64,000 bases of DNA, from contig NZ_CP019420.1 of NCBI RefSeq assembly GCF_001984215.1, positions 4,340,001 to 4,404,000 on the forward strand, given 5' to 3'. A model generated the notes under the pieces. The model had not been told where the DNA came from. It made no database searches and worked only from the letters and a program-made list of their open reading frames with translations. Position numbers and translations under genes: made by a program. Positions 1 through 64,000 of this stretch are shown piece by piece. The DNA comes from Mycobacterium sp. MS1601. Its GTDB lineage: Bacteria; Actinomycetota; Actinomycetes; Mycobacteriales; Mycobacteriaceae. How positions within the stretch are numbered: the stretch's first letter is position 1; each line of letters begins with the position of its first letter.

Positions 1-75
1 GGACCCATGGGCCTGCCCGAACTGACCTCGACCAAGTGGATCGTCTGGGGAGACGGCCAGACCCGACCTACCTGA
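1..75 (+). CDS. proA: Gamma-glutamyl phosphate reductase, C-terminal end (partial)
   Basis: Only the last 24 codons lie in the window, read in frame from base 1 to TGA. The peptide contains a GPMGLPELTSTKW stretch and a WGDGQTRP tail. It resembles the C-terminus of ProA, the NADPH-dependent glutamate-5-semialdehyde dehydrogenase of proline synthesis, where an LTTYKW-type sequence precedes the end. The position directly before the MoxR/VWA pair matches proA (Rv2427c) in M. tuberculosis as I recall it. The call rests on a short tail plus synteny. Confidence 0.75.
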   Translation, partial: GPMGLPELTSTKWIVWGDGQTRPT

Positions 76-93
76 CAGCACAGGAGCTTTGAG

Positions 94-972
94 TTGACCA
101 CTGCGACACCTCTGTTCGCCGATATCGACGATGTGGCCCGGCGGCTGGCCGAAACCGGCTACCTGCCCGACACGGCCACCGCCACCGCGGTGTTCCTGGC
201 CGACAGGCTGGGCAAACCGCTGCTGGTCGAGGGGCCCGCGGGGGTCGGCAAGACCGAATTGGCCAGGGCGGTGGCACAATCGACGGGCTCAGAGCTGGTA
301 CGCCTGCAGTGCTACGAAGGGGTCGACGAGGCTCGGGCGCTCTACGAGTGGAACCACGCCAAGCAGATCCTGCGCATCCAGACGGGCAACCTGGCGGCCC
401 AGGGTGACTGGGATCAGACTCGCGATGACGTGTTCAGCGAGGAGTTCCTGCTGTCACGGCCGCTGCTGACCGCGATCCGGCGTACCGACCCGACGGTGCT
501 GCTGATCGACGAGACCGACAAGGCCGACATCGAGATCGAGGGCCTGCTGCTGGAGGTGCTCTCGGACTTCGCCGTCACGGTCCCCGAGCTGGGTACCATC
601 CGCGCCGAGCGCAAGCCGTTCGTCGTGCTGACCTCCAATGCCACCCGCGAACTGTCGGAGGCGCTCAAGCGGCGCTGCCTGTTCTTGCACATCGATTTCC
701 CCGACGCCGACCTGGAGCGCCGGATCCTGCTGTCGCGGGTGCCCGAGTTGCCGGATCGGATGGCCGAGGAGCTGGTGCGCATCATCGGTGTGCTGCGCGG
801 GATGCAGCTCAAGAAGTTGCCGTCGGTGGCCGAGACCATCGACTGGGGCCGCACCGTTCTGGCGCTCGGCATGGACACCATCGACGACGCCACCATCGCG
901 GCCACTCTCGGCGTGGTGCTCAAGCACCAGTCCGATCAGCAGAAGGCCGCCGGGGAACTGCGGCTCAACTGA
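94..972 (+). CDS. MoxR-family AAA+ ATPase
   Basis: 292 residues, TTG start with AGGAG about nine bases upstream. Walker A is GPAGVGKT (residues 47-54, Lys53) and Walker B is LLIDETD near residue 135. A sensor-type SNATRE segment and an arginine-rich LKRRC region follow. MoxR ATPases act as chaperone-like remodellers that activate or mature a partner, usually a von Willebrand factor A protein. The next gene, overlapping by one base, is exactly such a protein, so the two are presumably one operon and one complex. Equivalent to Rv2426c by order. The client protein cannot be read from the sequence. Confidence 0.9.
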   Translation: MTTATPLFADIDDVARRLAETGYLPDTATATAVFLADRLGKPLLVEGPAGVGKTELARAVAQSTGSELVRLQCYEGVDEARALYEWNHAKQILRIQTGNLAAQGDWDQTRDDVFSEEFLLSRPLLTAIRRTDPTVLLIDETDKADIEIEGLLLEVLSDFAVTVPELGTIRAERKPFVVLTSNATRELSEALKRRCLFLHIDFPDADLERRILLSRVPELPDRMAEELVRIIGVLRGMQLKKLPSVAETIDWGRTVLALGMDTIDDATIAATLGVVLKHQSDQQKAAGELRLN

Positions 973-2417
973 TGGCCGTCCGCCGAACCCACCCCGCACA
1001 ACCCCTGGCTCCCCACGGGTTGCCGGGCCATCTCGTCGGGTTCGTCGAGGCGCTGCGTCGCTCCGGGATCGCCGTCGGACCGTCGGAAACCGTCGACGCC
1101 GGCCAGGTGCTGTCCACTCTCGGACTCGGCGACCGAGAGGTGCTGCGGGAGGGCTTGGCGTGCGCACTGCTGCGACGCTCCGATCATCGCGACACCTACG
1201 ACGCGATGTTCGATCTCTGGTGGCCGGCCGCGCTCGGCGACCGGACGGTTCTGGAGCCACCGCAGGACGGTCGGGACGCCGCGCCGCAGCTGCCGCCGGA
1301 GGACGTCGAGGCCATGCGGGGCATGCTGGCCGACCTGTTGTCCGACAACAAGGATCCGGCCGAGCTGGACCAGCGGCTGGCTGCGATGATCGCCCAAATC
1401 GTGGAGGCCTACGGCCGGTACAACTCCAGTCGTGGCCCGTCGTATTCGTCGTATCAGACTCTGCGGGCTATCGGGCTCGACGAACTCGAGGGCAAGCTGT
1501 TGGCCGGGTTATTGGCCGGCTACGGCGAGCAACCCACCCCGTCGCAGGAGGAGATTGCCAAATCTCTTGCTGCCCAACGTGTCAGTCAGATCCGTCAGTT
1601 GGTGGAGTCGGAGACGAAGCGGCGCACCGCCGAACAACTCGGCCGTGACCATGTCCAGATGTACGGCATCCCGCAGCTCAGTGAGAACGTCGAGTTCCTG
1701 CGTGCCTCCGGTGACCAGCTGCGTCAGATGCGCAAGACCGTCCAGCCGCTGGCTCGCACCCTTGCCACCCGGCTGGCCGCCAAACGTCGTCGCCACCGGT
1801 CCGGGCAGATCGACCTGCGCAAGACGTTGCGCAAATCCATGTCCACCGGCGGCGTGCCGATCGACGTGGTGCTGCGCAAACCCCGGCCCGCCCGCCCGGA
1901 GCTGGTGGTGCTGTGCGACGTGTCCGGTTCGGTGGCCGGGTTCAGCCACTTCACCTTGCTGTTGGTCAGCGCGCTGCGTCAGCAGTTCTCCCGGGTGCGG
2001 GTGTTCGCCTTCATCGACACCACCGACGAGGTCACCCACATGTTCGGCCCGGAAGCCGACCTGGCGATCGCCGTGCAGCGCGTCACCCGCGAAGCGGGCG
2101 TGTACACCCGCGACGGGCACAGCGACTACGGGCACGCGTTCAGCTCGTTCACCACGGGTTTTCCGAATGTGCTTTCACCGCGCAGCTCCCTGCTGATCCT
2201 CGGCGACGGCCGCACCAATTACCGCAACCCGCAGACCGAACTGCTGACCCAGATGGTGTCCTCCAGCAGGCATGCGCACTGGCTCAATCCCGAGCCCAAG
2301 CACCTGTGGGGCAGCGGCGACTCTGCCGTGCCGCGCTACCAGGAGGTCATCACCATGCACGAGTGCCGCTCGGCCAAGCAGTTGGCGTCGGTGATCGACC
2401 AGCTCCTTCCGGTCTGA
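972..2417 (+). CDS. VWA domain protein, CoxE-like partner of the MoxR ATPase
   Basis: 481 residues, ATG overlapping the TGA of the MoxR gene (TGATG). The C-terminal half is a von Willebrand A domain whose MIDAS motif DVSGS lies near residue 317, with downstream Thr and Asp (HMFGPEAD, LGDGRTNY) in the expected order. The N-terminal half is helical, with a charged middle region. CoxE-like VWA proteins pair with MoxR ATPases in metal-centre insertion or envelope maturation. Equivalent to Rv2425c by order. No signal peptide or membrane segment is visible, so it is probably cytoplasmic. Confidence 0.85.
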   Translation: MAVRRTHPAQPLAPHGLPGHLVGFVEALRRSGIAVGPSETVDAGQVLSTLGLGDREVLREGLACALLRRSDHRDTYDAMFDLWWPAALGDRTVLEPPQDGRDAAPQLPPEDVEAMRGMLADLLSDNKDPAELDQRLAAMIAQIVEAYGRYNSSRGPSYSSYQTLRAIGLDELEGKLLAGLLAGYGEQPTPSQEEIAKSLAAQRVSQIRQLVESETKRRTAEQLGRDHVQMYGIPQLSENVEFLRASGDQLRQMRKTVQPLARTLATRLAAKRRRHRSGQIDLRKTLRKSMSTGGVPIDVVLRKPRPARPELVVLCDVSGSVAGFSHFTLLLVSALRQQFSRVRVFAFIDTTDEVTHMFGPEADLAIAVQRVTREAGVYTRDGHSDYGHAFSSFTTGFPNVLSPRSSLLILGDGRTNYRNPQTELLTQMVSSSRHAHWLNPEPKHLWGSGDSAVPRYQEVITMHECRSAKQLASVIDQLLPV

Positions 2418-2496
2418 GCGCCGAAACCGGCGGATGGGCCCGTTTGTGCGAGTGCGCGGTGGCAAAACGTCGATCTCGACGCTTCGGCGGCTGCCG

Positions 2497-2502
2497 TAAG
2501 CT
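2497..2502 (+). promoter_or_regulatory. Predicted -10 element of a leaderless nadD transcript
   Basis: TAAGCT matches the mycobacterial TANNNT -10 consensus and ends eight bases before the GTG of nadD. At that spacing transcription would begin at or next to the start codon. No Shine-Dalgarno sequence is visible before nadD, consistent with a leaderless mRNA. Confidence 0.5.
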
Positions 2503-2510
2503 GCCTATTC

Positions 2511-3173
2511 GTGACTCGACGCAGGCTGGGTGTGATGGGCGGGACGTTCGATCCCATCCACAACGGGCACCTGGTGGCCGCCAGTGAGGTGGCCGATCTC
2601 TTCGACCTCGACGAGGTGGTGTTCGTGCCCACCGGCCAGCCCTGGCAGAAGGCCGGCCGCCGCGTCACCGCGGCCGAGGACCGGTATCTGATGACGGTCA
2701 TCGCCACCGCCTCCAATCCGCGGTTCTCGGTCAGCCGCGTCGACATCGAGCGGGGCGGCAAGACCTACACCAAGGACACCCTGCGCGATCTGCAGGCGTC
2801 GAACCCCGACTCCGACCTGTTCTTCATCACCGGCGCCGATGCCCTGGCCTCGATCCTGTCCTGGCAGAACTGGGAGGACCTGTTCTCGATGGCCCGCTTT
2901 GTCGGCGTCAGCAGGCCCGGGTTCGAGCTCAACGGCAAGCACATCGAAGCCGCCCAGGCCGAGCTGCCCTCGGATGCGTTGTCGCTCGTCGAGATCCCGG
3001 CCTTGGCCATCTCGTCGACGGACTGCCGTCGTCGCGCCGAGGCCTCACGCCCGATCTGGTACCTGGTGCCCGACGGTGTGGTCCAGTACGTGTCCAAACG
3101 CGGGCTCTATCAGCCGGACCCCGCCACCCCACTCGGCCGCAGACTGGCCAAGACGAATCAGGAGATCGTGTGA
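2511..3173 (+). CDS. nadD: Nicotinate-nucleotide adenylyltransferase
   Basis: 220 residues, GTG start. It adenylates nicotinate mononucleotide to deamido-NAD, the committed step shared by de novo and salvage NAD synthesis. The nucleotidyltransferase signature [11 protein letters not shown] sits at residues 7-17, and the C-terminal ISSTDCRRR segment matches the family ISSTxIR motif. The central FITGADAL and [14 protein letters not shown] segments are typical of NadD. First gene of a tightly overlapping run with rsfS, gpgP and octT, in the order of Rv2421c-Rv2418c. Confidence 0.97.
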
Positions 3174-3553
3174 CAGCCACCGACGAAGCCATTTCGATGG
3201 CAGAAGTCGCCGCCCGGGCCGCCGCGGCCAAGATCGCCGAGGATGTGGTGGTCATCGACGTGTCCGGACAGCTGGTCATCACCGACTGCTTCGTGCTGGC
3301 CTCGGGTGCCAACGACCGGCAGGTCAATGCCATCGTCGATGAAGTGGAAGAGAAGATGCGGCTGGCCGGGCACAAGCCGGCCCGCCGCGAGGGCACACGG
3401 GAGGGCCGCTGGGTTCTGCTCGATTACGTCGACATCGTGGTGCATGTCCAGCACCGCGACGAACGCGACTTCTACGCGCTGGACCGGTTGTGGAAGGACT
3501 GTCCCGTGATCGAGGTGGACCTCGGCGACGTCGACGGGGAGGCCGACAAGTGA
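3170..3553 (+). CDS. rsfS: Ribosomal silencing factor RsfS (Iojap/YbeB family)
   Basis: 127 residues, GTG start overlapping the nadD stop (GTGA), so probably translationally coupled. RsfS binds uL14 on the large ribosomal subunit and blocks subunit joining when nutrients are scarce. Family hallmarks are the [16 protein letters not shown] segment and the [15 protein letters not shown] segment with the acidic residues typical of Iojap proteins. Length is normal for the family. The nadD-rsfS-phosphatase arrangement is conserved in mycobacteria. Confidence 0.95.
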
Positions 3554-4230
3554 GCTCCCGCCGGATCCGTCGACTCGTGATGCTGCGGCACGGCCAGACC
3601 GAATGGAATGCGGGCAGCCGCATGCAGGGCCAGATCGACACCGACCTGACCGAGCTGGGCCGCAGCCAGGCGGTGGCCGCCGCCGAGGTGTTGGCCAAGC
3701 GGCAGCCGCTGCTCATCGTGTCCTCGGACCTGCGCCGCGCCTACGACACCGCGGTGGCGCTGGGGGAGCGCACCGGGCTGACCGTCGGTGTGGACACCCG
3801 CCTGCGGGAGACCCACCTGGGCGACTGGCAGGGCCTCAATCACCTCGAGGTCGACGAGATCGCCCCGGGTGCCCGGCTGGCCTGGCGCGACGACGCCCGC
3901 TGGGCGCCCCACGGTGGTGAGAGCCGCGTCGACGTCGCCGCACGCAGTCTGCCACTGGTCGCCGAACTGGTTGCCGGACAACCCGAATGGGGATCAGACA
4001 GCGACGGTGACGCTGATCGGCCGGTGGTGCTGGTGGCTCACGGTGGCCTGATCGCGGCGCTGACAGCGGCAGTGCTCGACATCCCGGTGGACAATTGGCC
4101 GATCCTGGGTGGGATGGGTAACGCCAGCTGGGTGCAGCTGTCCGGGCATTCGGCGGCCGACGCGGACGATGTCAAGTGGCGACTCGACGTCTGGAATGCT
4201 TCGGCGCAGGTCGCCAACGATGTCCTCTGA
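3550..4230 (+). CDS. gpgP: Glucosyl-3-phosphoglycerate phosphatase (histidine phosphatase superfamily)
   Basis: 226 residues from the GTG at 3550, which overlaps the rsfS stop. A longer in-frame reading from 3490 only adds an arginine-rich, unconserved tail. The phosphohistidine motif RHGQTEWN lies near residue 14, and the second catalytic histidine is in [10 protein letters not shown]. GpgP dephosphorylates glucosyl-3-phosphoglycerate to glucosylglycerate, an early precursor of mycobacterial methylglucose lipopolysaccharide. The assignment over a generic phosphoglycerate mutase rests on its place between rsfS and octT, as for Rv2419c. The 3' end overlaps octT by 11 bases. Confidence 0.85.
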
Positions 4231-4942
4231 GCGGACGCTTCTGGTTTTCGCCGACTCGCTGGCCTACTACGGGCCCGCGGGCGGTTTGCCTGCCGACGAT
4301 CCGAGGATTTGGCCGAATCTTGTTGCCGACCGACTGGGTTGGCAGTTGGAACTGATCGGACGCATCGGGTGGACCTGCCGTGACGTCTGGTGGGCCGCCA
4401 CCCAGGACCCGCGATCGTGGGCCGCGTTACCGCGCGCGGGGGCGGTGATCTTCGCGACCGGTGGTATGGACTCACTGCCGTCGCCGCTACCCACGGCCCT
4501 GCGTGAACTGATCCGGTACGTCCGGCCCCCGCGGTTGCGCCGGTGGGTGCGTGAGGGTTACGGCTGGCTGCAGCCGCGGCTGTCGCCGTATGCACCCGCG
4601 GCGTTGCCGCCGGCCCTGTCGGTCGAGTACCTCGAGATGACGCGCGGTGCCATCGATTTCAACCGTCCTGGCATTCCGATGGTGGCCTCGCTGCCGAGCG
4701 TGCACATCGCCGAGACGTACGGCAGGGCCCACCATGGCCGTCCGGGCACCGTCGCGGCGTTGACCACATGGGCCGGTGAGCACGACATCCCGTTGGTGGA
4801 CCTCAAAGAGGCTGTGGCCGAACATATCTACGCCGGCCGCGGCAACCCTGACGGTATCCACTGGAACTTCGAGGGACACCGAGCCGTCGCTGATCTGATG
4901 CTCGAAGCGCTGGCCACCGCCGGCGTGCACGCTGGTGGCTGA
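4220..4942 (+). CDS. octT: SGNH-fold acyltransferase, OctT-like (diglucosylglycerate octanoyltransferase)
   Basis: 240 residues from the ATG at 4220, chosen because the conserved protein begins with [17 protein letters not shown]; the reading frame is open further upstream but overlaps gpgP. The FADSLAYYG segment is a GDSL-type block I and [10 protein letters not shown] near the C-terminus is the catalytic DxxH block. OctT octanoylates diglucosylglycerate in methylglucose lipopolysaccharide synthesis, and its adjacency to gpgP (as Rv2418c-Rv2419c) supports this. The acyl donor and acceptor are inferred from synteny, not read from the sequence. Confidence 0.8.
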
Positions 4943-4944
4943 CC

Positions 4945-5769
4945 GTGGCCGTCATCGTCGTCACCGACTCCTCGGCACGATTGCCCGCGGAACTGGCTGA
5001 CGCACACGGTATCCGGGTGGTGCCACTGCACATCCTCGTCGACGAGGACGACCTGTCCGACGGTGTCGACGACGTCCCCGAAGACATCCACGAACGCGCC
5101 GCCTCGACCGCAGGTGCCACACTGACCGAACTCAGCGCCGCCTACACCAGTGCGCTGGAGGAAAGCGGCGGTGACGGCGTGCTGGCGGTGCATCTGTCCG
5201 CGGCGTTGTCCAGCACCTTCGGGGCCGCCCAACAGGCCGCCCAGCAGTTCGGCGGAAGCGTGCGCGTCCTCGATTCCCGATCCACCGCGATGGGAACCGG
5301 CTTCGTGGCACTGGCCGCTGCCAAGGCGGCCGCCGACGGGGCGAGCCTGGATGAGGTGGGAGTGGCCGCCGAGGCCGCGGTGCGCGGCTGTCACGGTTTC
5401 ATCGTGGTGCACCGACTGGACAACCTGCGCCGCAGCGGCCGCATCGGCGGTGCCGCGGCATGGCTCGGGACCGCGCTGTCGCTCAAGCCGTTGCTACGGA
5501 TCGAGGACGGTAAATTGGTTCTGGCCCAACGTGTCCGAACGGCATCCAAGGCCGTCATGGCCATGCAGGACAAGGTGTGCGAGCTGGTCGGAGACGCACC
5601 GGCAGCGCTGGCCGTGCATCATGTGGCCGACCCGGCCGCGGCCGAGGAGCTGGCGTCGGCTCTGAGCTCGCGGTTGCCCAACTGCGACGCCCCGATGGTC
5701 ACCGACCTCGGCCCGGTGCTGGCGCTGCACGTCGGCGCCGGCGCCCTGGCCGTCGTCGTCTCCCTGTGA
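4945..5769 (+). CDS. DegV family fatty-acid-binding protein
   Basis: 274 residues, GTG start two bases after octT. VTDSSARLP at the N-terminus, LSAALSSTFGAAQQAA in the middle and the LDSRSTAMGTGF segment are the DegV lipid-contacting motifs. DegV proteins bind a single fatty acid and, in Firmicutes, deliver it to a fatty acid kinase; no FakA-type kinase is present here, so its role in mycobacteria is open. Last gene of the nadD operon; a palindrome begins at its stop codon. Equivalent to Rv2417c by order. Confidence 0.9.
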   Translation: MAVIVVTDSSARLPAELADAHGIRVVPLHILVDEDDLSDGVDDVPEDIHERAASTAGATLTELSAAYTSALEESGGDGVLAVHLSAALSSTFGAAQQAAQQFGGSVRVLDSRSTAMGTGFVALAAAKAAADGASLDEVGVAAEAAVRGCHGFIVVHRLDNLRRSGRIGGAAAWLGTALSLKPLLRIEDGKLVLAQRVRTASKAVMAMQDKVCELVGDAPAALAVHHVADPAAAEELASALSSRLPNCDAPMVTDLGPVLALHVGAGALAVVVSL

Positions 5770-5817
5770 TTTGGGCGTGAATCCGGTCGCTCACCGACGG
5801 TAATCACGCCCAAATCC
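5768..5817. repeat. Dispersed 50-bp palindrome, copy 1
   Basis: An imperfect inverted repeat fills the space between two convergent genes. The left arm begins GATTTGGGCGTGAATCCGG and the right arm ends ATCACGCCCAAATC, around a CTCA loop. It starts inside the degV TGA and ends one base before the stop of the opposing gene. Near-identical elements occur at 18192-18244 and 43969-44017. It could end transcription from both sides. Confidence 0.8.
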
Positions 5818-6858
5818 CTAACGGAAGCGGCCCGTGACCGGGGGCAGGTCCTTGAGCGTGACGATGCCGGGTGCCGCCGCGACGACGGCGGGGACCGCGT
5901 TGGTCACCGGCATCGCGGTGTAGATCATCCCCAGGCCCATGAAGCCGGGTTCGGTCCAGTCTCTCGGCGGCAGGCAGTGCACCACGGTACGCATGTTGGG
6001 CACGCCGAACACCTGGATGACGTGACCGTGCTCCAGCGGCTTGGGGGGCGTGACGTGATCGCCCATGGTCCAGTTGAATCCGACGCTGACGACATTGCGC
6101 TCGCCGACCCAGCCGCGGTGGTAGCCGTACACGGAGCCGACGGTGCCCGCGGGGATCTTCATGAAGCCCAGGTCGGTGTCGGCGGTGGCGGCGGTGAACT
6201 GCACGTCGAAGGTCATCCGATCCAGCTGGGCGCCGATGGCGTCGGCCATCATGGCCGCCGATTCGGCGAACACCTCGCTCTCCCGGCGCACGCTCTCGGC
6301 CAGGTCCGGGGTGTCGGGATCCTGACCGAATCCCATGGCCGACTGCGTACCCGCCGATTCGTAGGTGGAGCAGTCCACCGACTCGGTGATCCGGATCTCG
6401 TCGACGCGTTCGCAGGAACCCGAGAGAACCATGCCGACCATGTTCGTCATGCCCGGGTGGGCCCCGTTGCCGAAGATGGTGGATTTGCCTGTCTCACAAG
6501 CGGTCAGGATGCGCTCACGGTCGGCGGGCGTCTGCTTGCCGCCGGTGATCCAGGCGGCGCTGGTGCACACGTTCACGCCGTTCTCCAACAGCGCCACCAA
6601 CTCGTCGACGCTGGGCCACAGTGGGTTGTAACAGCACGCGTCGGCGTCCAGTGCCAGCAGAGCGTCGATGTCGTTGGTGGCCAGCACCCCGGTGGGCTCG
6701 GGCCAGCCCGCCAGCTCGGCGGCGTCTCGCCCCACCTTGTCCTCGCCATGCGCGTACACCCCGACCAGTTCCATGTCGGGGCGGCCGATGATCGCGTGCA
6801 GCGACCGTCGGCCGATGTTCCCCGTGGTCCACTGCAGAACCCTGATCGCGGCTGTCAT
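5818..6858 (-). CDS. DapB-like NAD(P)-binding oxidoreductase
   Basis: 346 residues from the ATG at 6858, preceded by GGGAG. The frame stays open upstream, but that extension runs through intergenic sequence and comEA and shows no protein character. The Rossmann motif TTGNIGRRSL is close to the N-terminus. The ordering resembles actinobacterial proteins annotated as dihydrodipicolinate reductase-like, with an N-terminal DapB fold and a C-terminal 2,4-diaminopentanoate-dehydrogenase-like domain. Substrate unknown; true DapB lies elsewhere in mycobacteria. It occupies the place that eis and its neighbours hold in M. tuberculosis, so it is a species-specific insertion. Confidence 0.7.
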   Translation of the reverse strand: MTAAIRVLQWTTGNIGRRSLHAIIGRPDMELVGVYAHGEDKVGRDAAELAGWPEPTGVLATNDIDALLALDADACCYNPLWPSVDELVALLENGVNVCTSAAWITGGKQTPADRERILTACETGKSTIFGNGAHPGMTNMVGMVLSGSCERVDEIRITESVDCSTYESAGTQSAMGFGQDPDTPDLAESVRRESEVFAESAAMMADAIGAQLDRMTFDVQFTAATADTDLGFMKIPAGTVGSVYGYHRGWVGERNVVSVGFNWTMGDHVTPPKPLEHGHVIQVFGVPNMRTVVHCLPPRDWTEPGFMGLGMIYTAMPVTNAVPAVVAAAPGIVTLKDLPPVTGRFR

Positions 6859-6996
6859 CGGCACTCCCGGTAGTAGACACTTTTGGTGAGTATGTCTGCT
6901 CGGATCGGCGAGACGGGCCGAAACCGGGTTCATCCACAGTTGCGCGGTCATCCACAGATCACGATCCGGGGCCGGCGATCTGTCCGGGCCCGCACC

Positions 6997-7002
6997 TACG
7001 GT
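6997..7002 (+). promoter_or_regulatory. Predicted -10 element of a leaderless comEA transcript
   Basis: TACGGT (TANNNT) ends seven bases before the comEA ATG. No Shine-Dalgarno sequence is visible in between, so the transcript is probably leaderless. Confidence 0.4.
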
Positions 7003-7009
7003 CGGGCAC

Positions 7010-7786
7010 ATGCCGACTGAACTGCCCACCCAGCGACTGCGTCGCCGCCTCGCCGAGGCTTCCGAGGAACCCGAACCGGCCGCCGATGATCCCAAGGACC
7101 TGCTGCCCCGGTGGGTGCCCGATGCCGAGCCGCGCAGCTGGTGGGAGTCCGCGCGCGCCGACCCCGGCCGGGCCGGTGCATGGGCGTTGGGGGGCGTGGC
7201 CGCCATCGCTGTGCTGATCACCGTGTTCACCCTGATCCGCGACGAACCTCCGCCGGTGGCCGCGGCGAATCTGCCTGCTGTGGAGATGGTGTCGTCGACC
7301 AGTCCGCCGCCGCAGGACACGTCGGTGATCGTCAGTGTGGTGGGCCTGGTGCACAAGCCCGGCCTGGTGACGTTGACTGCGGGCGCGCGGGTGGCCGATG
7401 CCTTGGCCGCCGCCGGCGGTGTCACCGATGGCGCCGACACCCTCGGGCTCAACATGGCCAGGCGGGTTGCCGACGGTGAACAGGTGGTGGTCGGAATCGC
7501 GCCGCTGCCCGGTCAGCAAGCCGCGCTGGGTAGTTCGGTGGCCCCGGACCCGTCCGCGGCCCCGGCGGCCGGCCCGTCGCCCGCCCAGGGTGTGGGCCAG
7601 GTGGATCTGAACACCGCCACCGCCGAACAGCTGGACACCCTGCCCGGCGTCGGTCCGGTGACCGCAGCGGCCATCATCGCCTGGCGGGACGCCAACGGCC
7701 CGTTCGGCACCGTCGAGCAACTCGGTGAGGTCGACGGCATCGGGCCTGCCCGGCTCGACAAGCTGCGGGACCTCGTCACAGTGTGA
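7010..7786 (+). CDS. ComEA-like DNA-binding protein with helix-hairpin-helix
   Basis: 258 residues. A cytoplasmic N-terminus is followed by one membrane segment (ALGGVAAIAVLITVF, about residues 60-80). Then comes an SLBB domain with the VVGLVHKPGLVTL motif, a Pro/Ala-rich linker, and a C-terminal helix-hairpin-helix (VDLNTATAEQLDTLPGVG and the repeat near DGIGPARLDKL). ComEA proteins capture double-stranded DNA at the cell surface for uptake. comEC follows with a GTGA overlap. Natural competence is not generally seen in mycobacteria, so the physiological role is uncertain. Confidence 0.9.
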   Translation: MPTELPTQRLRRRLAEASEEPEPAADDPKDLLPRWVPDAEPRSWWESARADPGRAGAWALGGVAAIAVLITVFTLIRDEPPPVAAANLPAVEMVSSTSPPPQDTSVIVSVVGLVHKPGLVTLTAGARVADALAAAGGVTDGADTLGLNMARRVADGEQVVVGIAPLPGQQAALGSSVAPDPSAAPAAGPSPAQGVGQVDLNTATAEQLDTLPGVGPVTAAAIIAWRDANGPFGTVEQLGEVDGIGPARLDKLRDLVTV

Positions 7787-9300
7787 CGCCCGAGGAGGCC
7801 ACTCGGTACGACCTGCGGCTGGTGCCGGCGGCGGCGACCTCCTGGGCGGTCACCGCGGCGGGCATCGTGTGGCAGGCCGGGGTGATGGCGACGGTGGTCA
7901 GCGCAGGGGTCGCAGGTGTGGCCGCGCTGCTACGGCAGCGCGCGCCCGATACCGGACGACGTGCGGTGTACACGGCGGTGCTGGCCGCGGCCGTCATCGG
8001 CACCGGCTTCGGCATCGCAGTGACGTTGCGGGACAACGCGGTTGAGCACCACCCGATCCTGCAGAGCGTCGGCCGGCAGACCGAGGTCACCGTGCTGGTC
8101 ACCGAGAGTCCACGCGTGTTGGGCAACGGCCGAATGTTGATCAAGGCCGACCTGCGGCTGCACCGCGACAGCGAAATGCGAGGCAGGGTAGTCATTTTCG
8201 CCTCGGTCAGCTCCTTCGGCGCGGTCACCGCGGGACAGTCGGTACGGCTGTCGGCCAGGGTGGGCCCACCAACCCGTCGAGATCTCACCGTCGCGGTGCT
8301 CACCGTCTCGGGCCGCCCGACCGTCGGCCCGGCGACAGCGGTACAGCGCGGCGCCCAGCACCTCCGCAGCTTGCTGGCCGAGTCCGCACGCGCCGTGCTG
8401 CCTGCCGACCAGGCCGCTCTGCTGCCCGCGTTGGTCCTCGGTGACACCTCGGTGCTGCCGCAGAACATCGTGGCCGACTTCAGAACAGCCGGACTGACGC
8501 ATCTGACCGCCGTCTCCGGCGCCAACGTCACGATTGTCTGCGGAGCGGTTCTGCTGTCGGCGGCGATCGTCGGGCCACGCATCGCGGTGATGCTGGCCGC
8601 GCTGATGCTGGTGGCGTTCGTGGTGGTGGTGCAACCCACCGCCAGTGTGTTGCGGGCAGCGGTGATGGGTGCCATCACGTTGGTGGCGGTGGTGTCGGCG
8701 CGGCGCAGGCAGGCCATTCCGGCGCTGGCGGCCACGGTGGTGGGATTGCTGGCCGTGGCTCCGCAGTTGGCGGTCGACATCGGATTCGCGCTGTCGGTGT
8801 CGGCCACCGCCGCGTTGGTGGTGCTGGCGCCGCTGTGGTCGCGTCGGCTGGTGGCCAGGGGCTGGCCGAAGCCGGTTGCGGACGCGCTGTGCGTGGCGTT
8901 GGCAGCGCAGCTGGTCACCGCGCCGCTGATCGCCGGGCTCTCCGGCAGCCTCAGCCTGGTGTCGGTGGCGGCCAATGTGCTCGTCGCTCCGGTGATCGCG
9001 CCCATCACCGTGCTGGGCACCGCCGCCGCGGCACTCGCACCGGTCGTACCGTCGGCGGCCGGGTTGCTGATCCGCTTCACCGGTCCGGAGCTGTGGTGGC
9101 TGCTGCACGTGGCGCACCTCGGTGCAGATGTCCCGAACGCCTCGGTGTCGGTGCCGTCCGGTCCCGGCGGTGCCCTCGTCATGGGTACTGCGGTGGTGGC
9201 AGCGGTGTTGCTGTGGCGCACCCGCGGGTTCCGGCTCGTGGCCGCCGCCGCGACGGTGTGTCTGCTGGCGTGGGCGGCGGCGGGATGCCTGGGCGGCTGA
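7783..9300 (+). CDS. ComEC/Rec2-family membrane channel protein, short form
   Basis: 505 residues, GTG overlapping the comEA stop. Hydrophobic segments occur throughout, with the competence-domain core AGLTHLTAVSGANVTIV near residue 240. Many ComEC proteins of other phyla are around 750 residues and carry a C-terminal metallo-beta-lactamase-like nuclease domain. Here the protein ends after the last membrane helices, with no HxHxDH motif. In competent bacteria ComEC carries single-stranded DNA across the inner membrane. The shortened form is, as far as I recall, also found in M. tuberculosis (Rv2414c). Confidence 0.88.
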   Translation: MTPEEATRYDLRLVPAAATSWAVTAAGIVWQAGVMATVVSAGVAGVAALLRQRAPDTGRRAVYTAVLAAAVIGTGFGIAVTLRDNAVEHHPILQSVGRQTEVTVLVTESPRVLGNGRMLIKADLRLHRDSEMRGRVVIFASVSSFGAVTAGQSVRLSARVGPPTRRDLTVAVLTVSGRPTVGPATAVQRGAQHLRSLLAESARAVLPADQAALLPALVLGDTSVLPQNIVADFRTAGLTHLTAVSGANVTIVCGAVLLSAAIVGPRIAVMLAALMLVAFVVVVQPTASVLRAAVMGAITLVAVVSARRRQAIPALAATVVGLLAVAPQLAVDIGFALSVSATAALVVLAPLWSRRLVARGWPKPVADALCVALAAQLVTAPLIAGLSGSLSLVSVAANVLVAPVIAPITVLGTAAAALAPVVPSAAGLLIRFTGPELWWLLHVAHLGADVPNASVSVPSGPGGALVMGTAVVAAVLLWRTRGFRLVAAAATVCLLAWAAAGCLGG

Positions 9301-9329
9301 GTGTCAGCCCGACGTGAAACGATCGTGCG

Positions 9330-10301
9330 GTGAGCCAACAGGTTCGAGGACTACATCTGATCCTGGGTGAGGAAGAGCTGCTGGTCGAGCGGGCCATCAC
9401 GGCGGTGCTCGCCCAGGCGCGCAAGCTCGCCGGAACCCGTGACGTGCCGGTGGATCGTCTGCGCGCCGGTGAGGTCAGCACCAGTGAGCTGGCCGAGCTG
9501 CTGAGCCCGTCGCTGTTCGCCGATGAGCGGGTGGTGGTGCTCGAGGCCGCTGCGGAGGCCGGCAAGGAGGCCGTGGCGCTGATCGCCTCGGTGGCAGGCG
9601 AACTGCCGGAGGGCACCATGCTGGTGGTGGTGCACAGCGGCGGCGGCCGGGCCAAAGCGCTGGCCGGGCAGCTCAAGGACCTGGGCGCCGAGGTTCACCC
9701 GTGCGCCAAGATCACCAAGCCCGGTGAACGTGTCGACTTCGTGCGCCGCGAGTTCCGTGCGCTGCGGGTCAAGGTGGACGAGGACACGGTGAATGCGTTG
9801 ATCGATGCCGTGGGCTCCGATGTCCGTGAATTGGCTTCGGCCTGTTCACAACTCGTCGCTGACACCGACGGCCGCGTCGACGCCGCCTCGGTGCGCCGCT
9901 ACCACAGCGGCAAAGCCGAGGTGAAGGGGTTCGACATCGCCGACAAGGCGGTCCTCGGTGACGTCCAAGGGGCGGCCGAGGCACTGCGCTGGGCGATGCT
10001 CAGCGGCGAACCGCGCGTGGTGCTGGCCGATGCGCTGGCCGAAGCCGTGCACACCATTGCGCGGGTGGGGCCGTTGTCGGGAGACCCCTACCGGTTGGCT
10101 TCCGAACTGGGGATGCCGCCGTGGCGCATCCAGAAGGCGCAGAAGCAGTCCCGGCGATGGTCACGTGACGGGGTGGCCGACGCCATCCGGTTGGTGGCGG
10201 CACTCAATGCGGACGTCAAGGGCGCGGCCGCGGATGCGGACTATGCGCTGGAGGCGGCGGTCCGCAAGGTGGCCGAGATCGCCGCGGCCGGACGGGGCTG
10301 A
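9330..10301 (+). CDS. holA: DNA polymerase III delta subunit
   Basis: 323 residues, GTG start. The delta subunit is the clamp-loader wrench that opens the beta sliding clamp. N-terminal [14 protein letters not shown] is the usual HolA opening, followed by a degenerate AAA+ core ([25 protein letters not shown]) and the helical collar domain with [16 protein letters not shown] near the C-terminus. No Walker A is present, as expected for delta. It is separated from comEC by 29 bases and faces rpsT across a bidirectional hairpin. Equivalent to Rv2413c by order. Confidence 0.92.
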
Positions 10302-10314
10302 CCGGAGAAACACG

Positions 10315-10344
10315 AAGGCAGCCCGCCAGTGGCGGGCTGCCTTT
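10315..10344. terminator. Bidirectional hairpin terminator between holA and rpsT
   Basis: A perfect 13-bp inverted repeat (AAGGCAGCCCGCC, loop AGT, then its complement), with TTT on the + side and AAA on the other. It lies 14 bases after holA and 17 bases beyond the end of the convergent rpsT, so it probably serves both genes. Confidence 0.85.
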
Positions 10345-10360
10345 GAGCAGGTTCAGGTAC

Positions 10361-10621
10361 TCAGATCTTGTTGAGCGCCAGGGACAGTGCCGACTTCTTG
10401 TTGGCGGCCTGGTTCTTGTGGATGACGCCCTTGCTGGCTGCCTTGTCGAGCTTGCGGCTGGTGGACGCCAGCAGCTCGCCGGCCTTTTCCTTGTCACCGG
10501 CTTCGACGGCTTCCCGGAATCCGCGGACAGCCGTGCGAAGCGCGGACTTCACCGACTGGTTGCGCAGTCGGGCGCGCTCGTTGGTGAGGATGCGCTTCTG
10601 CTGCGACTTGATGTTGGCCAC
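10361..10621 (-). CDS. rpsT: 30S ribosomal protein bS20
   Basis: 86 residues from the GTG at 10621, giving [20 protein letters not shown] as the usual S20 start; AAGGA lies eight bases upstream. A longer in-frame extension to 10666 is not conserved S20 sequence. The protein is small and very basic, with the [16 protein letters not shown] helix and the C-terminal [18 protein letters not shown] segment of S20. It binds 16S rRNA in the small subunit body. Equivalent to Rv2412 by order. Confidence 0.97.
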
Positions 10622-10795
10622 GCGTGAGTTCCTTCGTACTTTCTCGTCAAGACTGGTTTCGGGCACCCCAGTGTTCAGGTGCCAGCGCGCCCGGCGGCGG
10701 GCAGCGACTGTTCAGGTTACCAGCAGGGTCCCCGATATCCCAAAGTCGAGCGTACTAACCTGCCGAAACGGCGTTCGTAGTGCAGCATGTGACAG

Positions 10796-12514
10796 GTGAG
10801 CCTTCGAACCTTGCCCAGCGAGACCGGACGCCAGTCGCGCAACGCTTCGGCGGCGTCCAAAAAACACGAGCAGATCTTCGACGGCTACAACAAACGTGGG
10901 TCCTATGACCAAGCGTTCGACGAGATGTTCGATGCCCAGGGCGCTGTGCGGGGACCGTACAAGGGCATCTACGCCGAGCTGGCGCCGTCGGATGCCTCCG
11001 AGCTCGCGGCCCGCTCCGACGCGCTGGGTCGCGCGTTCATCGACCAGGGCATCACGTTCTCGCTGTCCGGCCAGGAACGCCCCTTCCCGCTGGACCTCGT
11101 ACCGCGCGTGATCTCGGCGGCGGAATGGTCCCGGCTGGAGCGTGGCATCACCCAGCGGGTCAAGGCGCTGGAGATGTACCTCGATGACATCTACGGCGAT
11201 CAGGAGATCCTGCGCGACGGCGTGATCCCTCGCCGCCTGATCACCTCGTGTGAGCATTTCCACCGCGAGGCCGTCGGCATCGTCCCGCCCAACGGGGTGC
11301 GCATCCACGTCGCCGGTATCGACCTGGTGCGCGACGGTCAGGGCACCTTCCGGGTGTTGGAGGACAACCTGCGCTCTCCGTCGGGTGTCTCGTACGTCAT
11401 GGAGAACCGCCGAACCATGGCGCGGGTGTTCCCGAACCTGTTCGCCTCCCACCGGGTGCGCGCCGTCGGTGACTACTCGTCGCATCTGCTGCGCGCCCTG
11501 CGCAAGTCGGCGGCCACCAACGAGGCCGACCCGACGGTGGTGGTTCTCACCCCCGGCGTCTACAACTCGGCGTACTTCGAGCACTCCCTGCTGGCCCGTC
11601 AGATGGGGGTCGAGCTGGTCGAGGGGCGCGACCTGTTCTGCCGTGACAACACCGTCTACATGCGCACCACCGAAGGCGAGCGCCAGGTGGACGTCATCTA
11701 CCGCCGTATTGATGACGAGTTCCTGGACCCCATGCACTTCAAACCGGACTCGGTGCTGGGTGTCGCGGGCGTGCTGAACGCGGCGCGAGCCGGCAACGTG
11801 GTGATCTCCAGCGCCGTCGGCAACGGGGTGGGTGACGACAAGCTGGTCTACACCTATGTGCCGACCATGGTCGAGTACTACCTGGGCGAAAAGCCGGCGC
11901 TGGCCAATGTCGACACCTTCCGGTGCTGGCTCGACGACGAGCGCGAAGAAGTGCTGGACCGCATCGACGAACTGGTGATCAAACCTGTCGAGGGGTCGGG
12001 GGGCTACGGCATCGTGTTCGGTCCGGACGCGTCGGAGAAGGAACTGGCCGCGATCTCGAAGAAGGTGCGCGCAGATCCTCGCGGTTGGATCGCCCAGCCG
12101 GTGGTCCAGTTGTCGACGGTGCCCACCCAGATCGACGACAATCTGGCGCCGCGTCACGTGGATCTGCGCCCTTTCGCGGTGAACGACGGCGACAACGTGT
12201 GGGTACTGCCCGGAGGACTGACCCGCGTCGCCCTGCCGGAAGGGTCCTTGGTGGTGAACTCCAGCCAGGGCGGCGGATCGAAGGACACCTGGGTGCTGGC
12301 CTCGCGCACCTCGGTCGCCGACCGTGAACTCGGTGCCGCCGAAGTGGTTCGGGCACTGCCCAAGGCGCCCAAGGCGGCAGCCGAGCGCAACGGCGACGGC
12401 GCCGGTTCTACCCAGCAGCAACAACAGCAGCAGGGCGTCGGCCTGATGAGCCAGCAGCAAGGCCCGCAGAACCAGCAACAGCAACAGCAACAACAACAGG
12501 CGGTGGTGGACTGA
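10796..12514 (+). CDS. Circularly permuted ATP-grasp type 2 protein with polyglutamine tail
   Basis: 572 residues, GTG start. The core corresponds to the former DUF404/DUF407 pair: YDQAFDEMFDAQGAVRGPY near residue 40, the EDNLRSPSGVSYVMENR segment near 190, and KPVEGSGGYGIVFGP near 400, the ATP-grasp nucleotide loop. The last 35 residues are low complexity, with runs of seven, three and nine glutamines. These enzymes are predicted to form peptide-like bonds by ATP-dependent ligation, but no substrate is established. The alpha-E and transglutaminase genes follow with almost no gap, as Rv2411c-Rv2409c. Confidence 0.88.
   Translation: MSLRTLPSETGRQSRNASAASKKHEQIFDGYNKRGSYDQAFDEMFDAQGAVRGPYKGIYAELAPSDASELAARSDALGRAFIDQGITFSLSGQERPFPLDLVPRVISAAEWSRLERGITQRVKALEMYLDDIYGDQEILRDGVIPRRLITSCEHFHREAVGIVPPNGVRIHVAGIDLVRDGQGTFRVLEDNLRSPSGVSYVMENRRTMARVFPNLFASHRVRAVGDYSSHLLRALRKSAATNEADPTVVVLTPGVYNSAYFEHSLLARQMGVELVEGRDLFCRDNTVYMRTTEGERQVDVIYRRIDDEFLDPMHFKPDSVLGVAGVLNAARAGNVVISSAVGNGVGDDKLVYTYVPTMVEYYLGEKPALANVDTFRCWLDDEREEVLDRIDELVIKPVEGSGGYGIVFGPDASEKELAAISKKVRADPRGWIAQPVVQLSTVPTQIDDNLAPRHVDLRPFAVNDGDNVWVLPGGLTRVALPEGSLVVNSSQGGGSKDTWVLASRTSVADRELGAAEVVRALPKAPKAAAERNGDGAGSTQQQQQQQGVGLMSQQQGPQNQQQQQQQQQAVVD
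12413..12499 (+). repeat. CAG/CAA trinucleotide tracts encoding polyglutamine
   Basis: Three tracts of CAG and CAA codons (seven, three and nine glutamines) end the ATP-grasp gene, separated by GVGLMS and GPQN. Mixed codons suggest selection on the protein or old expansion rather than a pure slipping repeat. Confidence 0.9.
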
Positions 12515-13491
12515 TGCTCGCGCGCAACGCCGAATCGCTCTTCTGGATCGGCCGTTACGTCGAGCGGGCCGACGATACGGCGCGAATCCTCGACGTCACG
12601 GTGCACCAGCTGCTGGAAGATTCCAGCGTCGACCCCGACCACGCCTCTCGGGTGTTGTTGCGCGTGCTCGGGATGAAGCCTCCGAAGGAGGCGCTGGACG
12701 TATGGTCACTGACCGACCTCGTGGCGTTCAGCCGCGACACCGACGGCGGCTGCTCCATCGTCGAGTCCATCTCGGCGGCACGTGAAAACGCCCGTGGCGC
12801 ACGTGAAGTCACCTCCACCGAGATGTGGGAATGCCTGAACACCACCTACAACGCGCTGGGGGAGCGGGAACGGGCGGCCAAACGCCTCGGCCCGCATGAG
12901 TTCCTCAGTTACGTGGAGAACCGGGCCGCGATGTTCGCCGGGCTGGCCGACTCCACCTTGTCCCGCGACGACGGTTACCGGTTCATGGTGCTGGGCCGGG
13001 CCATCGAACGGGTGGACATGACGGTCCGCATGCTCCTGGCCCGCGTCGGAGACAGCGCGTCCTCACCGGCCTGGGTGACGGTGCTGCGGTCCGCAGGCGC
13101 CCACGACACGTACCTGCGCACCTACCGCGGTGTGCTCGACGCCGGCCGCGTTGTCGAATTCATGCTGCTGGACCGGCTGTTTCCGCGGTCGGTGTTCTAC
13201 TCGCTGCGGCTGGCCGAACACAGCCTCGATGAGCTGCTGAACCGCCCGCACAACCGTCTCGGTGCCACTGCCGAGGCCCAGCGGCTGCTGGGTCGGGCGC
13301 GCAGCGAGCTGGAGTTCCTGCGGCCGGGCCTGCTGCTGGAATCGCTGGAGGAGCGCTTGGCGGGGCTGCAGAAGATGTGCGCCGACGTCGGAGAAGCACT
13401 GGCGTTGCAGTACTTCCACTCTGCGCCGTGGGTCGCGTGGACCGATGCCGGCCGAAATGGGTCGTTGGTGATCGAGGAGGGTGAGATCTAG
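12514..13491 (+). CDS. Alpha-E domain protein (former DUF403)
   Basis: 325 residues; ATG overlaps the stop of the ATP-grasp gene by one base. It opens with LARNAESLFWIGRYVERADDTAR, the standard beginning of alpha-E proteins, and is helical throughout with conserved Arg/Glu pairs (for example RAIERVDMTVRML). Alpha-E proteins occur beside circularly permuted ATP-grasp enzymes and transglutaminases in many bacteria, sometimes fused to them, and are thought to form one peptide-modifying system. The biochemical role is unknown. Equivalent to Rv2410c. Confidence 0.9.
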   Translation: MLARNAESLFWIGRYVERADDTARILDVTVHQLLEDSSVDPDHASRVLLRVLGMKPPKEALDVWSLTDLVAFSRDTDGGCSIVESISAARENARGAREVTSTEMWECLNTTYNALGERERAAKRLGPHEFLSYVENRAAMFAGLADSTLSRDDGYRFMVLGRAIERVDMTVRMLLARVGDSASSPAWVTVLRSAGAHDTYLRTYRGVLDAGRVVEFMLLDRLFPRSVFYSLRLAEHSLDELLNRPHNRLGATAEAQRLLGRARSELEFLRPGLLLESLEERLAGLQKMCADVGEALALQYFHSAPWVAWTDAGRNGSLVIEEGEI

Positions 13492-14331
13492 ATGTGGCGG
13501 ATGCGAGTGGTGCACTCGACGGGCTATGCCTACAAGTCGCCGGTCACTGCGTCGTTCAACGAAGCCCGGTTGACTCCTCGGTCGGATTCGCGACAGAACG
13601 TCATCCTGAACCGGGTGGAGACGGTGCCTGCTACGCGGTCCTACCGCTACGTCGACTACTTCGGCACGGCCGTCACCGCGTTCGATCTGCACGCGCCGCA
13701 CACCGAGCTGGAGGTCACCGCGTCGTCGGTGGTGGAGACGGACAAGCCGGAACCCCCCGACACCAAGGTCACCTGGGATGATCTGGCATCGGATGCGGTG
13801 ATCGACCGGTTCGACGAGTTCCTGACGCCCACGCACTACACCCCGGCGAGCAAGCGCATCGAGCGGGTGGGGCGGCGCATCGCCAAGTATCACGATCCAG
13901 AAGCGGCGGTGATCGAGGCCGCCCGCTGGGTGCAGGCCGAGCTGAAGTACGTGCCGGGCACCACCGGTGTGCATTCCTCGGGTCTCGACGCGCTGCGCGA
14001 AGGTAAAGGGGTCTGCCAGGACTTTGCCCACCTGACACTGATTCTGTTGCGCGGCATGGGGATTCCGTGCCGCTACGTGTCGGGCTATCTGCATCCGAAG
14101 CCGAAGGCCAAGGTTGGCGACACCATCGACGGGCAGAGCCATGCCTGGTTGCAGGCCTGGACCGGCGCCTGGTGGAATTACGATCCCACCAACGACGCCG
14201 AGATCAACGAGCAGTACATCAGCGTCGGCGTCGGTCGCGACTACGCTGACGTCACCCCGCTCAAGGGAATCTACTCCGGTGAGGGGTCCACCGACCTCGA
14301 TGTCATCGTGGAGATCACCAGGCTGGCATGA
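13492..14331 (+). CDS. Transglutaminase-like cysteine protease family protein
   Basis: 279 residues, ATG directly after the alpha-E gene. An N-terminal bacterial transglutaminase-associated beta domain (about residues 1-90) precedes the transglutaminase core. The catalytic triad is visible as Cys in GKGVCQDFAH (near residue 174), His in SHAWLQAW and Asp in PTND. Proteins of this type may be peptidases, amidases or crosslinking enzymes. Membership of the ATP-grasp/alpha-E operon suggests action on the peptide made or modified there. No signal peptide is apparent. Confidence 0.9.
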   Translation: MWRMRVVHSTGYAYKSPVTASFNEARLTPRSDSRQNVILNRVETVPATRSYRYVDYFGTAVTAFDLHAPHTELEVTASSVVETDKPEPPDTKVTWDDLASDAVIDRFDEFLTPTHYTPASKRIERVGRRIAKYHDPEAAVIEAARWVQAELKYVPGTTGVHSSGLDALREGKGVCQDFAHLTLILLRGMGIPCRYVSGYLHPKPKAKVGDTIDGQSHAWLQAWTGAWWNYDPTNDAEINEQYISVGVGRDYADVTPLKGIYSGEGSTDLDVIVEITRLA

Positions 14332-14443
14332 TCAGTCAAAAGATAAGAGTCGCAATCTATTCGATGAACCGGTGCAGTTCGTGTTAACGTTGGACATCGC
14401 CGGTGCGTTTCGTGCGTCGGCTTTTGATGAGAGAAGTAAGTAA

Positions 14444-14647
14444 ATGGCACAGGGAACTGTGAAATGGTTCAACGGCGAAAAGGGCTTCGGCTTCATCGCT
14501 CCTGACGGCGGCGCAGCGGATGTTTTCGTCCACTACTCCGAGATCCAGGGCGGCGGGTTCCGCACGCTCGAGGAGAACGCACGCGTCGAATTCCAGGTCG
14601 AGCAGGGCGCCAAGGGCCCCCAGGCAGTGGGCGTCACCGCGATCTGA
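14444..14647 (+). CDS. Cold-shock protein (CspA family)
   Basis: 67 residues; a single OB-fold cold-shock domain with the RNA-binding motifs GFGFI (RNP1) and VFVHYS (RNP2). The N-terminus [14 protein letters not shown] is the mycobacterial CspA type. It binds single-stranded RNA and DNA and melts RNA secondary structure. The 112-base leader before the gene is AT-richer than its neighbours, but no specific thermosensor was identified. It ends in a strong intrinsic terminator, so it is a single-gene transcript. Confidence 0.96.
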
Positions 14648-14663
14648 CGCTCACGCGGACAAC

Positions 14664-14695
14664 AAGCTGGTGTGGGTTCGCCACACCAGCTTTTT
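14664..14695 (+). terminator. Intrinsic terminator of the cold-shock gene
   Basis: Perfect 12-bp stem (AAGCTGGTGTGG and its complement) with a GTTCG loop, followed by a T run. It starts 17 bases after the stop codon and is the clearest Rho-independent terminator in the window. Confidence 0.92.
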
Positions 14696-14795
14696 GTATG
14701 TCGCAAAACTGTGATCGCGGTTGTTTCAGCAGGCCAGCGCCGGCTTTCCGCCTCTGCAGCCACGCCTGACGAAAGCGCTGGTCTCCAGCAGTGTC

Positions 14796-14823
14796 AGCTT
14801 CTCCGGCCACGGCCGGAGAAGCT
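14796..14823. terminator. Perfect 13-bp palindromic hairpin
   Basis: AGCTTCTCCGGCC, a two-base AC spacer and its exact complement. It lies in a 430-base stretch with no confident gene, downstream of ribonuclease Z on the minus strand. It has no clear T run. It could end transcription of rnz or of the small ORF at 14857-14991, or be a cruciform-type site. Confidence 0.5.
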
Positions 14824-14856
14824 GGGCCGCAGGCGCGGCCTGACCGGCCGCGCCGA

Positions 14857-14991
14857 TCACGACGACCGCGGATCTGACGGCTCGCCTTGCCGGTTGGAGA
14901 AGACCGGTGCCTGCGTCGGCTCTTGAGAGTGATTGTTCAACGGTGCATCGGTCTGTGAATCGAGATGCGAGAACAGGTCGGACGTATCCAT
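14857..14991 (-). CDS. Possible 44-residue small protein (weak)
   Basis: The 435 bases between the cold-shock terminator and rnz hold no convincing gene. The best candidate is a minus-strand ORF that starts ATG at 14991 (weak AAGGA ten bases upstream) and begins MDTSDLFSHLDSQTDAP. It is acidic and glutamine/serine-rich, without a recognised motif. Its third-codon-position GC is only moderately high, which argues against coding. The hairpin at 14796-14823 lies just downstream. Confidence 0.25.
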   Translation of the reverse strand: MDTSDLFSHLDSQTDAPLNNHSQEPTQAPVFSNRQGEPSDPRSS

Positions 14992-15131
14992 GGGGCGTTA
15001 TCCTTCGAAGCGGTGGAAGGGTCACTGCTGTCGGTTGCTGACCGACGTTCACAGGGCTCGATATGCCGCTTGTTCGCAGTGCCGCCGCTTCACACACCCT
15101 ACCCCGGCGCTGTCGGCACCGGCGGCCGGCA

Positions 15132-15971
15132 TCACTCGACCTGCACAGTGTGCAGGTCGTCGCCGAGTTCGACGCGTCCACTGAATTCGGTGGCGGCCAG
15201 TGCGCGCCACTGGTCTTCCTGACCCGGAACCAACGCGGGCACATAATGCGTGAGGATCAAGGTGGCGACTCCTGCGCGGGCCGCCGTGGCAGCAGCCTGT
15301 TCCACTGACGAGTGGTAGTCCAAGATGTCCTTGATGCGCTGCATCGGCATCAGCGCCACCAGATCCTTGCGAATCACCGTGTGCACCAGCGCATCCGCGC
15401 CCGAACTCAAGGCATCGAGGCTGGCGCACGGCACGGTGTCACCGGCCAGCACCACCGAGTTGCCCTCGGCTTCCACGCGGAACCCGATGGTGGGGTCCAC
15501 CGGGCGGTGGTCGGTGGGCCCTGCGGTGATGTGCACGCCGTCGGCGTCCCACACCACCCCCTCGGTGTACTCGTGCACCTCCAGCGGTGGGGGAGCCGTC
15601 AGATCGGCGTGGTGCGCAATGCGGTAGCCGATGTCGAAACCGAACGCCGTGAGGATGGCGTCCACCACTGCCGCGGTTCCGGGCGGCCCGATGATCTGCA
15701 GCGGCGGTGGATCCGGGGTGAAGGTGCTGACCCAGCGGGTGATGATCACGTCACCCAGTTCGGCGATGTGGTCGCTGTGCAGGTGGGTCAGCAGAAGCGC
15801 GGTCAGGCCATTGGCGCCGACACCCGCAGCCGTCAGCCGCAACAGCACGCCACGCCCGCAGTCCACCAGGAAGGTCTGGCCGCCGGCACGCACCAGGGTG
15901 GACGGTCCGGCCCGACGTGCATCGGGCAGCGGCGATCCCGTTCCGAGCAGAGTCACTTCGATCATCCCCAT
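15132..15971 (-). CDS. rnz: Ribonuclease Z / metallo-beta-lactamase fold tRNA 3' processing enzyme
   Basis: 279 residues; ATG at 15971, with an alternative ATG two codons in. The signature [16 protein letters not shown] (HxHxDH) near residue 62 and the later GDTVPC and LILTHYVP histidine/aspartate positions form the di-zinc site. The N-terminal [19 protein letters not shown] is typical of RNase Z. It cleaves tRNA precursors after the discriminator base. Equivalent to Rv2407 by order. Related arylsulfatase-like proteins share the fold, so the RNA role is family-based. Confidence 0.85.
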
Positions 15972-16022
15972 AGCTAACCGGATGCAACCTCGCTCAGCGG
16001 TGAATCGCCGCTTGTGTCGGGC

Positions 16023-17006
16023 TTATTCGCGTCCGGCCGAAATCCAGGACGGGTCCCCGAAACGCTGACCGCGCACCTGTGCGCCCACCGCGTCGAGAGC
16101 GCCCAGCTGTTCGGCGTTCAGTTCCACCCGCAGTGAGGCCACGTTCTCGTCGACCCTGGCTGCCCGTCGCGTTCCCGGGATCGGTACCGATGCCACGCCC
16201 AGCGCCTGCGCCCGGTAGCGCAGCCACGCCAGCGCCACCTGCGCGGCGGTGGCGCCCACCTCTGCCGCCACTGCCGAGATAACTTCCACCACAGACAGAT
16301 TCGCCTGCAGTGTGTCTGCGGAGAATCGGGGCAACGCGCCGCGGAAGGCGCCCAGATCGGTCGTCGACCGGACGGTCCCGGTGAGGAAACCCCGGCCCAG
16401 CGGTGAGTACGGAACGAACCCGACCCCGAGTTCCACCGCGGTGGGCACCACGTTGGTCTCGACGTCACGGCTCCAGATCGACCACTCGCTCTGTACGGCG
16501 GCGATGGGGTGCACGGCCGTCGCGGCCCGCAGCTCGTCGGCGGTGACCTCGGACAGCCCGAGGTGGCGCACCTTGCCTGCGGTCACCAGCTCGGCCATCG
16601 CGCCCACCGTCTCCTCGATGGGGACGGTCAGGTCGCGGCGGTGCATGTAGTAGAGGTCGATCACATCGGTGCCCAGGCGGCCCAGGCTTTCGTCGACGGC
16701 CTGGTGCACGTACTCGGCGTCGCCCCGTGAGCTGCGGTCGCCGGCAGCAGGGTTGCCGGTGATGCCGAACTTGGTGGCCAGCACCACCTCGTCACGGCGG
16801 TCGGCCAGCAAAGTCGCGATCAGCCGTTCGTTGTCGCCGCCGCCGTAGACGTTGGCGGTGTCGATGAAGGTCACCCCGATGTCGAGACAGTGGTTCAGCG
16901 TCGCCAACGACTCCGTGTCGTCCACCTGGCCGTACACCGGTGTCAGCGCCATCGCACCGAATCCGAGCTCGCTCACCGTGAGTTGATCGCCAAGTGTCAC
17001 TGTCAT
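16023..17006 (-). CDS. Aldo/keto reductase
   Basis: 327 residues from the ATG at 17006, which has AAAGGGAA upstream; an in-frame ATG eight codons earlier lacks a better ribosome site. The AKR tetrad is visible: Asp in FIDTAN, Tyr in NVYGGGDNE, Lys in LATKFG and His in YYMHRRD. It reduces carbonyls with NADPH; AKR13-type actinobacterial homologues have varied or unknown substrates. It is divergent from the CBS gene, 141 bases away. I do not place it in M. tuberculosis here. Confidence 0.9.
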   Translation of the reverse strand: MTVTLGDQLTVSELGFGAMALTPVYGQVDDTESLATLNHCLDIGVTFIDTANVYGGGDNERLIATLLADRRDEVVLATKFGITGNPAAGDRSSRGDAEYVHQAVDESLGRLGTDVIDLYYMHRRDLTVPIEETVGAMAELVTAGKVRHLGLSEVTADELRAATAVHPIAAVQSEWSIWSRDVETNVVPTAVELGVGFVPYSPLGRGFLTGTVRSTTDLGAFRGALPRFSADTLQANLSVVEVISAVAAEVGATAAQVALAWLRYRAQALGVASVPIPGTRRAARVDENVASLRVELNAEQLGALDAVGAQVRGQRFGDPSWISAGRE

Positions 17007-17147
17007 CGAAGGGTTCCCTTTCGTCGTCATCGGCTTCGACCGGGTCCAAGCCTGCGACGGCGGCCTCTATTCCGCTGTACAGCGTCTTCACAGTTGCTCC
17101 TGGCGGGCTTAGCCTGGTGTGAGATGGATCACTGAGCGGAGGCATCG

Positions 17148-17576
17148 ATGAGGATCGCTGACGTGTTGCGGGCCAAGGGCGACGCCGTCGCCACCATCAC
17201 CGCACAAACCTCGGTCGGGGCACTGCTCAACGAGCTGGTCCTGCACAACATCGGAGCCATGGTGGTGGTGTCGCCGGGCGGGGTGATCGGGATGGTCTCC
17301 GAGCGTGACGTGGTACGCAAACTGCACGAGTTGGGCACGGACCTGCTCCGCCGTCCGGTGGCCGACATCATGACCACCACCGTGGCCACGTGCGCGCCCG
17401 GCGATTCCGTCGACAGTCTCAGTGCGCTGATGACCACCAACCGCGTGCGCCACGTCCCGGTGATGGACGGTGACAGGCTGGCCGGCATCGTCAGCATCGG
17501 CGACGTGGTCAAGACCCGGATGGAGGAACTGCAGGCTGAGCAGGAACAGCTGCAGGCGTACATCACCCAGGGTTGA
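17148..17576 (+). CDS. CBS-domain pair protein
   Basis: 142 residues, ATG with GGAGG upstream. It contains two tandem CBS motifs: residues 7-60 with GAMVVVSPGGVIGMVSERDVVRKL, and 70-125 with RVRHVPVMDGDRLAGIVSIGDVVK. A short charged helix (EELQAEQEQLQAY) ends it. Stand-alone CBS pairs sense adenine nucleotides or related ligands; no effector domain is attached. It overlaps the GNAT gene by four bases (TTGA). Equivalent to Rv2406c by order. Confidence 0.92.
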   Translation: MRIADVLRAKGDAVATITAQTSVGALLNELVLHNIGAMVVVSPGGVIGMVSERDVVRKLHELGTDLLRRPVADIMTTTVATCAPGDSVDSLSALMTTNRVRHVPVMDGDRLAGIVSIGDVVKTRMEELQAEQEQLQAYITQG

Positions 17577-18187
17577 ATCGGGAAGTGGCTACTCATGCTG
17601 TCCGTCCGGCTCGCAGGTCCGATGTCCGCGCCCTGGCGCGAACTCTCGGTCGAGCGTTCTTTGACGACCCCGTGATGACGTGGATGTTGCCTGATCCGGG
17701 TAAACGCACCTCCGGTCTGGAGCGGATGTTCGCGACGATGACGCGTCACCACTTCCTGTCTGGGGCCGGCGCCGAAGTGGCGGGTGACGATGTTGCCGCG
17801 GCAGCGCTGTGGGACCCGCCGAACCGCTGGCAACAGTCGCGGCTGGAGGGCCTGCTGATGATGCCGGGATTCATCCGGGCGTTCGGGTCGCGCGTGTCGG
17901 TGGGCCAGGAGGTCGCCGACCTGATGAAAGAGCACCACCCCGAGGAGCCGCATTGGTATCTGGCGGTGATCGGCAGCGATCCCGCCCACCGTGGCGCCGG
18001 ATTCGGACACGCGCTCATGACGTCGCGGCTGGACCGCGTGGATGCCGAGCATGCCCCGGCCTATCTGGAGTCGACCAAACCCGACAATGTGCCGTACTAC
18101 CAGCGGTTCGGGTTCGAGGTCACCCGGGAGATCGCGCTGCCGCGCGGCGGGCCGCCGCTGTGGGCGATGTGGCGCCAACCCCGCTGA
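17573..18187 (+). CDS. GNAT family N-acetyltransferase
   Basis: 204 residues from a TTG start that overlaps the CBS stop; a GTG four codons later is an alternative. The acetyl-CoA binding motif A (DPAHRGAGFGHALM) is near residue 140, preceded by the HWYLAVIGSDP strand. The C-terminal YYQRFGFEVTREI segment is the usual motif B. The acceptor (small amine or protein) cannot be predicted. Coupling to the CBS protein may place it under nucleotide control, but that is speculation. Confidence 0.88.
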   Translation: MNREVATHAVRPARRSDVRALARTLGRAFFDDPVMTWMLPDPGKRTSGLERMFATMTRHHFLSGAGAEVAGDDVAAAALWDPPNRWQQSRLEGLLMMPGFIRAFGSRVSVGQEVADLMKEHHPEEPHWYLAVIGSDPAHRGAGFGHALMTSRLDRVDAEHAPAYLESTKPDNVPYYQRFGFEVTREIALPRGGPPLWAMWRQPR

Positions 18188-18191
18188 CCGA

Positions 18192-18244
18192 GGGATTTCG
18201 GCGTGAATCCAGTCGCTGAGCGGTCGGAATCACGCCGAAATCCC
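18192..18244. repeat. Dispersed 50-bp palindrome, copy 2
   Basis: Imperfect inverted repeat between the convergent GNAT and PemK-like genes. The left arm starts GGGATTTCGGCGTGAATCC and the right arm ends GGAATCACGCCGAAATCCC, around a CTGAG loop. Same family as 5768-5817 and 43969-44017. Confidence 0.85.
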
Positions 18245-18247
18245 AAC

Positions 18248-18886
18248 TCACGACCAGGAGTACTCGGCGCGCAGGCGTGCCGCCACCAGATCGAACGTGG
18301 TGCGCTCGACGATCGCGCCCTCACGGCGGATGCCCTCCTCCGGCACGTCGAGCACCCGGTCCAGGCGCACCCAGCTCGGTCTGCCCTCGTGATCCCACGG
18401 CCCGGCACCGATGCCGATCCAGTCCGGGTCCTCGGAATGGTGAGTCTGGCTCGACAGCATCAGACCCAGCAGCGTCTGGCGGTCGCGGCCCACCACCAGC
18501 ACCGGGCGGTCCTTGCCCCGCGATGGGTCGTCCTCGAACGCCACCCAGGTCCAGACGATCTCACCCGGGTCGGCCCGGCCGTCCAGGTCGGGGGAGTAGA
18601 CGACTTTGCGAGCTCGCTGGGCCGAGGGCACCACGTTGTTGGTGATCGGCCGTCCGGCCGGAATCGCGGCACGCTTCTGCGCGGCCTGCTGCTCGGCGGC
18701 ATTGGCTGCCAGGGCGTCCATGCCGATCTTGATGCCCTGCGCCAGACCCCTCTGCAGGCCCTGCTGAATGTTGCGCTGTACCGCCTGCGGGTTCTGCAGG
18801 CCCTTGATGATCTTCGGGGCCTCGGTGAAGACCACATGCTCGGCGGCTTTGAGAACCTGCTGGAACGACTTCCACTGCGTCGCCAT
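18248..18886 (-). CDS. PemK/MazF-fold protein without visible antitoxin
   Basis: 212 residues from the ATG at 18886. The N-terminal half is helical and Ala/Gln-rich (residues 10-80). The C-terminal half has the PemK-like core GEIVWTWVAFEDD and RGKDRPVLVVGRD, with LLGLMLSSQTH. PemK/MazF toxins cut RNA, but this protein is longer than the usual 100-120 residues and no small antitoxin gene lies next to it. It may be a housekeeping relative rather than a toxin. Equivalent in position to Rv2405; divergent from lepA. Confidence 0.75.
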   Translation of the reverse strand: MATQWKSFQQVLKAAEHVVFTEAPKIIKGLQNPQAVQRNIQQGLQRGLAQGIKIGMDALAANAAEQQAAQKRAAIPAGRPITNNVVPSAQRARKVVYSPDLDGRADPGEIVWTWVAFEDDPSRGKDRPVLVVGRDRQTLLGLMLSSQTHHSEDPDWIGIGAGPWDHEGRPSWVRLDRVLDVPEEGIRREGAIVERTTFDLVAARLRAEYSWS

Positions 18887-18997
18887 GATTAGCAGCATAG
18901 GGGAGGAACCTGCCCACGATTGGTTCGTGACGGCCGCCTCTCGATACTCTTGAGGCGCCTAACCGGGCGTTTTGAGGGCACGCACCTCCCAGTACTC

Positions 18998-19002
18998 AGG
19001 AG
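18998..19002 (+). promoter_or_regulatory. Shine-Dalgarno that places the lepA start at an ATC codon
   Basis: AGGAG ends six bases before the ATC at 19009, ideal spacing for initiation there. In-frame TGA at 18973 and the absence of ATG, GTG or TTG before the P-loop rule out a usual start. Confidence 0.65.
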
Positions 19003-19008
19003 ATTCCC

Positions 19009-20861
<1,853 letters not shown>

Positions 20862-20862
<1 letters not shown>

Positions 20863-21536
20863 TGCTGCGACACGGTCTGCTGGCCGCGGTGGCCGCGGTG
20901 GCGTTGACCGGTTGTACCAATGTGGTTGTGGGAACAGCGAAGCCGGCTGACGCGGGTGGTTCGGACGGTCCGCGTTCGGGTGACCTGGCCTCCACACTGC
21001 TCAGCGTCGAGGAGATCAACTCGATCATGGGTGCCGACGACATCGAGTTGGTGGAGTCCATCGACGAGATGGTCGATCACAGCGGCGACGTGTCGGACCC
21101 CGCGTGTCTGGGGGCGCTCTACAACGCCGAGGACATCATCTACTCCGGCAGTGGGTGGACCGAAGTCGCCGACGAGGTGCTGACGCAGCCCACTGATGAC
21201 CCCGCGCACTGGGTGGAGCAGACGGCCGTGCGGTTCCCGTCCGAGCAGGACGCCTCGGCGTTCTACGAGTCGTCGAAGACCCAGTGGCAGGAGTGCGTGG
21301 ACCAGGAGCTGTCGATGTTCGACGGCGATTACGTGTTCACCTGGGTGTTCGAGGCGATGACGGTGTCCGACACCATGATCAGTCAGAACGCTCTGCAGCT
21401 CGACGCCGACGGCTGGACCTGTCAGCACGCCATGTCGGCGGTGTCGGACGTCGTGGTCGAGGCATCGGCGTGCAGCATGTCACCCGACGAGCAGGCGGTC
21501 ACCATCGTCGAGGCGTTGGCCAAGAACGTCGGCTGA
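20862..21536 (+). CDS. LppR-like lipoprotein with PknH-type sensor domain
   Basis: 224 residues, GTG overlapping the last base of the lepA TAG. The N-terminus is a short signal peptide ending in the lipobox LTGC (Cys18), so the protein is anchored in the outer leaflet of the membrane. The remainder resembles the extracellular sensor domain found on PknH and many mycobacterial lipoproteins, with paired cysteines (DPACLGAL, WQECVDQ, GWTCQHAMSA, ACSM). Ligand unknown. Position matches lppR (Rv2403c). It ends three bases from the convergent reductase gene. Confidence 0.85.
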
Positions 21537-21538
21537 AT

Positions 21539-22486
21539 TCAGATGTCCAAGGCCAGGCGTTCGCCGGCGGCCCGGGACACGCAGATCAACATGGTGGTGC
21601 CGCGGGCCTTCTCCTCCTCGGTGAGCAACTCGTCGCGGTGATCGACGGCGCCGGACAGCACCCGTGCCTCGCACGTGCCGCAGAAGCCCATCTCGCACGA
21701 CGAGGGATGATCGACTCCCGCGCCGCGAACCGCCTCGAGCACGGACTGCCCCGCGGGCACGGTCACCACGACGCCGCTGCGCGCCAGTTCGAGGTCGAAA
21801 CCATCCTGCGCGACATCGCCGGACGGCACCGCCGTAGCGCCGAAGTGCTCGATGTGCAGGTCAGCGGTGCGATGCTCGCGCAGCATCCGCGCGGACAACG
21901 CATCCATCAGCGGACGGGGCCCGCAGCAGTACAGCGCCGCACCAACGGATTCGGCCACCACCTGCTCGAGGTCGATCAGCCCGTCGGTGTCCTGCGCCAC
22001 CAGGTGTACCGAGTCGTTGCCGAGCCGGCCGAGGAAGGCGAAATGTTCCCGGGATCGGGCGCCGTAGAACAATTCCCACTTGATGCCGCGCTCGGCGACG
22101 TGCTGGATCATCGGCAGCAGCGGTGTGATGCCGATACCGCCGGCGACGAACACGTACCGGTCGGCGTCCACCAGGGCGAAGTTGGAGCGAGGCGCCCCGA
22201 TGGTGAGGACGGTGCCCGCGCGCAGTTCGCGGTGCACCTCGAGTGAGCCGCCCCGACCCTGCGGCAGCTCCAGTACCGCAATGCGATAGGCCTGCCGGTT
22301 GGCGAGGTCGCCGCAGAGCGAGTACTGCCGCACCGTGCCCGACGGTAGGCGCACGTCGATGTGGGCACCGGGTGACCACGGTGGCAGGTTCTGGCCGTCG
22401 ACCGGTGCCAGCTCGAACGACGTGACGCGGTGAGCCTCCCACCGCGTCGCGGTGACCCGCACCTGCAGCGAGTCAGCCGACGGCAT
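21539..22486 (-). CDS. Phthalate-dioxygenase-reductase-type ferredoxin reductase
   Basis: 315 residues. The order is flavin domain (RQYSLCGD, residues 54-61), NAD domain (GGIGITPLLPM, near 118) and C-terminal plant-type [2Fe-2S] domain (CEMGFCGTC near 270 with a later Cys in LICVS). This is the architecture of reductases that pass electrons from NADH to Rieske oxygenases. The upstream gene is such an oxygenase and overlaps by 14 bases, so the pair is a two-component monooxygenase or demethylase. First module of the accessory island at 21.5-29 kb. Confidence 0.93.
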   Translation of the reverse strand: MPSADSLQVRVTATRWEAHRVTSFELAPVDGQNLPPWSPGAHIDVRLPSGTVRQYSLCGDLANRQAYRIAVLELPQGRGGSLEVHRELRAGTVLTIGAPRSNFALVDADRYVFVAGGIGITPLLPMIQHVAERGIKWELFYGARSREHFAFLGRLGNDSVHLVAQDTDGLIDLEQVVAESVGAALYCCGPRPLMDALSARMLREHRTADLHIEHFGATAVPSGDVAQDGFDLELARSGVVVTVPAGQSVLEAVRGAGVDHPSSCEMGFCGTCEARVLSGAVDHRDELLTEEEKARGTTMLICVSRAAGERLALDI

Positions 22487-23500
22487 CAGGGAGATCCTGC
22501 ACCCGGCTCATCAGGTCGTGGAAGCAACGACGGTAGTTGAGGGTGAAGAGGTCAGCTGGCACCGAGAGTTCGAGGACTTCACCGTCCCAGGGGATCTCGC
22601 GGGGCTCGACGTGCTCCACCACGGGGATGTCCTCGAGGTACACCATTTCTTCGATGCGCAGACACTCCTGCAGGTCGGCACCTCGGTAGCCGACTTCGTT
22701 GGCCACCCCCAGAAGATCTTGACTTCCTCGTAGGAGACCGGTGACGGGAAGCCGGCGACGACCCGCCGACCGAGCTGCTCGTAGTGATAGGTGATGGATG
22801 CGAAACCCGGTGCCGCGCAGCGATATCGCATCATGCAGTTGCCGTCTTCAGCCCAGTCCCCGGTGCCGGCATTCAGCGGCCGGTCCATCCACACGTCGAG
22901 CCCGTCGCGGCTGACCTGGAGTGGCTCCACCACCTCCGGAGTGGGACCCATGGAGACCTTGTGTACAAACGGAAAGTGGGCGACATCGCGGAAGTTCTCT
23001 ATCGAGATGCCCACTCCGACACCGGAATCGATCGGATCGGCAGCCAGCCATTCCAGGTCGACGCCGTCCCACTCCTGTATCTCGTAGAGGTCGCGGATCG
23101 GGTCTTCCAGCACCGTCCACACGTGGCCGTAGCGCTCCACAGCGGGGTAGCTGGTGATTGCAGCGCGAGGCGGGATCTTGGACTGGTCCGCCAGTGACGG
23201 AATCCGGCTGCAGGTGCCGTCGGTGCTGGCGAACTCCCACCCGTGGTAGGGGCAGCTGATGGACCCGGCGTGTATCTCACCGCGGGACAGGTCGCCGCCG
23301 CGGTGCGGGCAGCGTCGCGACTGCACGGCCACCCGACCGGTGCCGTCGCGGTAGACCACCAGCTTCTCGCCCAGCAGGGTGGCGCGCTGGGGGGTGTCGA
23401 GATCGCCGATGCGCGCGACGGGAAACCAGGACCGGCGCATCGCGGCTTCGGCGAGTTCGCGTCTGCTGGACGAGGTCCTCGCAGGTGTTGTCAGAGTCAT
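22473..23500 (-). CDS. Rieske non-heme iron oxygenase, interrupted by a one-base frameshift
   Basis: The frame starts at the ATG at 23500 (AGGAGG eight bases upstream). The Rieske motif CPHRGG...CPYHGW lies near residues 65-90, and the catalytic iron region NFRDVAHFPFVH near 180. At about 22703 the frame shifts: the conserved C-terminus (NEVGYRGADLQECLRIEE onward, ending at 22473) is read one base away. The DNA there has a run of five Gs where six would restore the frame. With one added G the product is about 342 residues. Predicted to hydroxylate or demethylate a small substrate using the adjacent reductase. The break may be a sequencing error or a true lesion. Confidence 0.85.
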
Positions 23501-23516
23501 GGTGGGTCCTCCTGTG

Positions 23517-24281
23517 TCAGGCGGCAGGGATGAGTGCGCCGCCGTTGACGGCCAGGATCTGTCCGGTGATGAAGGCGGCGCCATCCCCGGCCAGGAATGC
23601 CACGGCAGCGGAGATCTCGGCGGGATCGGCCAGGCGTCCGAGGGGGACGGCGGCCAGTTCGGTGTCGTAGACCTCGTCGGGAACCATCCGGGTGTGCACC
23701 GCTCCGGGCGCGATGGCGTTGACCAGAATGCGCTGTGGCAGTAGCTCTTTGGCAAGGGCTTTCATCAACCCCAGCTGAGCCGCCTTGGACACCATGTAGC
23801 CGTACGAGTGCCCGTCGGGTAGTTGACCCCACTGTGAGGAGATGAAGATGACTCGCGCCGCCTGACTGCGTCCCAGTAGTGGCGCCAGGACACGGGTGAT
23901 GTCGTACGGTCCCAGGACGTTGACGTCCAGGTAGGGCTGTAGTGCCGAGACGGGTGTGTCTGCCAGGGTGCGCCAGTCGTGCATGATGCCCGCGTTGTGC
24001 ACCACGATGTCCAGCTGTGTGAAGTGTTCCTCGACCTGGGCGGCCACCGCTGCCCCGGCGTCAGTGGTGGTGACGTCGAGGGCCATGGTGTGTACTCGGC
24101 GCCCGGTGTCCGAACGAACCTGCTCGGCGACGCCTTCCAGCTCTGCGGTGTCGATGTCGGCAAGCAGCAGGTCGGCGCCGCGGTGGGCGAGCGTGGCGGC
24201 ATGTGTGGCGCCCATCCCGCGGGCTGCGCCGGTGACGAACGCGACCCGGCCGGACAAGCCGGTTTCCGGCAGCGCCGTCAC
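23517..24281 (-). CDS. Short-chain dehydrogenase/reductase
   Basis: 254 residues from the GTG at 24281, which overlaps the stop of the preceding C45/VOC gene (GTGA). NAD(P) motif TGAARGMG (residues 15-22), NAG in HNAGIMHDW, and the catalytic Ser and YxxxK in SSQWGQLPDGHSYGYMVSK. The protein ends in GQILAVNGGALIPA, a classical SDR C-terminus. It oxidises or reduces an alcohol/carbonyl, presumably the intermediate made by the neighbouring Rieske oxygenase. Substrate unknown. Confidence 0.92.
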   Translation of the reverse strand: MTALPETGLSGRVAFVTGAARGMGATHAATLAHRGADLLLADIDTAELEGVAEQVRSDTGRRVHTMALDVTTTDAGAAVAAQVEEHFTQLDIVVHNAGIMHDWRTLADTPVSALQPYLDVNVLGPYDITRVLAPLLGRSQAARVIFISSQWGQLPDGHSYGYMVSKAAQLGLMKALAKELLPQRILVNAIAPGAVHTRMVPDEVYDTELAAVPLGRLADPAEISAAVAFLAGDGAAFITGQILAVNGGALIPAA

Positions 24282-25798
24282 GACACCGTCTCGGCGATGT
24301 GGGGTTCGGTGATGTAGAGCATGTTGCCGTCGGGGTCGAAGAACGGGCGGTACCGGTACCACGTGCCGTTGGGGTGCTTCCATTCGATGCGCTCGTCCAC
24401 CCACTCGACGTGGCCGTCGAGTTCGGCCTCGGCGGCATCGAGATCATCGACCTCGAAGGCGATCGAGTCGTATCCGGGTGGATTGTCGGGGTTGACCGCG
24501 GTACGGCGCGGGGCGTGTTCGCCCACTTCCGATTTGAAGATGTAGAGGGTGACGTTACCCAGGTTGATGGCCGCCCACTCCTCGTCCTTCTCATAGGGCA
24601 GGTGGAACGGCAGACCCAGGACACCGTGGTAGAACTGCACCAGCGTGTCGACGTCGCGGGTCAGGATGTCCATGTTGTCGATGCGTTTGAGGGTGGGCAC
24701 TGTTCCTTCTCTCATCGTGGGGGCCACGAGCGTGGCGGGGGCGGTGCAGGGTCCGCCGGCATGCACGGCGAGCGTGCCGGCGCGAATGTCGAGGGCGACG
24801 GTGGCCAGGGTCTGGAAGTGGGCCGACGGCGCCAAGGTTGTGTCGACGTGGCAGCAGGTGCCGCCACCGCCGAGCAGATGTGACGACAGCGCGCCCACTA
24901 CGTCGGCGGCGTCGAGCTCGCCCCGGCCTGCGAGAGCTCGCCGCAGCATGTCGTAGCGCAGCACGGAATCCGGTCCGTCGCGCAACTCGGTGTCGGCGAG
25001 ACTGCCTGGGGCGCTCAGGAAGTGGTTGGTGTGGATCAGCAACCCTTCGGAATCGGGTAGGGCGTAGCCCACCCCGGCCGGGCTGACCTCGACGCTGACG
25101 GCTGCTGACTCGGTGCCGCTGGCGGCGACCAGTGTCAGTGAACTCGACGCCGACACCGGAGCCTGGGCCAGCGTGACCAACGCTTGGTTGAGGTCACGCG
25201 CGCTGTCGAGCACCGATCGGGCCAGCACGTGCACCGGCACGCCGATCCCGGCGCCGTCGTCGCGGTGGTGCAGGATGTTGAAGTGGACGCCGAGGCCGCG
25301 GTCGTTCACCCCGATCTTGCCGACGATGCCGTATTCGGTCAGTGTGGTGGTCCGATGGCCGTCGGCGTGCGGAATGTCCCACACCAGCCACAGCTGCGCC
25401 AGATCCGCGTACCAGTCCCAGGCCTGGATCGCCAGCGGCGGCTCACTGCGGCGCAGCGCCACCACGGTCGAGCATTCATTTGCTGGTCGGTTGGCCGTGG
25501 CTACCCGGGCGGCGGCCAGGATTTCCGTCCGCGCGTTGATTGCGGCGATATGTGTCACCGGTACCGCTGCGCCAGTGGCGATTCCGGTCATCTCCGTGGC
25601 GAGTGCCGGTGCGAATGTGGCCGTGCGCTCCAGCGCAGCCGCACCCCAATCATCGAGGTCGACCCGTTGCTGGGCGGCGGCGTCGAACAGGCCCTGGTAC
25701 GCGGTGATGACGGCCGCGATCTGGCCGGCGTGTGCGGCGCCGAATTCCTCACCCCGGCGCATGGGGTCGGTGTGGGTGGAGCGGAATCGACGAGTCAC
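24278..25798 (-). CDS. C45-family autoproteolytic peptidase/acyltransferase fused to a VOC domain
   Basis: 506 residues, GTG start overlapping the deacetylase stop. Residues 1 to about 360 match the penicillin acyltransferase-like C45 family: an N-terminal helical part, then NECSTVV with Cys109 as the likely autoprocessing site and nucleophile, followed by AWDWYADL. Residues about 370-506 form a glyoxalase/VOC domain (DNMDILTRDVDTLVQFYHGVLGLPF ... DPDGNMLYITEP). No stop separates them. An internal GTG at residue 372 with GAAGGA-like sequence before it could also give free VOC protein. C45 enzymes cleave or transfer acyl groups on amides. Confidence 0.78.
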   Translation of the reverse strand: MTRRFRSTHTDPMRRGEEFGAAHAGQIAAVITAYQGLFDAAAQQRVDLDDWGAAALERTATFAPALATEMTGIATGAAVPVTHIAAINARTEILAAARVATANRPANECSTVVALRRSEPPLAIQAWDWYADLAQLWLVWDIPHADGHRTTTLTEYGIVGKIGVNDRGLGVHFNILHHRDDGAGIGVPVHVLARSVLDSARDLNQALVTLAQAPVSASSSLTLVAASGTESAAVSVEVSPAGVGYALPDSEGLLIHTNHFLSAPGSLADTELRDGPDSVLRYDMLRRALAGRGELDAADVVGALSSHLLGGGGTCCHVDTTLAPSAHFQTLATVALDIRAGTLAVHAGGPCTAPATLVAPTMREGTVPTLKRIDNMDILTRDVDTLVQFYHGVLGLPFHLPYEKDEEWAAINLGNVTLYIFKSEVGEHAPRRTAVNPDNPPGYDSIAFEVDDLDAAEAELDGHVEWVDERIEWKHPNGTWYRYRPFFDPDGNMLYITEPHIAETVS

Positions 25799-26631
25799 GG
25801 TGTCGGCACCGCCGATTCCCGCAGGCTCGGGGCGGCGTGCTCGGCAACGGTATCCATCCTGGCGAACCAGACATCACCGGTGTTCGCCATGTGCTCGATG
25901 ACGCGTTCGAGTTGCGCCAGCCGGTAGGGCCGGCCGATGACCTCGGGATGCATGGTGAAACTGGTGTGGCGTTGTTCGGCGCGGGCAGAGTCGAATTCGG
26001 CGATCCAGGTGCGGCGCAGTTCCTCAGGGTCGGCGACGTTGCCTCCGCCGTCGATGTTCCATCCGAAGCGTGGCCAGTCATCAAGGGACCAGTGCACGGG
26101 TATCTCGAGGATTTCCAGGTCCTCCCAGCGTTCGAGGTAGGGACGGTCGTCGCCCATGCAACTGGAGTCGTAGGCGAACCCGTGTTGCACCAGCAGCTCG
26201 AAGGTCTCGGGCGTCAGCTCCCACGATGTCGAGCGGTATCCGCGGGGCGCCGGTACGCCCAGACGCTCGAACACCTCGAGGCCGCGCTCGATCTCCTCGG
26301 CCTGGGCGACCGGGCTCACTTTGTCGCTACGCAGGTGCAGATAGCCATGGTGGGCGATCTCGTGCCCGGCCTCCAACAGCGCTTCCACCATGGCGGGATG
26401 CTGCTCGGCGGTGTGGCCCGGGACGAAGAAGGTCGCTGGAATAGCATGTCTGGCAAGCAGTTCCAGAATTCTCGGGATACCGCGGGTGACCCCGTAGCGG
26501 CCTTCGGACAGGATGGTCAGCCGGCGGGCGTACTCGGGTCCTTCGCCCAGCCAGCCCGCTTCGGCGTCGACGTCGAAGGTCAGTGAGACGGCGCTGGTGT
26601 TGCCGTCGGGAAAGGAGTGCGGTCCGGGCAT
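25795..26631 (-). CDS. Polysaccharide-deacetylase-fold hydrolase (PuuE/cyclic imidase-like)
   Basis: 278 residues from the ATG at 26631, chosen for AGGAG six bases upstream; the longer frame to 26718 crosses the operator region. NodB-type motifs are SLTFDVDAE (Asp pair), IAHHGYLHLR (His pair) and GYRSTSWELT. The DVDAE form and the SFTMHPEVIGRPYR ending resemble the PuuE allantoinase/HpPgdA/cyclic-imidase branch, which hydrolyses ring amides as well as N-acetyl sugars. No signal peptide, so a cytoplasmic small-molecule substrate is more likely than peptidoglycan. First gene of the minus-strand island operon. Confidence 0.85.
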   Translation of the reverse strand: MPGPHSFPDGNTSAVSLTFDVDAEAGWLGEGPEYARRLTILSEGRYGVTRGIPRILELLARHAIPATFFVPGHTAEQHPAMVEALLEAGHEIAHHGYLHLRSDKVSPVAQAEEIERGLEVFERLGVPAPRGYRSTSWELTPETFELLVQHGFAYDSSCMGDDRPYLERWEDLEILEIPVHWSLDDWPRFGWNIDGGGNVADPEELRRTWIAEFDSARAEQRHTSFTMHPEVIGRPYRLAQLERVIEHMANTGDVWFARMDTVAEHAAPSLRESAVPTP

Positions 26632-26670
26632 ATCGGCTCCTAGGGCTGCATCACGCAAGGGGAAATACAC

Positions 26671-26745
26671 TTCGCATTGCGTCAAAAATTTGGGATGAAG
26701 TAACGCAATGCGTTGCAAAGAAACCTAACAGTACGCAGTGCGAGA
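26671..26745. promoter_or_regulatory. Cluster of three ACGCAATGCGT-type operators before the catabolic operon
   Basis: Between the deacetylase start and the AsnC gene lie GACGCAATGCGAA (read on the minus strand, 26671-26683), the perfect palindrome AACGCAATGCGTT (26702-26714) and ACGCAGTGCGA (26733-26743). Centres are about 30 bases apart, near three helical turns. Lrp/AsnC proteins bind such phased sites. Confidence 0.65.
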
Positions 26746-26794
26746 CGCAAGCGTAGTTCTTCGCCGCACATTGGCCACATCGGCCGGTTTTCTC

Positions 26795-26805
26795 GCGCAA
26801 TGCGC
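26795..26805. promoter_or_regulatory. Additional palindrome of the same operator type
   Basis: GCGCAATGCGC, a perfect 11-base palindrome with a central A, just beyond the asnC-type gene stop. Its core equals that of 26702-26714. Confidence 0.45.
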
Positions 26806-26813
26806 ATAGATGC

Positions 26814-27275
26814 TCAGGCGGTGGGGGGTGAACCGTAGCGCAGTTTGTGCACGTGCACGATGGACAACGTTTCCACTGCTCGGACGCCTTCGATGGTGTT
26901 GACCTGCGTCTCGAGGAACTCCCACAACTCGACGTTGCTGGAGCTGGCGATCTCGGCGCAGATGTCGAAACGGCCCAGGAGAGTGGAGACGTAGGAAATC
27001 TCGGGAAGCTTGCTCAGCTGGGCCACCACGTCCCCGTGGCGGTGGGGTTCCACGGACAACATCGCCAGGGCCAGTTGATGATTGCCCAAGCGCTCGGGGT
27101 CGGCGAACGCCACGATGCGCAGGATCTCGAGGTCCTGCATCCGCTTGACGCGGGCGCGGACGGTGGCCTCCGAGGTACCCAGAGTGCGGGCGATCTCACG
27201 GAACGCGCGCCGACCGTCTTCCTCGAGTTGACGCAGGATCCCACGATCGAGGTCATCGAGACTGTCCGCGGCCAT
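26814..27275 (-). CDS. Lrp/AsnC family transcriptional regulator
   Basis: 153 residues from the ATG at 27275; the upstream open frame is poor in coding character. N-terminal winged HTH (DLDRGILRQLEEDGRRAFREIARTLGTSEATVRARVKRMQ, broken here by domain boundary near residue 45) and a C-terminal RAM ligand domain (LLGRFDICAEIASSSNVELWEFL ... VRAVETLSIVHVHK). Such proteins respond to amino acids or related effectors. It sits between the deacetylase operon and the divergent permease, and repeated palindromes flank it on both sides, so it probably controls both and itself. Confidence 0.93.
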   Translation of the reverse strand: MAADSLDDLDRGILRQLEEDGRRAFREIARTLGTSEATVRARVKRMQDLEILRIVAFADPERLGNHQLALAMLSVEPHRHGDVVAQLSKLPEISYVSTLLGRFDICAEIASSSNVELWEFLETQVNTIEGVRAVETLSIVHVHKLRYGSPPTA

Positions 27276-27389
27276 GGCTACGACTCTAGTCAGCAGTGCG
27301 AGTGGGACGATGTTGCGACACGTTACGGCGCAATGGGCAATGCACTGCCGTACATGGCCGCGCTTCGCGCAGATAATTTCGCGTTGTGC

Positions 27390-27402
27390 CACGCAATGCG
27401 TG
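27390..27402. promoter_or_regulatory. Operator palindrome in the asnC/permease divergent promoter
   Basis: CACGCAATGCGTG, a perfect palindrome with central A, 90 bases before the permease ATG. A degenerate GCGTTGTGC half-match lies about ten bases upstream and another partial match near 27328. Same core as the sites at 26671-26745. Confidence 0.6.
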
Positions 27403-27492
27403 CTGATACTGTCCCGTCTCACCCGGAGTCGGTCAGGCCCGGGTTCGCGTCGGCCGCTCCAGGCCTACTTCAGCCGCAACCCCGGAGAACTG

Positions 27493-28980
27493 ATGACCGC
27501 ACACGACACTTTCGCCGACGACCACACCTACGAGAAAAACCTCAGGTGGTGGGACGGCTTCACGATAAGCCTGTCGATACCCGCAGCCCTGTTCGTCAGC
27601 ATGGGATACGCCATCGGATTCATCGGCGCATGGACCGCCATCGTGCTGCTGGGCGTCGTCGCCGTGATCGCGTGTCTGCAGAACTTCATCTACTCCGAGA
27701 TGGCCAGCATGTTCTCGGACAAGGTGGGTGGAATCTCGATGTACGCCCACCAGGGTTGGCGCCGCCACTCCACCCTCGTGGGGCCGCTGGCAACCTACGG
27801 TTATTGGTTCGCCTGGTCGAGCTCACTGGCCATCTATGGCCTGCAGATCGGCAATCTGGTGCAGACCGAGTGGTTCCCGGACCAGACGTGGACTTTCTCG
27901 ACGGGGCTCACCGAGATCGGGCTTCCCCATGTGATCGCACTCGGCGTCCTCTTCCTCGGGTGGGCGCTCAACGTTCTGGGTATGCGGCCGGCGATGTGGA
28001 TCATGTACGCCACCGGCGTCCTGGTCCTGATCCCCATCGTGGTGTTCGCCGTGGCACCCCTGGTTTCCGGGCAGTGGTCGGTGGACAACCTGAACTGGGA
28101 TCTGGGAGCCAGCGGAGAGTCGGGTTGGCGCACCGCGATCGCCTGGATGTTCGTTTTGGCTTGGTCGGTCTACGGAATCGAAGCGGTTGCCTCCTTCGTG
28201 CCGGAGTTCCGGGACACTGTGCGCGACAGCCGAATTGCGCTGCGCCTGGCCGGCTTCTTCGTGATCGCGGTCTATATCCTGGTGCCCTTCGGCGTAGGCG
28301 GGCTGGTCGATCAAGCCGAGGTTGCCGAGAATCCGGTGACTTTCTACCTGGACCTGTTCGGCCGTATGTTCACCGGCGGCGACGTGGTGATGACCATCTG
28401 TCTGATCGCCGGCCTGATGCTGCTGATGGTGATGACCACCGCCGACGGCGGCCGGGTACTGCACGGCAGCGCCCGGGAGGGGCTGACCATCAAGCAGCTG
28501 GGGGAGTTGAACCGCTTCAAGGTGCCGGGCCGGGCAATGTCGCTGGACCTTGTGGTCAACGTCGTGCTCATTTTGTTCGTCGGAGAGGCACTGGCGGTGA
28601 TTGTCGCGGGCATCCTCGGATACCTGGTGTGCCATGTTCTCTCACTCACCGGCTTCCTGCACCTTCGCCGCGACGAACCGGATGCGCCGAGACCCATCAA
28701 GCTGGGTCGGCAATGGGTTTATGTCGCCGCGGTTCTGGTGGTGGTCGATTCCATCCTGGTGGTGGTGGGTGCGCTGAGCGCCTCCATCACCGGCTACGGA
28801 GGCACCAGGGAACTCGTCATCGGCGTGGTGGTGTTGTCGCTGTCGGTGGTGTTGTATGCCTACCGCCGCCTGGTGCAGGATCGCCAGCCCTGGGTCTGGC
28901 GTGATCCGCCCTCGGCCGTCGAGGCCGGCTTCGCCGGTGGAGCTGCGGACTCGGCGTCGACCCCGACGGGGCCGGCGTAA
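27493..28980 (+). CDS. APC superfamily amino acid/polyamine permease
   Basis: 495 residues from the ATG at 27493 (GGAGA six bases upstream). About twelve hydrophobic segments are visible, starting with FTISLSIPAALFVSMGYAIGF. The first conserved segment and the EAVASFVPEFRD motif in the middle (about residue 225) match APC transporters. It imports an amino acid, amine or related cation. Divergent from the AsnC gene and sharing its operator, it is the likely uptake system for whatever the Rieske/SDR/C45/deacetylase enzymes degrade. Confidence 0.9.
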   Translation: MTAHDTFADDHTYEKNLRWWDGFTISLSIPAALFVSMGYAIGFIGAWTAIVLLGVVAVIACLQNFIYSEMASMFSDKVGGISMYAHQGWRRHSTLVGPLATYGYWFAWSSSLAIYGLQIGNLVQTEWFPDQTWTFSTGLTEIGLPHVIALGVLFLGWALNVLGMRPAMWIMYATGVLVLIPIVVFAVAPLVSGQWSVDNLNWDLGASGESGWRTAIAWMFVLAWSVYGIEAVASFVPEFRDTVRDSRIALRLAGFFVIAVYILVPFGVGGLVDQAEVAENPVTFYLDLFGRMFTGGDVVMTICLIAGLMLLMVMTTADGGRVLHGSAREGLTIKQLGELNRFKVPGRAMSLDLVVNVVLILFVGEALAVIVAGILGYLVCHVLSLTGFLHLRRDEPDAPRPIKLGRQWVYVAAVLVVVDSILVVVGALSASITGYGGTRELVIGVVVLSLSVVLYAYRRLVQDRQPWVWRDPPSAVEAGFAGGAADSASTPTGPA

Positions 28981-29375
28981 CACCCACGCTGATTTTTAAC
29001 CGGTTACCGCTGTTATCGGTTGCAGCACAACGGTTCTCCCGGTCATCTGGTCAGCGCACCGGCTTGGTCGCGCCTGCTCCCCGCGCCGGCCTCCTACCCT
29101 CACAGAGGTGTCGGCCGGAGGAGATGCGGTGATGAGCCAGCGTGGTGGCCCTATCTGTCCGCGGTGATCGGCGCGGCGCTGATCACCCTCGGGGCGGTGC
29201 TGTTCAGCCCCGGAGACGCGCCCGCCCCGTGCGCCGCAGTGAGCGCACCGAGTTCGCTTCCGTGCCGGTAGAGCACGCCCGTCGCGAGGTCGATCACCCG
29301 CCGGGATGTGTCCCTGTTCTCCATCTCCACCGATGTCCGTGGGCACAGACATCGGCGCACCGTGATGCTGAGAAA
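28981..29375. other. Gene-poor stretch between permease and GAF gene
   Basis: No confident gene. On the plus strand an open frame ending at 29271 contains a membrane-like stretch (YLSAVIGAALITLGAVLF) but has only a distant TTG as start. A GTG at 29107 with TACCCT seven bases upstream opens a 19-codon frame only. On the minus strand a segment near 29310 (RRVIDLATGVLYRHGSE) faintly recalls the start of an ANTAR domain. None is good enough to annotate as a gene. Confidence 0.4.
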
Positions 29376-29873
29376 TCAGCCGCCCAGTGCCGAATCATCC
29401 TCGCGCAGCGCACGTTCGACGTCGTCGCGCAGGGCCTCCAGCGCCGCCACCTCGTCATCGCGGTACTCACGTGCCGCGTCGTCGAGCACACAGACCGTAC
29501 CGACCACTCCGCCGCTCGGGTCGTGTACGGCAAGTCCGAGGTAGTTGTGCAGACCGAACTCCACCTCGTCCTCGTTCCCGGCGAACGTCGCGTCGTCGCG
29601 GGAGTCCTTCACGAACAACGGCGCATCGGTGTTCACCACGCGCTCGCAGTAGAGCGGCACCCGCTCGGTGTCGCCGGCCTTCTGGCCTGCCGCACCGACG
29701 GTGTAGTGCTTCGACGCCTCACCTGCGGTGGCGGCCACCACCATCGAATCGGGTTGCGAACGCATCACCAGAACGGACTTCACCCCGAGTTTCGCGACAA
29801 TGGCGTCCAGCTCCGCGGACAGGCCGCGCAGTCCGGGAGTGGTGTCGGTGGCTGGTGTCGGTTCGTCGCCCAT
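29376..29873 (-). CDS. GAF domain protein
   Basis: 165 residues from the ATG at 29873; GTG at 29921 and ATG at 29900 are possible longer starts, with no decisive ribosome site. A single GAF domain covers most of it: LPLYC-type region RVPLYCERVVNTDAPLFVKDSR, GLHNYLGLAVHDPSGGVVGTVCVLDD, and a helical C-terminus. GAF domains bind small ligands or act as redox/phytochrome-like sensors. No kinase, cyclase or complete ANTAR output domain is attached, so its signalling partner is unknown. Confidence 0.85.
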   Translation of the reverse strand: MGDEPTPATDTTPGLRGLSAELDAIVAKLGVKSVLVMRSQPDSMVVAATAGEASKHYTVGAAGQKAGDTERVPLYCERVVNTDAPLFVKDSRDDATFAGNEDEVEFGLHNYLGLAVHDPSGGVVGTVCVLDDAAREYRDDEVAALEALRDDVERALREDDSALGG

Positions 29874-29912
29874 GCGTCGATCGTGCTGCCTGCCAACCAT
29901 CCTTGCAAGAGA

Positions 29913-29954
29913 TGAATTCACGACGAGCGCAGCCGCGCGCTCGACGTGAATTCA
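29913..29954. terminator. 18-bp near-perfect inverted repeat at the end of the trehalase gene
   Basis: TGAATTCACGACGAGCGC, a six-base spacer, and its complement with one mismatch. The right arm includes the trehalase TGA. It lies where minus-strand transcription from the trehalase would end, before the GAF gene. There is no T run. Confidence 0.6.
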
Positions 29955-31967
29955 CATGGGAGCGTTGGCCGGCTGGAACACCCCGGAGCTGTCGGCCTCT
30001 TCCTCGGCGCGGATCACGTGCACCACGGCGTTGATCAGCGCCAGGTGGGTGAACGCCTGCGGGAAGTTGCCCAGATGCCTGCCGGTGCGCGGCTCGATCT
30101 CCTCGGCGTACAGGTGCAACGGGCTGGCGAAGCTCAGCAGACGCTCGCACAGATGCCGGGCGCGGTGGATCTCGCCGATCTCGACCAGCGCGGACACCAG
30201 CCAGAACGAGCAGATGGTGAAGGTGCCCTCCTCGCCGGAGAGACCGTCGTCGGTCTCCTCGACCCGGTAACGCAACACCAGCCCGTCCTCGGTCAGCTCG
30301 TCGGCGATGGCCAGCACGGTCGCCCGGATCCGTGGGTCGTCCGGCGGCAGGAACCGGGTCAGCACCGCCAGCAGCAGGGAGGCGTCCAGCGCGTCGTCGC
30401 CGTAACGCTGGGTCAGCACCCCGCGCGAGTCGACACCATGTTCGAGAATGTCAGCTTTGATCTCCTCGGCGACGACCCGCCACTGCTGGGCGTAGGACTT
30501 CTCACCTTCCAGATCGGCGAGCTTGGAGCCACGGTCCAGCGCCACCCAGCACATGATCTTGCTGGAGGTGAAGTGCTGGGGTTCGCCGCGCACCTCCCAG
30601 ATGCCGCGATCGGGTTCCTTCCAATGCTTGATGGCCTCTTCGACCTGCTCCTTGAGCACCGGCCACAAGGTCTCGGGGATTTGCTCACGGGACTTGGTGT
30701 GCAGGTACACCGAATCGAGCATGGTGCCCCAGATGTCGTGCTGCATCTGGCTGTAGGCGCCGTTGCCGATGCGCACCGGGCGGGAATTGTCGTAGCCGGA
30801 CAAGTGATTCAGTTCGGCTTCTTCGAGGCTGCGTTCACCGCCCACGCCGTACATCACCTGCAGCGGATGACGCTCCCCGTTGTTGGCTCCGGAGACGTCG
30901 GCGATGAAGGCGAAGAAGTCGTCGGCCTCGCGGTCCAGCCCCAGGGTGTACAGCCCCCACAACGCGAACGTGGAGTCACGCACCCACGCGTAGCGGTAAT
31001 CCCAGTTGCGCTCACCCTGGGGGGTCTCCGGCAGCGAGGTGGTGCTGGCCGCCAGCAACGCACCCGTCGGCGAGTATGTCAGCCCCTTCAATGTCAGCGC
31101 GCTGCGCTGCAGATAGGACCGCCACGGGTGATCGGGGAAATCGCCGATGTTGATCCATTGACGCCAGCACTCGCTGGTCTTCCACATCTTGTCGGCGGCC
31201 TCTTCGTAGGTCTGCGGCGCCGGATGGCCGGACCAACTGAGTGCGACGAAGACGTTGTCGCCTTCGGTCAGGCGGGTCCTGGCCCGGGCCTCGTGTCCCT
31301 CCAACCCGAGACGCAGGTTGGTGGTGAGCCGCAGCGTGGGGTGGGCGTCAGGGTTGCGGCTGGCCCTGGCAATGGCCTCACCGTAGGCCGGGCCGGAGTA
31401 CTCCCACTTGGCTGGGATGCGGTGGTAGTCGAACGACGGTTCGCAGTTCATCACCAGTTCGACGGTGCCGCTGACACAACGCACCGTCCGCAGCAGGATG
31501 TGCTCGGCATCCCAGTCCATCGGGGTGCGGCGATGGGTGCGTGAGCGCCGCTCCAGATCGTGCCACGGGCCCATCACCAGTGCTTCACGCACGATCACCC
31601 ACCCGGTGTGGGTTTGCCAGGTGGTCTCCAGAATCAGGCTGCCCGGCAGGTAACGCCGCGCCGCGGGCACCGACACCCCGTACGGGCCCAGCCGGAAATG
31701 CCCTGCCCCGCGGTCGAGGATGGCGCCGAAAACGCTGGGGGAGTCCGGCCGCGGGACACACAGCCATTCGATCGACCCGGCCGACGACACCAGGCAGGTG
31801 GTCTCACAGTCGGACAGGAACCCGTAGTCGGCGATCGGCGGGAACGGGTTGCGCAACAGCCCCGCCGGCGCATAGGGCACCGGGGCGGTCACGGTGAACG
31901 GAGCAGGGTCGACCTGTGGTCGCTCGCTGCCCGCTGCGCTGTCGCCGGTCTCGATGTCGAGGGTCAT
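29952..31967 (-). CDS. Glycoside hydrolase family 15 trehalase
   Basis: 671 residues from the ATG at 31967; two ATGs a few codons upstream are alternatives. An N-terminal beta domain (about 1-270; GAGHFRLGPYGVSV, QTHTGWVIVREAL) precedes the alpha/alpha6 barrel with the GH15 catalytic region NWDYRYAWVRDSTF (near residue 330) and the second acidic region GIWEVRGEPQHFTSSKIMCWVALDRG. The QAFTHLALINA ending is typical. Mycobacterial members of this family at this locus (Rv2402) hydrolyse trehalose to glucose, unlike fungal glucoamylases. Probably cytoplasmic: no signal peptide. Confidence 0.88.
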   Translation of the reverse strand: MTLDIETGDSAAGSERPQVDPAPFTVTAPVPYAPAGLLRNPFPPIADYGFLSDCETTCLVSSAGSIEWLCVPRPDSPSVFGAILDRGAGHFRLGPYGVSVPAARRYLPGSLILETTWQTHTGWVIVREALVMGPWHDLERRSRTHRRTPMDWDAEHILLRTVRCVSGTVELVMNCEPSFDYHRIPAKWEYSGPAYGEAIARASRNPDAHPTLRLTTNLRLGLEGHEARARTRLTEGDNVFVALSWSGHPAPQTYEEAADKMWKTSECWRQWINIGDFPDHPWRSYLQRSALTLKGLTYSPTGALLAASTTSLPETPQGERNWDYRYAWVRDSTFALWGLYTLGLDREADDFFAFIADVSGANNGERHPLQVMYGVGGERSLEEAELNHLSGYDNSRPVRIGNGAYSQMQHDIWGTMLDSVYLHTKSREQIPETLWPVLKEQVEEAIKHWKEPDRGIWEVRGEPQHFTSSKIMCWVALDRGSKLADLEGEKSYAQQWRVVAEEIKADILEHGVDSRGVLTQRYGDDALDASLLLAVLTRFLPPDDPRIRATVLAIADELTEDGLVLRYRVEETDDGLSGEEGTFTICSFWLVSALVEIGEIHRARHLCERLLSFASPLHLYAEEIEPRTGRHLGNFPQAFTHLALINAVVHVIRAEEEADSSGVFQPANAPM

Positions 31968-32024
31968 GCCGCCCATCATCGGTTGCCGACGCCGTGCACG
32001 TCTACTTGGGGACACGGCGATTCC

Positions 32025-33272
32025 TCAGCGGCGCGCGAAGTCGGGTGCGTGCTCGGGCAGCGGGCCGATGGCCACCCCGTAGGCGGCGATCCGCGGCAGC
32101 ACCGGAAAGCGGTTGGCCAGACGCAGGACCAGTGGTGGGTCGCCGACGGCCGCGGCGGTGGTGGGGGGCCCGCTGAACGCGACGGCGATCACGTTGTCGT
32201 GGACAAAACGCTGCACCCGTTGGATCAGCGCCGCGGGCAGCCAGCGCCGTGCCTGCACCATCGCCAGATCCCGGTTGGACAGCAGCCCGGAACGCAGAGG
32301 TCGCGCCAGGATGCGGGCGGCCGCCACCGCGTCGGCGACGGCCAGGTTGATGCCGACACCGCCGACGGGAGACATGGCGTGTGCGGCGTCGCCCAGGAAC
32401 AAGATGCCGTCGGCATACCACTTGTGCAGCCGATTCAGTTGAACGTCAAGCAGTTTCACGTCATCGAAGGATTGCAGCTGATCCACTCGGTCAGCCAGCC
32501 ACGGCACCAGCGCGCTGATCCTCTCGCGCAGCGACTCGATACCCTCGGCGCGCAGTTGCGCGTCCGAACCCTTCCTGATCAGGTAGGCCACCTGGAAATA
32601 GTCGCCACGGTCGATCAACGCCACCGCCTGGCCGCTTTCGAACCGCCCGTTGAGACCGTGCGGGTCCGCCTCGAACCGCGGTAACCGGAACCACCACACG
32701 TCCATCGGGGCCCCGAAACTGCGGGGCCGCAGACCGCAGGCGGTGCGCAAGGTGGAGGCCCTGCCATCACAGGCCACCGTCAACGCGGCACGCATCTGGT
32801 GCTCGTGGCCGTCGGCGTCGCGGAAGCGCACCCCCGCCACACGGCCGTTCTCGTAGCGGGGACCCAGCACTTCGGTGCTGCGCAGCAACCGGAAGCTCGG
32901 TTCCTGCTCTGCGGCTCCTGCCAGCATCTCCAGGAAATCCCACTGCGGCACCAGCGCGATGTGCTTGTGGTTGCCGGGCAGGTGCCGCAGGTCCATCCTC
33001 AGGATGTTGCCGCGCACATTGAGGGCGATCTCGTCGATCATGCGGTGCGGCACGGCGGCAAACGTCGATGCCAGTCCGAGTTCGTCGAGCAGGCGCAAAG
33101 TGCTGGCATGCACCGTGTCGCCGCGGAAGTCGCGCAGGAAATCGGCGTGCTTTTCCATCACCGTGACCTCGATGCCGGCGCGGGCCAGCAGCAGGCCCAG
33201 CATCACCCCGGCCGGACCCCCGCCGGCGACCAGGCAGGTGGTGTATTCCAGAGCGCTTTCGGCCGCGGCCAT
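32025..33272 (-). CDS. FAD-dependent monooxygenase, PHBH fold
   Basis: 415 residues. The dinucleotide motif VAGGGPAGVMLGLLLARAG is at residues 15-33, the DG motif is VACDGRASTLR near 185, and the second FAD motif LFLGDAAHAMSPVGGVGINLA near 300. This is the flavoprotein aromatic hydroxylase/UbiH-type family, which uses NAD(P)H and O2. Substrate unknown. It is transcribed towards the trehalase gene, 57 bases apart, and is divergent from the small membrane genes. Confidence 0.9.
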   Translation of the reverse strand: MAAAESALEYTTCLVAGGGPAGVMLGLLLARAGIEVTVMEKHADFLRDFRGDTVHASTLRLLDELGLASTFAAVPHRMIDEIALNVRGNILRMDLRHLPGNHKHIALVPQWDFLEMLAGAAEQEPSFRLLRSTEVLGPRYENGRVAGVRFRDADGHEHQMRAALTVACDGRASTLRTACGLRPRSFGAPMDVWWFRLPRFEADPHGLNGRFESGQAVALIDRGDYFQVAYLIRKGSDAQLRAEGIESLRERISALVPWLADRVDQLQSFDDVKLLDVQLNRLHKWYADGILFLGDAAHAMSPVGGVGINLAVADAVAAARILARPLRSGLLSNRDLAMVQARRWLPAALIQRVQRFVHDNVIAVAFSGPPTTAAAVGDPPLVLRLANRFPVLPRIAAYGVAIGPLPEHAPDFARR

Positions 33273-33315
33273 CTTCAGATCGTAGGGTGGTGGTCGTGGA
33301 CGGACGGTCGCTTTG

Positions 33316-33510
33316 ATGCACGGACTGCTGAGCTGGTGGGACGGTGTCGAACTGTGGCTGTCCGGGCTGGGCTTCGTACTGCAGACCGTGGTGGTGATGC
33401 CGGTGGTGCTGCTGCTGGCCTACGCCATCGCGGTCCTGCTGGACGCTCTGCTGGGCAATGGAGTTCGATTGCTGCATCGGCTACGCAGCGGACAGGACGG
33501 TGACCGGTGA
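33316..33510 (+). CDS. Small single-span membrane protein
   Basis: 64 residues from ATG 33316 (a TTG lies just before). An amphipathic start (HGLLSWWDGVELWLSGLGF) is followed by a hydrophobic span (TVVVMPVVLLLAYAIAVLLDALL) and a basic tail. Its position just before the sulfate transport genes matches the small membrane protein Rv2401A as I recall it. Function unknown. It overlaps the next tiny gene by four bases. Confidence 0.7.
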   Translation: MHGLLSWWDGVELWLSGLGFVLQTVVVMPVVLLLAYAIAVLLDALLGNGVRLLHRLRSGQDGDR

Positions 33511-33593
33511 ACGGCATGCCGCGCTCACGGGTGACGTTGATCCTGGTGCTTCTGGTGGTTCTTGTCGTCGTCATGTGGCTGGTCACCCGCTAG
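33507..33593 (+). CDS. 28-residue membrane peptide
   Basis: GTG at 33507 overlaps the stop of the preceding small gene (GTGA). The product has a basic start (NGMPRSR), then an almost pure Val/Leu/Ile/Met helix of about 17 residues, and ends in TR. It is too short for most gene callers. The coupling and clean hydrophobic span support a real peptide that may pair with its 64-residue neighbour. Confidence 0.55.
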   Translation: MNGMPRSRVTLILVLLVVLVVVMWLVTR

Positions 33594-33661
33594 CGCGGGC
33601 CGGGTTGGCAGTTCAATCAGCCGGAACCGTTGCCCACGCTGGTGGTCACGACACACTCTGC

Positions 33662-33667
33662 TACTCT
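33662..33667 (+). promoter_or_regulatory. Predicted -10 of a leaderless polycysteine leader
   Basis: TACTCT matches TANNNT and ends eight bases before the ATG at 33676, the spacing expected for a transcript that begins at that ATG. Confidence 0.6.
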
Positions 33668-33675
33668 TCCGGACC

Positions 33676-33768
33676 ATGCGTACGGCGTCCGGCAACAGGG
33701 GTGGCCATGTCCTGGCCCTCATTGCCGTGGGTTTCTGTGCCGTCGCAGATGTCTGTTGTTGTCGCTGA
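33676..33768 (+). CDS. Cysteine-rich leader peptide of the sulfate transport operon
   Basis: 30 codons, ATG start at the predicted transcription start. The peptide ends ADVCCCR, with another Cys at residue 21. The stop lies 136 bases before subI. Polycysteine-encoding leaderless short ORFs upstream of sulfur genes have been described in mycobacteria as cysteine-responsive attenuators: when Cys-tRNA is scarce the ribosome stalls at the Cys codons and downstream translation or transcription is released. Position, leaderless promoter and terminal Cys triplet fit that model. Confidence 0.8.
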   Translation: MRTASGNRGGHVLALIAVGFCAVADVCCCR

Positions 33769-33904
33769 CTCCACGCCCGTGCGCGGTTCGGTGTCGGTGG
33801 CGGCTATGGCTCTGGGTGGTCTAGCCGGATTCTGAACAAAACGCCTTCCGTTGCGACGGGTTTTCCACATCCCGGCACTCGTCCACCCACGAAAGGCACA
33901 CCAC

Positions 33905-34942
33905 ATGTCCTGGAGCAATACCCGACGAACCTGGCAGACCGCCGCGGCGCTGGCCCTGACCGCCTCCGTGGTGGCGGCCTGTGGTGGCGGCGCGAGTGAC
34001 GTCGTGGGTGAGGAAGGCGGCGCCTCGGACGCGGAGACCACCCTGACGCTGGTGGCCTACGCCGTTCCGGAACCAGGCTGGAGCAAGATCATCCCGGCCT
34101 TCGCCGCGACCGAAGAGGGCAAGGGCATCGCGGTCACCACCTCCTACGGCGCCTCCGGCGACCAGTCCCGCGCCGTGGTCGACGGCAAGCCGGCCGACAT
34201 CGTGAACTTCTCGGTGGAACCCGACGTCACCCGCCTGGTCAAGGCGGACAAGGTGTCGGCGGACTGGAACACCGACGCCACCAAGGGCCTGCCGTTCGGC
34301 TCGGTGGTGTCGCTGGTGGTCCGGGAAGGCAATCCCAAGAACATCCGCGACTGGGATGACCTGCTGCAACCCGGACTCGAGGTCGTCACCCCCAGCCCGC
34401 TGAGCTCCGGCTCGGCCAAGTGGAACCTGCTGGCGCCGTACGCCGCCAAGAGCAACGGCGGCCAGAACCCCGAGGCGGGTATCGACTTCGTGAACAAGCT
34501 GGTGACCGAGCACGTCAAGACCCGCCCAGGTTCGGGACGTGAGGCCACCGATGTGTTCCTGCAGGGCACCGGTGACGTGTTGCTCAGTTACGAGAACGAG
34601 GCCATCTACGTCGAGCGCCAAGGCAAGCCCGTCGAGCATGTGAACCCTCCGCAGACCTTCAAGATCGAGAATCCGGTGGCGGTGGTCTCGACCAGTGCCC
34701 ATCTGCAGCAGGCCAACGCACTGAAGAACTTCCTCTACACCCCCGACGGGCAGAAGATCTGGGCCGAAGCTGGATTCCGTCCCGTCGATCCGGCCGTCGC
34801 CGAGCAGTTCGCGGCCGACTTCCCGGAGCCGGAGAAGCTGTGGACCATCGCCGATCTCGGCGGCTGGGGTGAGGTGGATCCCGCGCTGTTCGACAAGGAC
34901 AACGGCACCATCACCAAGATCTACAAGCAGGCCACTGGATGA
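33905..34942 (+). CDS. subI: Sulfate-binding lipoprotein of the sulfate ABC importer
   Basis: 345 residues from the ATG at 33905 (GAAAGG upstream). The signal peptide ends in the lipobox VAAC (Cys23), so the protein is a membrane-anchored solute receptor. The sulfate/thiosulfate-binding family motifs VAYAVPEPGW, TTSYGASGDQSRAV and the NPLAVV-like NPVAVVSTS segment are present. It delivers sulfate to CysT-CysW-CysA. The operon is closed by ATGA overlaps. Presumably induced by sulfur or cysteine limitation through the upstream Cys-rich leader. Equivalent to Rv2400c. Confidence 0.95.
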   Translation: MSWSNTRRTWQTAAALALTASVVAACGGGASDVVGEEGGASDAETTLTLVAYAVPEPGWSKIIPAFAATEEGKGIAVTTSYGASGDQSRAVVDGKPADIVNFSVEPDVTRLVKADKVSADWNTDATKGLPFGSVVSLVVREGNPKNIRDWDDLLQPGLEVVTPSPLSSGSAKWNLLAPYAAKSNGGQNPEAGIDFVNKLVTEHVKTRPGSGREATDVFLQGTGDVLLSYENEAIYVERQGKPVEHVNPPQTFKIENPVAVVSTSAHLQQANALKNFLYTPDGQKIWAEAGFRPVDPAVAEQFAADFPEPEKLWTIADLGGWGEVDPALFDKDNGTITKIYKQATG

Positions 34943-35790
34943 CGCAGAGTGCCGCCACCGACGCCCGGCCCGAACCCAGTTCGGGCCGGGCGTTCGGCCG
35001 CCAGGGCAGTACGTCACTGCGGGTCGGAGCGGCCACGCTGTGGCTGTCGGTGATCGTGTTGCTGCCGCTGGCTGCCATCCTCTGGCAGTCCGCCAAGGGT
35101 GGGTGGACGGCGTTCTGGGACGCGATCACCTCGCCATCGGCGATGCGGTCCTTCGAGGTGACGTTGACAGTCTCTATCGGGGTGACGTTGATCAACGGGG
35201 TGTTCGGACTGCTGGTGGCGTGGGTGCTGACGCGTGACGATTTCCCGGGAAAGCGCCTTGTCGACGCGGTGATCGACCTGCCGTTCGCGCTGCCTACCAT
35301 CGTGGCCAGCCTGGTGATGCTGGCTCTGTACGGGCCCAACAGTCCGGTGGATCTGCATCTGCAGCACACCAAATGGGGTATCGGCATTGCACTGCTGTTT
35401 GTCACGCTGCCGTTCGTGGTGCGCTCGGTGCAACCGGTGTTGCTCGAACTCGACCGGGAGGTCGAAGAGGCCGCGGCGTCGTTGGGCGCCAACAATTTCA
35501 CGATTCTGACCAAGGTCATCTTGCCGGCATTGCTGCCGTCGCTGTTGTCGGGTGCCGGGCTGGCGTTTTCGCGGGCCATCGGCGAATTCGGCTCCGTTGT
35601 GTTGATCGGCGGCGCCGTTCCCGGTGAGACCGAGGTGTCATCGCAGTGGATCCGCACCCTGATCGAGAACGACGACCGCACCGGTGCGGCCGCCATCTCC
35701 ATCGTGCTGCTTGCCATTTCGTTCGTGGTGCTGTTTGTGCTGCGTGCTGTCGGCTCGCGGGCCGCGCGCCGGGAGGAGCAGGCGCGATGA
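34939..35790 (+). CDS. cysT: Sulfate ABC transporter permease CysT
   Basis: 283 residues, ATGA overlap with subI. Six hydrophobic segments and the permease EAA loop (EEAAASLGANNFTILTKVILPALLP, split across the loop) near residue 175. The IGEFGSVVLIGGAVPGETEVSS segment is specific to the CysT/CysW family. It forms the channel with CysW. Confidence 0.95.
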   Translation: MTQSAATDARPEPSSGRAFGRQGSTSLRVGAATLWLSVIVLLPLAAILWQSAKGGWTAFWDAITSPSAMRSFEVTLTVSIGVTLINGVFGLLVAWVLTRDDFPGKRLVDAVIDLPFALPTIVASLVMLALYGPNSPVDLHLQHTKWGIGIALLFVTLPFVVRSVQPVLLELDREVEEAAASLGANNFTILTKVILPALLPSLLSGAGLAFSRAIGEFGSVVLIGGAVPGETEVSSQWIRTLIENDDRTGAAAISIVLLAISFVVLFVLRAVGSRAARREEQAR

Positions 35791-36599
35791 CACTGTCGCC
35801 CACGGTGCGCTATCTACTGCGTTTCATCGCCATCGCCTACGTCGGGATCCTGGTGATCGTGCCGGTGGGCCTGATCCTGTGGCGCACGCTGGAGCCGGGG
35901 ATCGGTGAGTTCGTCGGCTCCATCAGCACTCCGGCGGCGGTGTCCGCGCTGCAGCTGTCGCTGCTGGTGGTGGCCATCGTGGTCCCGCTGAACGTACTTT
36001 TCGGCGTGCCCACCGCACTGGTGCTCGCACGCAACAAGTTCCGGGGCAAGAGTGCGCTGCAGGCCGTCATCGACCTGCCGTTCGCGGTGTCACCGGTGGT
36101 GGTGGGCGTCGCCTTGATCCTGCTGTGGGGTTCGGCTGGTTTGTTCGGGTTCGTGGAGAACGACTTCGGCCTCAAGATCATCTTCAGTTTCCCCGGCATC
36201 GTGCTCGCCAGCATTTTCGTCACGGTCCCGTTCGTCATCCGCGAGGTCGAACCGGTGCTGCACGAGCTGGGCACCGACCAGGAGGAGGCCTCGGCGACGC
36301 TCGGCGCGCAGTGGTGGCAGACGTTCTGGCGCATCACCCTGCCGTCCATCCGTTGGGGCCTGACCTACGGCATCGTGCTGACCATCGCCCGCACACTGGG
36401 CGAGTTCGGTGCGGTCATCATGGTGTCGTCCAACCTGCCGGGTCAGTCGCAGACCTTGACGCTGCTGGTGGCCGATCGTTACAACCGTGCCAACGAATAT
36501 GGGGCCTACGCCATCTCCACAGTGCTGATGGCCGTCGCGGTTCTGGTGCTCATAGTGCAGGTGGTCCTCGACTCCCGGCGCTCCCGGGCCGAGAAATAG
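35787..36599 (+). CDS. cysW: Sulfate ABC transporter permease CysW
   Basis: 270 residues from the ATG at 35787, overlapping cysT by four bases; the longer open frame upstream lies inside cysT. The EAA loop (QEEASATLGAQWWQTFWRITLP) is near residue 165 and GEFGAVIMVSSNLPGQSQTL follows. Partner of CysT in the sulfate channel. Confidence 0.95.
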   Translation: MTLSPTVRYLLRFIAIAYVGILVIVPVGLILWRTLEPGIGEFVGSISTPAAVSALQLSLLVVAIVVPLNVLFGVPTALVLARNKFRGKSALQAVIDLPFAVSPVVVGVALILLWGSAGLFGFVENDFGLKIIFSFPGIVLASIFVTVPFVIREVEPVLHELGTDQEEASATLGAQWWQTFWRITLPSIRWGLTYGIVLTIARTLGEFGAVIMVSSNLPGQSQTLTLLVADRYNRANEYGAYAISTVLMAVAVLVLIVQVVLDSRRSRAEK

Positions 36600-36608
36600 G
36601 AGACTTTG

Positions 36609-37658
36609 ATGACCAACGCGATCACCGTCAGCGGTGCCAACAAGCACTACGGCGCCTTCGCCGCGCTCGACAACGTCGACTTTGTGGTCCCGTCCGGCTC
36701 GCTGACCGCACTGCTGGGTCCCAGCGGCTCTGGCAAGTCGACGCTGTTGCGGGCCATCGCCGGACTGGACCAGCCGGACACCGGCACCATCACCATCAAC
36801 GGCCGCGATGTCACGCGGGTACCGCCGCAGAAGCGCGGCATCGGATTCGTCTTCCAGCACTACGCCGCATTCAAACACCTGAGCGTGCGAGACAACGTCG
36901 CGTTCGGCCTGAAGATCCGCAAGCGTCCCAAGGCCGAGATCAAGGACAAGGTCGACAATCTGCTCGAGGTGGTCGGTCTGGCCGGATTCCAGACCCGTTA
37001 TCCCAACCAGCTTTCCGGTGGCCAGCGCCAACGCATGGCACTGGCCCGCGCGTTGGCTGTCGATCCCGAGGTGCTGTTGCTCGACGAACCGTTCGGAGCG
37101 CTGGATGCGAAGGTGCGTGAGGACCTTCGGACCTGGCTGCGCCGCCTGCACGACGAGGTGCACGTCACCACGGTGCTGGTCACCCACGATCAGGCCGAGG
37201 CGCTGGACGTTGCCGATCGGGTCGCCGTACTCAACAAGGGCCGCATCGAACAGGTGGGCAGCCCCACCGAGGTGTACGACGAGCCCGCCAACGGGTTCGT
37301 GATGTCGTTCCTGGGCACGGTGTCTTCGCTCAACGGAATCCTGGTGCGCCCCCACGACATTCGTGTCGGCCGCAATCCCGAGATGGCCATTGCCGCCGGC
37401 GACGGCACCGCCGAGTCCACCGGCGTCATCAAGGCTGTCATCGACCGCGTCGTCGTGCTGGGCTTCGAGGTCAGAGTGGAGTTGACCAGCTCCACCACCG
37501 GCGGTGCCTTCACTGCGCAGATCACCCGCGGCGACGCGGAGGCACTGGGCCTCAGGGCCGGGGACACGGTGTATGTCCGCGCCACCCGGGTGCCGTCGAT
37601 TGCGGGGAGCCTGCAGGTTCCTGCCGCCGACGATGCGGACCAGCTCAGCGTGCAGTGA
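36609..37658 (+). CDS. cysA: Sulfate ABC transporter ATPase CysA
   Basis: 349 residues from ATG 36609 with AGGAG upstream. Walker [11 protein letters not shown]-loop [12 protein letters not shown], signature [15 protein letters not shown], Walker [12 protein letters not shown] and switch His in VTHDQ are all present. A C-terminal TOBE-like domain begins near residue 235 ([12 protein letters not shown]). It energises sulfate uptake. The last 14 bases overlap the convergent desaturase gene. Equivalent to Rv2397c. Confidence 0.96.
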
Positions 37659-38562
37659 GCTCCGCCGCGGGCGTCTCGGCGAATGGCACGGTTTCGCGCC
37701 AGCCCGGCGGCCGCAGCAGGTAGCCGATGCGGCCGCGCCAGGTCTTGGCGTGGTAGACATCGCGCACCATCGCGACGAACTCGGCGAAGTTGACCTTCAC
37801 CGGGTTGTGGGTGTCGATGTTGTGGGTCAGGCCGTAGCGCACCCGCTCGGTCTCCTCGGCGTAACTGCCGAACAGCCGGTCCCACAGGATGAGGATGCCA
37901 CCGTAGTTCTTGTCCAGGTACGGGTTGTTGGCTCCGTGGTGCACGCGGTGATGCGACGGGGTGTTGAAGACGTATTCGACTGCGCGGGGCAGTTTCCCGA
38001 TGCGTTCGGTGTGCAGCGGGTACTGGAACAGCAGAACGATGGACTGCGACAGGAAGATCACCCACGCCGGGATGCCGGCCAGCGCCAGCGGGATGTAGAC
38101 CACCGCGGTCAGGAACTCTCCCGGGATGAGCCACGGCAGCCGTACCGCGGTGGACATGTTGAAGTGCTGGCTGGAGTGGTGCACGCTGTGTCCCGCCCAG
38201 AACAGTCGCACCCGGTGCTGCATCCGGTGTTTGGCGTAGTACGCCAGGTCGGCGCCGACGATCGCGACCACCCAGACCCACCACTGCGACGCCGAGAGCG
38301 CCCAGGGTGCCAGCGCCGCGGCCAGTAGCACGATTGGCAGCTCGATGAAGTTCTCGACCAGGTTGGCCACCCGGCCCAGTCCGTACACCGACAGGCTGGT
38401 GGCGGTGTCCTTGCCGGAGAAGCCGACTTTGTTGCGCGGCAGTCCTTCCCGGCCGTCGCGCCGGTCGCGCCTGCGCTCGAGGTGATCACCGAAGAACTCG
38501 ACGCCCAACAGCAGCAGGAAGGCCGGGATGGCGTAGAGGCCGATGTTTCCGATCCACTCCAT
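37645..38562 (-). CDS. Sterol desaturase / fatty acid hydroxylase family membrane enzyme
   Basis: 305 residues with about four membrane segments. The histidine clusters of the di-iron hydroxylases are present in order: HRMQH (near residue 115), HSVHHSS (near 125) and HRVHHG with later His residues (near 205). Such enzymes hydroxylate or desaturate a lipid C-H bond using O2. The substrate is unknown. It follows a TetR regulator with a one-base overlap, so the regulator probably controls it in response to a lipophilic ligand. Not part of the sulfur operon although it overlaps cysA. Confidence 0.9.
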
Positions 38563-39200
38563 CAGGATGTTGCTTCCTTCTTGGGCATGCCGGCCAGCTG
38601 CCAGCGCAGGGCTCGGCCGAACATCTCGCCGTGAACTCGATCGGGGTCGATCCGCCGCTGTCGGATGAGGCCACTGAACAGCGCGATGGTGGTGATTGCG
38701 AACTCGTCTACGGAGACGGACTCGTCAACGTTGTTGCGCGCGAGCATCTCTGCGAGGATGCCGCGCACCGCTTCGACGGTCTTCGCCGAGGAGGCGGCCT
38801 CGATCTGCATCAGCTCGGGGTTGCGTACCGCGTGCAGCCAGAACTCGGTCCGCAGGACTGCGGCGTCGGTGTCCTTGTCGGCGATGGCGATCAGCATCTC
38901 GCCCAGGGCCTGCAGTGGGTCGGCCGATTGTTCGCGCGAGGAGTCGACGATGTGGGCCACCTCGCCGATCTGATTGACGGCACGGTCGCTCATCAACGCA
39001 TAGAAGAGCTCGTCCTTGTTGGCGAAGTTGGAGTACACCGCACCGACGGAGAATCCGGCCGCCTCGGCGACCTCATCCACCGACGCGGCGGCATAGCCCT
39101 TGCGGGCGAACACCTGCGCGGCGGCATCGAGGAGTTTGCGACGGGTGAGTTCCTTGCTCTCGGCGCGCGTGAGGCGCCGAGGCTGTTGATCACGATCCAT
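38562..39200 (-). CDS. TetR family transcriptional regulator
   Basis: 212 residues. The HTH is at residues 20-65 (RRKLLDAAAQVFARKGYAAASVDEVAEAAGFSVGAVYSNFANKDELF in three pieces), with a helical ligand-binding C-terminal domain. First gene of a two-gene unit with the desaturase. AT-rich direct and inverted half-sites lie immediately upstream, suggesting autoregulation. Confidence 0.93.
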   Translation of the reverse strand: MDRDQQPRRLTRAESKELTRRKLLDAAAQVFARKGYAAASVDEVAEAAGFSVGAVYSNFANKDELFYALMSDRAVNQIGEVAHIVDSSREQSADPLQALGEMLIAIADKDTDAAVLRTEFWLHAVRNPELMQIEAASSAKTVEAVRGILAEMLARNNVDESVSVDEFAITTIALFSGLIRQRRIDPDRVHGEMFGRALRWQLAGMPKKEATS

Positions 39201-39245
39201 ATTTGGATAGTAGCGGCTATTCGAATAACAAGCACTATTTGAACT
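39201..39245. promoter_or_regulatory. AT-rich half-sites upstream of the TetR gene
   Basis: TTGGATAG at 39203-39210 and CTATTCGAA at 39218-39226 form an imperfect inverted repeat, and TATTTGAAC follows at 39237-39245. The stretch is clearly AT-richer than its surroundings. A plausible TetR autoregulatory operator, not proven. Confidence 0.45.
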
Positions 39246-39362
39246 CGGGTGGTCCAGACTTTGTGCCTCGACGCCTCTACTCCGACCAGCCCCGGGCCGG
39301 GCAGTTCTTCAACGACATGGGCGGCTTGGTGACCGGCTGTCAACCCACGACCGATTGCAGCC

Positions 39363-39379
39363 CGAGGCCTTCGGCCTCG
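39363..39379. terminator. Hairpin downstream of che1
   Basis: CGAGGCC, loop TTC, GGCCTCG: a perfect 7-bp stem 19 bases beyond the che1 stop on the minus strand. There is no T run. It may end the sirA-cysH-che1 operon. Confidence 0.5.
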
Positions 39380-39397
39380 AGTCAGCCTCCGTACCGT

Positions 39398-40102
39398 CTA
39401 GGCGGCGGCGCGGGCGGCCGTCACAGCGTCGTAGCGATCCAGTACGGTCGCGGCCACCAGATTGTGCGAGCCCAATGGCTCGGACATCAAGATCCCCTGT
39501 TGCGCAGCAAAAGTGGCCACTCGGTCGGTGATCTTGCCAGGCGCCAGGAACCAGGGGGCGATCACCACGCGGCGGGCGCCCTTGTCGCGCACGGACGCCA
39601 CCGCCCCGGAAAGGTTCGCATACGGGCCGGTGGCGAAGGCGGTTTCGGTTCCGGCCCAGCGGGTTCCGACGGCCAGCGTCGTCGCCACCGTCGCGGTGCT
39701 CGCGTTGGCGTTCGGATCCGACGAGCCGACGGCGACCACCACCACACCCAGGTCACGGTCGTCGGGAGATACTCCCGCCTCCGACAGCCGGTGCCGCAGC
39801 ACCGCCAGCAGGGCGGGATCCTCGCCGAGCGTGTCCGCCCGTCGCACGCACTTGCCTGACTCGTTGATCACCGAAGGGATGTCGACGCGGGCGTGGTACG
39901 CCGAAGCCAGCAGGAACGGCGTCACCACCGCATCGCCGGTCACTGTCAGAACCTCACCCAGGGACGGTGACGTCTGCTCCAGGAACGCCGCCCGCACCTC
40001 GAGCCATGGCCGTAGCCGCCGGATCCGGCCGGCCACGGCGTGCGTCACCGCGGCCGACCGCGGATCTGCACTACCGTGCGCGGTCAGGACGAGCGTGCTC
40101 AC
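39398..40102 (-). CDS. che1: Sirohydrochlorin ferrochelatase, CbiX/SirB family
   Basis: 234 residues from the GTG at 40102, overlapping the cysH stop (GTGA). The CbiX-type start STLVLTAHGSADPR carries the metal-binding His, and a second half repeats the fold (VVVVAVGSSDPNAN). It inserts Fe2+ into sirohydrochlorin to make siroheme, the cofactor of SirA in the same operon. In M. tuberculosis the equivalent is Rv2393. The longer open frame upstream lies inside cysH and is discarded. Confidence 0.88.
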   Translation of the reverse strand: MSTLVLTAHGSADPRSAAVTHAVAGRIRRLRPWLEVRAAFLEQTSPSLGEVLTVTGDAVVTPFLLASAYHARVDIPSVINESGKCVRRADTLGEDPALLAVLRHRLSEAGVSPDDRDLGVVVVAVGSSDPNANASTATVATTLAVGTRWAGTETAFATGPYANLSGAVASVRDKGARRVVIAPWFLAPGKITDRVATFAAQQGILMSEPLGSHNLVAATVLDRYDAVTAARAAA

Positions 40103-40812
40103 GACGCGTGCAGGCCGCACTCGGTCTTGGACTGTCCGGCCCACCGGCCGCTGCGCGGATCGGCACCCGGCTCGGGCTTGGCGGTGCAGGGGAAGCAGCC
40201 GATGGACGGATAGCCCTCGTCGACCAACGGGTTCACCAGGATTCCGTTGGTGTCGATGTAGCGCTGCATGTCGTCGTCGGACCACGCGGCGATCGGGTTG
40301 ATCTTCACCAGCCCGAACGCCTCGTCGAAACTGATCAGCGGGGCGTTGGCGCGCGTGGGGGCCTCGACGCGGCGGATGCCGGTGACCCAGGCGGCGTACC
40401 CCTTCAACGCCTTCGACAACGGCTCGACCTTGCGCATCCGGCAGCAGGCAGCGGCATCGCGCGCGAACAGATCTTTGCCGAACAGCGAATCTTGTTCGGG
40501 CACCGTGTTTTCCGGGGTCACGTTCACGATGTGCACGTCATAGACCGATTCCACGGCGTCGCGGGTGCCGACGGTCTCGGCGAAGTGGTAGCCGGTGTCC
40601 AGGAACAGGATGTCGACGCCGGGACGCACCTTGGCGGCCATTTCCACCAAGACCGCGTCCTGCATGTTGGAGGCCACGACGTACGAGCCGCCGAAGTGCT
40701 CATCGGTCCAGCGCAGCAACTCCTCGGCAGAGGCTCCGTCGAGTTCGGCAGCGCCGCGGGCGGCGATCTCCCGCAGGTCCGTCTCCGTCAAACCACTCAC
40801 CTCAACAGTCAT
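40099..40812 (-). CDS. cysH: Adenylyl-sulfate reductase (APS reductase)
   Basis: 237 residues. The PP-loop-type domain contains DTGYHFAET, and two cysteine pairs that bind the [4Fe-4S] cluster are visible: CC in AAACCRMRKVEPL and CFPC in IGCFPCT. These pairs distinguish APS reductases from PAPS reductases, which lack them. The C-terminal GLHAS carries the catalytic region. It reduces adenylyl sulfate to sulfite with thioredoxin. It begins three bases after the sirA stop. Equivalent to Rv2392. Confidence 0.95.
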   Translation of the reverse strand: MTVEVSGLTETDLREIAARGAAELDGASAEELLRWTDEHFGGSYVVASNMQDAVLVEMAAKVRPGVDILFLDTGYHFAETVGTRDAVESVYDVHIVNVTPENTVPEQDSLFGKDLFARDAAACCRMRKVEPLSKALKGYAAWVTGIRRVEAPTRANAPLISFDEAFGLVKINPIAAWSDDDMQRYIDTNGILVNPLVDEGYPSIGCFPCTAKPEPGADPRSGRWAGQSKTECGLHAS

Positions 40813-40815
40813 CAG

Positions 40816-42491
40816 TCACCTCAAGTCAGCGTCGTCGGCCCGTATGGCCCATTGGGCGAAACGCTCCCCGGCCTCTCGTTGTTTCACGAAATTGCGAACA
40901 ACTCGGTCGATGTAGTCGCCGAGCTCGTCGCTGGTGACCTTGTGCTGACGCAGTTTGCGGCCGAATCCGCTGTCCAGACCGAGGCTGCCGCCCAGGTGCA
41001 CCTGGAAGCCCTCGACCTGGCCGCCGTCACCGTCGTCGACCATCTGGCCCTTGAAGCCGATGTCGGCGATCTGGATGCGCGCGCACGAGTTGGGGCAGCC
41101 GTTGATGTTCACGGTCACCGGCACGTCCAGCTGGGCGTTGATGTCCTCGAGCCGCTTCTCCAACTCCGGCACCAGCGTCTGGGACCGCTTGCGAGTCTCG
41201 GCGAAGCTCAACTTGCAGAACTCGATGCCGGTGCAGGCCATCAAATTACGTCGCCAGTTCGACGGATCCGACGGTAGGCCCAGCTCATCGAGACCGGCGC
41301 GCAACTCATCGATCTTGTCGTCGGGGACATCGAGCACGATCAGCTTCTGGTAGGGCGTGAACCGGACCCGGTTCGACCCCGCCGCTTCGGCCAGGTCGGC
41401 GACCTTGGTCAAGATGGTGCCGGACACGCGGCCCGCGATGGGGGCGACACCGACGGCGTTGAGCCCGTTCTTGAGCTTGGTGATGCCCACGTGGTCCATG
41501 GGTCGGGTCAACGGATCCGGAGCGGGGCCGTCGATCAGGGGCCGCTTCAGGTACTCGGTCTCGAGAACTTCACGGAACTTCTCAATACCCCAGTCCTTGA
41601 TGAGGAACTTCAGCCGTGCCTTGGCCCGCAGTCGACGGTATCCGTAGTCACGGAAGACGCTGACCACGCCCTCCCACACGTCGGGCACCTCGTCCAGCGG
41701 CACCCACGCGCCCACGCGCTGACCGAGCATCGGGTTGGTGGACAGGCCGCCGCCGACCCACAGGTCGAAGCCCGGGCCGTGTTCGGGTGATGGACACCCA
41801 CAAACGCGATGTCGTTGACCTCGTGCACCACATCCTGCAGGCCCGAGATGGCGCTCTTGAACTTGCGCGGCAGGTTGGAGTACTCGGGCTTGCCGATGTA
41901 GCGCTTGACGATCTCGTCGATGGCCGGCGTGCCGTCGAGCACCTCATCGGGGTGTTCGCCGGCCAGGGGCGAGCCCAGCACGATGCGGGGGCAGTCGCCG
42001 CAGGCTTCGGTGGTCTGCAGGCCGACCTCGTCGAGGCGGCGCCAGATCTCCGGCATGTTCTCGACCTGGATCCAGTGGTACTGGACGTTCTCGCGGTCGG
42101 ATAGGTCGGCGGTGTCGCGACCGAAGTCGGTGGAGATGCCGCCGAGGGTGCGCAGTGCCTTGGTGGTCAGGGCGCCGCCGTCGCAGCGCACCCGCAGCAT
42201 GAAGTACTTGGCTTCCAGCAGGTCGATGTTCTCGTCGCCGGTCCAGGTGCCGTCATAACCTTGCTCACGCTGGGTGTAGAGGCCCCACCAGCGGAACCGG
42301 CCGCGCAGGTCACCCTTGTCGATGCTGTCGAAGCCGCCCTTGGCGTAGATGTTCTCGATGCGGGCCCGCACGTTGAGCGGGTTGTCGTCCTTCTTGGACT
42401 GCTCGTTGGCGTTGAGTGGCTCGCGGTAGCCGAGCTTCCACTGGCCTTCGCCGCGGGGTCGCTTGGCAGGTCGTGCTTTGGGGGTGGTCAT
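40816..42491 (-). CDS. sirA: Ferredoxin-dependent sulfite reductase, interrupted by a one-base frameshift
   Basis: Start ATG 42491. The N-terminal part (to about 41785) and C-terminal part are in different frames. At 41783-41786 the sequence lacks one base; adding a G restores HHPEHGPGFDLWVGG and a continuous protein of about 558 residues, the usual SirA length. Siroheme/[4Fe-4S] ligands CTGIEFC and GCPNSC are intact in the second part. SirA reduces sulfite to sulfide. As the only assimilatory sulfite reductase here, loss would give cysteine auxotrophy, so a sequencing error is likely. Equivalent to Rv2391. Confidence 0.92.
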
Positions 42492-42498
42492 GTGATGT

Positions 42499-42514
42499 GC
42501 TCCTCGAGGGGAGC
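42499..42514 (-). promoter_or_regulatory. Hairpin covering the sirA Shine-Dalgarno
   Basis: Read on the minus strand: GCTCC, loop CCTCGA, GGAGC. The 3' arm contains the GAGGAG ribosome site of sirA, eight bases before its ATG. Closing this stem would block initiation, which fits translational attenuation by the upstream Cys-rich ORF. Confidence 0.6.
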
Positions 42515-42608
42515 CGGCGTTCGGAGCGCGCTTCCACCGGGGGCTGATCCGGCGGCGCAGATCCGGCGGCCAGCTGATTAGGGGGCGGGCTGGGGCGAGA
42601 TCAAGCGG

Positions 42609-42665
42609 TCAAGGAAGACAGCAACAGCTACAGACGCGCTTGAAATCGACATGCCGCCGCGACAC
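42609..42665 (-). CDS. Polycysteine leader peptide of the sirA operon
   Basis: 18 codons, GTG start at 42665, ending VCSCCCLP: four cysteines in five residues. It lies 117 bases before sirA on the same strand. It has no Shine-Dalgarno and could be leaderless, although the upstream TACGCC is a poor -10 match. Like 33676-33768, it precedes a sulfur assimilation operon and fits the mycobacterial cysteine-responsive attenuators. Together with the SD-sequestering stem it suggests that ribosome stalling at the Cys codons frees the sirA ribosome site. Confidence 0.78.
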   Translation of the reverse strand: MSRRHVDFKRVCSCCCLP

Positions 42666-42785
42666 GAGAGCTGGCGTACGTACGGCGATCACCCGGCCAT
42701 TCTGCCACGCCGCCCCCATACCACCCAATCAGGCCAGATTTCGGCTCACCATGAGTGAAACGGGAGTCTGGGACACTGGACGGCA

Positions 42786-43970
42786 ATGACCATGCTCTCC
42801 CCGCCGGCGACAGGCCCCGCCGCTGTACCGCCCCTGGTGATGTCGCCGGGTGGTGCGTTCGGCATCTACGTGCACGTGCCGTTCTGCGCGACGCGCTGTG
42901 GCTACTGCGATTTCAACACCTACACCCCTGGTGAGCTGGGTGGAGCTAACCCCGACGGCTGGTTGGCAGCAGTGCGACGCGAACTGGCGCTGGGGGCGGC
43001 GCTGCTGCCGTCGCCGGTGGTGAACACGGTGTTTGTCGGTGGTGGTACCCCGTCACTGCTGGGTGCCGCCGGTCTGGCCGGTGTGCTGGACGCCGTGCGC
43101 GACGCTTTTGTGCTGGCACCTGATGCCGAGGTCACCACCGAGGCCAATCCGGAATCCACGTCGCCGCGGTTCTTCGAAGAGATCCGGGGCGCCGGCTATA
43201 CCCGGGTGTCGCTGGGCATGCAGTCGGCGGCGGCACATGTGCTGCGGGTGTTGGACCGCACCCATTCGCCGGGGCGGGCCGTGGCCGCCGCCGGTGAGGC
43301 GCAGGGCGCCGGGTTCGAGCACGTGAACCTCGATCTGATCTACGGCACGCCGGGGGAGACCGACGATGACCTGCGGCGCTCCGTCGACGCCGTCATCGGC
43401 GCGGGCGTCGACCATCTGTCGGCGTATGCCCTGGTGGTCGAGGACGGCACCGCTCTGGCGCGCCGGGTGCGGCGCGGGGAGATGCCGGCCGTCGACGACG
43501 ACGTGCTGGCGTCGCGCTACGAACTGTTGGACTCGATGGTGCGGGCCGCCGGATTCGAGTGGTACGAGGTGTCCAACTGGAGTAAGCCCGGTGGGGAGTG
43601 TCGGCACAACCTCGGCTACTGGGGTGGGGGCCAGTGGTGGGGCGCCGGGCCCGGAGCGCACGGCTTCGTCGGCGACACCCGGTTCTGGAATGTCAAGCAC
43701 CCCAATGCATATGCCGCACAGCTGGATTCGGGTGTGCTGCCGATCGCCGACTTCGAGGAGTTGTCGACAGAGGATCGGCACGTCGAGCACGTGCTGTTGA
43801 ACATCCGGCTGCGGGACGGGTTGGCGCTCGATGTTCTGCGTCCCGCCGAGCGGGGGCGAGTCGATGCCGTGGTGGCCGAAGGGCTGGTGGTCGTCGAGGG
43901 TGATCGTCTGGTGCTGACCGACCGCGGCCGCCTGCTCGCCGACGGCATTGTCCGCTCCCTCCTCGAGTGA
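42786..43970 (+). CDS. hemW: Radical SAM heme chaperone HemW (HemN-like)
   Basis: 394 residues; ATG 42786, with another ATG two codons later. The radical SAM motif CATRCGYC (CX3CX2C) is near residue 36, with GGGTPS and the HemN-type domain following. CRHNLGYW contains the HNxxYW motif used to separate heme-binding HemW from true coproporphyrinogen dehydrogenase HemN. HemW hands heme to respiratory enzymes. The M. tuberculosis counterpart, Rv2388c, is annotated as HemN. It ends in a dispersed palindrome. Confidence 0.9.
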   Translation: MTMLSPPATGPAAVPPLVMSPGGAFGIYVHVPFCATRCGYCDFNTYTPGELGGANPDGWLAAVRRELALGAALLPSPVVNTVFVGGGTPSLLGAAGLAGVLDAVRDAFVLAPDAEVTTEANPESTSPRFFEEIRGAGYTRVSLGMQSAAAHVLRVLDRTHSPGRAVAAAGEAQGAGFEHVNLDLIYGTPGETDDDLRRSVDAVIGAGVDHLSAYALVVEDGTALARRVRRGEMPAVDDDVLASRYELLDSMVRAAGFEWYEVSNWSKPGGECRHNLGYWGGGQWWGAGPGAHGFVGDTRFWNVKHPNAYAAQLDSGVLPIADFEELSTEDRHVEHVLLNIRLRDGLALDVLRPAERGRVDAVVAEGLVVVEGDRLVLTDRGRLLADGIVRSLLE

Positions 43971-44017
43971 TTTCGGCGTGATTCCGGTCGGTGAGCGACC
44001 GGAATCACGCCCAAATC
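43969..44017. repeat. Dispersed 50-bp palindrome, copy 3
   Basis: Starts inside the hemW TGA. The left arm begins GATTTCGGCGTGATTCCGG, then GTGAG loop, then the complementary arm ending in CACGCCCAAATC; 21 of 22 arm positions pair. It lies between convergent hemW and SDR genes. The best-paired copy of the family. Confidence 0.88.
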
Positions 44018-44024
44018 CCAGGGA

Positions 44025-44735
44025 TCACCGCTGGGCGGCGGGGCGGATGACGATCTCGTTGACGTCGACGTCCGCGGGGGTGCCGACGGCATAAGCCACG
44101 GCATCCGCGATGGCCTCGGGGGCGATGGCGTTGCGCCGGTACTCGACCATGTATTCGCGGGCCAGGTCGTCGCTGATGATGTCCGCCAGCTCGCTGGTGA
44201 CCACCCCCGGAGAAACGGTGGTGACCCGCAGCCACGGTGGGGACTCCAGCCGCAGGCCCTCGGTGATGGCCCACGCCGCGTACTTCGTGCCGCAGTACAC
44301 CGCCGCGGTGGGGGAGACCTGGTGCGCACCGACTGACGCGATGGTCACCACATGCCCGCGTTCCTGACGGCCGAACACCGGCAGCGCCGCTGCGATACCG
44401 TGCAACAACCCGCGCACATTGACGTCGATCATCTGGTCCCACTCGTCGACCAGCCCGGCATCCAGCCGCGACAACGGCATCACCCCGGCATTGGCCACCA
44501 GCACATCGAGGCGCCCGTGCCGGCCCACGATGCCGTCCACTGCGTTCTGCACGGCTTCGCGATCGGTGACGTCCAGTTCGACGGGTTCGATCCCGCTGAC
44601 CTGCTCGGCCAGTGCCTGCAGCCGGTCGAGGCGGCGAGCCCCGGCAATCACCGTCGTCCCGTCCGTGGCCAGCTTGGTGGCGATGGCCCGGCCGATGCCG
44701 CTGCTGGCGCCGGTGACCAGTGCTATTGACTTCAT
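44025..44735 (-). CDS. Short-chain dehydrogenase/reductase
   Basis: 236 residues. NAD(P) motif TGASSGIG (residues 8-15), NAG in ANAGVMPLS, catalytic Ser in IASVGAH and YxxxK in VYCGTKYA. The C-terminal VNEIVIRPAAQR is typical of the YdfG/clavulanate dehydrogenase-like group. Substrate unknown. It is divergent from an HTH regulator, a common pairing in which the regulator controls the SDR. Confidence 0.92.
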   Translation of the reverse strand: MKSIALVTGASSGIGRAIATKLATDGTTVIAGARRLDRLQALAEQVSGIEPVELDVTDREAVQNAVDGIVGRHGRLDVLVANAGVMPLSRLDAGLVDEWDQMIDVNVRGLLHGIAAALPVFGRQERGHVVTIASVGAHQVSPTAAVYCGTKYAAWAITEGLRLESPPWLRVTTVSPGVVTSELADIISDDLAREYMVEYRRNAIAPEAIADAVAYAVGTPADVDVNEIVIRPAAQR

Positions 44736-44862
44736 GGTGTGTTCCTCTCGGGTGGCTTACGCGATCCACTGTCGAGCGGACGGAGCGCACGCACGAGGAC
44801 GCAGTGTTCCTGGGTGCAGCAGACCCAGGTTGAGGCCATCGCCGCTGATTAACATCGCGCTC

Positions 44863-45681
44863 ATGGCCAATGACCTCGGTGACTACCTGCGGGCGCGGCG
44901 TTCCGCGGTGACGCCCGCCGACGTCGAGCTGGCCAGCTATGGCCTGCGCCGCGTCCCGGGTCTGCGCCGCGAAGAGGTGGCGATGCTGTCCGGACTCAGC
45001 GTCGACTACTACACCCGTCTGGAGCAGGGACGTGAGAAACGGCCGTCGCCCGCGGTGGTGGACGCGCTGGCGCAGGCACTGCGCTTGCCCGAGGACGGTC
45101 GCGGGCACCTCTTCCGGCTGGCCGGTCTGAGTCCCCGGCAGGCCACCGCGGGCAGCAGCCGGGTCGATCCGGCGCTGCTGCAGCTGATGAGCATGTGGCC
45201 GCACAACCCGGCACTGGTCTACAACCGGGCCTACGACGTGTTGGCCGCCAACGCCATCGCCGACGCCATGTTCGGCGGCTGGACCCATTCCACGAATCTC
45301 ATGCATGTGGTGTTCACCGAGCCCGGTGCCCGTAGCTTCTACGCCGACTGGCCCACCGTGGCTCGTGATTCGGTTGCCGGCTTCCGCCACGGCCACGGTC
45401 AGGCGCCGGGTGATCCCAGGATCCGCGCTGTGCTGGCCGAACTTCTCGAATCCAGTCCTGACTTCGCCGAGTTGTGGGCCCGCCACGACGCCAGGGGCAA
45501 GACCGCGCAGAGCAAGCGGTTCTGCCACCTGGAGGCGGGGGAGATGACGCTCACCATGCAGACCTTCGACGTGCGCTCGAGCCCCGGCCAGGAGCTGGTG
45601 GTCTACCACGCCGAACCGGGTTCACCCAGCGCCGATGCCTTGACGCTGTTGGGGACGCTGGCCGCCACGCACTCCGGGTAG
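44863..45681 (+). CDS. XRE-type HTH regulator with MmyB-like ligand domain
   Basis: 272 residues from the ATG at 44863. The N-terminal HTH has the pattern GLRRVPGLRREEVAMLSGLSVDYYTRLEQGRE (residues 25-56, in two parts), characteristic of this actinobacterial family. The C-terminal domain (about 105-265; MHVVFTEPGARSFYADW) is the MmyB-like PAS-related ligand domain, which in relatives binds fatty acids. It probably regulates the divergent SDR gene 127 bases away. Confidence 0.9.
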   Translation: MANDLGDYLRARRSAVTPADVELASYGLRRVPGLRREEVAMLSGLSVDYYTRLEQGREKRPSPAVVDALAQALRLPEDGRGHLFRLAGLSPRQATAGSSRVDPALLQLMSMWPHNPALVYNRAYDVLAANAIADAMFGGWTHSTNLMHVVFTEPGARSFYADWPTVARDSVAGFRHGHGQAPGDPRIRAVLAELLESSPDFAELWARHDARGKTAQSKRFCHLEAGEMTLTMQTFDVRSSPGQELVVYHAEPGSPSADALTLLGTLAATHSG

Positions 45682-45732
45682 CGGACCTGTGAGACCGCTG
45701 AATGTGCCAGTATTGGCCGCATGCACGCGTTC

Positions 45733-45751
45733 TTAGGCAAGCCTATCCAGA
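45733..45751 (+). promoter_or_regulatory. IdeR iron box upstream of the PKS
   Basis: TTAGGCAAGCCTATCCAGA matches 13 of 19 positions of the IdeR consensus TTAGGTTAGGCTAACCTAA, including both TTAGG and CTA cores. Iron-loaded IdeR would repress the PKS, so it should be induced by iron starvation together with the mbt genes. Confidence 0.75.
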
Positions 45752-45781
45752 CTGTTGCGGAGCGCCGGGGTTCTGTCTGAA

Positions 45782-48700
45782 GTGGCAAGTGAGGACGCCC
45801 CTGAGCTGATCGCCGTCGTCGGAATCGGATGCCGGCTCGCCGGTGACGTCACCACCGCGGCTGACTTCTGGCGCTTCGTGCTCGACGGCCGCAGTGCGGT
45901 GCGGGAGATCCCCGCCGAGCGGTGGGAACCATATGTGCGCCGCGATCCGCGTAACGCCGCGATCCTGAAAGAGACCACCCCCTGGGGGACCTTCCTCGAC
46001 GATCTGCCCGGCTTCGATGCCGAGTTCTTCGGCGTCTCGCCACGCGAGGCCGAGCTGATGGACCCGCAGCAGCGGTTGGCGGTCGAAGTGTGTTGGGAGG
46101 CACTGGAACACGCGGGCATCCCACCCCGGTCGGTCGCGGGAACCGACACCGCCGTGCTGATGGGCGTCAACTCCGACGACTACGGCAAACTCATCATGGA
46201 AGACCTGCCGGGCATCGAAGCCTGGACCGGTATCGGCACGTCGTTGTGTGGTGTGGCCAACCGGGTCTCGCATCTGCTCGACCTGCGGGGTCCCAGTGTC
46301 GCGCTGGACGCCGCCTGCGCGGCGTCCCTGGTCGCGGTGCACCAGGCCTGCCAGTTGTTGCGGGACGGCGAGACGACACTGGCGCTGGCGGGCGGCGTCA
46401 GCGCGCTGATCGGCCCCGGGCTGACCCGGGTGCTGGATGTGGCCGGTGCCACCGCCCCTGACGGACGCTGCAAGTCGTTCGACGCCTCCGCAGACGGGTA
46501 CGGCCGCGGGGAAGGCGCCGCGGTCGTGGTCCTCAAGCGGCTGGCCGATGCCCACCGTGACGGCGACCGGGTGCTCGCGGTGATCCGGGGCGGCGCGGTG
46601 GCCCAGGATGGCCGCACCGTCGGCATCATGTCCCCCAACGGCGACGCCCAGGCTGAGCTGTTCCGTCGGGCTTGTGCCGTCGCTCAGGTGCCACCGAGCA
46701 CTGTCGACTTCATCGAAGCGCACGGAACCGGCACGCCGACAGGCGATCCCGTAGAGCTCGGTGCGCTGGCCGAGGTGTACGGGGCGGGGCGGGTGACTCC
46801 GTGTGCGGTCGGTTCGGTCAAGCCGAACACCGGCCATCTCGAAGGTGGTGCCGGTGTCGTTGGCCTCGTCAAGGCCACTCTGGCGCTGCACCATCGAGTC
46901 ATACCGCCCACCGCGGGAATCCGGAAACTGACCCCGGCGCTCGACTGGCCCACCAGTGGGCTGCGGGTGCCCACCTCCGCGGAGTCCTGGACCGCGACCG
47001 GCGCCCGCCCGCGGCGTGCGGCGGTGTGCAGCTACGGCTACGGCGGCACCATCGCCCACGTCCTGCTCGAAGAGGCTCCAGCAGTGGCCATCGAGGCTGC
47101 TGACGCCGTTGCACCCGTGGTGGTTCCGCTGTCCGCCAAGTCGCCGACAAGGCTGGCTCGATATGCCGAGGTGCTGGCCGACGAGCTGGGTGAGGCACCA
47201 CTGCAGCAGGTGGCCAACACCCTGTGGACGCGACGCTCGCATGAGCCGGTGCGGGCCGCGGTGGTCGCCGACAGCCGCGACGACGTGCTCGCCGGCTTGC
47301 GTGCCGTGGCGGCGGGGGAGCGTGACCCACGGGTGGTCACCGGAAGCGCCGTGCCCGGTGCAGGCGCGGTGTGGGTATTCTCCGGGCACGGATCACACTG
47401 GGCTGGAATGGGTTCCGAGCTGTTGGCCAGCGAGCCGCGGTTCGCCGAGGTGATCGACGCCGTCGAACCGGTGTTCGCCGCGGAGCTGGGATTCTCGCCG
47501 CGGGTGGCACTGGAGTCCGGCGAACTGGGTGGCACCGACCGAGTGCAGGCACTGACCTTCGCGATGCAGGTTGGTCTTGCCGCCGTACTGCGTGCTCGCG
47601 GCGTCGAACCTGCTGCGATCATCGGGCACTCGGTCGGCGAAGTGGCGGCCTGTGTGGAATCCGGTGTGCTCACGCTGGAACAGGGCGCGCACGTCGCCTG
47701 CTACCGGGCCCGCGGGTTCCGGGCGGTGCAGGGCCGGGGCGCGATGGCTCTGGTGGGCCTGCCTTTCGCCGACGCCGAGCAGAGGCTGGCCGGCCGCGAC
47801 GACGTGGTGGCCGCCATCAGTTCGTCGCCGGTGTCCACTGTCGTCTCCGGGGATGCCGGCGCCGTGGAGGCGGTGGCCGCGGCTTGGGCCGCGCAGGGTG
47901 TGATGGTGCGTCGGGTGGCCACCGACGTGGCCTTCCACAGCCCGGCGATGGACGCGCTGACAGGCGAACTCGCCCGTCTCACCGGCGAATTGGCGCCACC
48001 GAAGCCTGCGGAGATCCCGTTGTACTCCACAGCACTGGCTGATCCCAGGTCGACGGCGCCGCGCGACCCGGACTACTGGGTGGCCAATTTGCGCGGCCGG
48101 GTCCGCTTCGCGGAGGCGGTGGCAGCCGCGGCCCACGACGGGCACCGGGTGTTCGTGGAGGTCTCCGCGCATCCGGTGGTGTCCCACTCGGTGGTGGAGA
48201 CGATCAACCACTTGGGCATCAACGACCCCGTGGTGATCCCGGTGCTGCGCCGTGACCAGCCGCAGAGCCGGGCGGTCGCCACGGCGGTGGCCTCCCTGTA
48301 CTGCCACGGTGTGGTGGCCGAGAAACGCAGCGGTGCTTGGGCATTCGATCTCCCGGGCACCCAGTGGCAGCACCGACGGTTCTGGCGCACCCCGACCCCG
48401 CCACCAGGTGGGCACGGTGTGCATGACGTCGACTCCCACACACTGCTCGGTGGGCGCATGGACGTCGCCGCCACTCAGACGGTGGTATGGCAGACCCGCC
48501 TCGACATGGACACCCGACCCTATCCGGGAGATCACCCGGTCCAGGGCACCGAGATCGTGCCCGCCGCGGTGCTTCTGAACACCTTCCTCACCGCCGCAGG
48601 CACCGACCTGGTGGATGTCCGGTTGCGCACACCGGTAGCCCCCGGCCGCAGCCGCGATGTCCAGGTGGTCAAGCAGGACGGCGCGCTCACCTTGTCGACA

Positions 48701-50791
48701 CGGCTGATCGACGAGGAGGACGGCGGCTGGCTCACCCACTGCGCGGCGACCGCCGCCCGCGACACAGTGGAGAGCACACCGGTGACCCCGCACTGCCCCG
48801 AGCTTCTGCCGCCCGGCCATGTGGTGTCCACGTTGGCCGATCTGGGTGTGGCCGCCATGGGATTCGGCTGGGACATTCTGGACTTGCGCCGCGGCGACGG
48901 ACAGTTGCTGGTCCGAGTCTGCGCCGAAGCCGACGGCTCGGTGCCCGCCAGTTGGGCGAGCTTGCTCGATGCGGCCACCTCAGCCGCCTCGACGGTGTTC
49001 GACGGCCCGCCGCGGTTGCGCATGCCCGCCCGCGTGGAGCGGGTCCGGGTGCAGGGCGCACCGCCGGCGGTCGGCATGATCCAGGTGATCCGCCGCGCGG
49101 GGACCACCACCACCGACGTGACCATCAGCGACACCGCCGGCGCCGTGCTGGCGCAGTTGCACGGCATGAGCTTCGAGGAACTGGAGAATCCAGGCGCGAA
49201 CACCAAGATTCTGCACGACCTCGTGTGGTCACCGACGTCCTACGACGAGACCGCCCGCCCCGACGAGATACTGCTGGTCGGCGGTGACGCGGAAACCCTC
49301 GCCGTGGTGGTGCGTGACCTCGCGGCCGCCAACGTCGTTTACCGCGTATTCGCCGAATCCGCCGAGCTGCCCACCGATCTGGCCGAGGGCACCGTCGTGC
49401 TGGTGCTGCCGCACCCCGAGGGCACCGCGCAGTCCTCGGTGCAGCAGGTGCTGGCCACGCTCACCGCCACACACACCGGCAAGGCCCGGCTGTGGGTGCT
49501 CACCCAGCGGGTGCACGAGGGCGACAACGTGACTCATGCGCCGCTGTGGGGCTTGGCTCGGGTGGCCGCCGCCGAACATCCGCGGGTGTGGGGCGGGGTT
49601 CTCGATCTGGCCGATGCTCGAATTCCGCTGGGTGTCTTGACATCACTGGCCGGTCGGGGCGTCATCGTGGTGCGTGACGGGGTGGCGAGCACCGCCCGGC
49701 TGGAGTTCGCCGCCGCAGGCTCGGGGACACCTCTGTCGTGTTCGCCCGCAGGGACGTATCTGATCACCGGCGGCACCGGTGCTCTGGGGCTGTTGATGGC
49801 GCAGCGGCTGGCTGACCTGGGCGCCCGTCGCCTGGTGTTGCTCTCGCGGTCGGGTATTGCACCCCGATCGGACTGGGGCGCCTCCGATTCCGAGGCCGTC
49901 CGGGTGGTCGCCGCGCTGGAGGGCCGTGGTGTGTCGGTGGTGGTGGCCGCCGTCGATGTCGGTGCTCCCGACGCTGCCTGTCTGGTGCGTTCCGTGCTTG
50001 CAGACCTGCCGCCCGTGCGAGGCGTCATCCACGCCGCCGGCGTGGAAGCCGGTGCGTTGCTGGTGGACACCACCGCCGCGGATCTGACGGCGACCATGCG
50101 GCCCAAGGTCGACGGAGCCCTGACACTGCATCAGGTGTTCCCGCCCGGCGTGCTGGACTGGCTGGTGCTCTTCTCGTCGTGCGGATATCTACCCGGTTTC
50201 CCCGGGCAGGGTGCCTATGCCGGCGCCAATGCGTTCCTGGACACCTTCGCCCGGTACCGCCGCAACCTCGGCGACCGCACCACCAGCGTGGCGTGGACGG
50301 CGTGGCGTGGACTCGGCATGGGTTCGACGTCGGGTTTCATCGCCGCGCAACTGGAGGCGCTCGGGATGGACACCGTGGGCGCCGAGGACGCCGTGCGCGC
50401 ACTCGATGCCGCCATGCGCGCCGACCGCGCACACCTGGTGGTGCTGCCGGTGCTGCCCGAAGCCGCGACGGTTCCCATGCTCGCGGCCGTAGCGCCTTCT
50501 GCGGCAACGGAGTCCGTCACCACTGATGTCGCCGGTCCCGGTGACGCGGACATCGCGCAGTGGGCGAAGGAGCAGGTGTTGGCGGCCGTGGCGGCTGAAC
50601 TGGGTCTGCCCGCCGACGCGGTGGACCTCACCACGCCGCTGGTGGAGATCGGCGTCGACTCCATCATGACGGTCGCTGTCCGACGGTCGCTGGAGAAACA
50701 GACCGGGCTGTCGTTGCCGCCGACACTGCTGTGGGAGTATCCGACGGCGGCGGCGGTCACGGCCCGCATCACCGAACTGCTTACGCCGTGA
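45782..50791 (+). CDS. Iterative type I PKS, 6-methylsalicylate synthase-like (KS-AT-DH-KR-ACP)
   Basis: 1669 residues from the GTG at 45782; a TTG at 45755 is possible but lies only four bases from the iron box. KS with Cys179 (DAACAASL) and His in EAHGTGT; AT with Ser617 (GHSVGE) and a VAFHS specificity motif that predicts malonyl-CoA; DH-like domain with His918 in HPVQGTEIVPAAVLLNTF; KR with TGGTGALG (near 1328) and Tyr1479; ACP Ser1627 (GVDSIMT). Size, order, the GTEIVPAA motif and the FSSCG...WRGLGMGS segment match bacterial and fungal 6-methylsalicylate synthases. It stands where mbtI is expected in the mycobactin locus, so it probably makes the aryl cap. No thioesterase domain. Confidence 0.82.
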   Translation: MASEDAPELIAVVGIGCRLAGDVTTAADFWRFVLDGRSAVREIPAERWEPYVRRDPRNAAILKETTPWGTFLDDLPGFDAEFFGVSPREAELMDPQQRLAVEVCWEALEHAGIPPRSVAGTDTAVLMGVNSDDYGKLIMEDLPGIEAWTGIGTSLCGVANRVSHLLDLRGPSVALDAACAASLVAVHQACQLLRDGETTLALAGGVSALIGPGLTRVLDVAGATAPDGRCKSFDASADGYGRGEGAAVVVLKRLADAHRDGDRVLAVIRGGAVAQDGRTVGIMSPNGDAQAELFRRACAVAQVPPSTVDFIEAHGTGTPTGDPVELGALAEVYGAGRVTPCAVGSVKPNTGHLEGGAGVVGLVKATLALHHRVIPPTAGIRKLTPALDWPTSGLRVPTSAESWTATGARPRRAAVCSYGYGGTIAHVLLEEAPAVAIEAADAVAPVVVPLSAKSPTRLARYAEVLADELGEAPLQQVANTLWTRRSHEPVRAAVVADSRDDVLAGLRAVAAGERDPRVVTGSAVPGAGAVWVFSGHGSHWAGMGSELLASEPRFAEVIDAVEPVFAAELGFSPRVALESGELGGTDRVQALTFAMQVGLAAVLRARGVEPAAIIGHSVGEVAACVESGVLTLEQGAHVACYRARGFRAVQGRGAMALVGLPFADAEQRLAGRDDVVAAISSSPVSTVVSGDAGAVEAVAAAWAAQGVMVRRVATDVAFHSPAMDALTGELARLTGELAPPKPAEIPLYSTALADPRSTAPRDPDYWVANLRGRVRFAEAVAAAAHDGHRVFVEVSAHPVVSHSVVETINHLGINDPVVIPVLRRDQPQSRAVATAVASLYCHGVVAEKRSGAWAFDLPGTQWQHRRFWRTPTPPPGGHGVHDVDSHTLLGGRMDVAATQTVVWQTRLDMDTRPYPGDHPVQGTEIVPAAVLLNTFLTAAGTDLVDVRLRTPVAPGRSRDVQVVKQDGALTLSTRLIDEEDGGWLTHCAATAARDTVESTPVTPHCPELLPPGHVVSTLADLGVAAMGFGWDILDLRRGDGQLLVRVCAEADGSVPASWASLLDAATSAASTVFDGPPRLRMPARVERVRVQGAPPAVGMIQVIRRAGTTTTDVTISDTAGAVLAQLHGMSFEELENPGANTKILHDLVWSPTSYDETARPDEILLVGGDAETLAVVVRDLAAANVVYRVFAESAELPTDLAEGTVVLVLPHPEGTAQSSVQQVLATLTATHTGKARLWVLTQRVHEGDNVTHAPLWGLARVAAAEHPRVWGGVLDLADARIPLGVLTSLAGRGVIVVRDGVASTARLEFAAAGSGTPLSCSPAGTYLITGGTGALGLLMAQRLADLGARRLVLLSRSGIAPRSDWGASDSEAVRVVAALEGRGVSVVVAAVDVGAPDAACLVRSVLADLPPVRGVIHAAGVEAGALLVDTTAADLTATMRPKVDGALTLHQVFPPGVLDWLVLFSSCGYLPGFPGQGAYAGANAFLDTFARYRRNLGDRTTSVAWTAWRGLGMGSTSGFIAAQLEALGMDTVGAEDAVRALDAAMRADRAHLVVLPVLPEAATVPMLAAVAPSAATESVTTDVAGPGDADIAQWAKEQVLAAVAAELGLPADAVDLTTPLVEIGVDSIMTVAVRRSLEKQTGLSLPPTLLWEYPTAAAVTARITELLTP

Positions 50792-50845
50792 ATTTCTGCG
50801 CCAGGGCGGTGACTGCCATCGAGGTCACCGCCCTGGCGCAGAAAT
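50792..50845. terminator. Perfect 22-bp inverted repeat between PKS and mbtA
   Basis: The left arm (50792-50813) begins ATTTCTGCGCCAGGGCGG, a ten-base loop follows, and the right arm (50824-50845) is its exact complement. It starts on the base after the PKS stop and ends seven bases before the mbtA stop. A bidirectional terminator is likely. Layout resembles the dispersed 50-bp palindromes, but the sequence differs. Confidence 0.8.
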
Positions 50846-50852
50846 CCACGGC

Positions 50853-52526
50853 TTACGCCAGCAGCTGCTTGATCAACGCGGGCTTGTCCACCTTGCCCAC
50901 CGCGGTCTTCGGCAGTGAAGGCAACGGCACCAGCACGTCCGGCCGTGAGTGCGAGGCGACGCCACGGGTGTCCAGGTAGGCATTCAGCTCGGCCAGTGTC
51001 ACCGGCTTGCCACTGAAAACCACTGCTGCGCAGATCTTCTCACTGAGAAATTCATCCGGCAGGGGCACCGCCGCGGCAAACACGATCGACGGGTGGGTGT
51101 GCAGGTGGTCTTCGAGGTCGGTAGCCGACACCGTCTCACCGCCGCGGTGGATGACGTCCTTGATGCGGCCCACCACCTCCACGTACCCCGCGCGCGGACC
51201 GTCGGCGAAGATGCGCACCCGGTCCCCGGATCGGTAGAAACCGTCGGGTGTGAAGGACCGGGCATTGGCGTCGTCGGCCCGGTAGTAGCCGTTGAGGGTG
51301 TAGGGCCCGCGGACCAGCAGTTCGCCTTCGGCGCCCGGTGCCACCTCGACGCCGGACTCGTCCACCACCTTCATCTCGTCCATCGGCGTCATCGGCCTGC
51401 CCTGGGTGTGCAGCACCACGTCGCGTGGATCGCCCACGTACGTGAAATTCAGCATCCCCTCGGCCATTCCGAAGATCTGCGACAGTCCGGGAGTCAGGCC
51501 GTCGAGAATGTACTCGGCCTCCTGCGGCGACATCCGGGACCCGCCCACCTGCACCCAGCGCAGCGACGTCGGCAGCACAGGTTCCCAGTCGCAGGCCTGT
51601 GTCCATACTTTCGCCAGCGCGTTCACCAACCCGGTGACCGTCACCGTGTGCTTGTCGATCAGCGCGAAACACGCCTCCGGGCTGGGGTCGGTGGTGAACA
51701 CCGTGGTGGCGCCGACGGTCATCGAGCCGAGGAGGCCCGGACAGGCCAGCGGGAAGTTGTGTCCGGCGGGCAGTACCACCAGATAGGTGTCCCGCTCGGT
51801 CATCTCGCAGGCCTGCGCGCAGGCACGGGCGTTGTAGACGTAGTCGTCGTGGGTACGGGCGATCAGTTTGGGCAGCCCGGTGGTGCCACCGGACACCAGC
51901 AGCAGCGCCGGATACGACGTGTCCACCGGCGAGCGTGCCGGGGCCGGTGGGCCCGCGTACTCGGTCAGGGCGGACCATGGCAGGAAGTCGCCGGCGGGTC
52001 CGTCGACGATGATGTGCCGCAGATCGGGGTGTTCGGCGGCCAGGTCGGCGGCCATGACGCGGTAGTCGAACCCGCCGAGCCGGTCCGGGATCACCGCGCC
52101 CACCGCACCGCTGACGGCGGCGAAGTGCGCCATTTCCGCCGAGCGATGGCCGGGCAGGCACATCACCGGCACCACCCCGGCGCGCAGCAGGCCGAACAGC
52201 GCCACGGCGAACTGGCAGGTGTTCGGCAACTGCAGCAGCATCCGGTCGCCGGGAACCACACCGCGGGCGGCCAGTCCGGCGGCGATCCGGTCGGCCACCT
52301 CGTCCAGTTCGGCGTAGGTGTAGCTGGACTGGGTGTCGACGATCGCCGTTCGCTGTGGCCACGTCTGGGCGCCGTCACGCAGGATGGAGTCCAGCGGGTC
52401 TCCGGTCCAGTAGCCGGCCGCCCGATACTGCTCGGCCCGCGCGCTGGGAAACGGTACGAAGCCCCTCAGCAGGTCAGCGTAATGGTCCAGTTCACCGGCC
52501 TGATGGCGATCGAATCCCGTGCTCAT
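50853..52526 (-). CDS. mbtA: Aryl acid-AMP ligase of mycobactin synthesis
   Basis: 557 residues from the ATG at 52526; an open frame to 52646 would cross the iron box and mbtB. Stand-alone adenylation domain: LLLVSGGTTGLPKLIARTH (P-loop-like A3), GHNFPLACPG in the aryl-acid pocket region, YRSGDRVR (A7), GRIKDVIHRGGE (A8) and a C-terminal catalytic Lys in TAVGKVDKP. It activates the aryl acid and loads it on the aryl carrier domain of MbtB. In M. tuberculosis the acid is salicylate; here 6-methylsalicylate is possible. Divergent from mbtB over a shared iron box. Confidence 0.95.
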   Translation of the reverse strand: MSTGFDRHQAGELDHYADLLRGFVPFPSARAEQYRAAGYWTGDPLDSILRDGAQTWPQRTAIVDTQSSYTYAELDEVADRIAAGLAARGVVPGDRMLLQLPNTCQFAVALFGLLRAGVVPVMCLPGHRSAEMAHFAAVSGAVGAVIPDRLGGFDYRVMAADLAAEHPDLRHIIVDGPAGDFLPWSALTEYAGPPAPARSPVDTSYPALLLVSGGTTGLPKLIARTHDDYVYNARACAQACEMTERDTYLVVLPAGHNFPLACPGLLGSMTVGATTVFTTDPSPEACFALIDKHTVTVTGLVNALAKVWTQACDWEPVLPTSLRWVQVGGSRMSPQEAEYILDGLTPGLSQIFGMAEGMLNFTYVGDPRDVVLHTQGRPMTPMDEMKVVDESGVEVAPGAEGELLVRGPYTLNGYYRADDANARSFTPDGFYRSGDRVRIFADGPRAGYVEVVGRIKDVIHRGGETVSATDLEDHLHTHPSIVFAAAVPLPDEFLSEKICAAVVFSGKPVTLAELNAYLDTRGVASHSRPDVLVPLPSLPKTAVGKVDKPALIKQLLA

Positions 52527-52591
52527 CGATGGGTTTGGCCCCTCTGGGTAGGAGTGTTCGGTCCTCCGAATATAAGGTAGCGTCGTCGAAG

Positions 52592-52610
52592 TTAGGGCAG
52601 CCTGATCTAA
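52592..52610. promoter_or_regulatory. IdeR iron box in the mbtA/mbtB divergent promoter
   Basis: TTAGGGCAGCCTGATCTAA matches 14 of 19 positions of the IdeR consensus with both TTAGG and CTAA ends intact. It lies 65 bases before mbtA and 17 before mbtB and can control both directions. Confidence 0.85.
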
Positions 52611-52627
52611 TTCGGAGGTAACGAGAA

Positions 52628-55600
52628 GTGGGTGTTGCTGCGACAACTGCAGACACCGTGCGTGATGAGGTGGCCGAGCTTCTCGGAGTCAGCGCAGACA
52701 CTCTCGACCCGCAAGCCGATCTGATCGCCTCCGGCCTGGATTCCATCCGCATGATGTCGCTGTCGGGCCGCTGGCGTAAGCAGGGTATCGACGTCGGTTT
52801 CGCGGCGCTGGCCGAACAGCCCACCGTGGCGGCGTGGATGGATCTGGTGCGCGACCGTACCTCGACCCCGCCCGCGGCCGACACATCCGAGGCGCCGACC
52901 GACGATCCGGACGAGCCCTTCCCGCTGGCTCCGATCCAGCACGCACTGTGGGTGGGACGCAACGCCGACCAGGAACTCGGTGGCGTCGCCGCCCACCTCT
53001 ACGTCGAATTCGACGGCCGCGACGTCGATCCGGACCGGCTGCGGGCGGCGGCCAAAGCCCTGTCGGACCGTCATCCGATGCTGCGCGTCGAGATCCTGGC
53101 TGACGGCACCCAGCGGATCAGCGACCGAGCACTGGTTCCGAAGATCGCCGACCTGCGTCACCTCGACGTCGACGCCGCCGACGCGCAACTCGAGATCATC
53201 CGCGATCGCAAGAGCCACCAGATCCTCGACGGCGAAGTACTCGAACTCGCACTGACCCTGCTACCTGGTGGACGCACCCGCGTCCACGTCGACCTGGACA
53301 TGCAGGCCGCTGACGCGGTGAGCTACCGCAACTTCATGGCCGATCTCGCTGTCCTCTACTCCGGGGCGCACCTGCCGCCGCTCGGGTACACCTACCGGCA
53401 GTACCGGGCGGCGTTCACCGCGGCCAACCCGCCGACTGACGAGGACCGGCAGTGGTGGGCCGAGCGTATCCCGGAGCTGCCCGAGCCGCCGGCGCCGCCG
53501 CTGGTGCCGCCGGCCGAGCGGGCCAACCCCCGCCGCAGCACCCGCCGTCACCACTTCTTCGATGCCGCGGCAAAGGAGTCACTGTTTGCTGCGGCGCAAC
53601 GTCGTGGCATCACGCCGGCCATGGCCGTGGCCGCCTCCTACGCCGGAGTGCTGCGTCGCTGGTCGGTCCACTCACGGTTCATGCTCAATCTGCCGATGTT
53701 CGGTCGCGAGCCGTACCACCCCGATGTGGACAAACTGGTCGGCGACTTCACCACCTCGCTGATGCTCGACATCGATCTCGCCGACACCACCACGGCCGCC
53801 GAACGTGCCCAGGTGGTGCAGGACGCGCTGCACACCACCGCCGGGCACTCCACTTATTCGGGTCTTTCGGTGCTTCGTGATCTCACCCGCCACCGCGGTA
53901 CTCAGGTGTTGGCGCCGTTCGTGTTCACCAGCGCGCTCGGTCTGGGCGACCTGTTCGCCGGCGATGTCACCGAGCAGTTCGGCACTCCGGTCTGGCACAT
54001 CTCGCAGGGCCCCCAGGTGCTGCTGGACGCACAGATCACGCCGTTCGACGGCGGTCTGCTGCTGAACTGGGATGTCCGCGAGGATGCGTTCCGGCCCGGT
54101 GTCATCGACGCGATGTTCAGCTACCACCTCGCCGAGTTGAACCGCCTCGCCTGCGATGACGCCTCCTGGGACCGTGCCGATCCGCCTGCGGTACCCGCCG
54201 AGCAGCAGCGGGTGCGTGACGAGCACAACGGTGTGACGACTGCGCCCAGCGCGGATGCGTTGCACGACGGGTTCTTCCGAGCAGCGGCCGCGCATCCGGA
54301 CGCACCCGCGGTGTACAGCAGCCTCGGGGACTTCAGCTACGGGCAGCTGCGCGAACAGGTGTTGGCCGTCACCGCGACGCTGCGGGCGCGCGGTGTTCGC
54401 CCCGGTGACGTGGTGGCGGTGATGGGCCCCAAGACCGCCGAGCAGATCCCGGCACTGTTGGGTATCAGCGCGGCGGGTGCGGCCTACCTGCCCATCGGTG
54501 TCGATCAGCCGGACGACCGTGCGCAGCGTATCTTGGAGACCGCAGGTGCGCATTCGATCCTGGTGTGCGGCAAGCACATCGATGCCTTGCCGGTGCCCGC
54601 CATCACCGTCGCGAACGCCATCCGGGCTGGGTGGGCATACATCGCCGACACCGAGCCTGCGCACGTGGATCCGGCACAGTTGGCCTATGTCCTGTTCACC
54701 TCGGGCTCCACCGGTGAACCCAAGGGTGTCGAAGTCAGCCATGACGCCGCGATGAACACCGTGGAATTCATCAACGCGCACTTCGAAATAGGCGCCGCAG
54801 ACCGGATCCTGGCACTGTCCACGCTCGAGTGCGACCTCTCGGTCCTCGACGTCTTCGGCACCACGCGAGCCGGAGCGTCCATCGTGGTGGTGGACGAGGA
54901 AGACCGGCGTAACCCCGATGTCTGGGCTCGCCTGATCGACGAAAACCAGGTCAGTGTCCTGCATTTCATGCCGGGCTGGCTGGAAATGCTGGTCGAGGTG
55001 GTGGACGGCAGGCTGCCGTCGGTCCGGGTGGTGCCCACCGGCGGCGACTGGGTGCGTCCCGAACTCGTTCGTGCCCTGCGCAGTATCGCACCGGGCGTGC
55101 GGGTGGCCGGACTGGGCGGTGCGACGGAGACTGCGACGCACAACACCATCTGCGAACCCGGCGAGCTGCCCGAACAGTGGTCCGCCGTGCCGTTCGGCGT
55201 TCCGCTACCCAACAACGCCTGCCGTGTGGTGGCGGCCGACGGCACCGATTGCCCCGACTGGGTTCCCGGTGAGTTCTGGGTGGCCGGCCGAGGCGTGGCC
55301 GACGGCTACCGTGGCCGGCCGGATCTCACCGCGGAGCGGTTCGTCGAGTACGACGGCCGAATCTGGTATCGCACCGGTGATCTGGTCCGGTACCTCCCCG
55401 GCGGGATACTGGATTTCGTGGGCCGGGTGGACCACCGGGTCAAGGTCAGCGGCTACCGCATCGAACTCGGCGAGGTCGAGGGGTCCTTCAGCCGGATCGC
55501 CGGTGTCGACGGTGCGGTGGCTGCGGTGCTGCCGGTGCCCGGTGACCGCACCGGGCAGCAACAACTGGCCGCCGTGGTCCGGGTCAGCGACCCGGCGTTG

Positions 55601-56101
55601 ACCCCGGCAAAACTGAGCACCGACCTGGCTGGTTACCTTCCGCCGCACATGGTTCCGAGCCGAATCGTCCTGGTGGATGCCATCCCGTTCACCGTCGGCG
55701 GCAAGATCGACCGCCGGGCGGTGGCCGCTGTACTGGCTGCGCAGCCCGCCGAGCAGGAGTCGGTGTTCCAGGCGCCCTCGACGACTTTGGAGCGGGCACT
55801 GACGCACCTCGTCTCGGAGATCCTGGGCCGCAGCGGGATCGGCACCGACGACGATTTCTTCTCCCTCGGCGGCGATTCTGTGCTCGCCACCCAGGCCGTG
55901 GCCCGCATTCGCGAGTGGCTGGACGCCCCGCACGTCGCGGTGTCCGACATCTTTGCCGCGCGCAATGTCGCCAAGCTTGCGGCACTGCTGGTCGACCACG
56001 AAGCTGACAGCCGACGGCTGGAGTCCGTTGCCGAGCTCTATCTCGAAGTCACACAGATGGACAACGCCGAGGTGCTGACGGCGCTGGACTCGACACCATG
56101 A
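52628..56101 (+). CDS. mbtB: Mycobactin NRPS MbtB (ArCP-Cy-A-PCP)
   Basis: 1157 residues, GTG with GGAGG ten bases upstream. Aryl carrier domain with Ser39 (LDSIRM); cyclisation domain (about 95-525) with the DxxxxDxxS motif in DMQAADAVS; adenylation domain with LFTSGSTGEPKG (near 690) and YRTGDLVR; PCP Ser near 1083 (GGDSVLAT). It couples the aryl acid to Ser or Thr and closes the oxazoline ring. M. tuberculosis MbtB is longer, with a thioesterase domain at the C-terminus; here that function is a separate overlapping gene. Confidence 0.95.
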   Translation: MGVAATTADTVRDEVAELLGVSADTLDPQADLIASGLDSIRMMSLSGRWRKQGIDVGFAALAEQPTVAAWMDLVRDRTSTPPAADTSEAPTDDPDEPFPLAPIQHALWVGRNADQELGGVAAHLYVEFDGRDVDPDRLRAAAKALSDRHPMLRVEILADGTQRISDRALVPKIADLRHLDVDAADAQLEIIRDRKSHQILDGEVLELALTLLPGGRTRVHVDLDMQAADAVSYRNFMADLAVLYSGAHLPPLGYTYRQYRAAFTAANPPTDEDRQWWAERIPELPEPPAPPLVPPAERANPRRSTRRHHFFDAAAKESLFAAAQRRGITPAMAVAASYAGVLRRWSVHSRFMLNLPMFGREPYHPDVDKLVGDFTTSLMLDIDLADTTTAAERAQVVQDALHTTAGHSTYSGLSVLRDLTRHRGTQVLAPFVFTSALGLGDLFAGDVTEQFGTPVWHISQGPQVLLDAQITPFDGGLLLNWDVREDAFRPGVIDAMFSYHLAELNRLACDDASWDRADPPAVPAEQQRVRDEHNGVTTAPSADALHDGFFRAAAAHPDAPAVYSSLGDFSYGQLREQVLAVTATLRARGVRPGDVVAVMGPKTAEQIPALLGISAAGAAYLPIGVDQPDDRAQRILETAGAHSILVCGKHIDALPVPAITVANAIRAGWAYIADTEPAHVDPAQLAYVLFTSGSTGEPKGVEVSHDAAMNTVEFINAHFEIGAADRILALSTLECDLSVLDVFGTTRAGASIVVVDEEDRRNPDVWARLIDENQVSVLHFMPGWLEMLVEVVDGRLPSVRVVPTGGDWVRPELVRALRSIAPGVRVAGLGGATETATHNTICEPGELPEQWSAVPFGVPLPNNACRVVAADGTDCPDWVPGEFWVAGRGVADGYRGRPDLTAERFVEYDGRIWYRTGDLVRYLPGGILDFVGRVDHRVKVSGYRIELGEVEGSFSRIAGVDGAVAAVLPVPGDRTGQQQLAAVVRVSDPALTPAKLSTDLAGYLPPHMVPSRIVLVDAIPFTVGGKIDRRAVAAVLAAQPAEQESVFQAPSTTLERALTHLVSEILGRSGIGTDDDFFSLGGDSVLATQAVARIREWLDAPHVAVSDIFAARNVAKLAALLVDHEADSRRLESVAELYLEVTQMDNAEVLTALDSTP

Positions 56102-56838
56102 CCAGTCCCACCGGATTCGCGCCCTGGATCAAGCATTTCGCCGGTGCCGCCGCGTCGAACAGCGCGCCGGTGGTGGTGTTCCCGCACGCCGGCGGCGCCG
56201 CGGCGGCATATCGAAGCCTGGCGATCGCGTTGAGCGTGGCCGGCCCCGATACCTACATCGTGCAGTACCCGCAGCGTGCTGACCGGCTGACGCACCCGGC
56301 GTCACCCACCATCGAAGAGCTGGCCGCCGAATTGTTCGACGCGGGGGACTGGGCACAGGTGGCGCCGCTGCGGCTGTTCGGTCACTGTATGGGCGCCATC
56401 GTGGCCTTCGAGTTCGCCCGCATCGCTGAAACTCGCGGTGTGACAGTGCATCAACTGTGGGCCTCGGCGGGCCAGGCGCCCAGCACTGTCGCAGGTTCAC
56501 CCAGGGTCCCCACCACGGACCGCGAATTACTGGCCGACATCGCCGACCTGGGCGGCACCGACCCGATGCTGCTCGAGGACGAGGATTTTGTAGACCTGCT
56601 GCTGCCGGCGGTGCGCGCCGACTACCAGGCGTTCAATCGGTATCACTGCGAGGTAGGTGTGCGTATCGGTGCGGACATCCATGTCATCGGCGGTGACGAT
56701 GACCACCGCGTGCAGCCGGAGTGGTTGCGCCGCTGGGAACTGCACACCAGCGCTGTCTTCACCGAGACGGTGCTGGACGGCGGCCACTTCTACATCAACG
56801 AACATCTGGACCTGGTGGCAGAGTTGGTGAGTGCATGA
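56098..56838 (+). CDS. mbtT: Mycobactin type II thioesterase with Cys in the nucleophile elbow
   Basis: 246 residues, ATGA overlap with mbtB. Alpha/beta hydrolase of the RifR/GrsT type: VVVFPHAGGAAAAYRSLA at the N-terminus, nucleophile elbow GHCMG (Cys near residue 101), and GGDDDHRV and GGHFYINEH for the Asp and His. The usual elbow is GHSMG; here Cys replaces Ser. Type II thioesterases clear misprimed carrier domains. Matches the separate mbtT of non-tuberculous mycobacteria. Confidence 0.88.
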   Translation: MTSPTGFAPWIKHFAGAAASNSAPVVVFPHAGGAAAAYRSLAIALSVAGPDTYIVQYPQRADRLTHPASPTIEELAAELFDAGDWAQVAPLRLFGHCMGAIVAFEFARIAETRGVTVHQLWASAGQAPSTVAGSPRVPTTDRELLADIADLGGTDPMLLEDEDFVDLLLPAVRADYQAFNRYHCEVGVRIGADIHVIGGDDDHRVQPEWLRRWELHTSAVFTETVLDGGHFYINEHLDLVAELVSA

Positions 56839-58127
56839 CGTCCGATGATCCCGTCGTGATCGTGGGCATGGCCGTTGAGGCCCCTGGCGGCGTCGACACC
56901 GCCGACAAGTACTGGACGCTGCTGTCGGAGCAGCGGGAAGCGCTGGGACCGTTTCCGACGGACCGTGGCTGGCCCATCCGCGAGATCATCGAAGGCTCGC
57001 AGCGTGACGGCTTCAAACGCATCCACGATCTTGGCGGATTCCTCGACACTGCAACGGAGTTCGACCCGGAGTTCTTCGGTATTTCACCCCGCGAGGCAGT
57101 CGCCATGGACCCCCAGCAGCGGGTGGCATTGCGCATCGGGTGGCGCGCCATCGAGAACGCGGGTATCAATCCCGACGACCTCGGCGGCCACGACGTGGGC
57201 TGCTACGTCGGCGCCTCCCTCACCGGGTTCGGCAATGATCTGGCCGAATTCACCGACCACACCGGCCATCTCATCACCGGCACCGCACTGGGCGTCATCT
57301 CCGGCCGTATCGCCTACACCCTGGACCTGGCAGGCCCGGCGCTCACCATCGACTCGTCCTGCGCTTCGGCACTGGTTGCGTTCAATGTCGCGGTGTCGGC
57401 GGTGCGCTCCGGCGACTGCAGCATGGCACTGGCCGGCGGCGTCTGTGTCATGGGATCACCAGGTTTCTTCGTCGAGTTCGCCAAGCAGCACGCCTTGTCC
57501 GACGACGGACGGTGCCGGCCCTACAGCGCCCACGCCACCGGCACCGTCTGGGCCGAAGGGGCGGCGATGTTCCTGCTGCAAAAGCGTTCCGGGGCACTGC
57601 GTGACGGCAGGACCATCCTCGCCGAGGTCCGCGCCAGCTGTGTGAACCAGGACGGACGCACCACGGGGCTCACCGCGCCCAGCGGTACGGCGCAGGCACG
57701 GCTGTTCCGACGCGCCATCGACATTTCGGGCGTGCACCTCGACGAGGTCGGCATGGTCGAGGGGCACGGCACCGGCACCTCCCTTGGCGATCGAACCGAA
57801 CTCGGCTCGCTGGCCCGGACCTACGGAGCGGGAACCCCGAGGAGGGGACCGCTACTCGGGTCGGTCAAGTCGAACGTGGGGCATTCCCAGGCCGCCGCGG
57901 GCGCACTCGGACTGGCCAAGGTGCTGGTGTCGGCGCAGCGAGCCACCATCCCGCCCACGCTGCATGTCGACGAACCCAGCCGCGCCATCGAGTGGGAGTC
58001 CCAGGGTTTGCGTCTGGCGGACAAGCTCACCCCATGGCCCGCCGTCGACGGCCGACGGATTGCGGCGGTGTCCGCCTTCGGAATGAGCGGCACCAACGCG
58101 CACGCCATCGTGGCGGTGCCCGGATGA
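56835..58127 (+). CDS. mbtC: Mycobactin polyketide synthase MbtC (ketosynthase)
   Basis: 430 residues from the ATG at 56835, ATGA overlap with mbtT; upstream open frame lies inside mbtT. A stand-alone type I ketosynthase: Cys176 in DSSCASALV, His in EGHGTGT and KSNVGHSQAAAG. With MbtD it adds the malonate-derived unit that becomes the beta-hydroxyacyl linker between the two lysine halves of mycobactin. Confidence 0.95.
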   Translation: MTSDDPVVIVGMAVEAPGGVDTADKYWTLLSEQREALGPFPTDRGWPIREIIEGSQRDGFKRIHDLGGFLDTATEFDPEFFGISPREAVAMDPQQRVALRIGWRAIENAGINPDDLGGHDVGCYVGASLTGFGNDLAEFTDHTGHLITGTALGVISGRIAYTLDLAGPALTIDSSCASALVAFNVAVSAVRSGDCSMALAGGVCVMGSPGFFVEFAKQHALSDDGRCRPYSAHATGTVWAEGAAMFLLQKRSGALRDGRTILAEVRASCVNQDGRTTGLTAPSGTAQARLFRRAIDISGVHLDEVGMVEGHGTGTSLGDRTELGSLARTYGAGTPRRGPLLGSVKSNVGHSQAAAGALGLAKVLVSAQRATIPPTLHVDEPSRAIEWESQGLRLADKLTPWPAVDGRRIAAVSAFGMSGTNAHAIVAVPG

Positions 58128-61018
58128 GCATGCCACGTCGGTTCCCGGACAACCGAGTCCCGGTGGTGCTGTCCGCGCATGCCGCCGCACTCCTGGCCAC
58201 CGATGCTGCGGCGCTGCTGTCCTACCTGGCCGATCAGCCGGCCGTCGAGGTCAGTGCTGTCGCCGCACAGTTGGTGCGCACCAGGCGGATTCGCCGCTAC
58301 CGCGCCGTGGTGCGTGCCGGGGACCGCGCCGAACTGATCAGCGGGCTCACCGCGGTGGTCGACGGCTTGGACCACCCACTGGTGGCCCGCTCGTCGGAAG
58401 GCGCGGCGCCCCGGCTGGCGTTCGTATTGCCCGGACAGGGCAACCAGTGGCCCGGCATGGGCGCTGACGGTTACACCCGACTGCCCGCCTACCGCGCCGA
58501 AGCCGACACGTTCGCGGCTGTGTTCCCCGCGTTGGGTGTCTCCTCACCACTGGGGTATCTACTCGGCGACGTCGACACCGAACACTTCTCGCAGATCGAG
58601 ATCCAGGGTGCACAGTTCGTGCACGCTGTGTCGCTGGCCGCGGTGTGGCGGACCTGCGGGGTGCTGCCGGACCTGACCGTCGGACACAGTCTGGGTGAGG
58701 TGGCCGCCGCCTACCTGGCGGGCGCCATCACCGCCGAGGCGGCGGCAGCGGTGGTGACGGCCAGAGCCGGCGTGGTGACCGCGCTGTCCGGCCGCTACGG
58801 CATGGCGGTTCTGGGGATGTCCGTCGAAACCGCCCGCGATCTGATGTCCACCGCGTCAGGCTGGCTGGAGCTGTCGGTGGTCAACTCGGGGTCCTCGGTG
58901 GTGGTGTCAGGGGACCGCGACGCGGTGACCGAACTGGTGGCCCGAGCTGAGGCACAGGGCCGGTTCGCGCGGCGTATCGACGTCGACTTCCCGGCTCACA
59001 CCAGTGCACTGGAACCACTGCGGTCCGACCTGCTGGCCCGATTGCCTGCCGTCGAGTTCACCGATGCCCCTATCCAGTTCATCGGATCTGCCACCGCCGA
59101 CGTGGTGACCGCGGACGCGGAGTTCGCCGACTACTGGTACGCCAACCTGCGCAACACCGTGCGCTTCGATCTTGCTGCCCGCGCCGCGGTGCGCCGAGGT
59201 GCCACCGCCTTTGTCGAGCTATCGGCACACCCGGCATTGCAGTACGCCCTCGACGACGTTCTCGAGGACGCCCTACCGGAGGGGCCTGCGGTGCTGGTGG
59301 GCTCCGGTCGCCGCGACGAACCGCTGATCGAGACGCTGTCGGCGAACATCGCCGCCGCGGCCGTCACCGACCCGAACTTCCGGTGGGCCGATCAACTCGT
59401 CCTCTCCGGTGCCACCCTGCCTGGTTTCCCGAATGCACCCATGCACACCACTTCCTACTGGGCGGCCGCCACCCCGTTGCCGCCGGTGCCCACCGTCACT
59501 GTCGCCGCCGAGAAGTGGGTTCCCGTCATCCCGAAAGGAGCTGCACCGGAGTCGCTTCGGGTTGCCGTACTCGACCTCGGGAACACTGAGCTGGGTGCCG
59601 GTATCGCGGCCCACCCGAGGGTCGGCGCCGATGAGGCCGGCATTCTGGTGGTCATCGCTGCGTGCTCGTCCACCACGGACGCTCCCACCGCCGCGCGTGA
59701 GCTTGCGGCAAGCATCGAGGACGGACTTCTGGACTACGCCGACGCCCGGTATCGGAACATCTGGCTGCTGACCGTGGGCGCTGCGCAGACGTCGCCCGAC
59801 GACCCGGCCCCGTCACCTGGCCAGGCGGCTATGGCGGCATTGCACCGAAGTGTGGGATTCGAGCTGCCCGACAACAACTTTCATCATCTCGATCTGCCAA
59901 TGGGCTTCGACGACCACAACCGCATCGTCGAGTTGCTGCTGACCGGACACGGTGACATGGCGCTTCGGGTGCGTGACGGCGAGGTGGTGACACTGCGGCG
60001 TGAACTCGACGACAACCCGCCGCAGGCACCCGGCATCGACACCGCAGCGCTGGACAGCGTGGTGATCACCGGCGGATCCGGCTCGATCGCCTTGCAATTC
60101 GCCCGCCATCTGGTGGCGCGCGGCGCGCGCCGCATCGTGTTGTTGAGCAGGCGGGGCACTGACGCGGCCGCGGTCCGCGAGTTCATCCGGACCATCCCGC
60201 CCGGAGTGGACGTCCATGCCCCGTCCTGCGACATCACCGACCGCGAGGCCGTCGCGGCCGCTGCCGCCGAGCACGCCGGGCACGGAGCATCGTTGGTGAT
60301 CCACGCGGCGGGCACCGCCACCTTCGCCACCCGTGATCAGCTGCACGGCGCCGACTTCGAAGCGATGACGGCCGCCAAGTTGGTCGGGTTGGCGCACGTG
60401 GCCGACCTCTGGCCGCTGCGGGCGGATGCGCGGATGCTGTTGTGCTCCTCGGTGATCGGCGTCTGGGGTGGTAAAGGTGTCGCCGGGTATGCCGCAGCCA
60501 ACCGGATGCTGGATGCGATGGCAGCCCAGTTGCGGCACCAGGGCCGGCGTTGTGTGTCTGTGCGCTGGGGTCTGTGGCAGGGCAGCGACATCATCGACGC
60601 CTCCGAGATCGGCAGAGTCGAGCGGGCAGGTCTGCGGCAGATGGCGCCCGCACCCGCCATCGACGCCGGTCTGCGCGACCACGCGAGCGATCCGCTGGTG
60701 CTCAGCGCCGATCCGGACCGGCTGCGCGCGTTCTTCGGCAGCCAGGAGGCCACGGCGGACACACCCGCTGCCGAGGCGGCCGGATCAGCCGACTCGGTAC
60801 GCGCTGAGCTGATCACCGTCCTCGACATCACCGACCGTCCGCTGGACCCGGCGGCGACACTGTTCGACCTCGGCATGGATTCGCTGCTGGCACTCGACCT
60901 GCGCAAGCGGATCAAACGGGTGACCGGCCGCACCATTCCATTGGCGACCTTGCTGGGCGGCATCACCGTCCGCGAGCTGATCGCCACCTTTGACGAAAGT
61001 GAACTCTCCAGTGACTGA
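58124..61018 (+). CDS. mbtD: Mycobactin polyketide synthase MbtD (AT-KR-ACP)
   Basis: 964 residues from the ATG at 58124, overlapping mbtC by four bases. Acyltransferase with Ser189 (GHSLGEVAAAYLAG), ketoreductase with TGGSGSIALQFARHL near residue 650 and IHAAGTATF, and ACP with Ser920 (LGMDSLLALDL). It completes the split PKS module begun by MbtC and yields a beta-hydroxy acid. Overlaps mbtE by eight bases. Confidence 0.95.
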   Translation: MSMPRRFPDNRVPVVLSAHAAALLATDAAALLSYLADQPAVEVSAVAAQLVRTRRIRRYRAVVRAGDRAELISGLTAVVDGLDHPLVARSSEGAAPRLAFVLPGQGNQWPGMGADGYTRLPAYRAEADTFAAVFPALGVSSPLGYLLGDVDTEHFSQIEIQGAQFVHAVSLAAVWRTCGVLPDLTVGHSLGEVAAAYLAGAITAEAAAAVVTARAGVVTALSGRYGMAVLGMSVETARDLMSTASGWLELSVVNSGSSVVVSGDRDAVTELVARAEAQGRFARRIDVDFPAHTSALEPLRSDLLARLPAVEFTDAPIQFIGSATADVVTADAEFADYWYANLRNTVRFDLAARAAVRRGATAFVELSAHPALQYALDDVLEDALPEGPAVLVGSGRRDEPLIETLSANIAAAAVTDPNFRWADQLVLSGATLPGFPNAPMHTTSYWAAATPLPPVPTVTVAAEKWVPVIPKGAAPESLRVAVLDLGNTELGAGIAAHPRVGADEAGILVVIAACSSTTDAPTAARELAASIEDGLLDYADARYRNIWLLTVGAAQTSPDDPAPSPGQAAMAALHRSVGFELPDNNFHHLDLPMGFDDHNRIVELLLTGHGDMALRVRDGEVVTLRRELDDNPPQAPGIDTAALDSVVITGGSGSIALQFARHLVARGARRIVLLSRRGTDAAAVREFIRTIPPGVDVHAPSCDITDREAVAAAAAEHAGHGASLVIHAAGTATFATRDQLHGADFEAMTAAKLVGLAHVADLWPLRADARMLLCSSVIGVWGGKGVAGYAAANRMLDAMAAQLRHQGRRCVSVRWGLWQGSDIIDASEIGRVERAGLRQMAPAPAIDAGLRDHASDPLVLSADPDRLRAFFGSQEATADTPAAEAAGSADSVRAELITVLDITDRPLDPAATLFDLGMDSLLALDLRKRIKRVTGRTIPLATLLGGITVRELIATFDESELSSD

Positions 61019-64000
61019 CACCCACGCTCCCACCGATGCGCAGCGGCTGGAGCTGCTGCAGCGCTTGCTCGCCGAGCGCGGACTGCGGGCCCAGTCGGAG
61101 AACACCGGGCCCGCCGCTGCGGTTGACGTGTTGTCCGAGGGGCAGCTGCGGATGTGGTTCGTGCACGCCTCCGATCCCAGTGGTGCACTGCTGAACGTCT
61201 GCCTGTCCTACCGCATCACCGGCGACGTCGACGTCGCTCGCCTGCACGATGCGGTGAATGCGGTCGCGTTGCGGCACAGCATCTTGCGTACCACCTACAC
61301 CGCTGACGAGCTGGGTGTCCCGTACCCGTCGGTGCGGCCTGCTCTGCAGCCGGGCTGGGCCGAGCACGACCTGTCGCAGCTGTCCGAGCATTCGAGGAAG
61401 CTACGACTGGAGGTGCTGGCCCAGCGAGAGTTCGCCGCGCCCTTCGATCTCACCACCGATTCCCCGCTGCGGATCACCGTCGCGCGGACCGGTGCCGATG
61501 AACTGGTGATGCTGCTGGTGGCCCACCACATCGCGTGGGACGACGGGTCCTGGGAGGTGTTCTTCACCGACCTGACCAAGGCCTACTCCGGACAGGAGCT
61601 GGGGCCAGAGCCTCCTCGGGTGATGCGCGACGACTCCGCGGCCGCCGAGGCGGACGCCCGGTACTGGCGTGAGGTCATGGCGGATCTCCCTGAGCCGCTG
61701 GAGCTTCCAGGACCCACCGGATCGGCGGTACCGACCAGCTGGCGGTCCGCGCGCAGCGCCGTCCGGCTCACCGGTGACACTGCGCGACGGGTGGCTGACC
61801 TGGCGCGGGACAACGGCACCACTCCCTACGTCGTGCTGTTGTCCGTGTTCGGCACCCTGATGCACCGCTACACCCACGCCGACGACTTCCTCACCGTCAC
61901 CCCGGTGCTCAACCGCGATGCCGCCACCGATGGCGTCATCGGGTACTACGGCAACACGGTCGCCATGAGACTGCGTCCGCGTGCCGACATCACCTTCCGC
62001 CAATTGCTCTCCGCGACCAGCGAGACCGCGCTGGGAGCGTTCGCTCATCAGCGTGTCGGTCTCGACAGGATGGTGCGCGAACTCAACCCCGACCGCCGCC
62101 ACGGCGCCGAGCGCATGACGCGGGTCAGTTTCGGTTTCCGCGGCCCGGATCGCTTCGGCTTCACACCGCCCGGTGTGCGTTGCGAACGTGCCGAGTTGCG
62201 CGGCAACCTCACCCAGCTGCCGCTGGGGCTGATGGTCGAATTCGACGACGCCGGCATCATGGTCGAGATCGAGCACCTCATCGAGATCATCGACTCCGCA
62301 CTGGCTCGCCAACTGCTCGACCACTTCGCCATTCTGCTGGAAGCCGTTCTGGCGCAACCGGACAGTGTTCTGTCACGGCTGCAGTACATGGCACCCGACG
62401 AGGTGGCCTGGCTGCGTGATGCGACTCACGGTGAGCAGTTCTCCACCGCCCCGAAGACGCTGGCGGACCTGGTGGAGGAGCAGGTTGCCCGCACCCCCGA
62501 CACCGTGGCCGTGGTCTACGAGGGCCGCCACTACACCTACCGCGAACTGAACGCGTCCGCCAACCAGGTGGCGCACTGGCTGATCGCCCAAGGTGTCGGC
62601 GCCGAGGACCGGGTGGCGGTGCTCCTGGACAAGTCCCCGGAACTCGTCATCACGGCGTTGGGGGTGGCGAAGGCCGGTGGTGTGTACCTGCCGATCGATC
62701 CCACCTACCCCGAGGACCGACTGGCCTTCATCCTCGGCGATTGTGACGCCAAACTGGTTTTACGGGAATCACTCTCAGGCTTGCAGGGGTACCGCACCGA
62801 CAATCCCACCGACACCGATCGGGTGCGGCCGGTGGGGCCGGACAACACCGCTTACCTGATCTACACCTCGGGTTCCACCGGCCTGCCCAAGGGTGTGCCG
62901 GTGCCGCACCGCCCTGTCGCGGAGTACTTCGTCTGGTTCAAGGGGGAGTACCGCACCGACGAGAACGACCGCCTGCTGCAGGTGGCCTCGCCCAGCTTCG
63001 ACGTGTCGATCGCCGAGGTCTTCGGCACACTGTCCATGGGCTCGCGCCTGGTGATCCACAAGCCGGACGGCCTGCGCGACATCGGCTACCTGACCGACCT
63101 GTTGCGCAACGAGGGCATTACCGCCATGCACTTCGTGCCGTCGCTGCTCGGGCTGTTCCTGTCGCTGCCCGGTGTCAACGAATGGCGCACTCTGCAGCGG
63201 GTACCCATCGGCGGGGAACCGCTGCCCGGTGAGGTCGCCGACAAGTTCCACGCCACCTTCGATGCGTTGCTGCACAACTTCTACGGGCCCACCGAGACCG
63301 TCATCAACGCCAGCCGATTCAAGGTCGAGGGTAAGCAGGGCACCCGCATCGTGCCGATCGGCAAGCCCAAGATCAACACCGCTCTGCACATCCTCGACGA
63401 CGCGCTGCAACCGGTGCCGGTCGGGGTGATCGGCGAGATCTACATCGGCGGAACCCATGTGGCGCACGGCTATCACCGCAGACCCGGCCTGACCGCGGAG
63501 CGCTTCGTCGCCGACCCCTTCACCCCGGGTGCGCGACTCTACCGGTCGGGTGACCTGGCGCGGCGCAATGCCGACGGAGACATCGAGTTCGTCGGGCGCG
63601 CCGACGAACAGGTGAAGATCCGCGGTTTCCGCATCGAACTGGGTGACGTTGCCGCCGCCATCTCGGTGGAGCCCACCGTGGGTCAGGCTGTGGTGGTGGT
63701 CAGCGACCTGCCGCAGTTGGGTCGCAGCCTCGTCGGCTACCTCACCCCGATCAGCGGGCAGAGCGTGGAATCGGTTGACGTGGACCGTATCCGGGCGAGG
63801 GTCGCGGCAGCGCTGCCGGAGTACATGGTTCCCGCCGGTTACGTGGTGCTCGACGAGATCCCGATCACCGCACACGGCAAGATCGACCGGCGGGCCCTGC
63901 CCGAGCCCGAGATCAGCGCGGTTACCGAGTTCCGCGAGCCCGGCACCGAGACCGAGCAACGGCTGGCTCAGGTGTTCTCGGAACTGCTCGGACGCGACCG
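61011..64000 (+). CDS. mbtE: Mycobactin NRPS MbtE, N-terminal part (runs off the window)
   Basis: GTG start at 61011 inside the mbtD end; 996 codons are in the window with no stop. A helical start (QRLELLQRLLAERGL) is followed by a condensation domain with HHIAWDDGS (near residue 172) and an adenylation domain (about 490-980): YLIYTSGSTGLPKGVP, VASPSFDVSIAEVFG, NFYGPTETV, YRSGDLARR, GKIDRRALP. The start of a PCP (RLAQVFSELLG) is cut by the window edge. By family it loads N6-hydroxylysine onto the growing mycobactin chain. Confidence 0.93.
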   Translation, partial: MTDTHAPTDAQRLELLQRLLAERGLRAQSENTGPAAAVDVLSEGQLRMWFVHASDPSGALLNVCLSYRITGDVDVARLHDAVNAVALRHSILRTTYTADELGVPYPSVRPALQPGWAEHDLSQLSEHSRKLRLEVLAQREFAAPFDLTTDSPLRITVARTGADELVMLLVAHHIAWDDGSWEVFFTDLTKAYSGQELGPEPPRVMRDDSAAAEADARYWREVMADLPEPLELPGPTGSAVPTSWRSARSAVRLTGDTARRVADLARDNGTTPYVVLLSVFGTLMHRYTHADDFLTVTPVLNRDAATDGVIGYYGNTVAMRLRPRADITFRQLLSATSETALGAFAHQRVGLDRMVRELNPDRRHGAERMTRVSFGFRGPDRFGFTPPGVRCERAELRGNLTQLPLGLMVEFDDAGIMVEIEHLIEIIDSALARQLLDHFAILLEAVLAQPDSVLSRLQYMAPDEVAWLRDATHGEQFSTAPKTLADLVEEQVARTPDTVAVVYEGRHYTYRELNASANQVAHWLIAQGVGAEDRVAVLLDKSPELVITALGVAKAGGVYLPIDPTYPEDRLAFILGDCDAKLVLRESLSGLQGYRTDNPTDTDRVRPVGPDNTAYLIYTSGSTGLPKGVPVPHRPVAEYFVWFKGEYRTDENDRLLQVASPSFDVSIAEVFGTLSMGSRLVIHKPDGLRDIGYLTDLLRNEGITAMHFVPSLLGLFLSLPGVNEWRTLQRVPIGGEPLPGEVADKFHATFDALLHNFYGPTETVINASRFKVEGKQGTRIVPIGKPKINTALHILDDALQPVPVGVIGEIYIGGTHVAHGYHRRPGLTAERFVADPFTPGARLYRSGDLARRNADGDIEFVGRADEQVKIRGFRIELGDVAAAISVEPTVGQAVVVVSDLPQLGRSLVGYLTPISGQSVESVDVDRIRARVAAALPEYMVPAGYVVLDEIPITAHGKIDRRALPEPEISAVTEFREPGTETEQRLAQVFSELLGRD

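What the first reader, a model, noticed from the sequence alone, without database searches (positions are those of the whole stretch)
45733..52526. 6-methylsalicylate-type iterative PKS in place of mbtI in the mycobactin locus
Seen: a KS-AT-DH-KR-ACP protein of about 1670 residues with a malonyl-type AT motif (VAFHS), a DH-like motif HPVQGTEIVPAAVLLNTF and a KR tail with FSSCG and WRGLGMGS segments that I recognise from 6-methylsalicylate synthases. It has its own IdeR box and is convergent with mbtA. Known: M. tuberculosis places the salicylate synthase mbtI between hemN and mbtJ/mbtA; here hemW, an SDR and a regulator are followed by the PKS, and mbtI is not in the window. From memory, some mycobactins (for example mycobactin P of M. 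phlei) carry 6-methylsalicylate. Inference: this is the genetic basis of a 6-methylsalicyl-capped mycobactin, an acetate-derived replacement for the chorismate-derived cap. The KR argues against an orsellinate synthase.
Basis: partly seen in the sequence, partly recalled or inferred. Interest (0 to 1): 0.92.

Follow-up and report, generated by a model that had tools for sequence, protein, structure and literature searches.

The report
Polyketide-made cap for mycobacterial iron scavenger
This mycobacterium appears to build the aromatic tip of its iron-scavenging molecule with a polyketide enzyme instead of the usual salicylate enzyme, and the genes that make and attach that tip seem to have been swapped between species as a set.

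Summary
Window 45755-50791 (+) encodes an intact 1678-residue KS-AT-DH-KR-ACP iterative PKS with an IdeR-like box, convergent with mbtA; no mbtI was found in the genome (99.99% complete). Its KS groups with actinobacterial aromatic-type PKSs (ChlB1 and kin), apart from seven other KSs of the genome.

Comparative tests go further. In 296 Mycobacterium genomes, 233 of 234 with mbtD have mbtI or this PKS; 39 of 40 with neither lack mbtD. In 30 genomes MbtA splits exactly into PKS-linked and mbtI-linked halves (MbtB likewise in 27), although rpoB rejects that split and MbtD (21) is mixed. Fixed differences gather at the aryl pocket of MbtA and in the ArCP-Cy part of MbtB, none in MbtB's A domain. 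In one lineage the mbtB halves have different histories. In 79 of 79 scored distinct loci the PKS has its own IdeR-like box or lies behind mbtA.

Best reading: an exchangeable acetate-derived starter cassette (PKS-mbtA-mbtB front) that replaces the chorismate-derived one and gives a 6-methylsalicyl-capped mycobactin. Not shown: the product; another hydroxy-aryl acid is possible. 6-Methylsalicyl mycobactins are known chemistry (recalled); ten searches of the held library gave no paper linking them to this PKS.

The parts
45733..45751 (+). IdeR-like box upstream of the PKS (TTAGGCAAGCCTATCCAGA)
   Evidence: 14 of 19 to the recalled consensus TTAGGTTAGSCTAACCTAA; at least 13 in 66 of 86 orthologous regions against 0 of 430 control windows
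45755..50791 (+). Iterative type I aromatic PKS, KS-AT-DH-KR-ACP, 1678 aa; proposed 6-methylsalicylate synthase
   Evidence: KS tree
45809..46921 (+). KS domain (residues 19-389)
   Evidence: PF00109 2e-85, PF02801 1.6e-41
47369..48295 (+). AT domain, malonyl-type VAFHS motif (motif reading recalled)
   Evidence: PF00698 2.3e-78
48437..48667 (+). DH / product-release-type domain, HxxxGxxxxP motif present
   Evidence: PF21089 2.1e-9
49751..50308 (+). KR domain
   Evidence: PF08659 1.5e-54
50570..50770 (+). ACP domain with GVDSI phosphopantetheine site
   Evidence: PF00550 1.3e-15
50853..52646 (-). mbtA, aryl-AMP ligase of the PKS-linked type (N342, I391, M398, F401); likely start ATG at 52526
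   Evidence: M. smegmatis structure 5kei E 2.9e-244; diagnostic positions; the only match of the genome at E <= 1e-80
52592..52610 (.). IdeR-like box between mbtA and mbtB (TTAGGGCAGCCTGATCTAA)
   Evidence: 15 of 19 to the recalled consensus; 74 of 74 scored mbtB upstream regions have at least 13
52628..56101 (+). mbtB, ArCP-Cy-A-PCP NRPS; its ArCP-Cy part belongs to the PKS-linked type
   Evidence: Pfam; trees; fixed differences
56098..56838 (+). Type II thioesterase (mbtT-like by position; name recalled)
   Evidence: PF00975 1.2e-50
56721..58127 (+). mbtC-like ketosynthase (ORF as listed; true start later)
   Evidence: PF00109 1.8e-76
57992..61018 (+). mbtD (ORF as listed; true start later); its family tree is mixed between cap types
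   Evidence: NF037940 1311 bits, cut-off 1150; tree
42786..43970 (+). hemW-like radical SAM gene, flank of the locus
   Evidence: PF04055 2e-22; found in the fetched DNA of 61 of 67 mycobacterial loci

Best explanation
The PKS is an iron-regulated iterative aromatic synthase that condenses one acetyl and three malonyl units into 6-methylsalicylate. The acid is released, activated by a matching MbtA and loaded on the ArCP of a matching MbtB, giving a mycobactin capped with 6-methylsalicylate instead of chorismate-derived salicylate. PKS, mbtA and at least the ArCP-Cy front of mbtB form a starter cassette that is the alternative of the mbtI-mbtA-mbtB cassette, and the two have been exchanged repeatedly within Mycobacterium. 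Shown here: intact domains, no mbtI found, complementary distribution, co-divergence of MbtA and of the ArCP-Cy part of MbtB, IdeR-like boxes, conflict with the rpoB tree. Inferred: 6-methylsalicylate as product, release as free acid, loading by MbtA, direction and number of exchanges.
For: Domains. No mbtI found, no PchB-type lyase over cut-off. Genus scan, 296 genomes: PKS in 106, mbtI over cut-off in 167, mbtD in 234; 105 of 106 PKS genomes have mbtD; 40 have neither PKS nor mbtI and 39 of those lack mbtD. mbtA lies within 6 kb of the PKS in 72 of 80 distinct loci; in six of the other eight the fetched DNA ends within 0.75 kb. M. aurum carries the PKS and no mbtI over cut-off; its mycobactin A is 6-methylsalicyl by recall. 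MbtA: 61 PKS-only against 26 mbtI-only proteins, 193 positions conserved in both, 4 fixed differences, all near the aryl pocket. MbtB: 7 of 7 (95% threshold) to 19 of 19 (80%) fixed differences in ArCP-Cy, none in the A domain. MbtA and MbtB trees split 18/12 and 15/12 by cap type with full support, while rpoB rejects the 18/12 split (p-AU 2e-49) and MbtD is mixed. Box logic in distinct loci: 52 of 52 convergent PKSs have their own box, 0 of 19 scored codirectional ones do, and 20 of 20 of the latter have one before mbtA. Precedent: cahuitamycin C, attributed to a 6-MSAS plus the ligase CahJ (PMC4757757, passages).
Against: No product was measured. The KS is joined to ten actinobacterial PKSs whose products I do not know rather than to ChlB1, and one relative is named '5-methyl-1-naphthoate synthase' by its source, so chain length is not fixed by phylogeny. 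16 of 106 PKS genomes keep an mbtI over cut-off, so replacement is not obligatory. In two loci (L004, L060) 10 kb downstream of the PKS hold no mbtA. ChlB1 does not release its product without ChlB3 (PMC9573744, passages) and I found no dedicated release enzyme here. With the full published active-site list the MbtA clustering is not significant (3 of 5 fixed positions, P 0.12); with a narrower aryl list of my own choosing it is (4 of 5, P 0.0008). Only five independent pairs on supported branches exist on the rpoB tree (sign test 0.0625).
Confidence: 0.84

Rival explanations
1. The PKS supplies a different hydroxy-aryl acid, for example a hydroxynaphthoate, so the mycobactin cap is not 6-methylsalicyl.
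For: KS-AT-DH-KR-ACP also fits naphthoate synthases (recalled); one relative is named 5-methyl-1-naphthoate synthase by its source; the products of the nearest non-mycobacterial KSs are not known to me.
Against: M. aurum, whose mycobactin A is 6-methylsalicyl by recall, carries the ortholog and no mbtI over cut-off. MbtA keeps Asn297 and Cys302, the salicylate-type residues (reading recalled), in all 61 PKS-only and 26 mbtI-only proteins.
Confidence: 0.1
2. The PKS sits in the locus by chance or makes an unrelated metabolite, and salicylate comes from another route.
For: The genome has an isochorismate synthase; some species have both PKS and mbtI; in two loci mbtA is not within 10 kb.
Against: No PchB-type lyase over cut-off; mbtA within 6 kb in 72 of 80 distinct loci; IdeR-like boxes; MbtA and MbtB co-divergence; 233 of 234 mbtD genomes have one source or the other.
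Confidence: 0.04
3. No cassette exchange: both types were ancestral and differential loss, or one old duplication, explains the trees.
For: 16 genomes hold both mbtI and PKS, a possible intermediate; donor-recipient pairs were not identified.
Against: Each of 10 genomes tested has a single mbtA at E <= 1e-80. The two halves of mbtB have different histories in G022, G171 and G013, which suggests recombination. The rpoB tree needs 9 changes of type, at least 5 on well-supported branches.
Confidence: 0.2

Closest known systems
ChlB1, 6-methylsalicylate synthase of chlorothricin (Streptomyces antibioticus)
   Same: KS-AT-DH-KR-ACP, same length class, 60% identical KS, same broad set of aromatic-type PKSs
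   Different: different subgroup of the KS tree; ChlB1 passes its product to an ACP through ChlB3 (PMC9573744, passages), here an aryl-AMP ligase is expected to take the free acid
Cahuitamycin 6-MSAS with CahI and CahJ (Streptomyces gandocaensis, PMC4757757)
   Same: a 6-MSAS and a salicylate synthase feed one aryl-AMP ligase, and one product has a 6-methylsalicyl cap (passages)
   Different: there the PKS is unlinked and the ligase flexible; here it is linked, has IdeR-like boxes and comes with its own type of MbtA and MbtB, mostly without mbtI
mbtI-mbtA-mbtB front of the canonical mycobactin locus
   Same: same pathway position and downstream enzymes; hemW beside mbtI in several fetched loci
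   Different: chorismate-derived salicylate; MbtA with P342, V391, L398, Y401 (window numbering)
Mycobactins P, A and H (6-methylsalicyl; recalled)
   Same: the product predicted here
   Different: known as structures; no genetic basis came up in ten searches of the held library

Membership tests
Bacterial 6-methylsalicylate synthase | KS-AT-DH-KR-ACP on one protein with intact motifs | tested here: met
   motifs
Bacterial 6-methylsalicylate synthase | KS among aromatic iterative PKSs and apart from the genome's other KSs | tested here: met
   60 rows held apart from 7 other KSs of the genome (support 92; 3 of the 10 other KSs were too short or distant to enter); 28 mycobacterial PKSs one group (100); joined to ten actinobacterial PKSs (96). 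NcsB, AziB, AviM and fungal 6-MSAS were not available as sequences
Bacterial 6-methylsalicylate synthase | Makes 6-methylsalicylate (tetraketide, one ketoreduction) | not testable with these tools
   needs enzyme assay or LC-MS
Orsellinate synthase (AviM type) | No KR domain (recalled) | tested here: not met
   KR present (PF08659 1.5e-54); KR-less Micromonosporaceae relatives (L071 by Pfam; L072 by its closeness to L071) fall outside the mycobacterial group
Naphthoate synthase (NcsB/AziB type) | Hexaketide product; clade membership | tested here: inconclusive
   same domain order (recalled); no reference sequence could be fetched by name
Mycobactin locus | mbtA, mbtB, mbtC, mbtD with IdeR boxes | tested here: met
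Mycobactin locus | Salicylate synthase mbtI | tested here: not met

The most novel reading that the evidence does not exclude
Mycobacterium has two interchangeable starter cassettes for its siderophore, one chorismate-derived (mbtI-mbtA-mbtB) and one acetate-derived (PKS-mbtA-mbtB front), which have been swapped between species many times, at least once with a breakpoint near the Cy/A junction inside mbtB; the cap is thus a switchable trait, and species with both genes make mixed caps through a 6-methylsalicylate-type MbtA.
Probability: 0.68. Interest if true: 0.85.

Novelty: new variant of a known kind. Interest (0 to 1): 0.78.

Why it matters
It proposes genes for a chemical variant of mycobactin known for decades (recalled), and it shows a natural change of starter unit in an NRPS-PKS line: source enzyme, loading ligase, carrier and cyclisation domain change together, while the next adenylation domain does not. 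The fixed residues in MbtA and MbtB name what may have to change for a 6-methylsalicyl starter. It also means that mbtI, treated as the entry enzyme of mycobactin synthesis, was not found over its cut-off in 90 of the 234 mbtD-bearing genomes tested, 89 of which have this PKS.

Tried and rejected
Rejected: orsellinate synthase (KR intact). Lipid PKS (KS apart from seven other KSs of the genome). Salicylate from the three chorismate-enzyme homologues: they are TrpE, PabB and isochorismate synthase. Strictly obligatory replacement: false, 16 genomes keep both. P0060 (source name M. phlei) as proof for M. phlei: not used as such, since the best of 296 genomes is only 87% identical to a 300-residue piece of it and its flanks were not seen.

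Led nowhere: the plasmid collection (187 records, none covering 80% of the PKS); three reviews searched for related terms; no reference sequences for NcsB, AziB, AviM or fungal synthases. Chavadi et al. 2011 on the mbt cluster is not held, so I cannot say whether it noted the PKS. The first rpoB tree used wrong reading frames for several rows and was discarded; one search replaces it. The MbtB tree failed (labels) and was redone.

Limits of the counts: the genome search scored only the best few candidates per genome (5 of up to 45). The 167 mbtI genomes include G171, whose match is in pieces with a gap in the model. The lists for the cross-tabulation were typed from the tables into, and presence of mbtD was read from the table. 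rpoB is a single-gene stand-in for the species tree. Rows dropped or doubled: L196 (partial mbtA) left out of the MbtA comparison; seven loci (L197, L200, L202-L206) are second copies of records, among those counted where they had the gene, and taken out; eight distinct loci whose fetched DNA has no mbtA; G076, G158 and G258 left out of the MbtB trees (no mbtB in the fetched DNA); 9 of the 30 rpoB genomes left out of the MbtD tree (no coordinates listed or not fetched).
Full report
OBSERVATION. The ORF 45755-50791 (+) encodes 1678 residues with KS, AT, DH (N-terminal part), KR and ACP domains in that order, all over Pfam cut-offs. An IdeR-like box lies at 45733-45751. The gene is convergent with mbtA (50853-52646, -), whose best structure match is M. 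smegmatis MbtA 5kei (E 2.9e-244). mbtB, a type II thioesterase, an mbtC-like KS and mbtD follow. The window lies in a 6.83 Mb genome, 99.99% complete; the salicylate-synthase model TIGR03494 has three matches, none over the cut-off, which are TrpE, PabB and an isochorismate synthase. No PchB-type lyase reaches its cut-off.

WHAT KIND OF PKS. A KS tree of 67 rows puts the window with 27 other mycobacterial PKSs (100) and then with ten actinobacterial PKSs (96); ChlB1, the characterised chlorothricin 6-methylsalicylate synthase, is in a neighbouring group of 18 (90), and KR-less Micromonosporaceae relatives in another of 4 (86). Seven other KSs of this genome lie apart (92); three more were too short or distant to enter. 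The tree cannot separate 6-methylsalicylate from naphthoate synthases, because no naphthoate reference could be fetched.

DISTRIBUTION. In 296 Mycobacterium genomes, mbtI is over cut-off in 167, the PKS in 106 (linker region, E <= 1e-60), mbtD in 234 (E <= 1e-100). Cross-tabulated (lists typed from the tables): PKS without an intact mbtI 90 (one of them, G171, has an mbtI in pieces that the tool counts among its 167), both 16, mbtI only 150, neither 40. Of the 40, 39 lack mbtD; of the 106, 105 have it (the exception G068 has only a partial PKS frame). So 233 of 234 mbtD genomes have at least one aryl source (exception G265). Among 26 genomes behind named PKS loci searched for mbtI, 6 are over cut-off: M. 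septicum, M. senegalense, M. peregrinum, M. porcinum, M. setense, and M. longobardus in pieces; M. aurum, M. neoaurum, M. vaccae, M. vanbaalenii and 16 others have none. A 2023 survey reported mbtI as missing from M. porcinum isolates (PMC10667711, passages), against the match here.

LOCUS ARCHITECTURE. The genome-contig scan returned 73 loci (the best 80 of 86 matches were kept), 67 of them from Mycobacteriaceae by their titles. Where mbtA is present it lies within 6 kb. In ten of the 67 loci, M. septicum, M. porcinum, M. senegalense, M. setense, three of M. peregrinum and three unnamed (here 'fortuitum group', a recalled label), mbtI sits directly before the PKS. In G027, G102 and G154 mbtI stays on the mbtD side: the 20 kb fetched, mostly between mbtI and mbtD, hold no mbtA or mbtB; their only mbtA lies with mbtB beside the PKS elsewhere. 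In G223 and G261 no mbtI was found, and PKS, mbtA and mbtB lie away from mbtD. So the three genes stay together even when they leave the rest of the locus.

REGULATION. With a recalled consensus, 66 of 86 PKS upstream regions score at least 13 of 19; 430 control windows inside the same genes never exceed 12; 74 of 74 mbtB upstream regions score at least 13. In distinct loci: 52 of 52 convergent PKSs and 8 of 8 without mbtA have their own box; 0 of 19 scored codirectional ones do; 20 of 20 codirectional loci have a box before mbtA, as do 51 of 52 convergent ones.

CO-DIVERGENCE. Of 193 MbtA positions conserved at 95% in both 61 PKS-only and 26 mbtI-only proteins, four differ: window 342 N/P, 391 I/V, 398 M/L, 401 F/Y. 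These are 303, 352, 359 and 362 in M. tuberculosis numbering (offset 39, my reading of the shared motifs); Val352, and the neighbours Val302 and Leu360, are in a published active-site list (PMC10745912, passages; a docking study). The ten fortuitum-group and three G027/G102/G154 proteins are PKS-type, with one exception at one position (L in place of M398). After removing duplicates: 190 conserved, 5 fixed (564 S/A is added); 4 of 5 within two residues of an aryl sub-pocket list of my own (P 0.0008), 3 of 5 within one residue of the full published list (P 0.12). In MbtB (57 against 26 distinct proteins) all fixed differences lie in ArCP-Cy: 7 of 7, 11 of 11 and 19 of 19 at thresholds 95, 90 and 80%; none among 136, 173 or 222 conserved A-domain positions (P 0.019, 0.0007, 1e-6). 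Related sequences are not independent, so these P values are guides.

HISTORY. In 30 genomes chosen by me to cover both types, the rpoB tree needs 9 changes of type (at least 5 on well-supported branches), and holding the 18 PKS genomes together is rejected (p-AU 2e-49). MbtA splits 18/12 by type with 100/100 support, MbtB 15/12 with 100 (27 genomes). MbtD (21 genomes) is mixed by type, and groupings repeat the rpoB tree: G223, G261, G027, G102 and G154 sit beside mbtI-only G232 and G145. Splitting MbtB, the ArCP-Cy half keeps the 15/12 split (100/100), but the A-PCP half of G022, G171 and G013 joins mbtI-only G232, G145, G175 and G053 (95/93), so recombination near the Cy/A junction is likely in that lineage (no topology test was run on it). 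On supported branches there are five independent pairs, too few for a significant sign test (0.0625; there I set the pocket state equal to the type, as one search lists N342 in all 18 and P342 in all 12).

MECHANISM. Inferred: iron limitation lifts IdeR repression; the PKS makes 6-methylsalicylate from acetyl and malonyl units; the acid is released by its DH/TH-type domain or by a thioesterase; MbtA adenylates it and loads the ArCP of MbtB; the Cy domain makes the oxazoline. ChlB1 needs ChlB3 to pass on its product (PMC9573744, passages), so free release here is an assumption; cahuitamycin C is the precedent for 6-methylsalicylate reaching an aryl-AMP ligase (PMC4757757, passages).

KNOWN OR NEW. 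That mycobactins P, A and H carry 6-methylsalicylate is recalled. Ten searches of the held open-access library listed no paper that ties it to a PKS in Mycobacterium; most subscription papers are not held, among them a 2011 study of the mbt cluster. I file it as a new variant of a known kind: known enzyme class, known chemistry, but a linked and exchanged starter cassette that I found in none of the papers seen.

Noticed in passing
window 40816-42491 (-): The sulfite/nitrite reductase gene lies in two overlapping frames (41610-42491 and 40816-41730), each with part of the NIR_SIR domains: a frameshift, sequence error or two genes.
   Followed up: no
L001 1468-2688 (-) (G000:C1 about 5.83 Mb): The match of the TrpE frame begins at model position 115, so the N-terminal part is not in that frame; perhaps another frameshift or sequence error.
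   Followed up: no
L065, Streptomyces caeruleatus, 5758-7368 beside the PKS at 10001: A relative of the PKS has an NRPS-like stretch (33% to MbtB) a few kb away, a possible 6-methylsalicyl siderophore cluster.
   Followed up: no
L004 and L060, 15.1-25.1 kb: Two relatives have the PKS beside hemW with its box but no mbtA in the next 10 kb; what lies there was not read.
   Followed up: no
L195, G265:C1:890000-909900: The one genome with mbtD but neither mbtI nor PKS: no mbtA found and only a 32% mbtB match in 20 kb.
   Followed up: partly
L196, G068:C8:26500-46400: PKS and mbtA are only partly in frame, mbtI is over cut-off elsewhere and mbtD was not found: perhaps a decaying PKS cassette.
   Followed up: partly
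M. longobardus (G313), C9 about 126 kb (L112 region): A salicylate synthase in pieces, model positions 1-235 and 323-425 only, in a PKS genome: perhaps mbtI being lost.
   Followed up: partly
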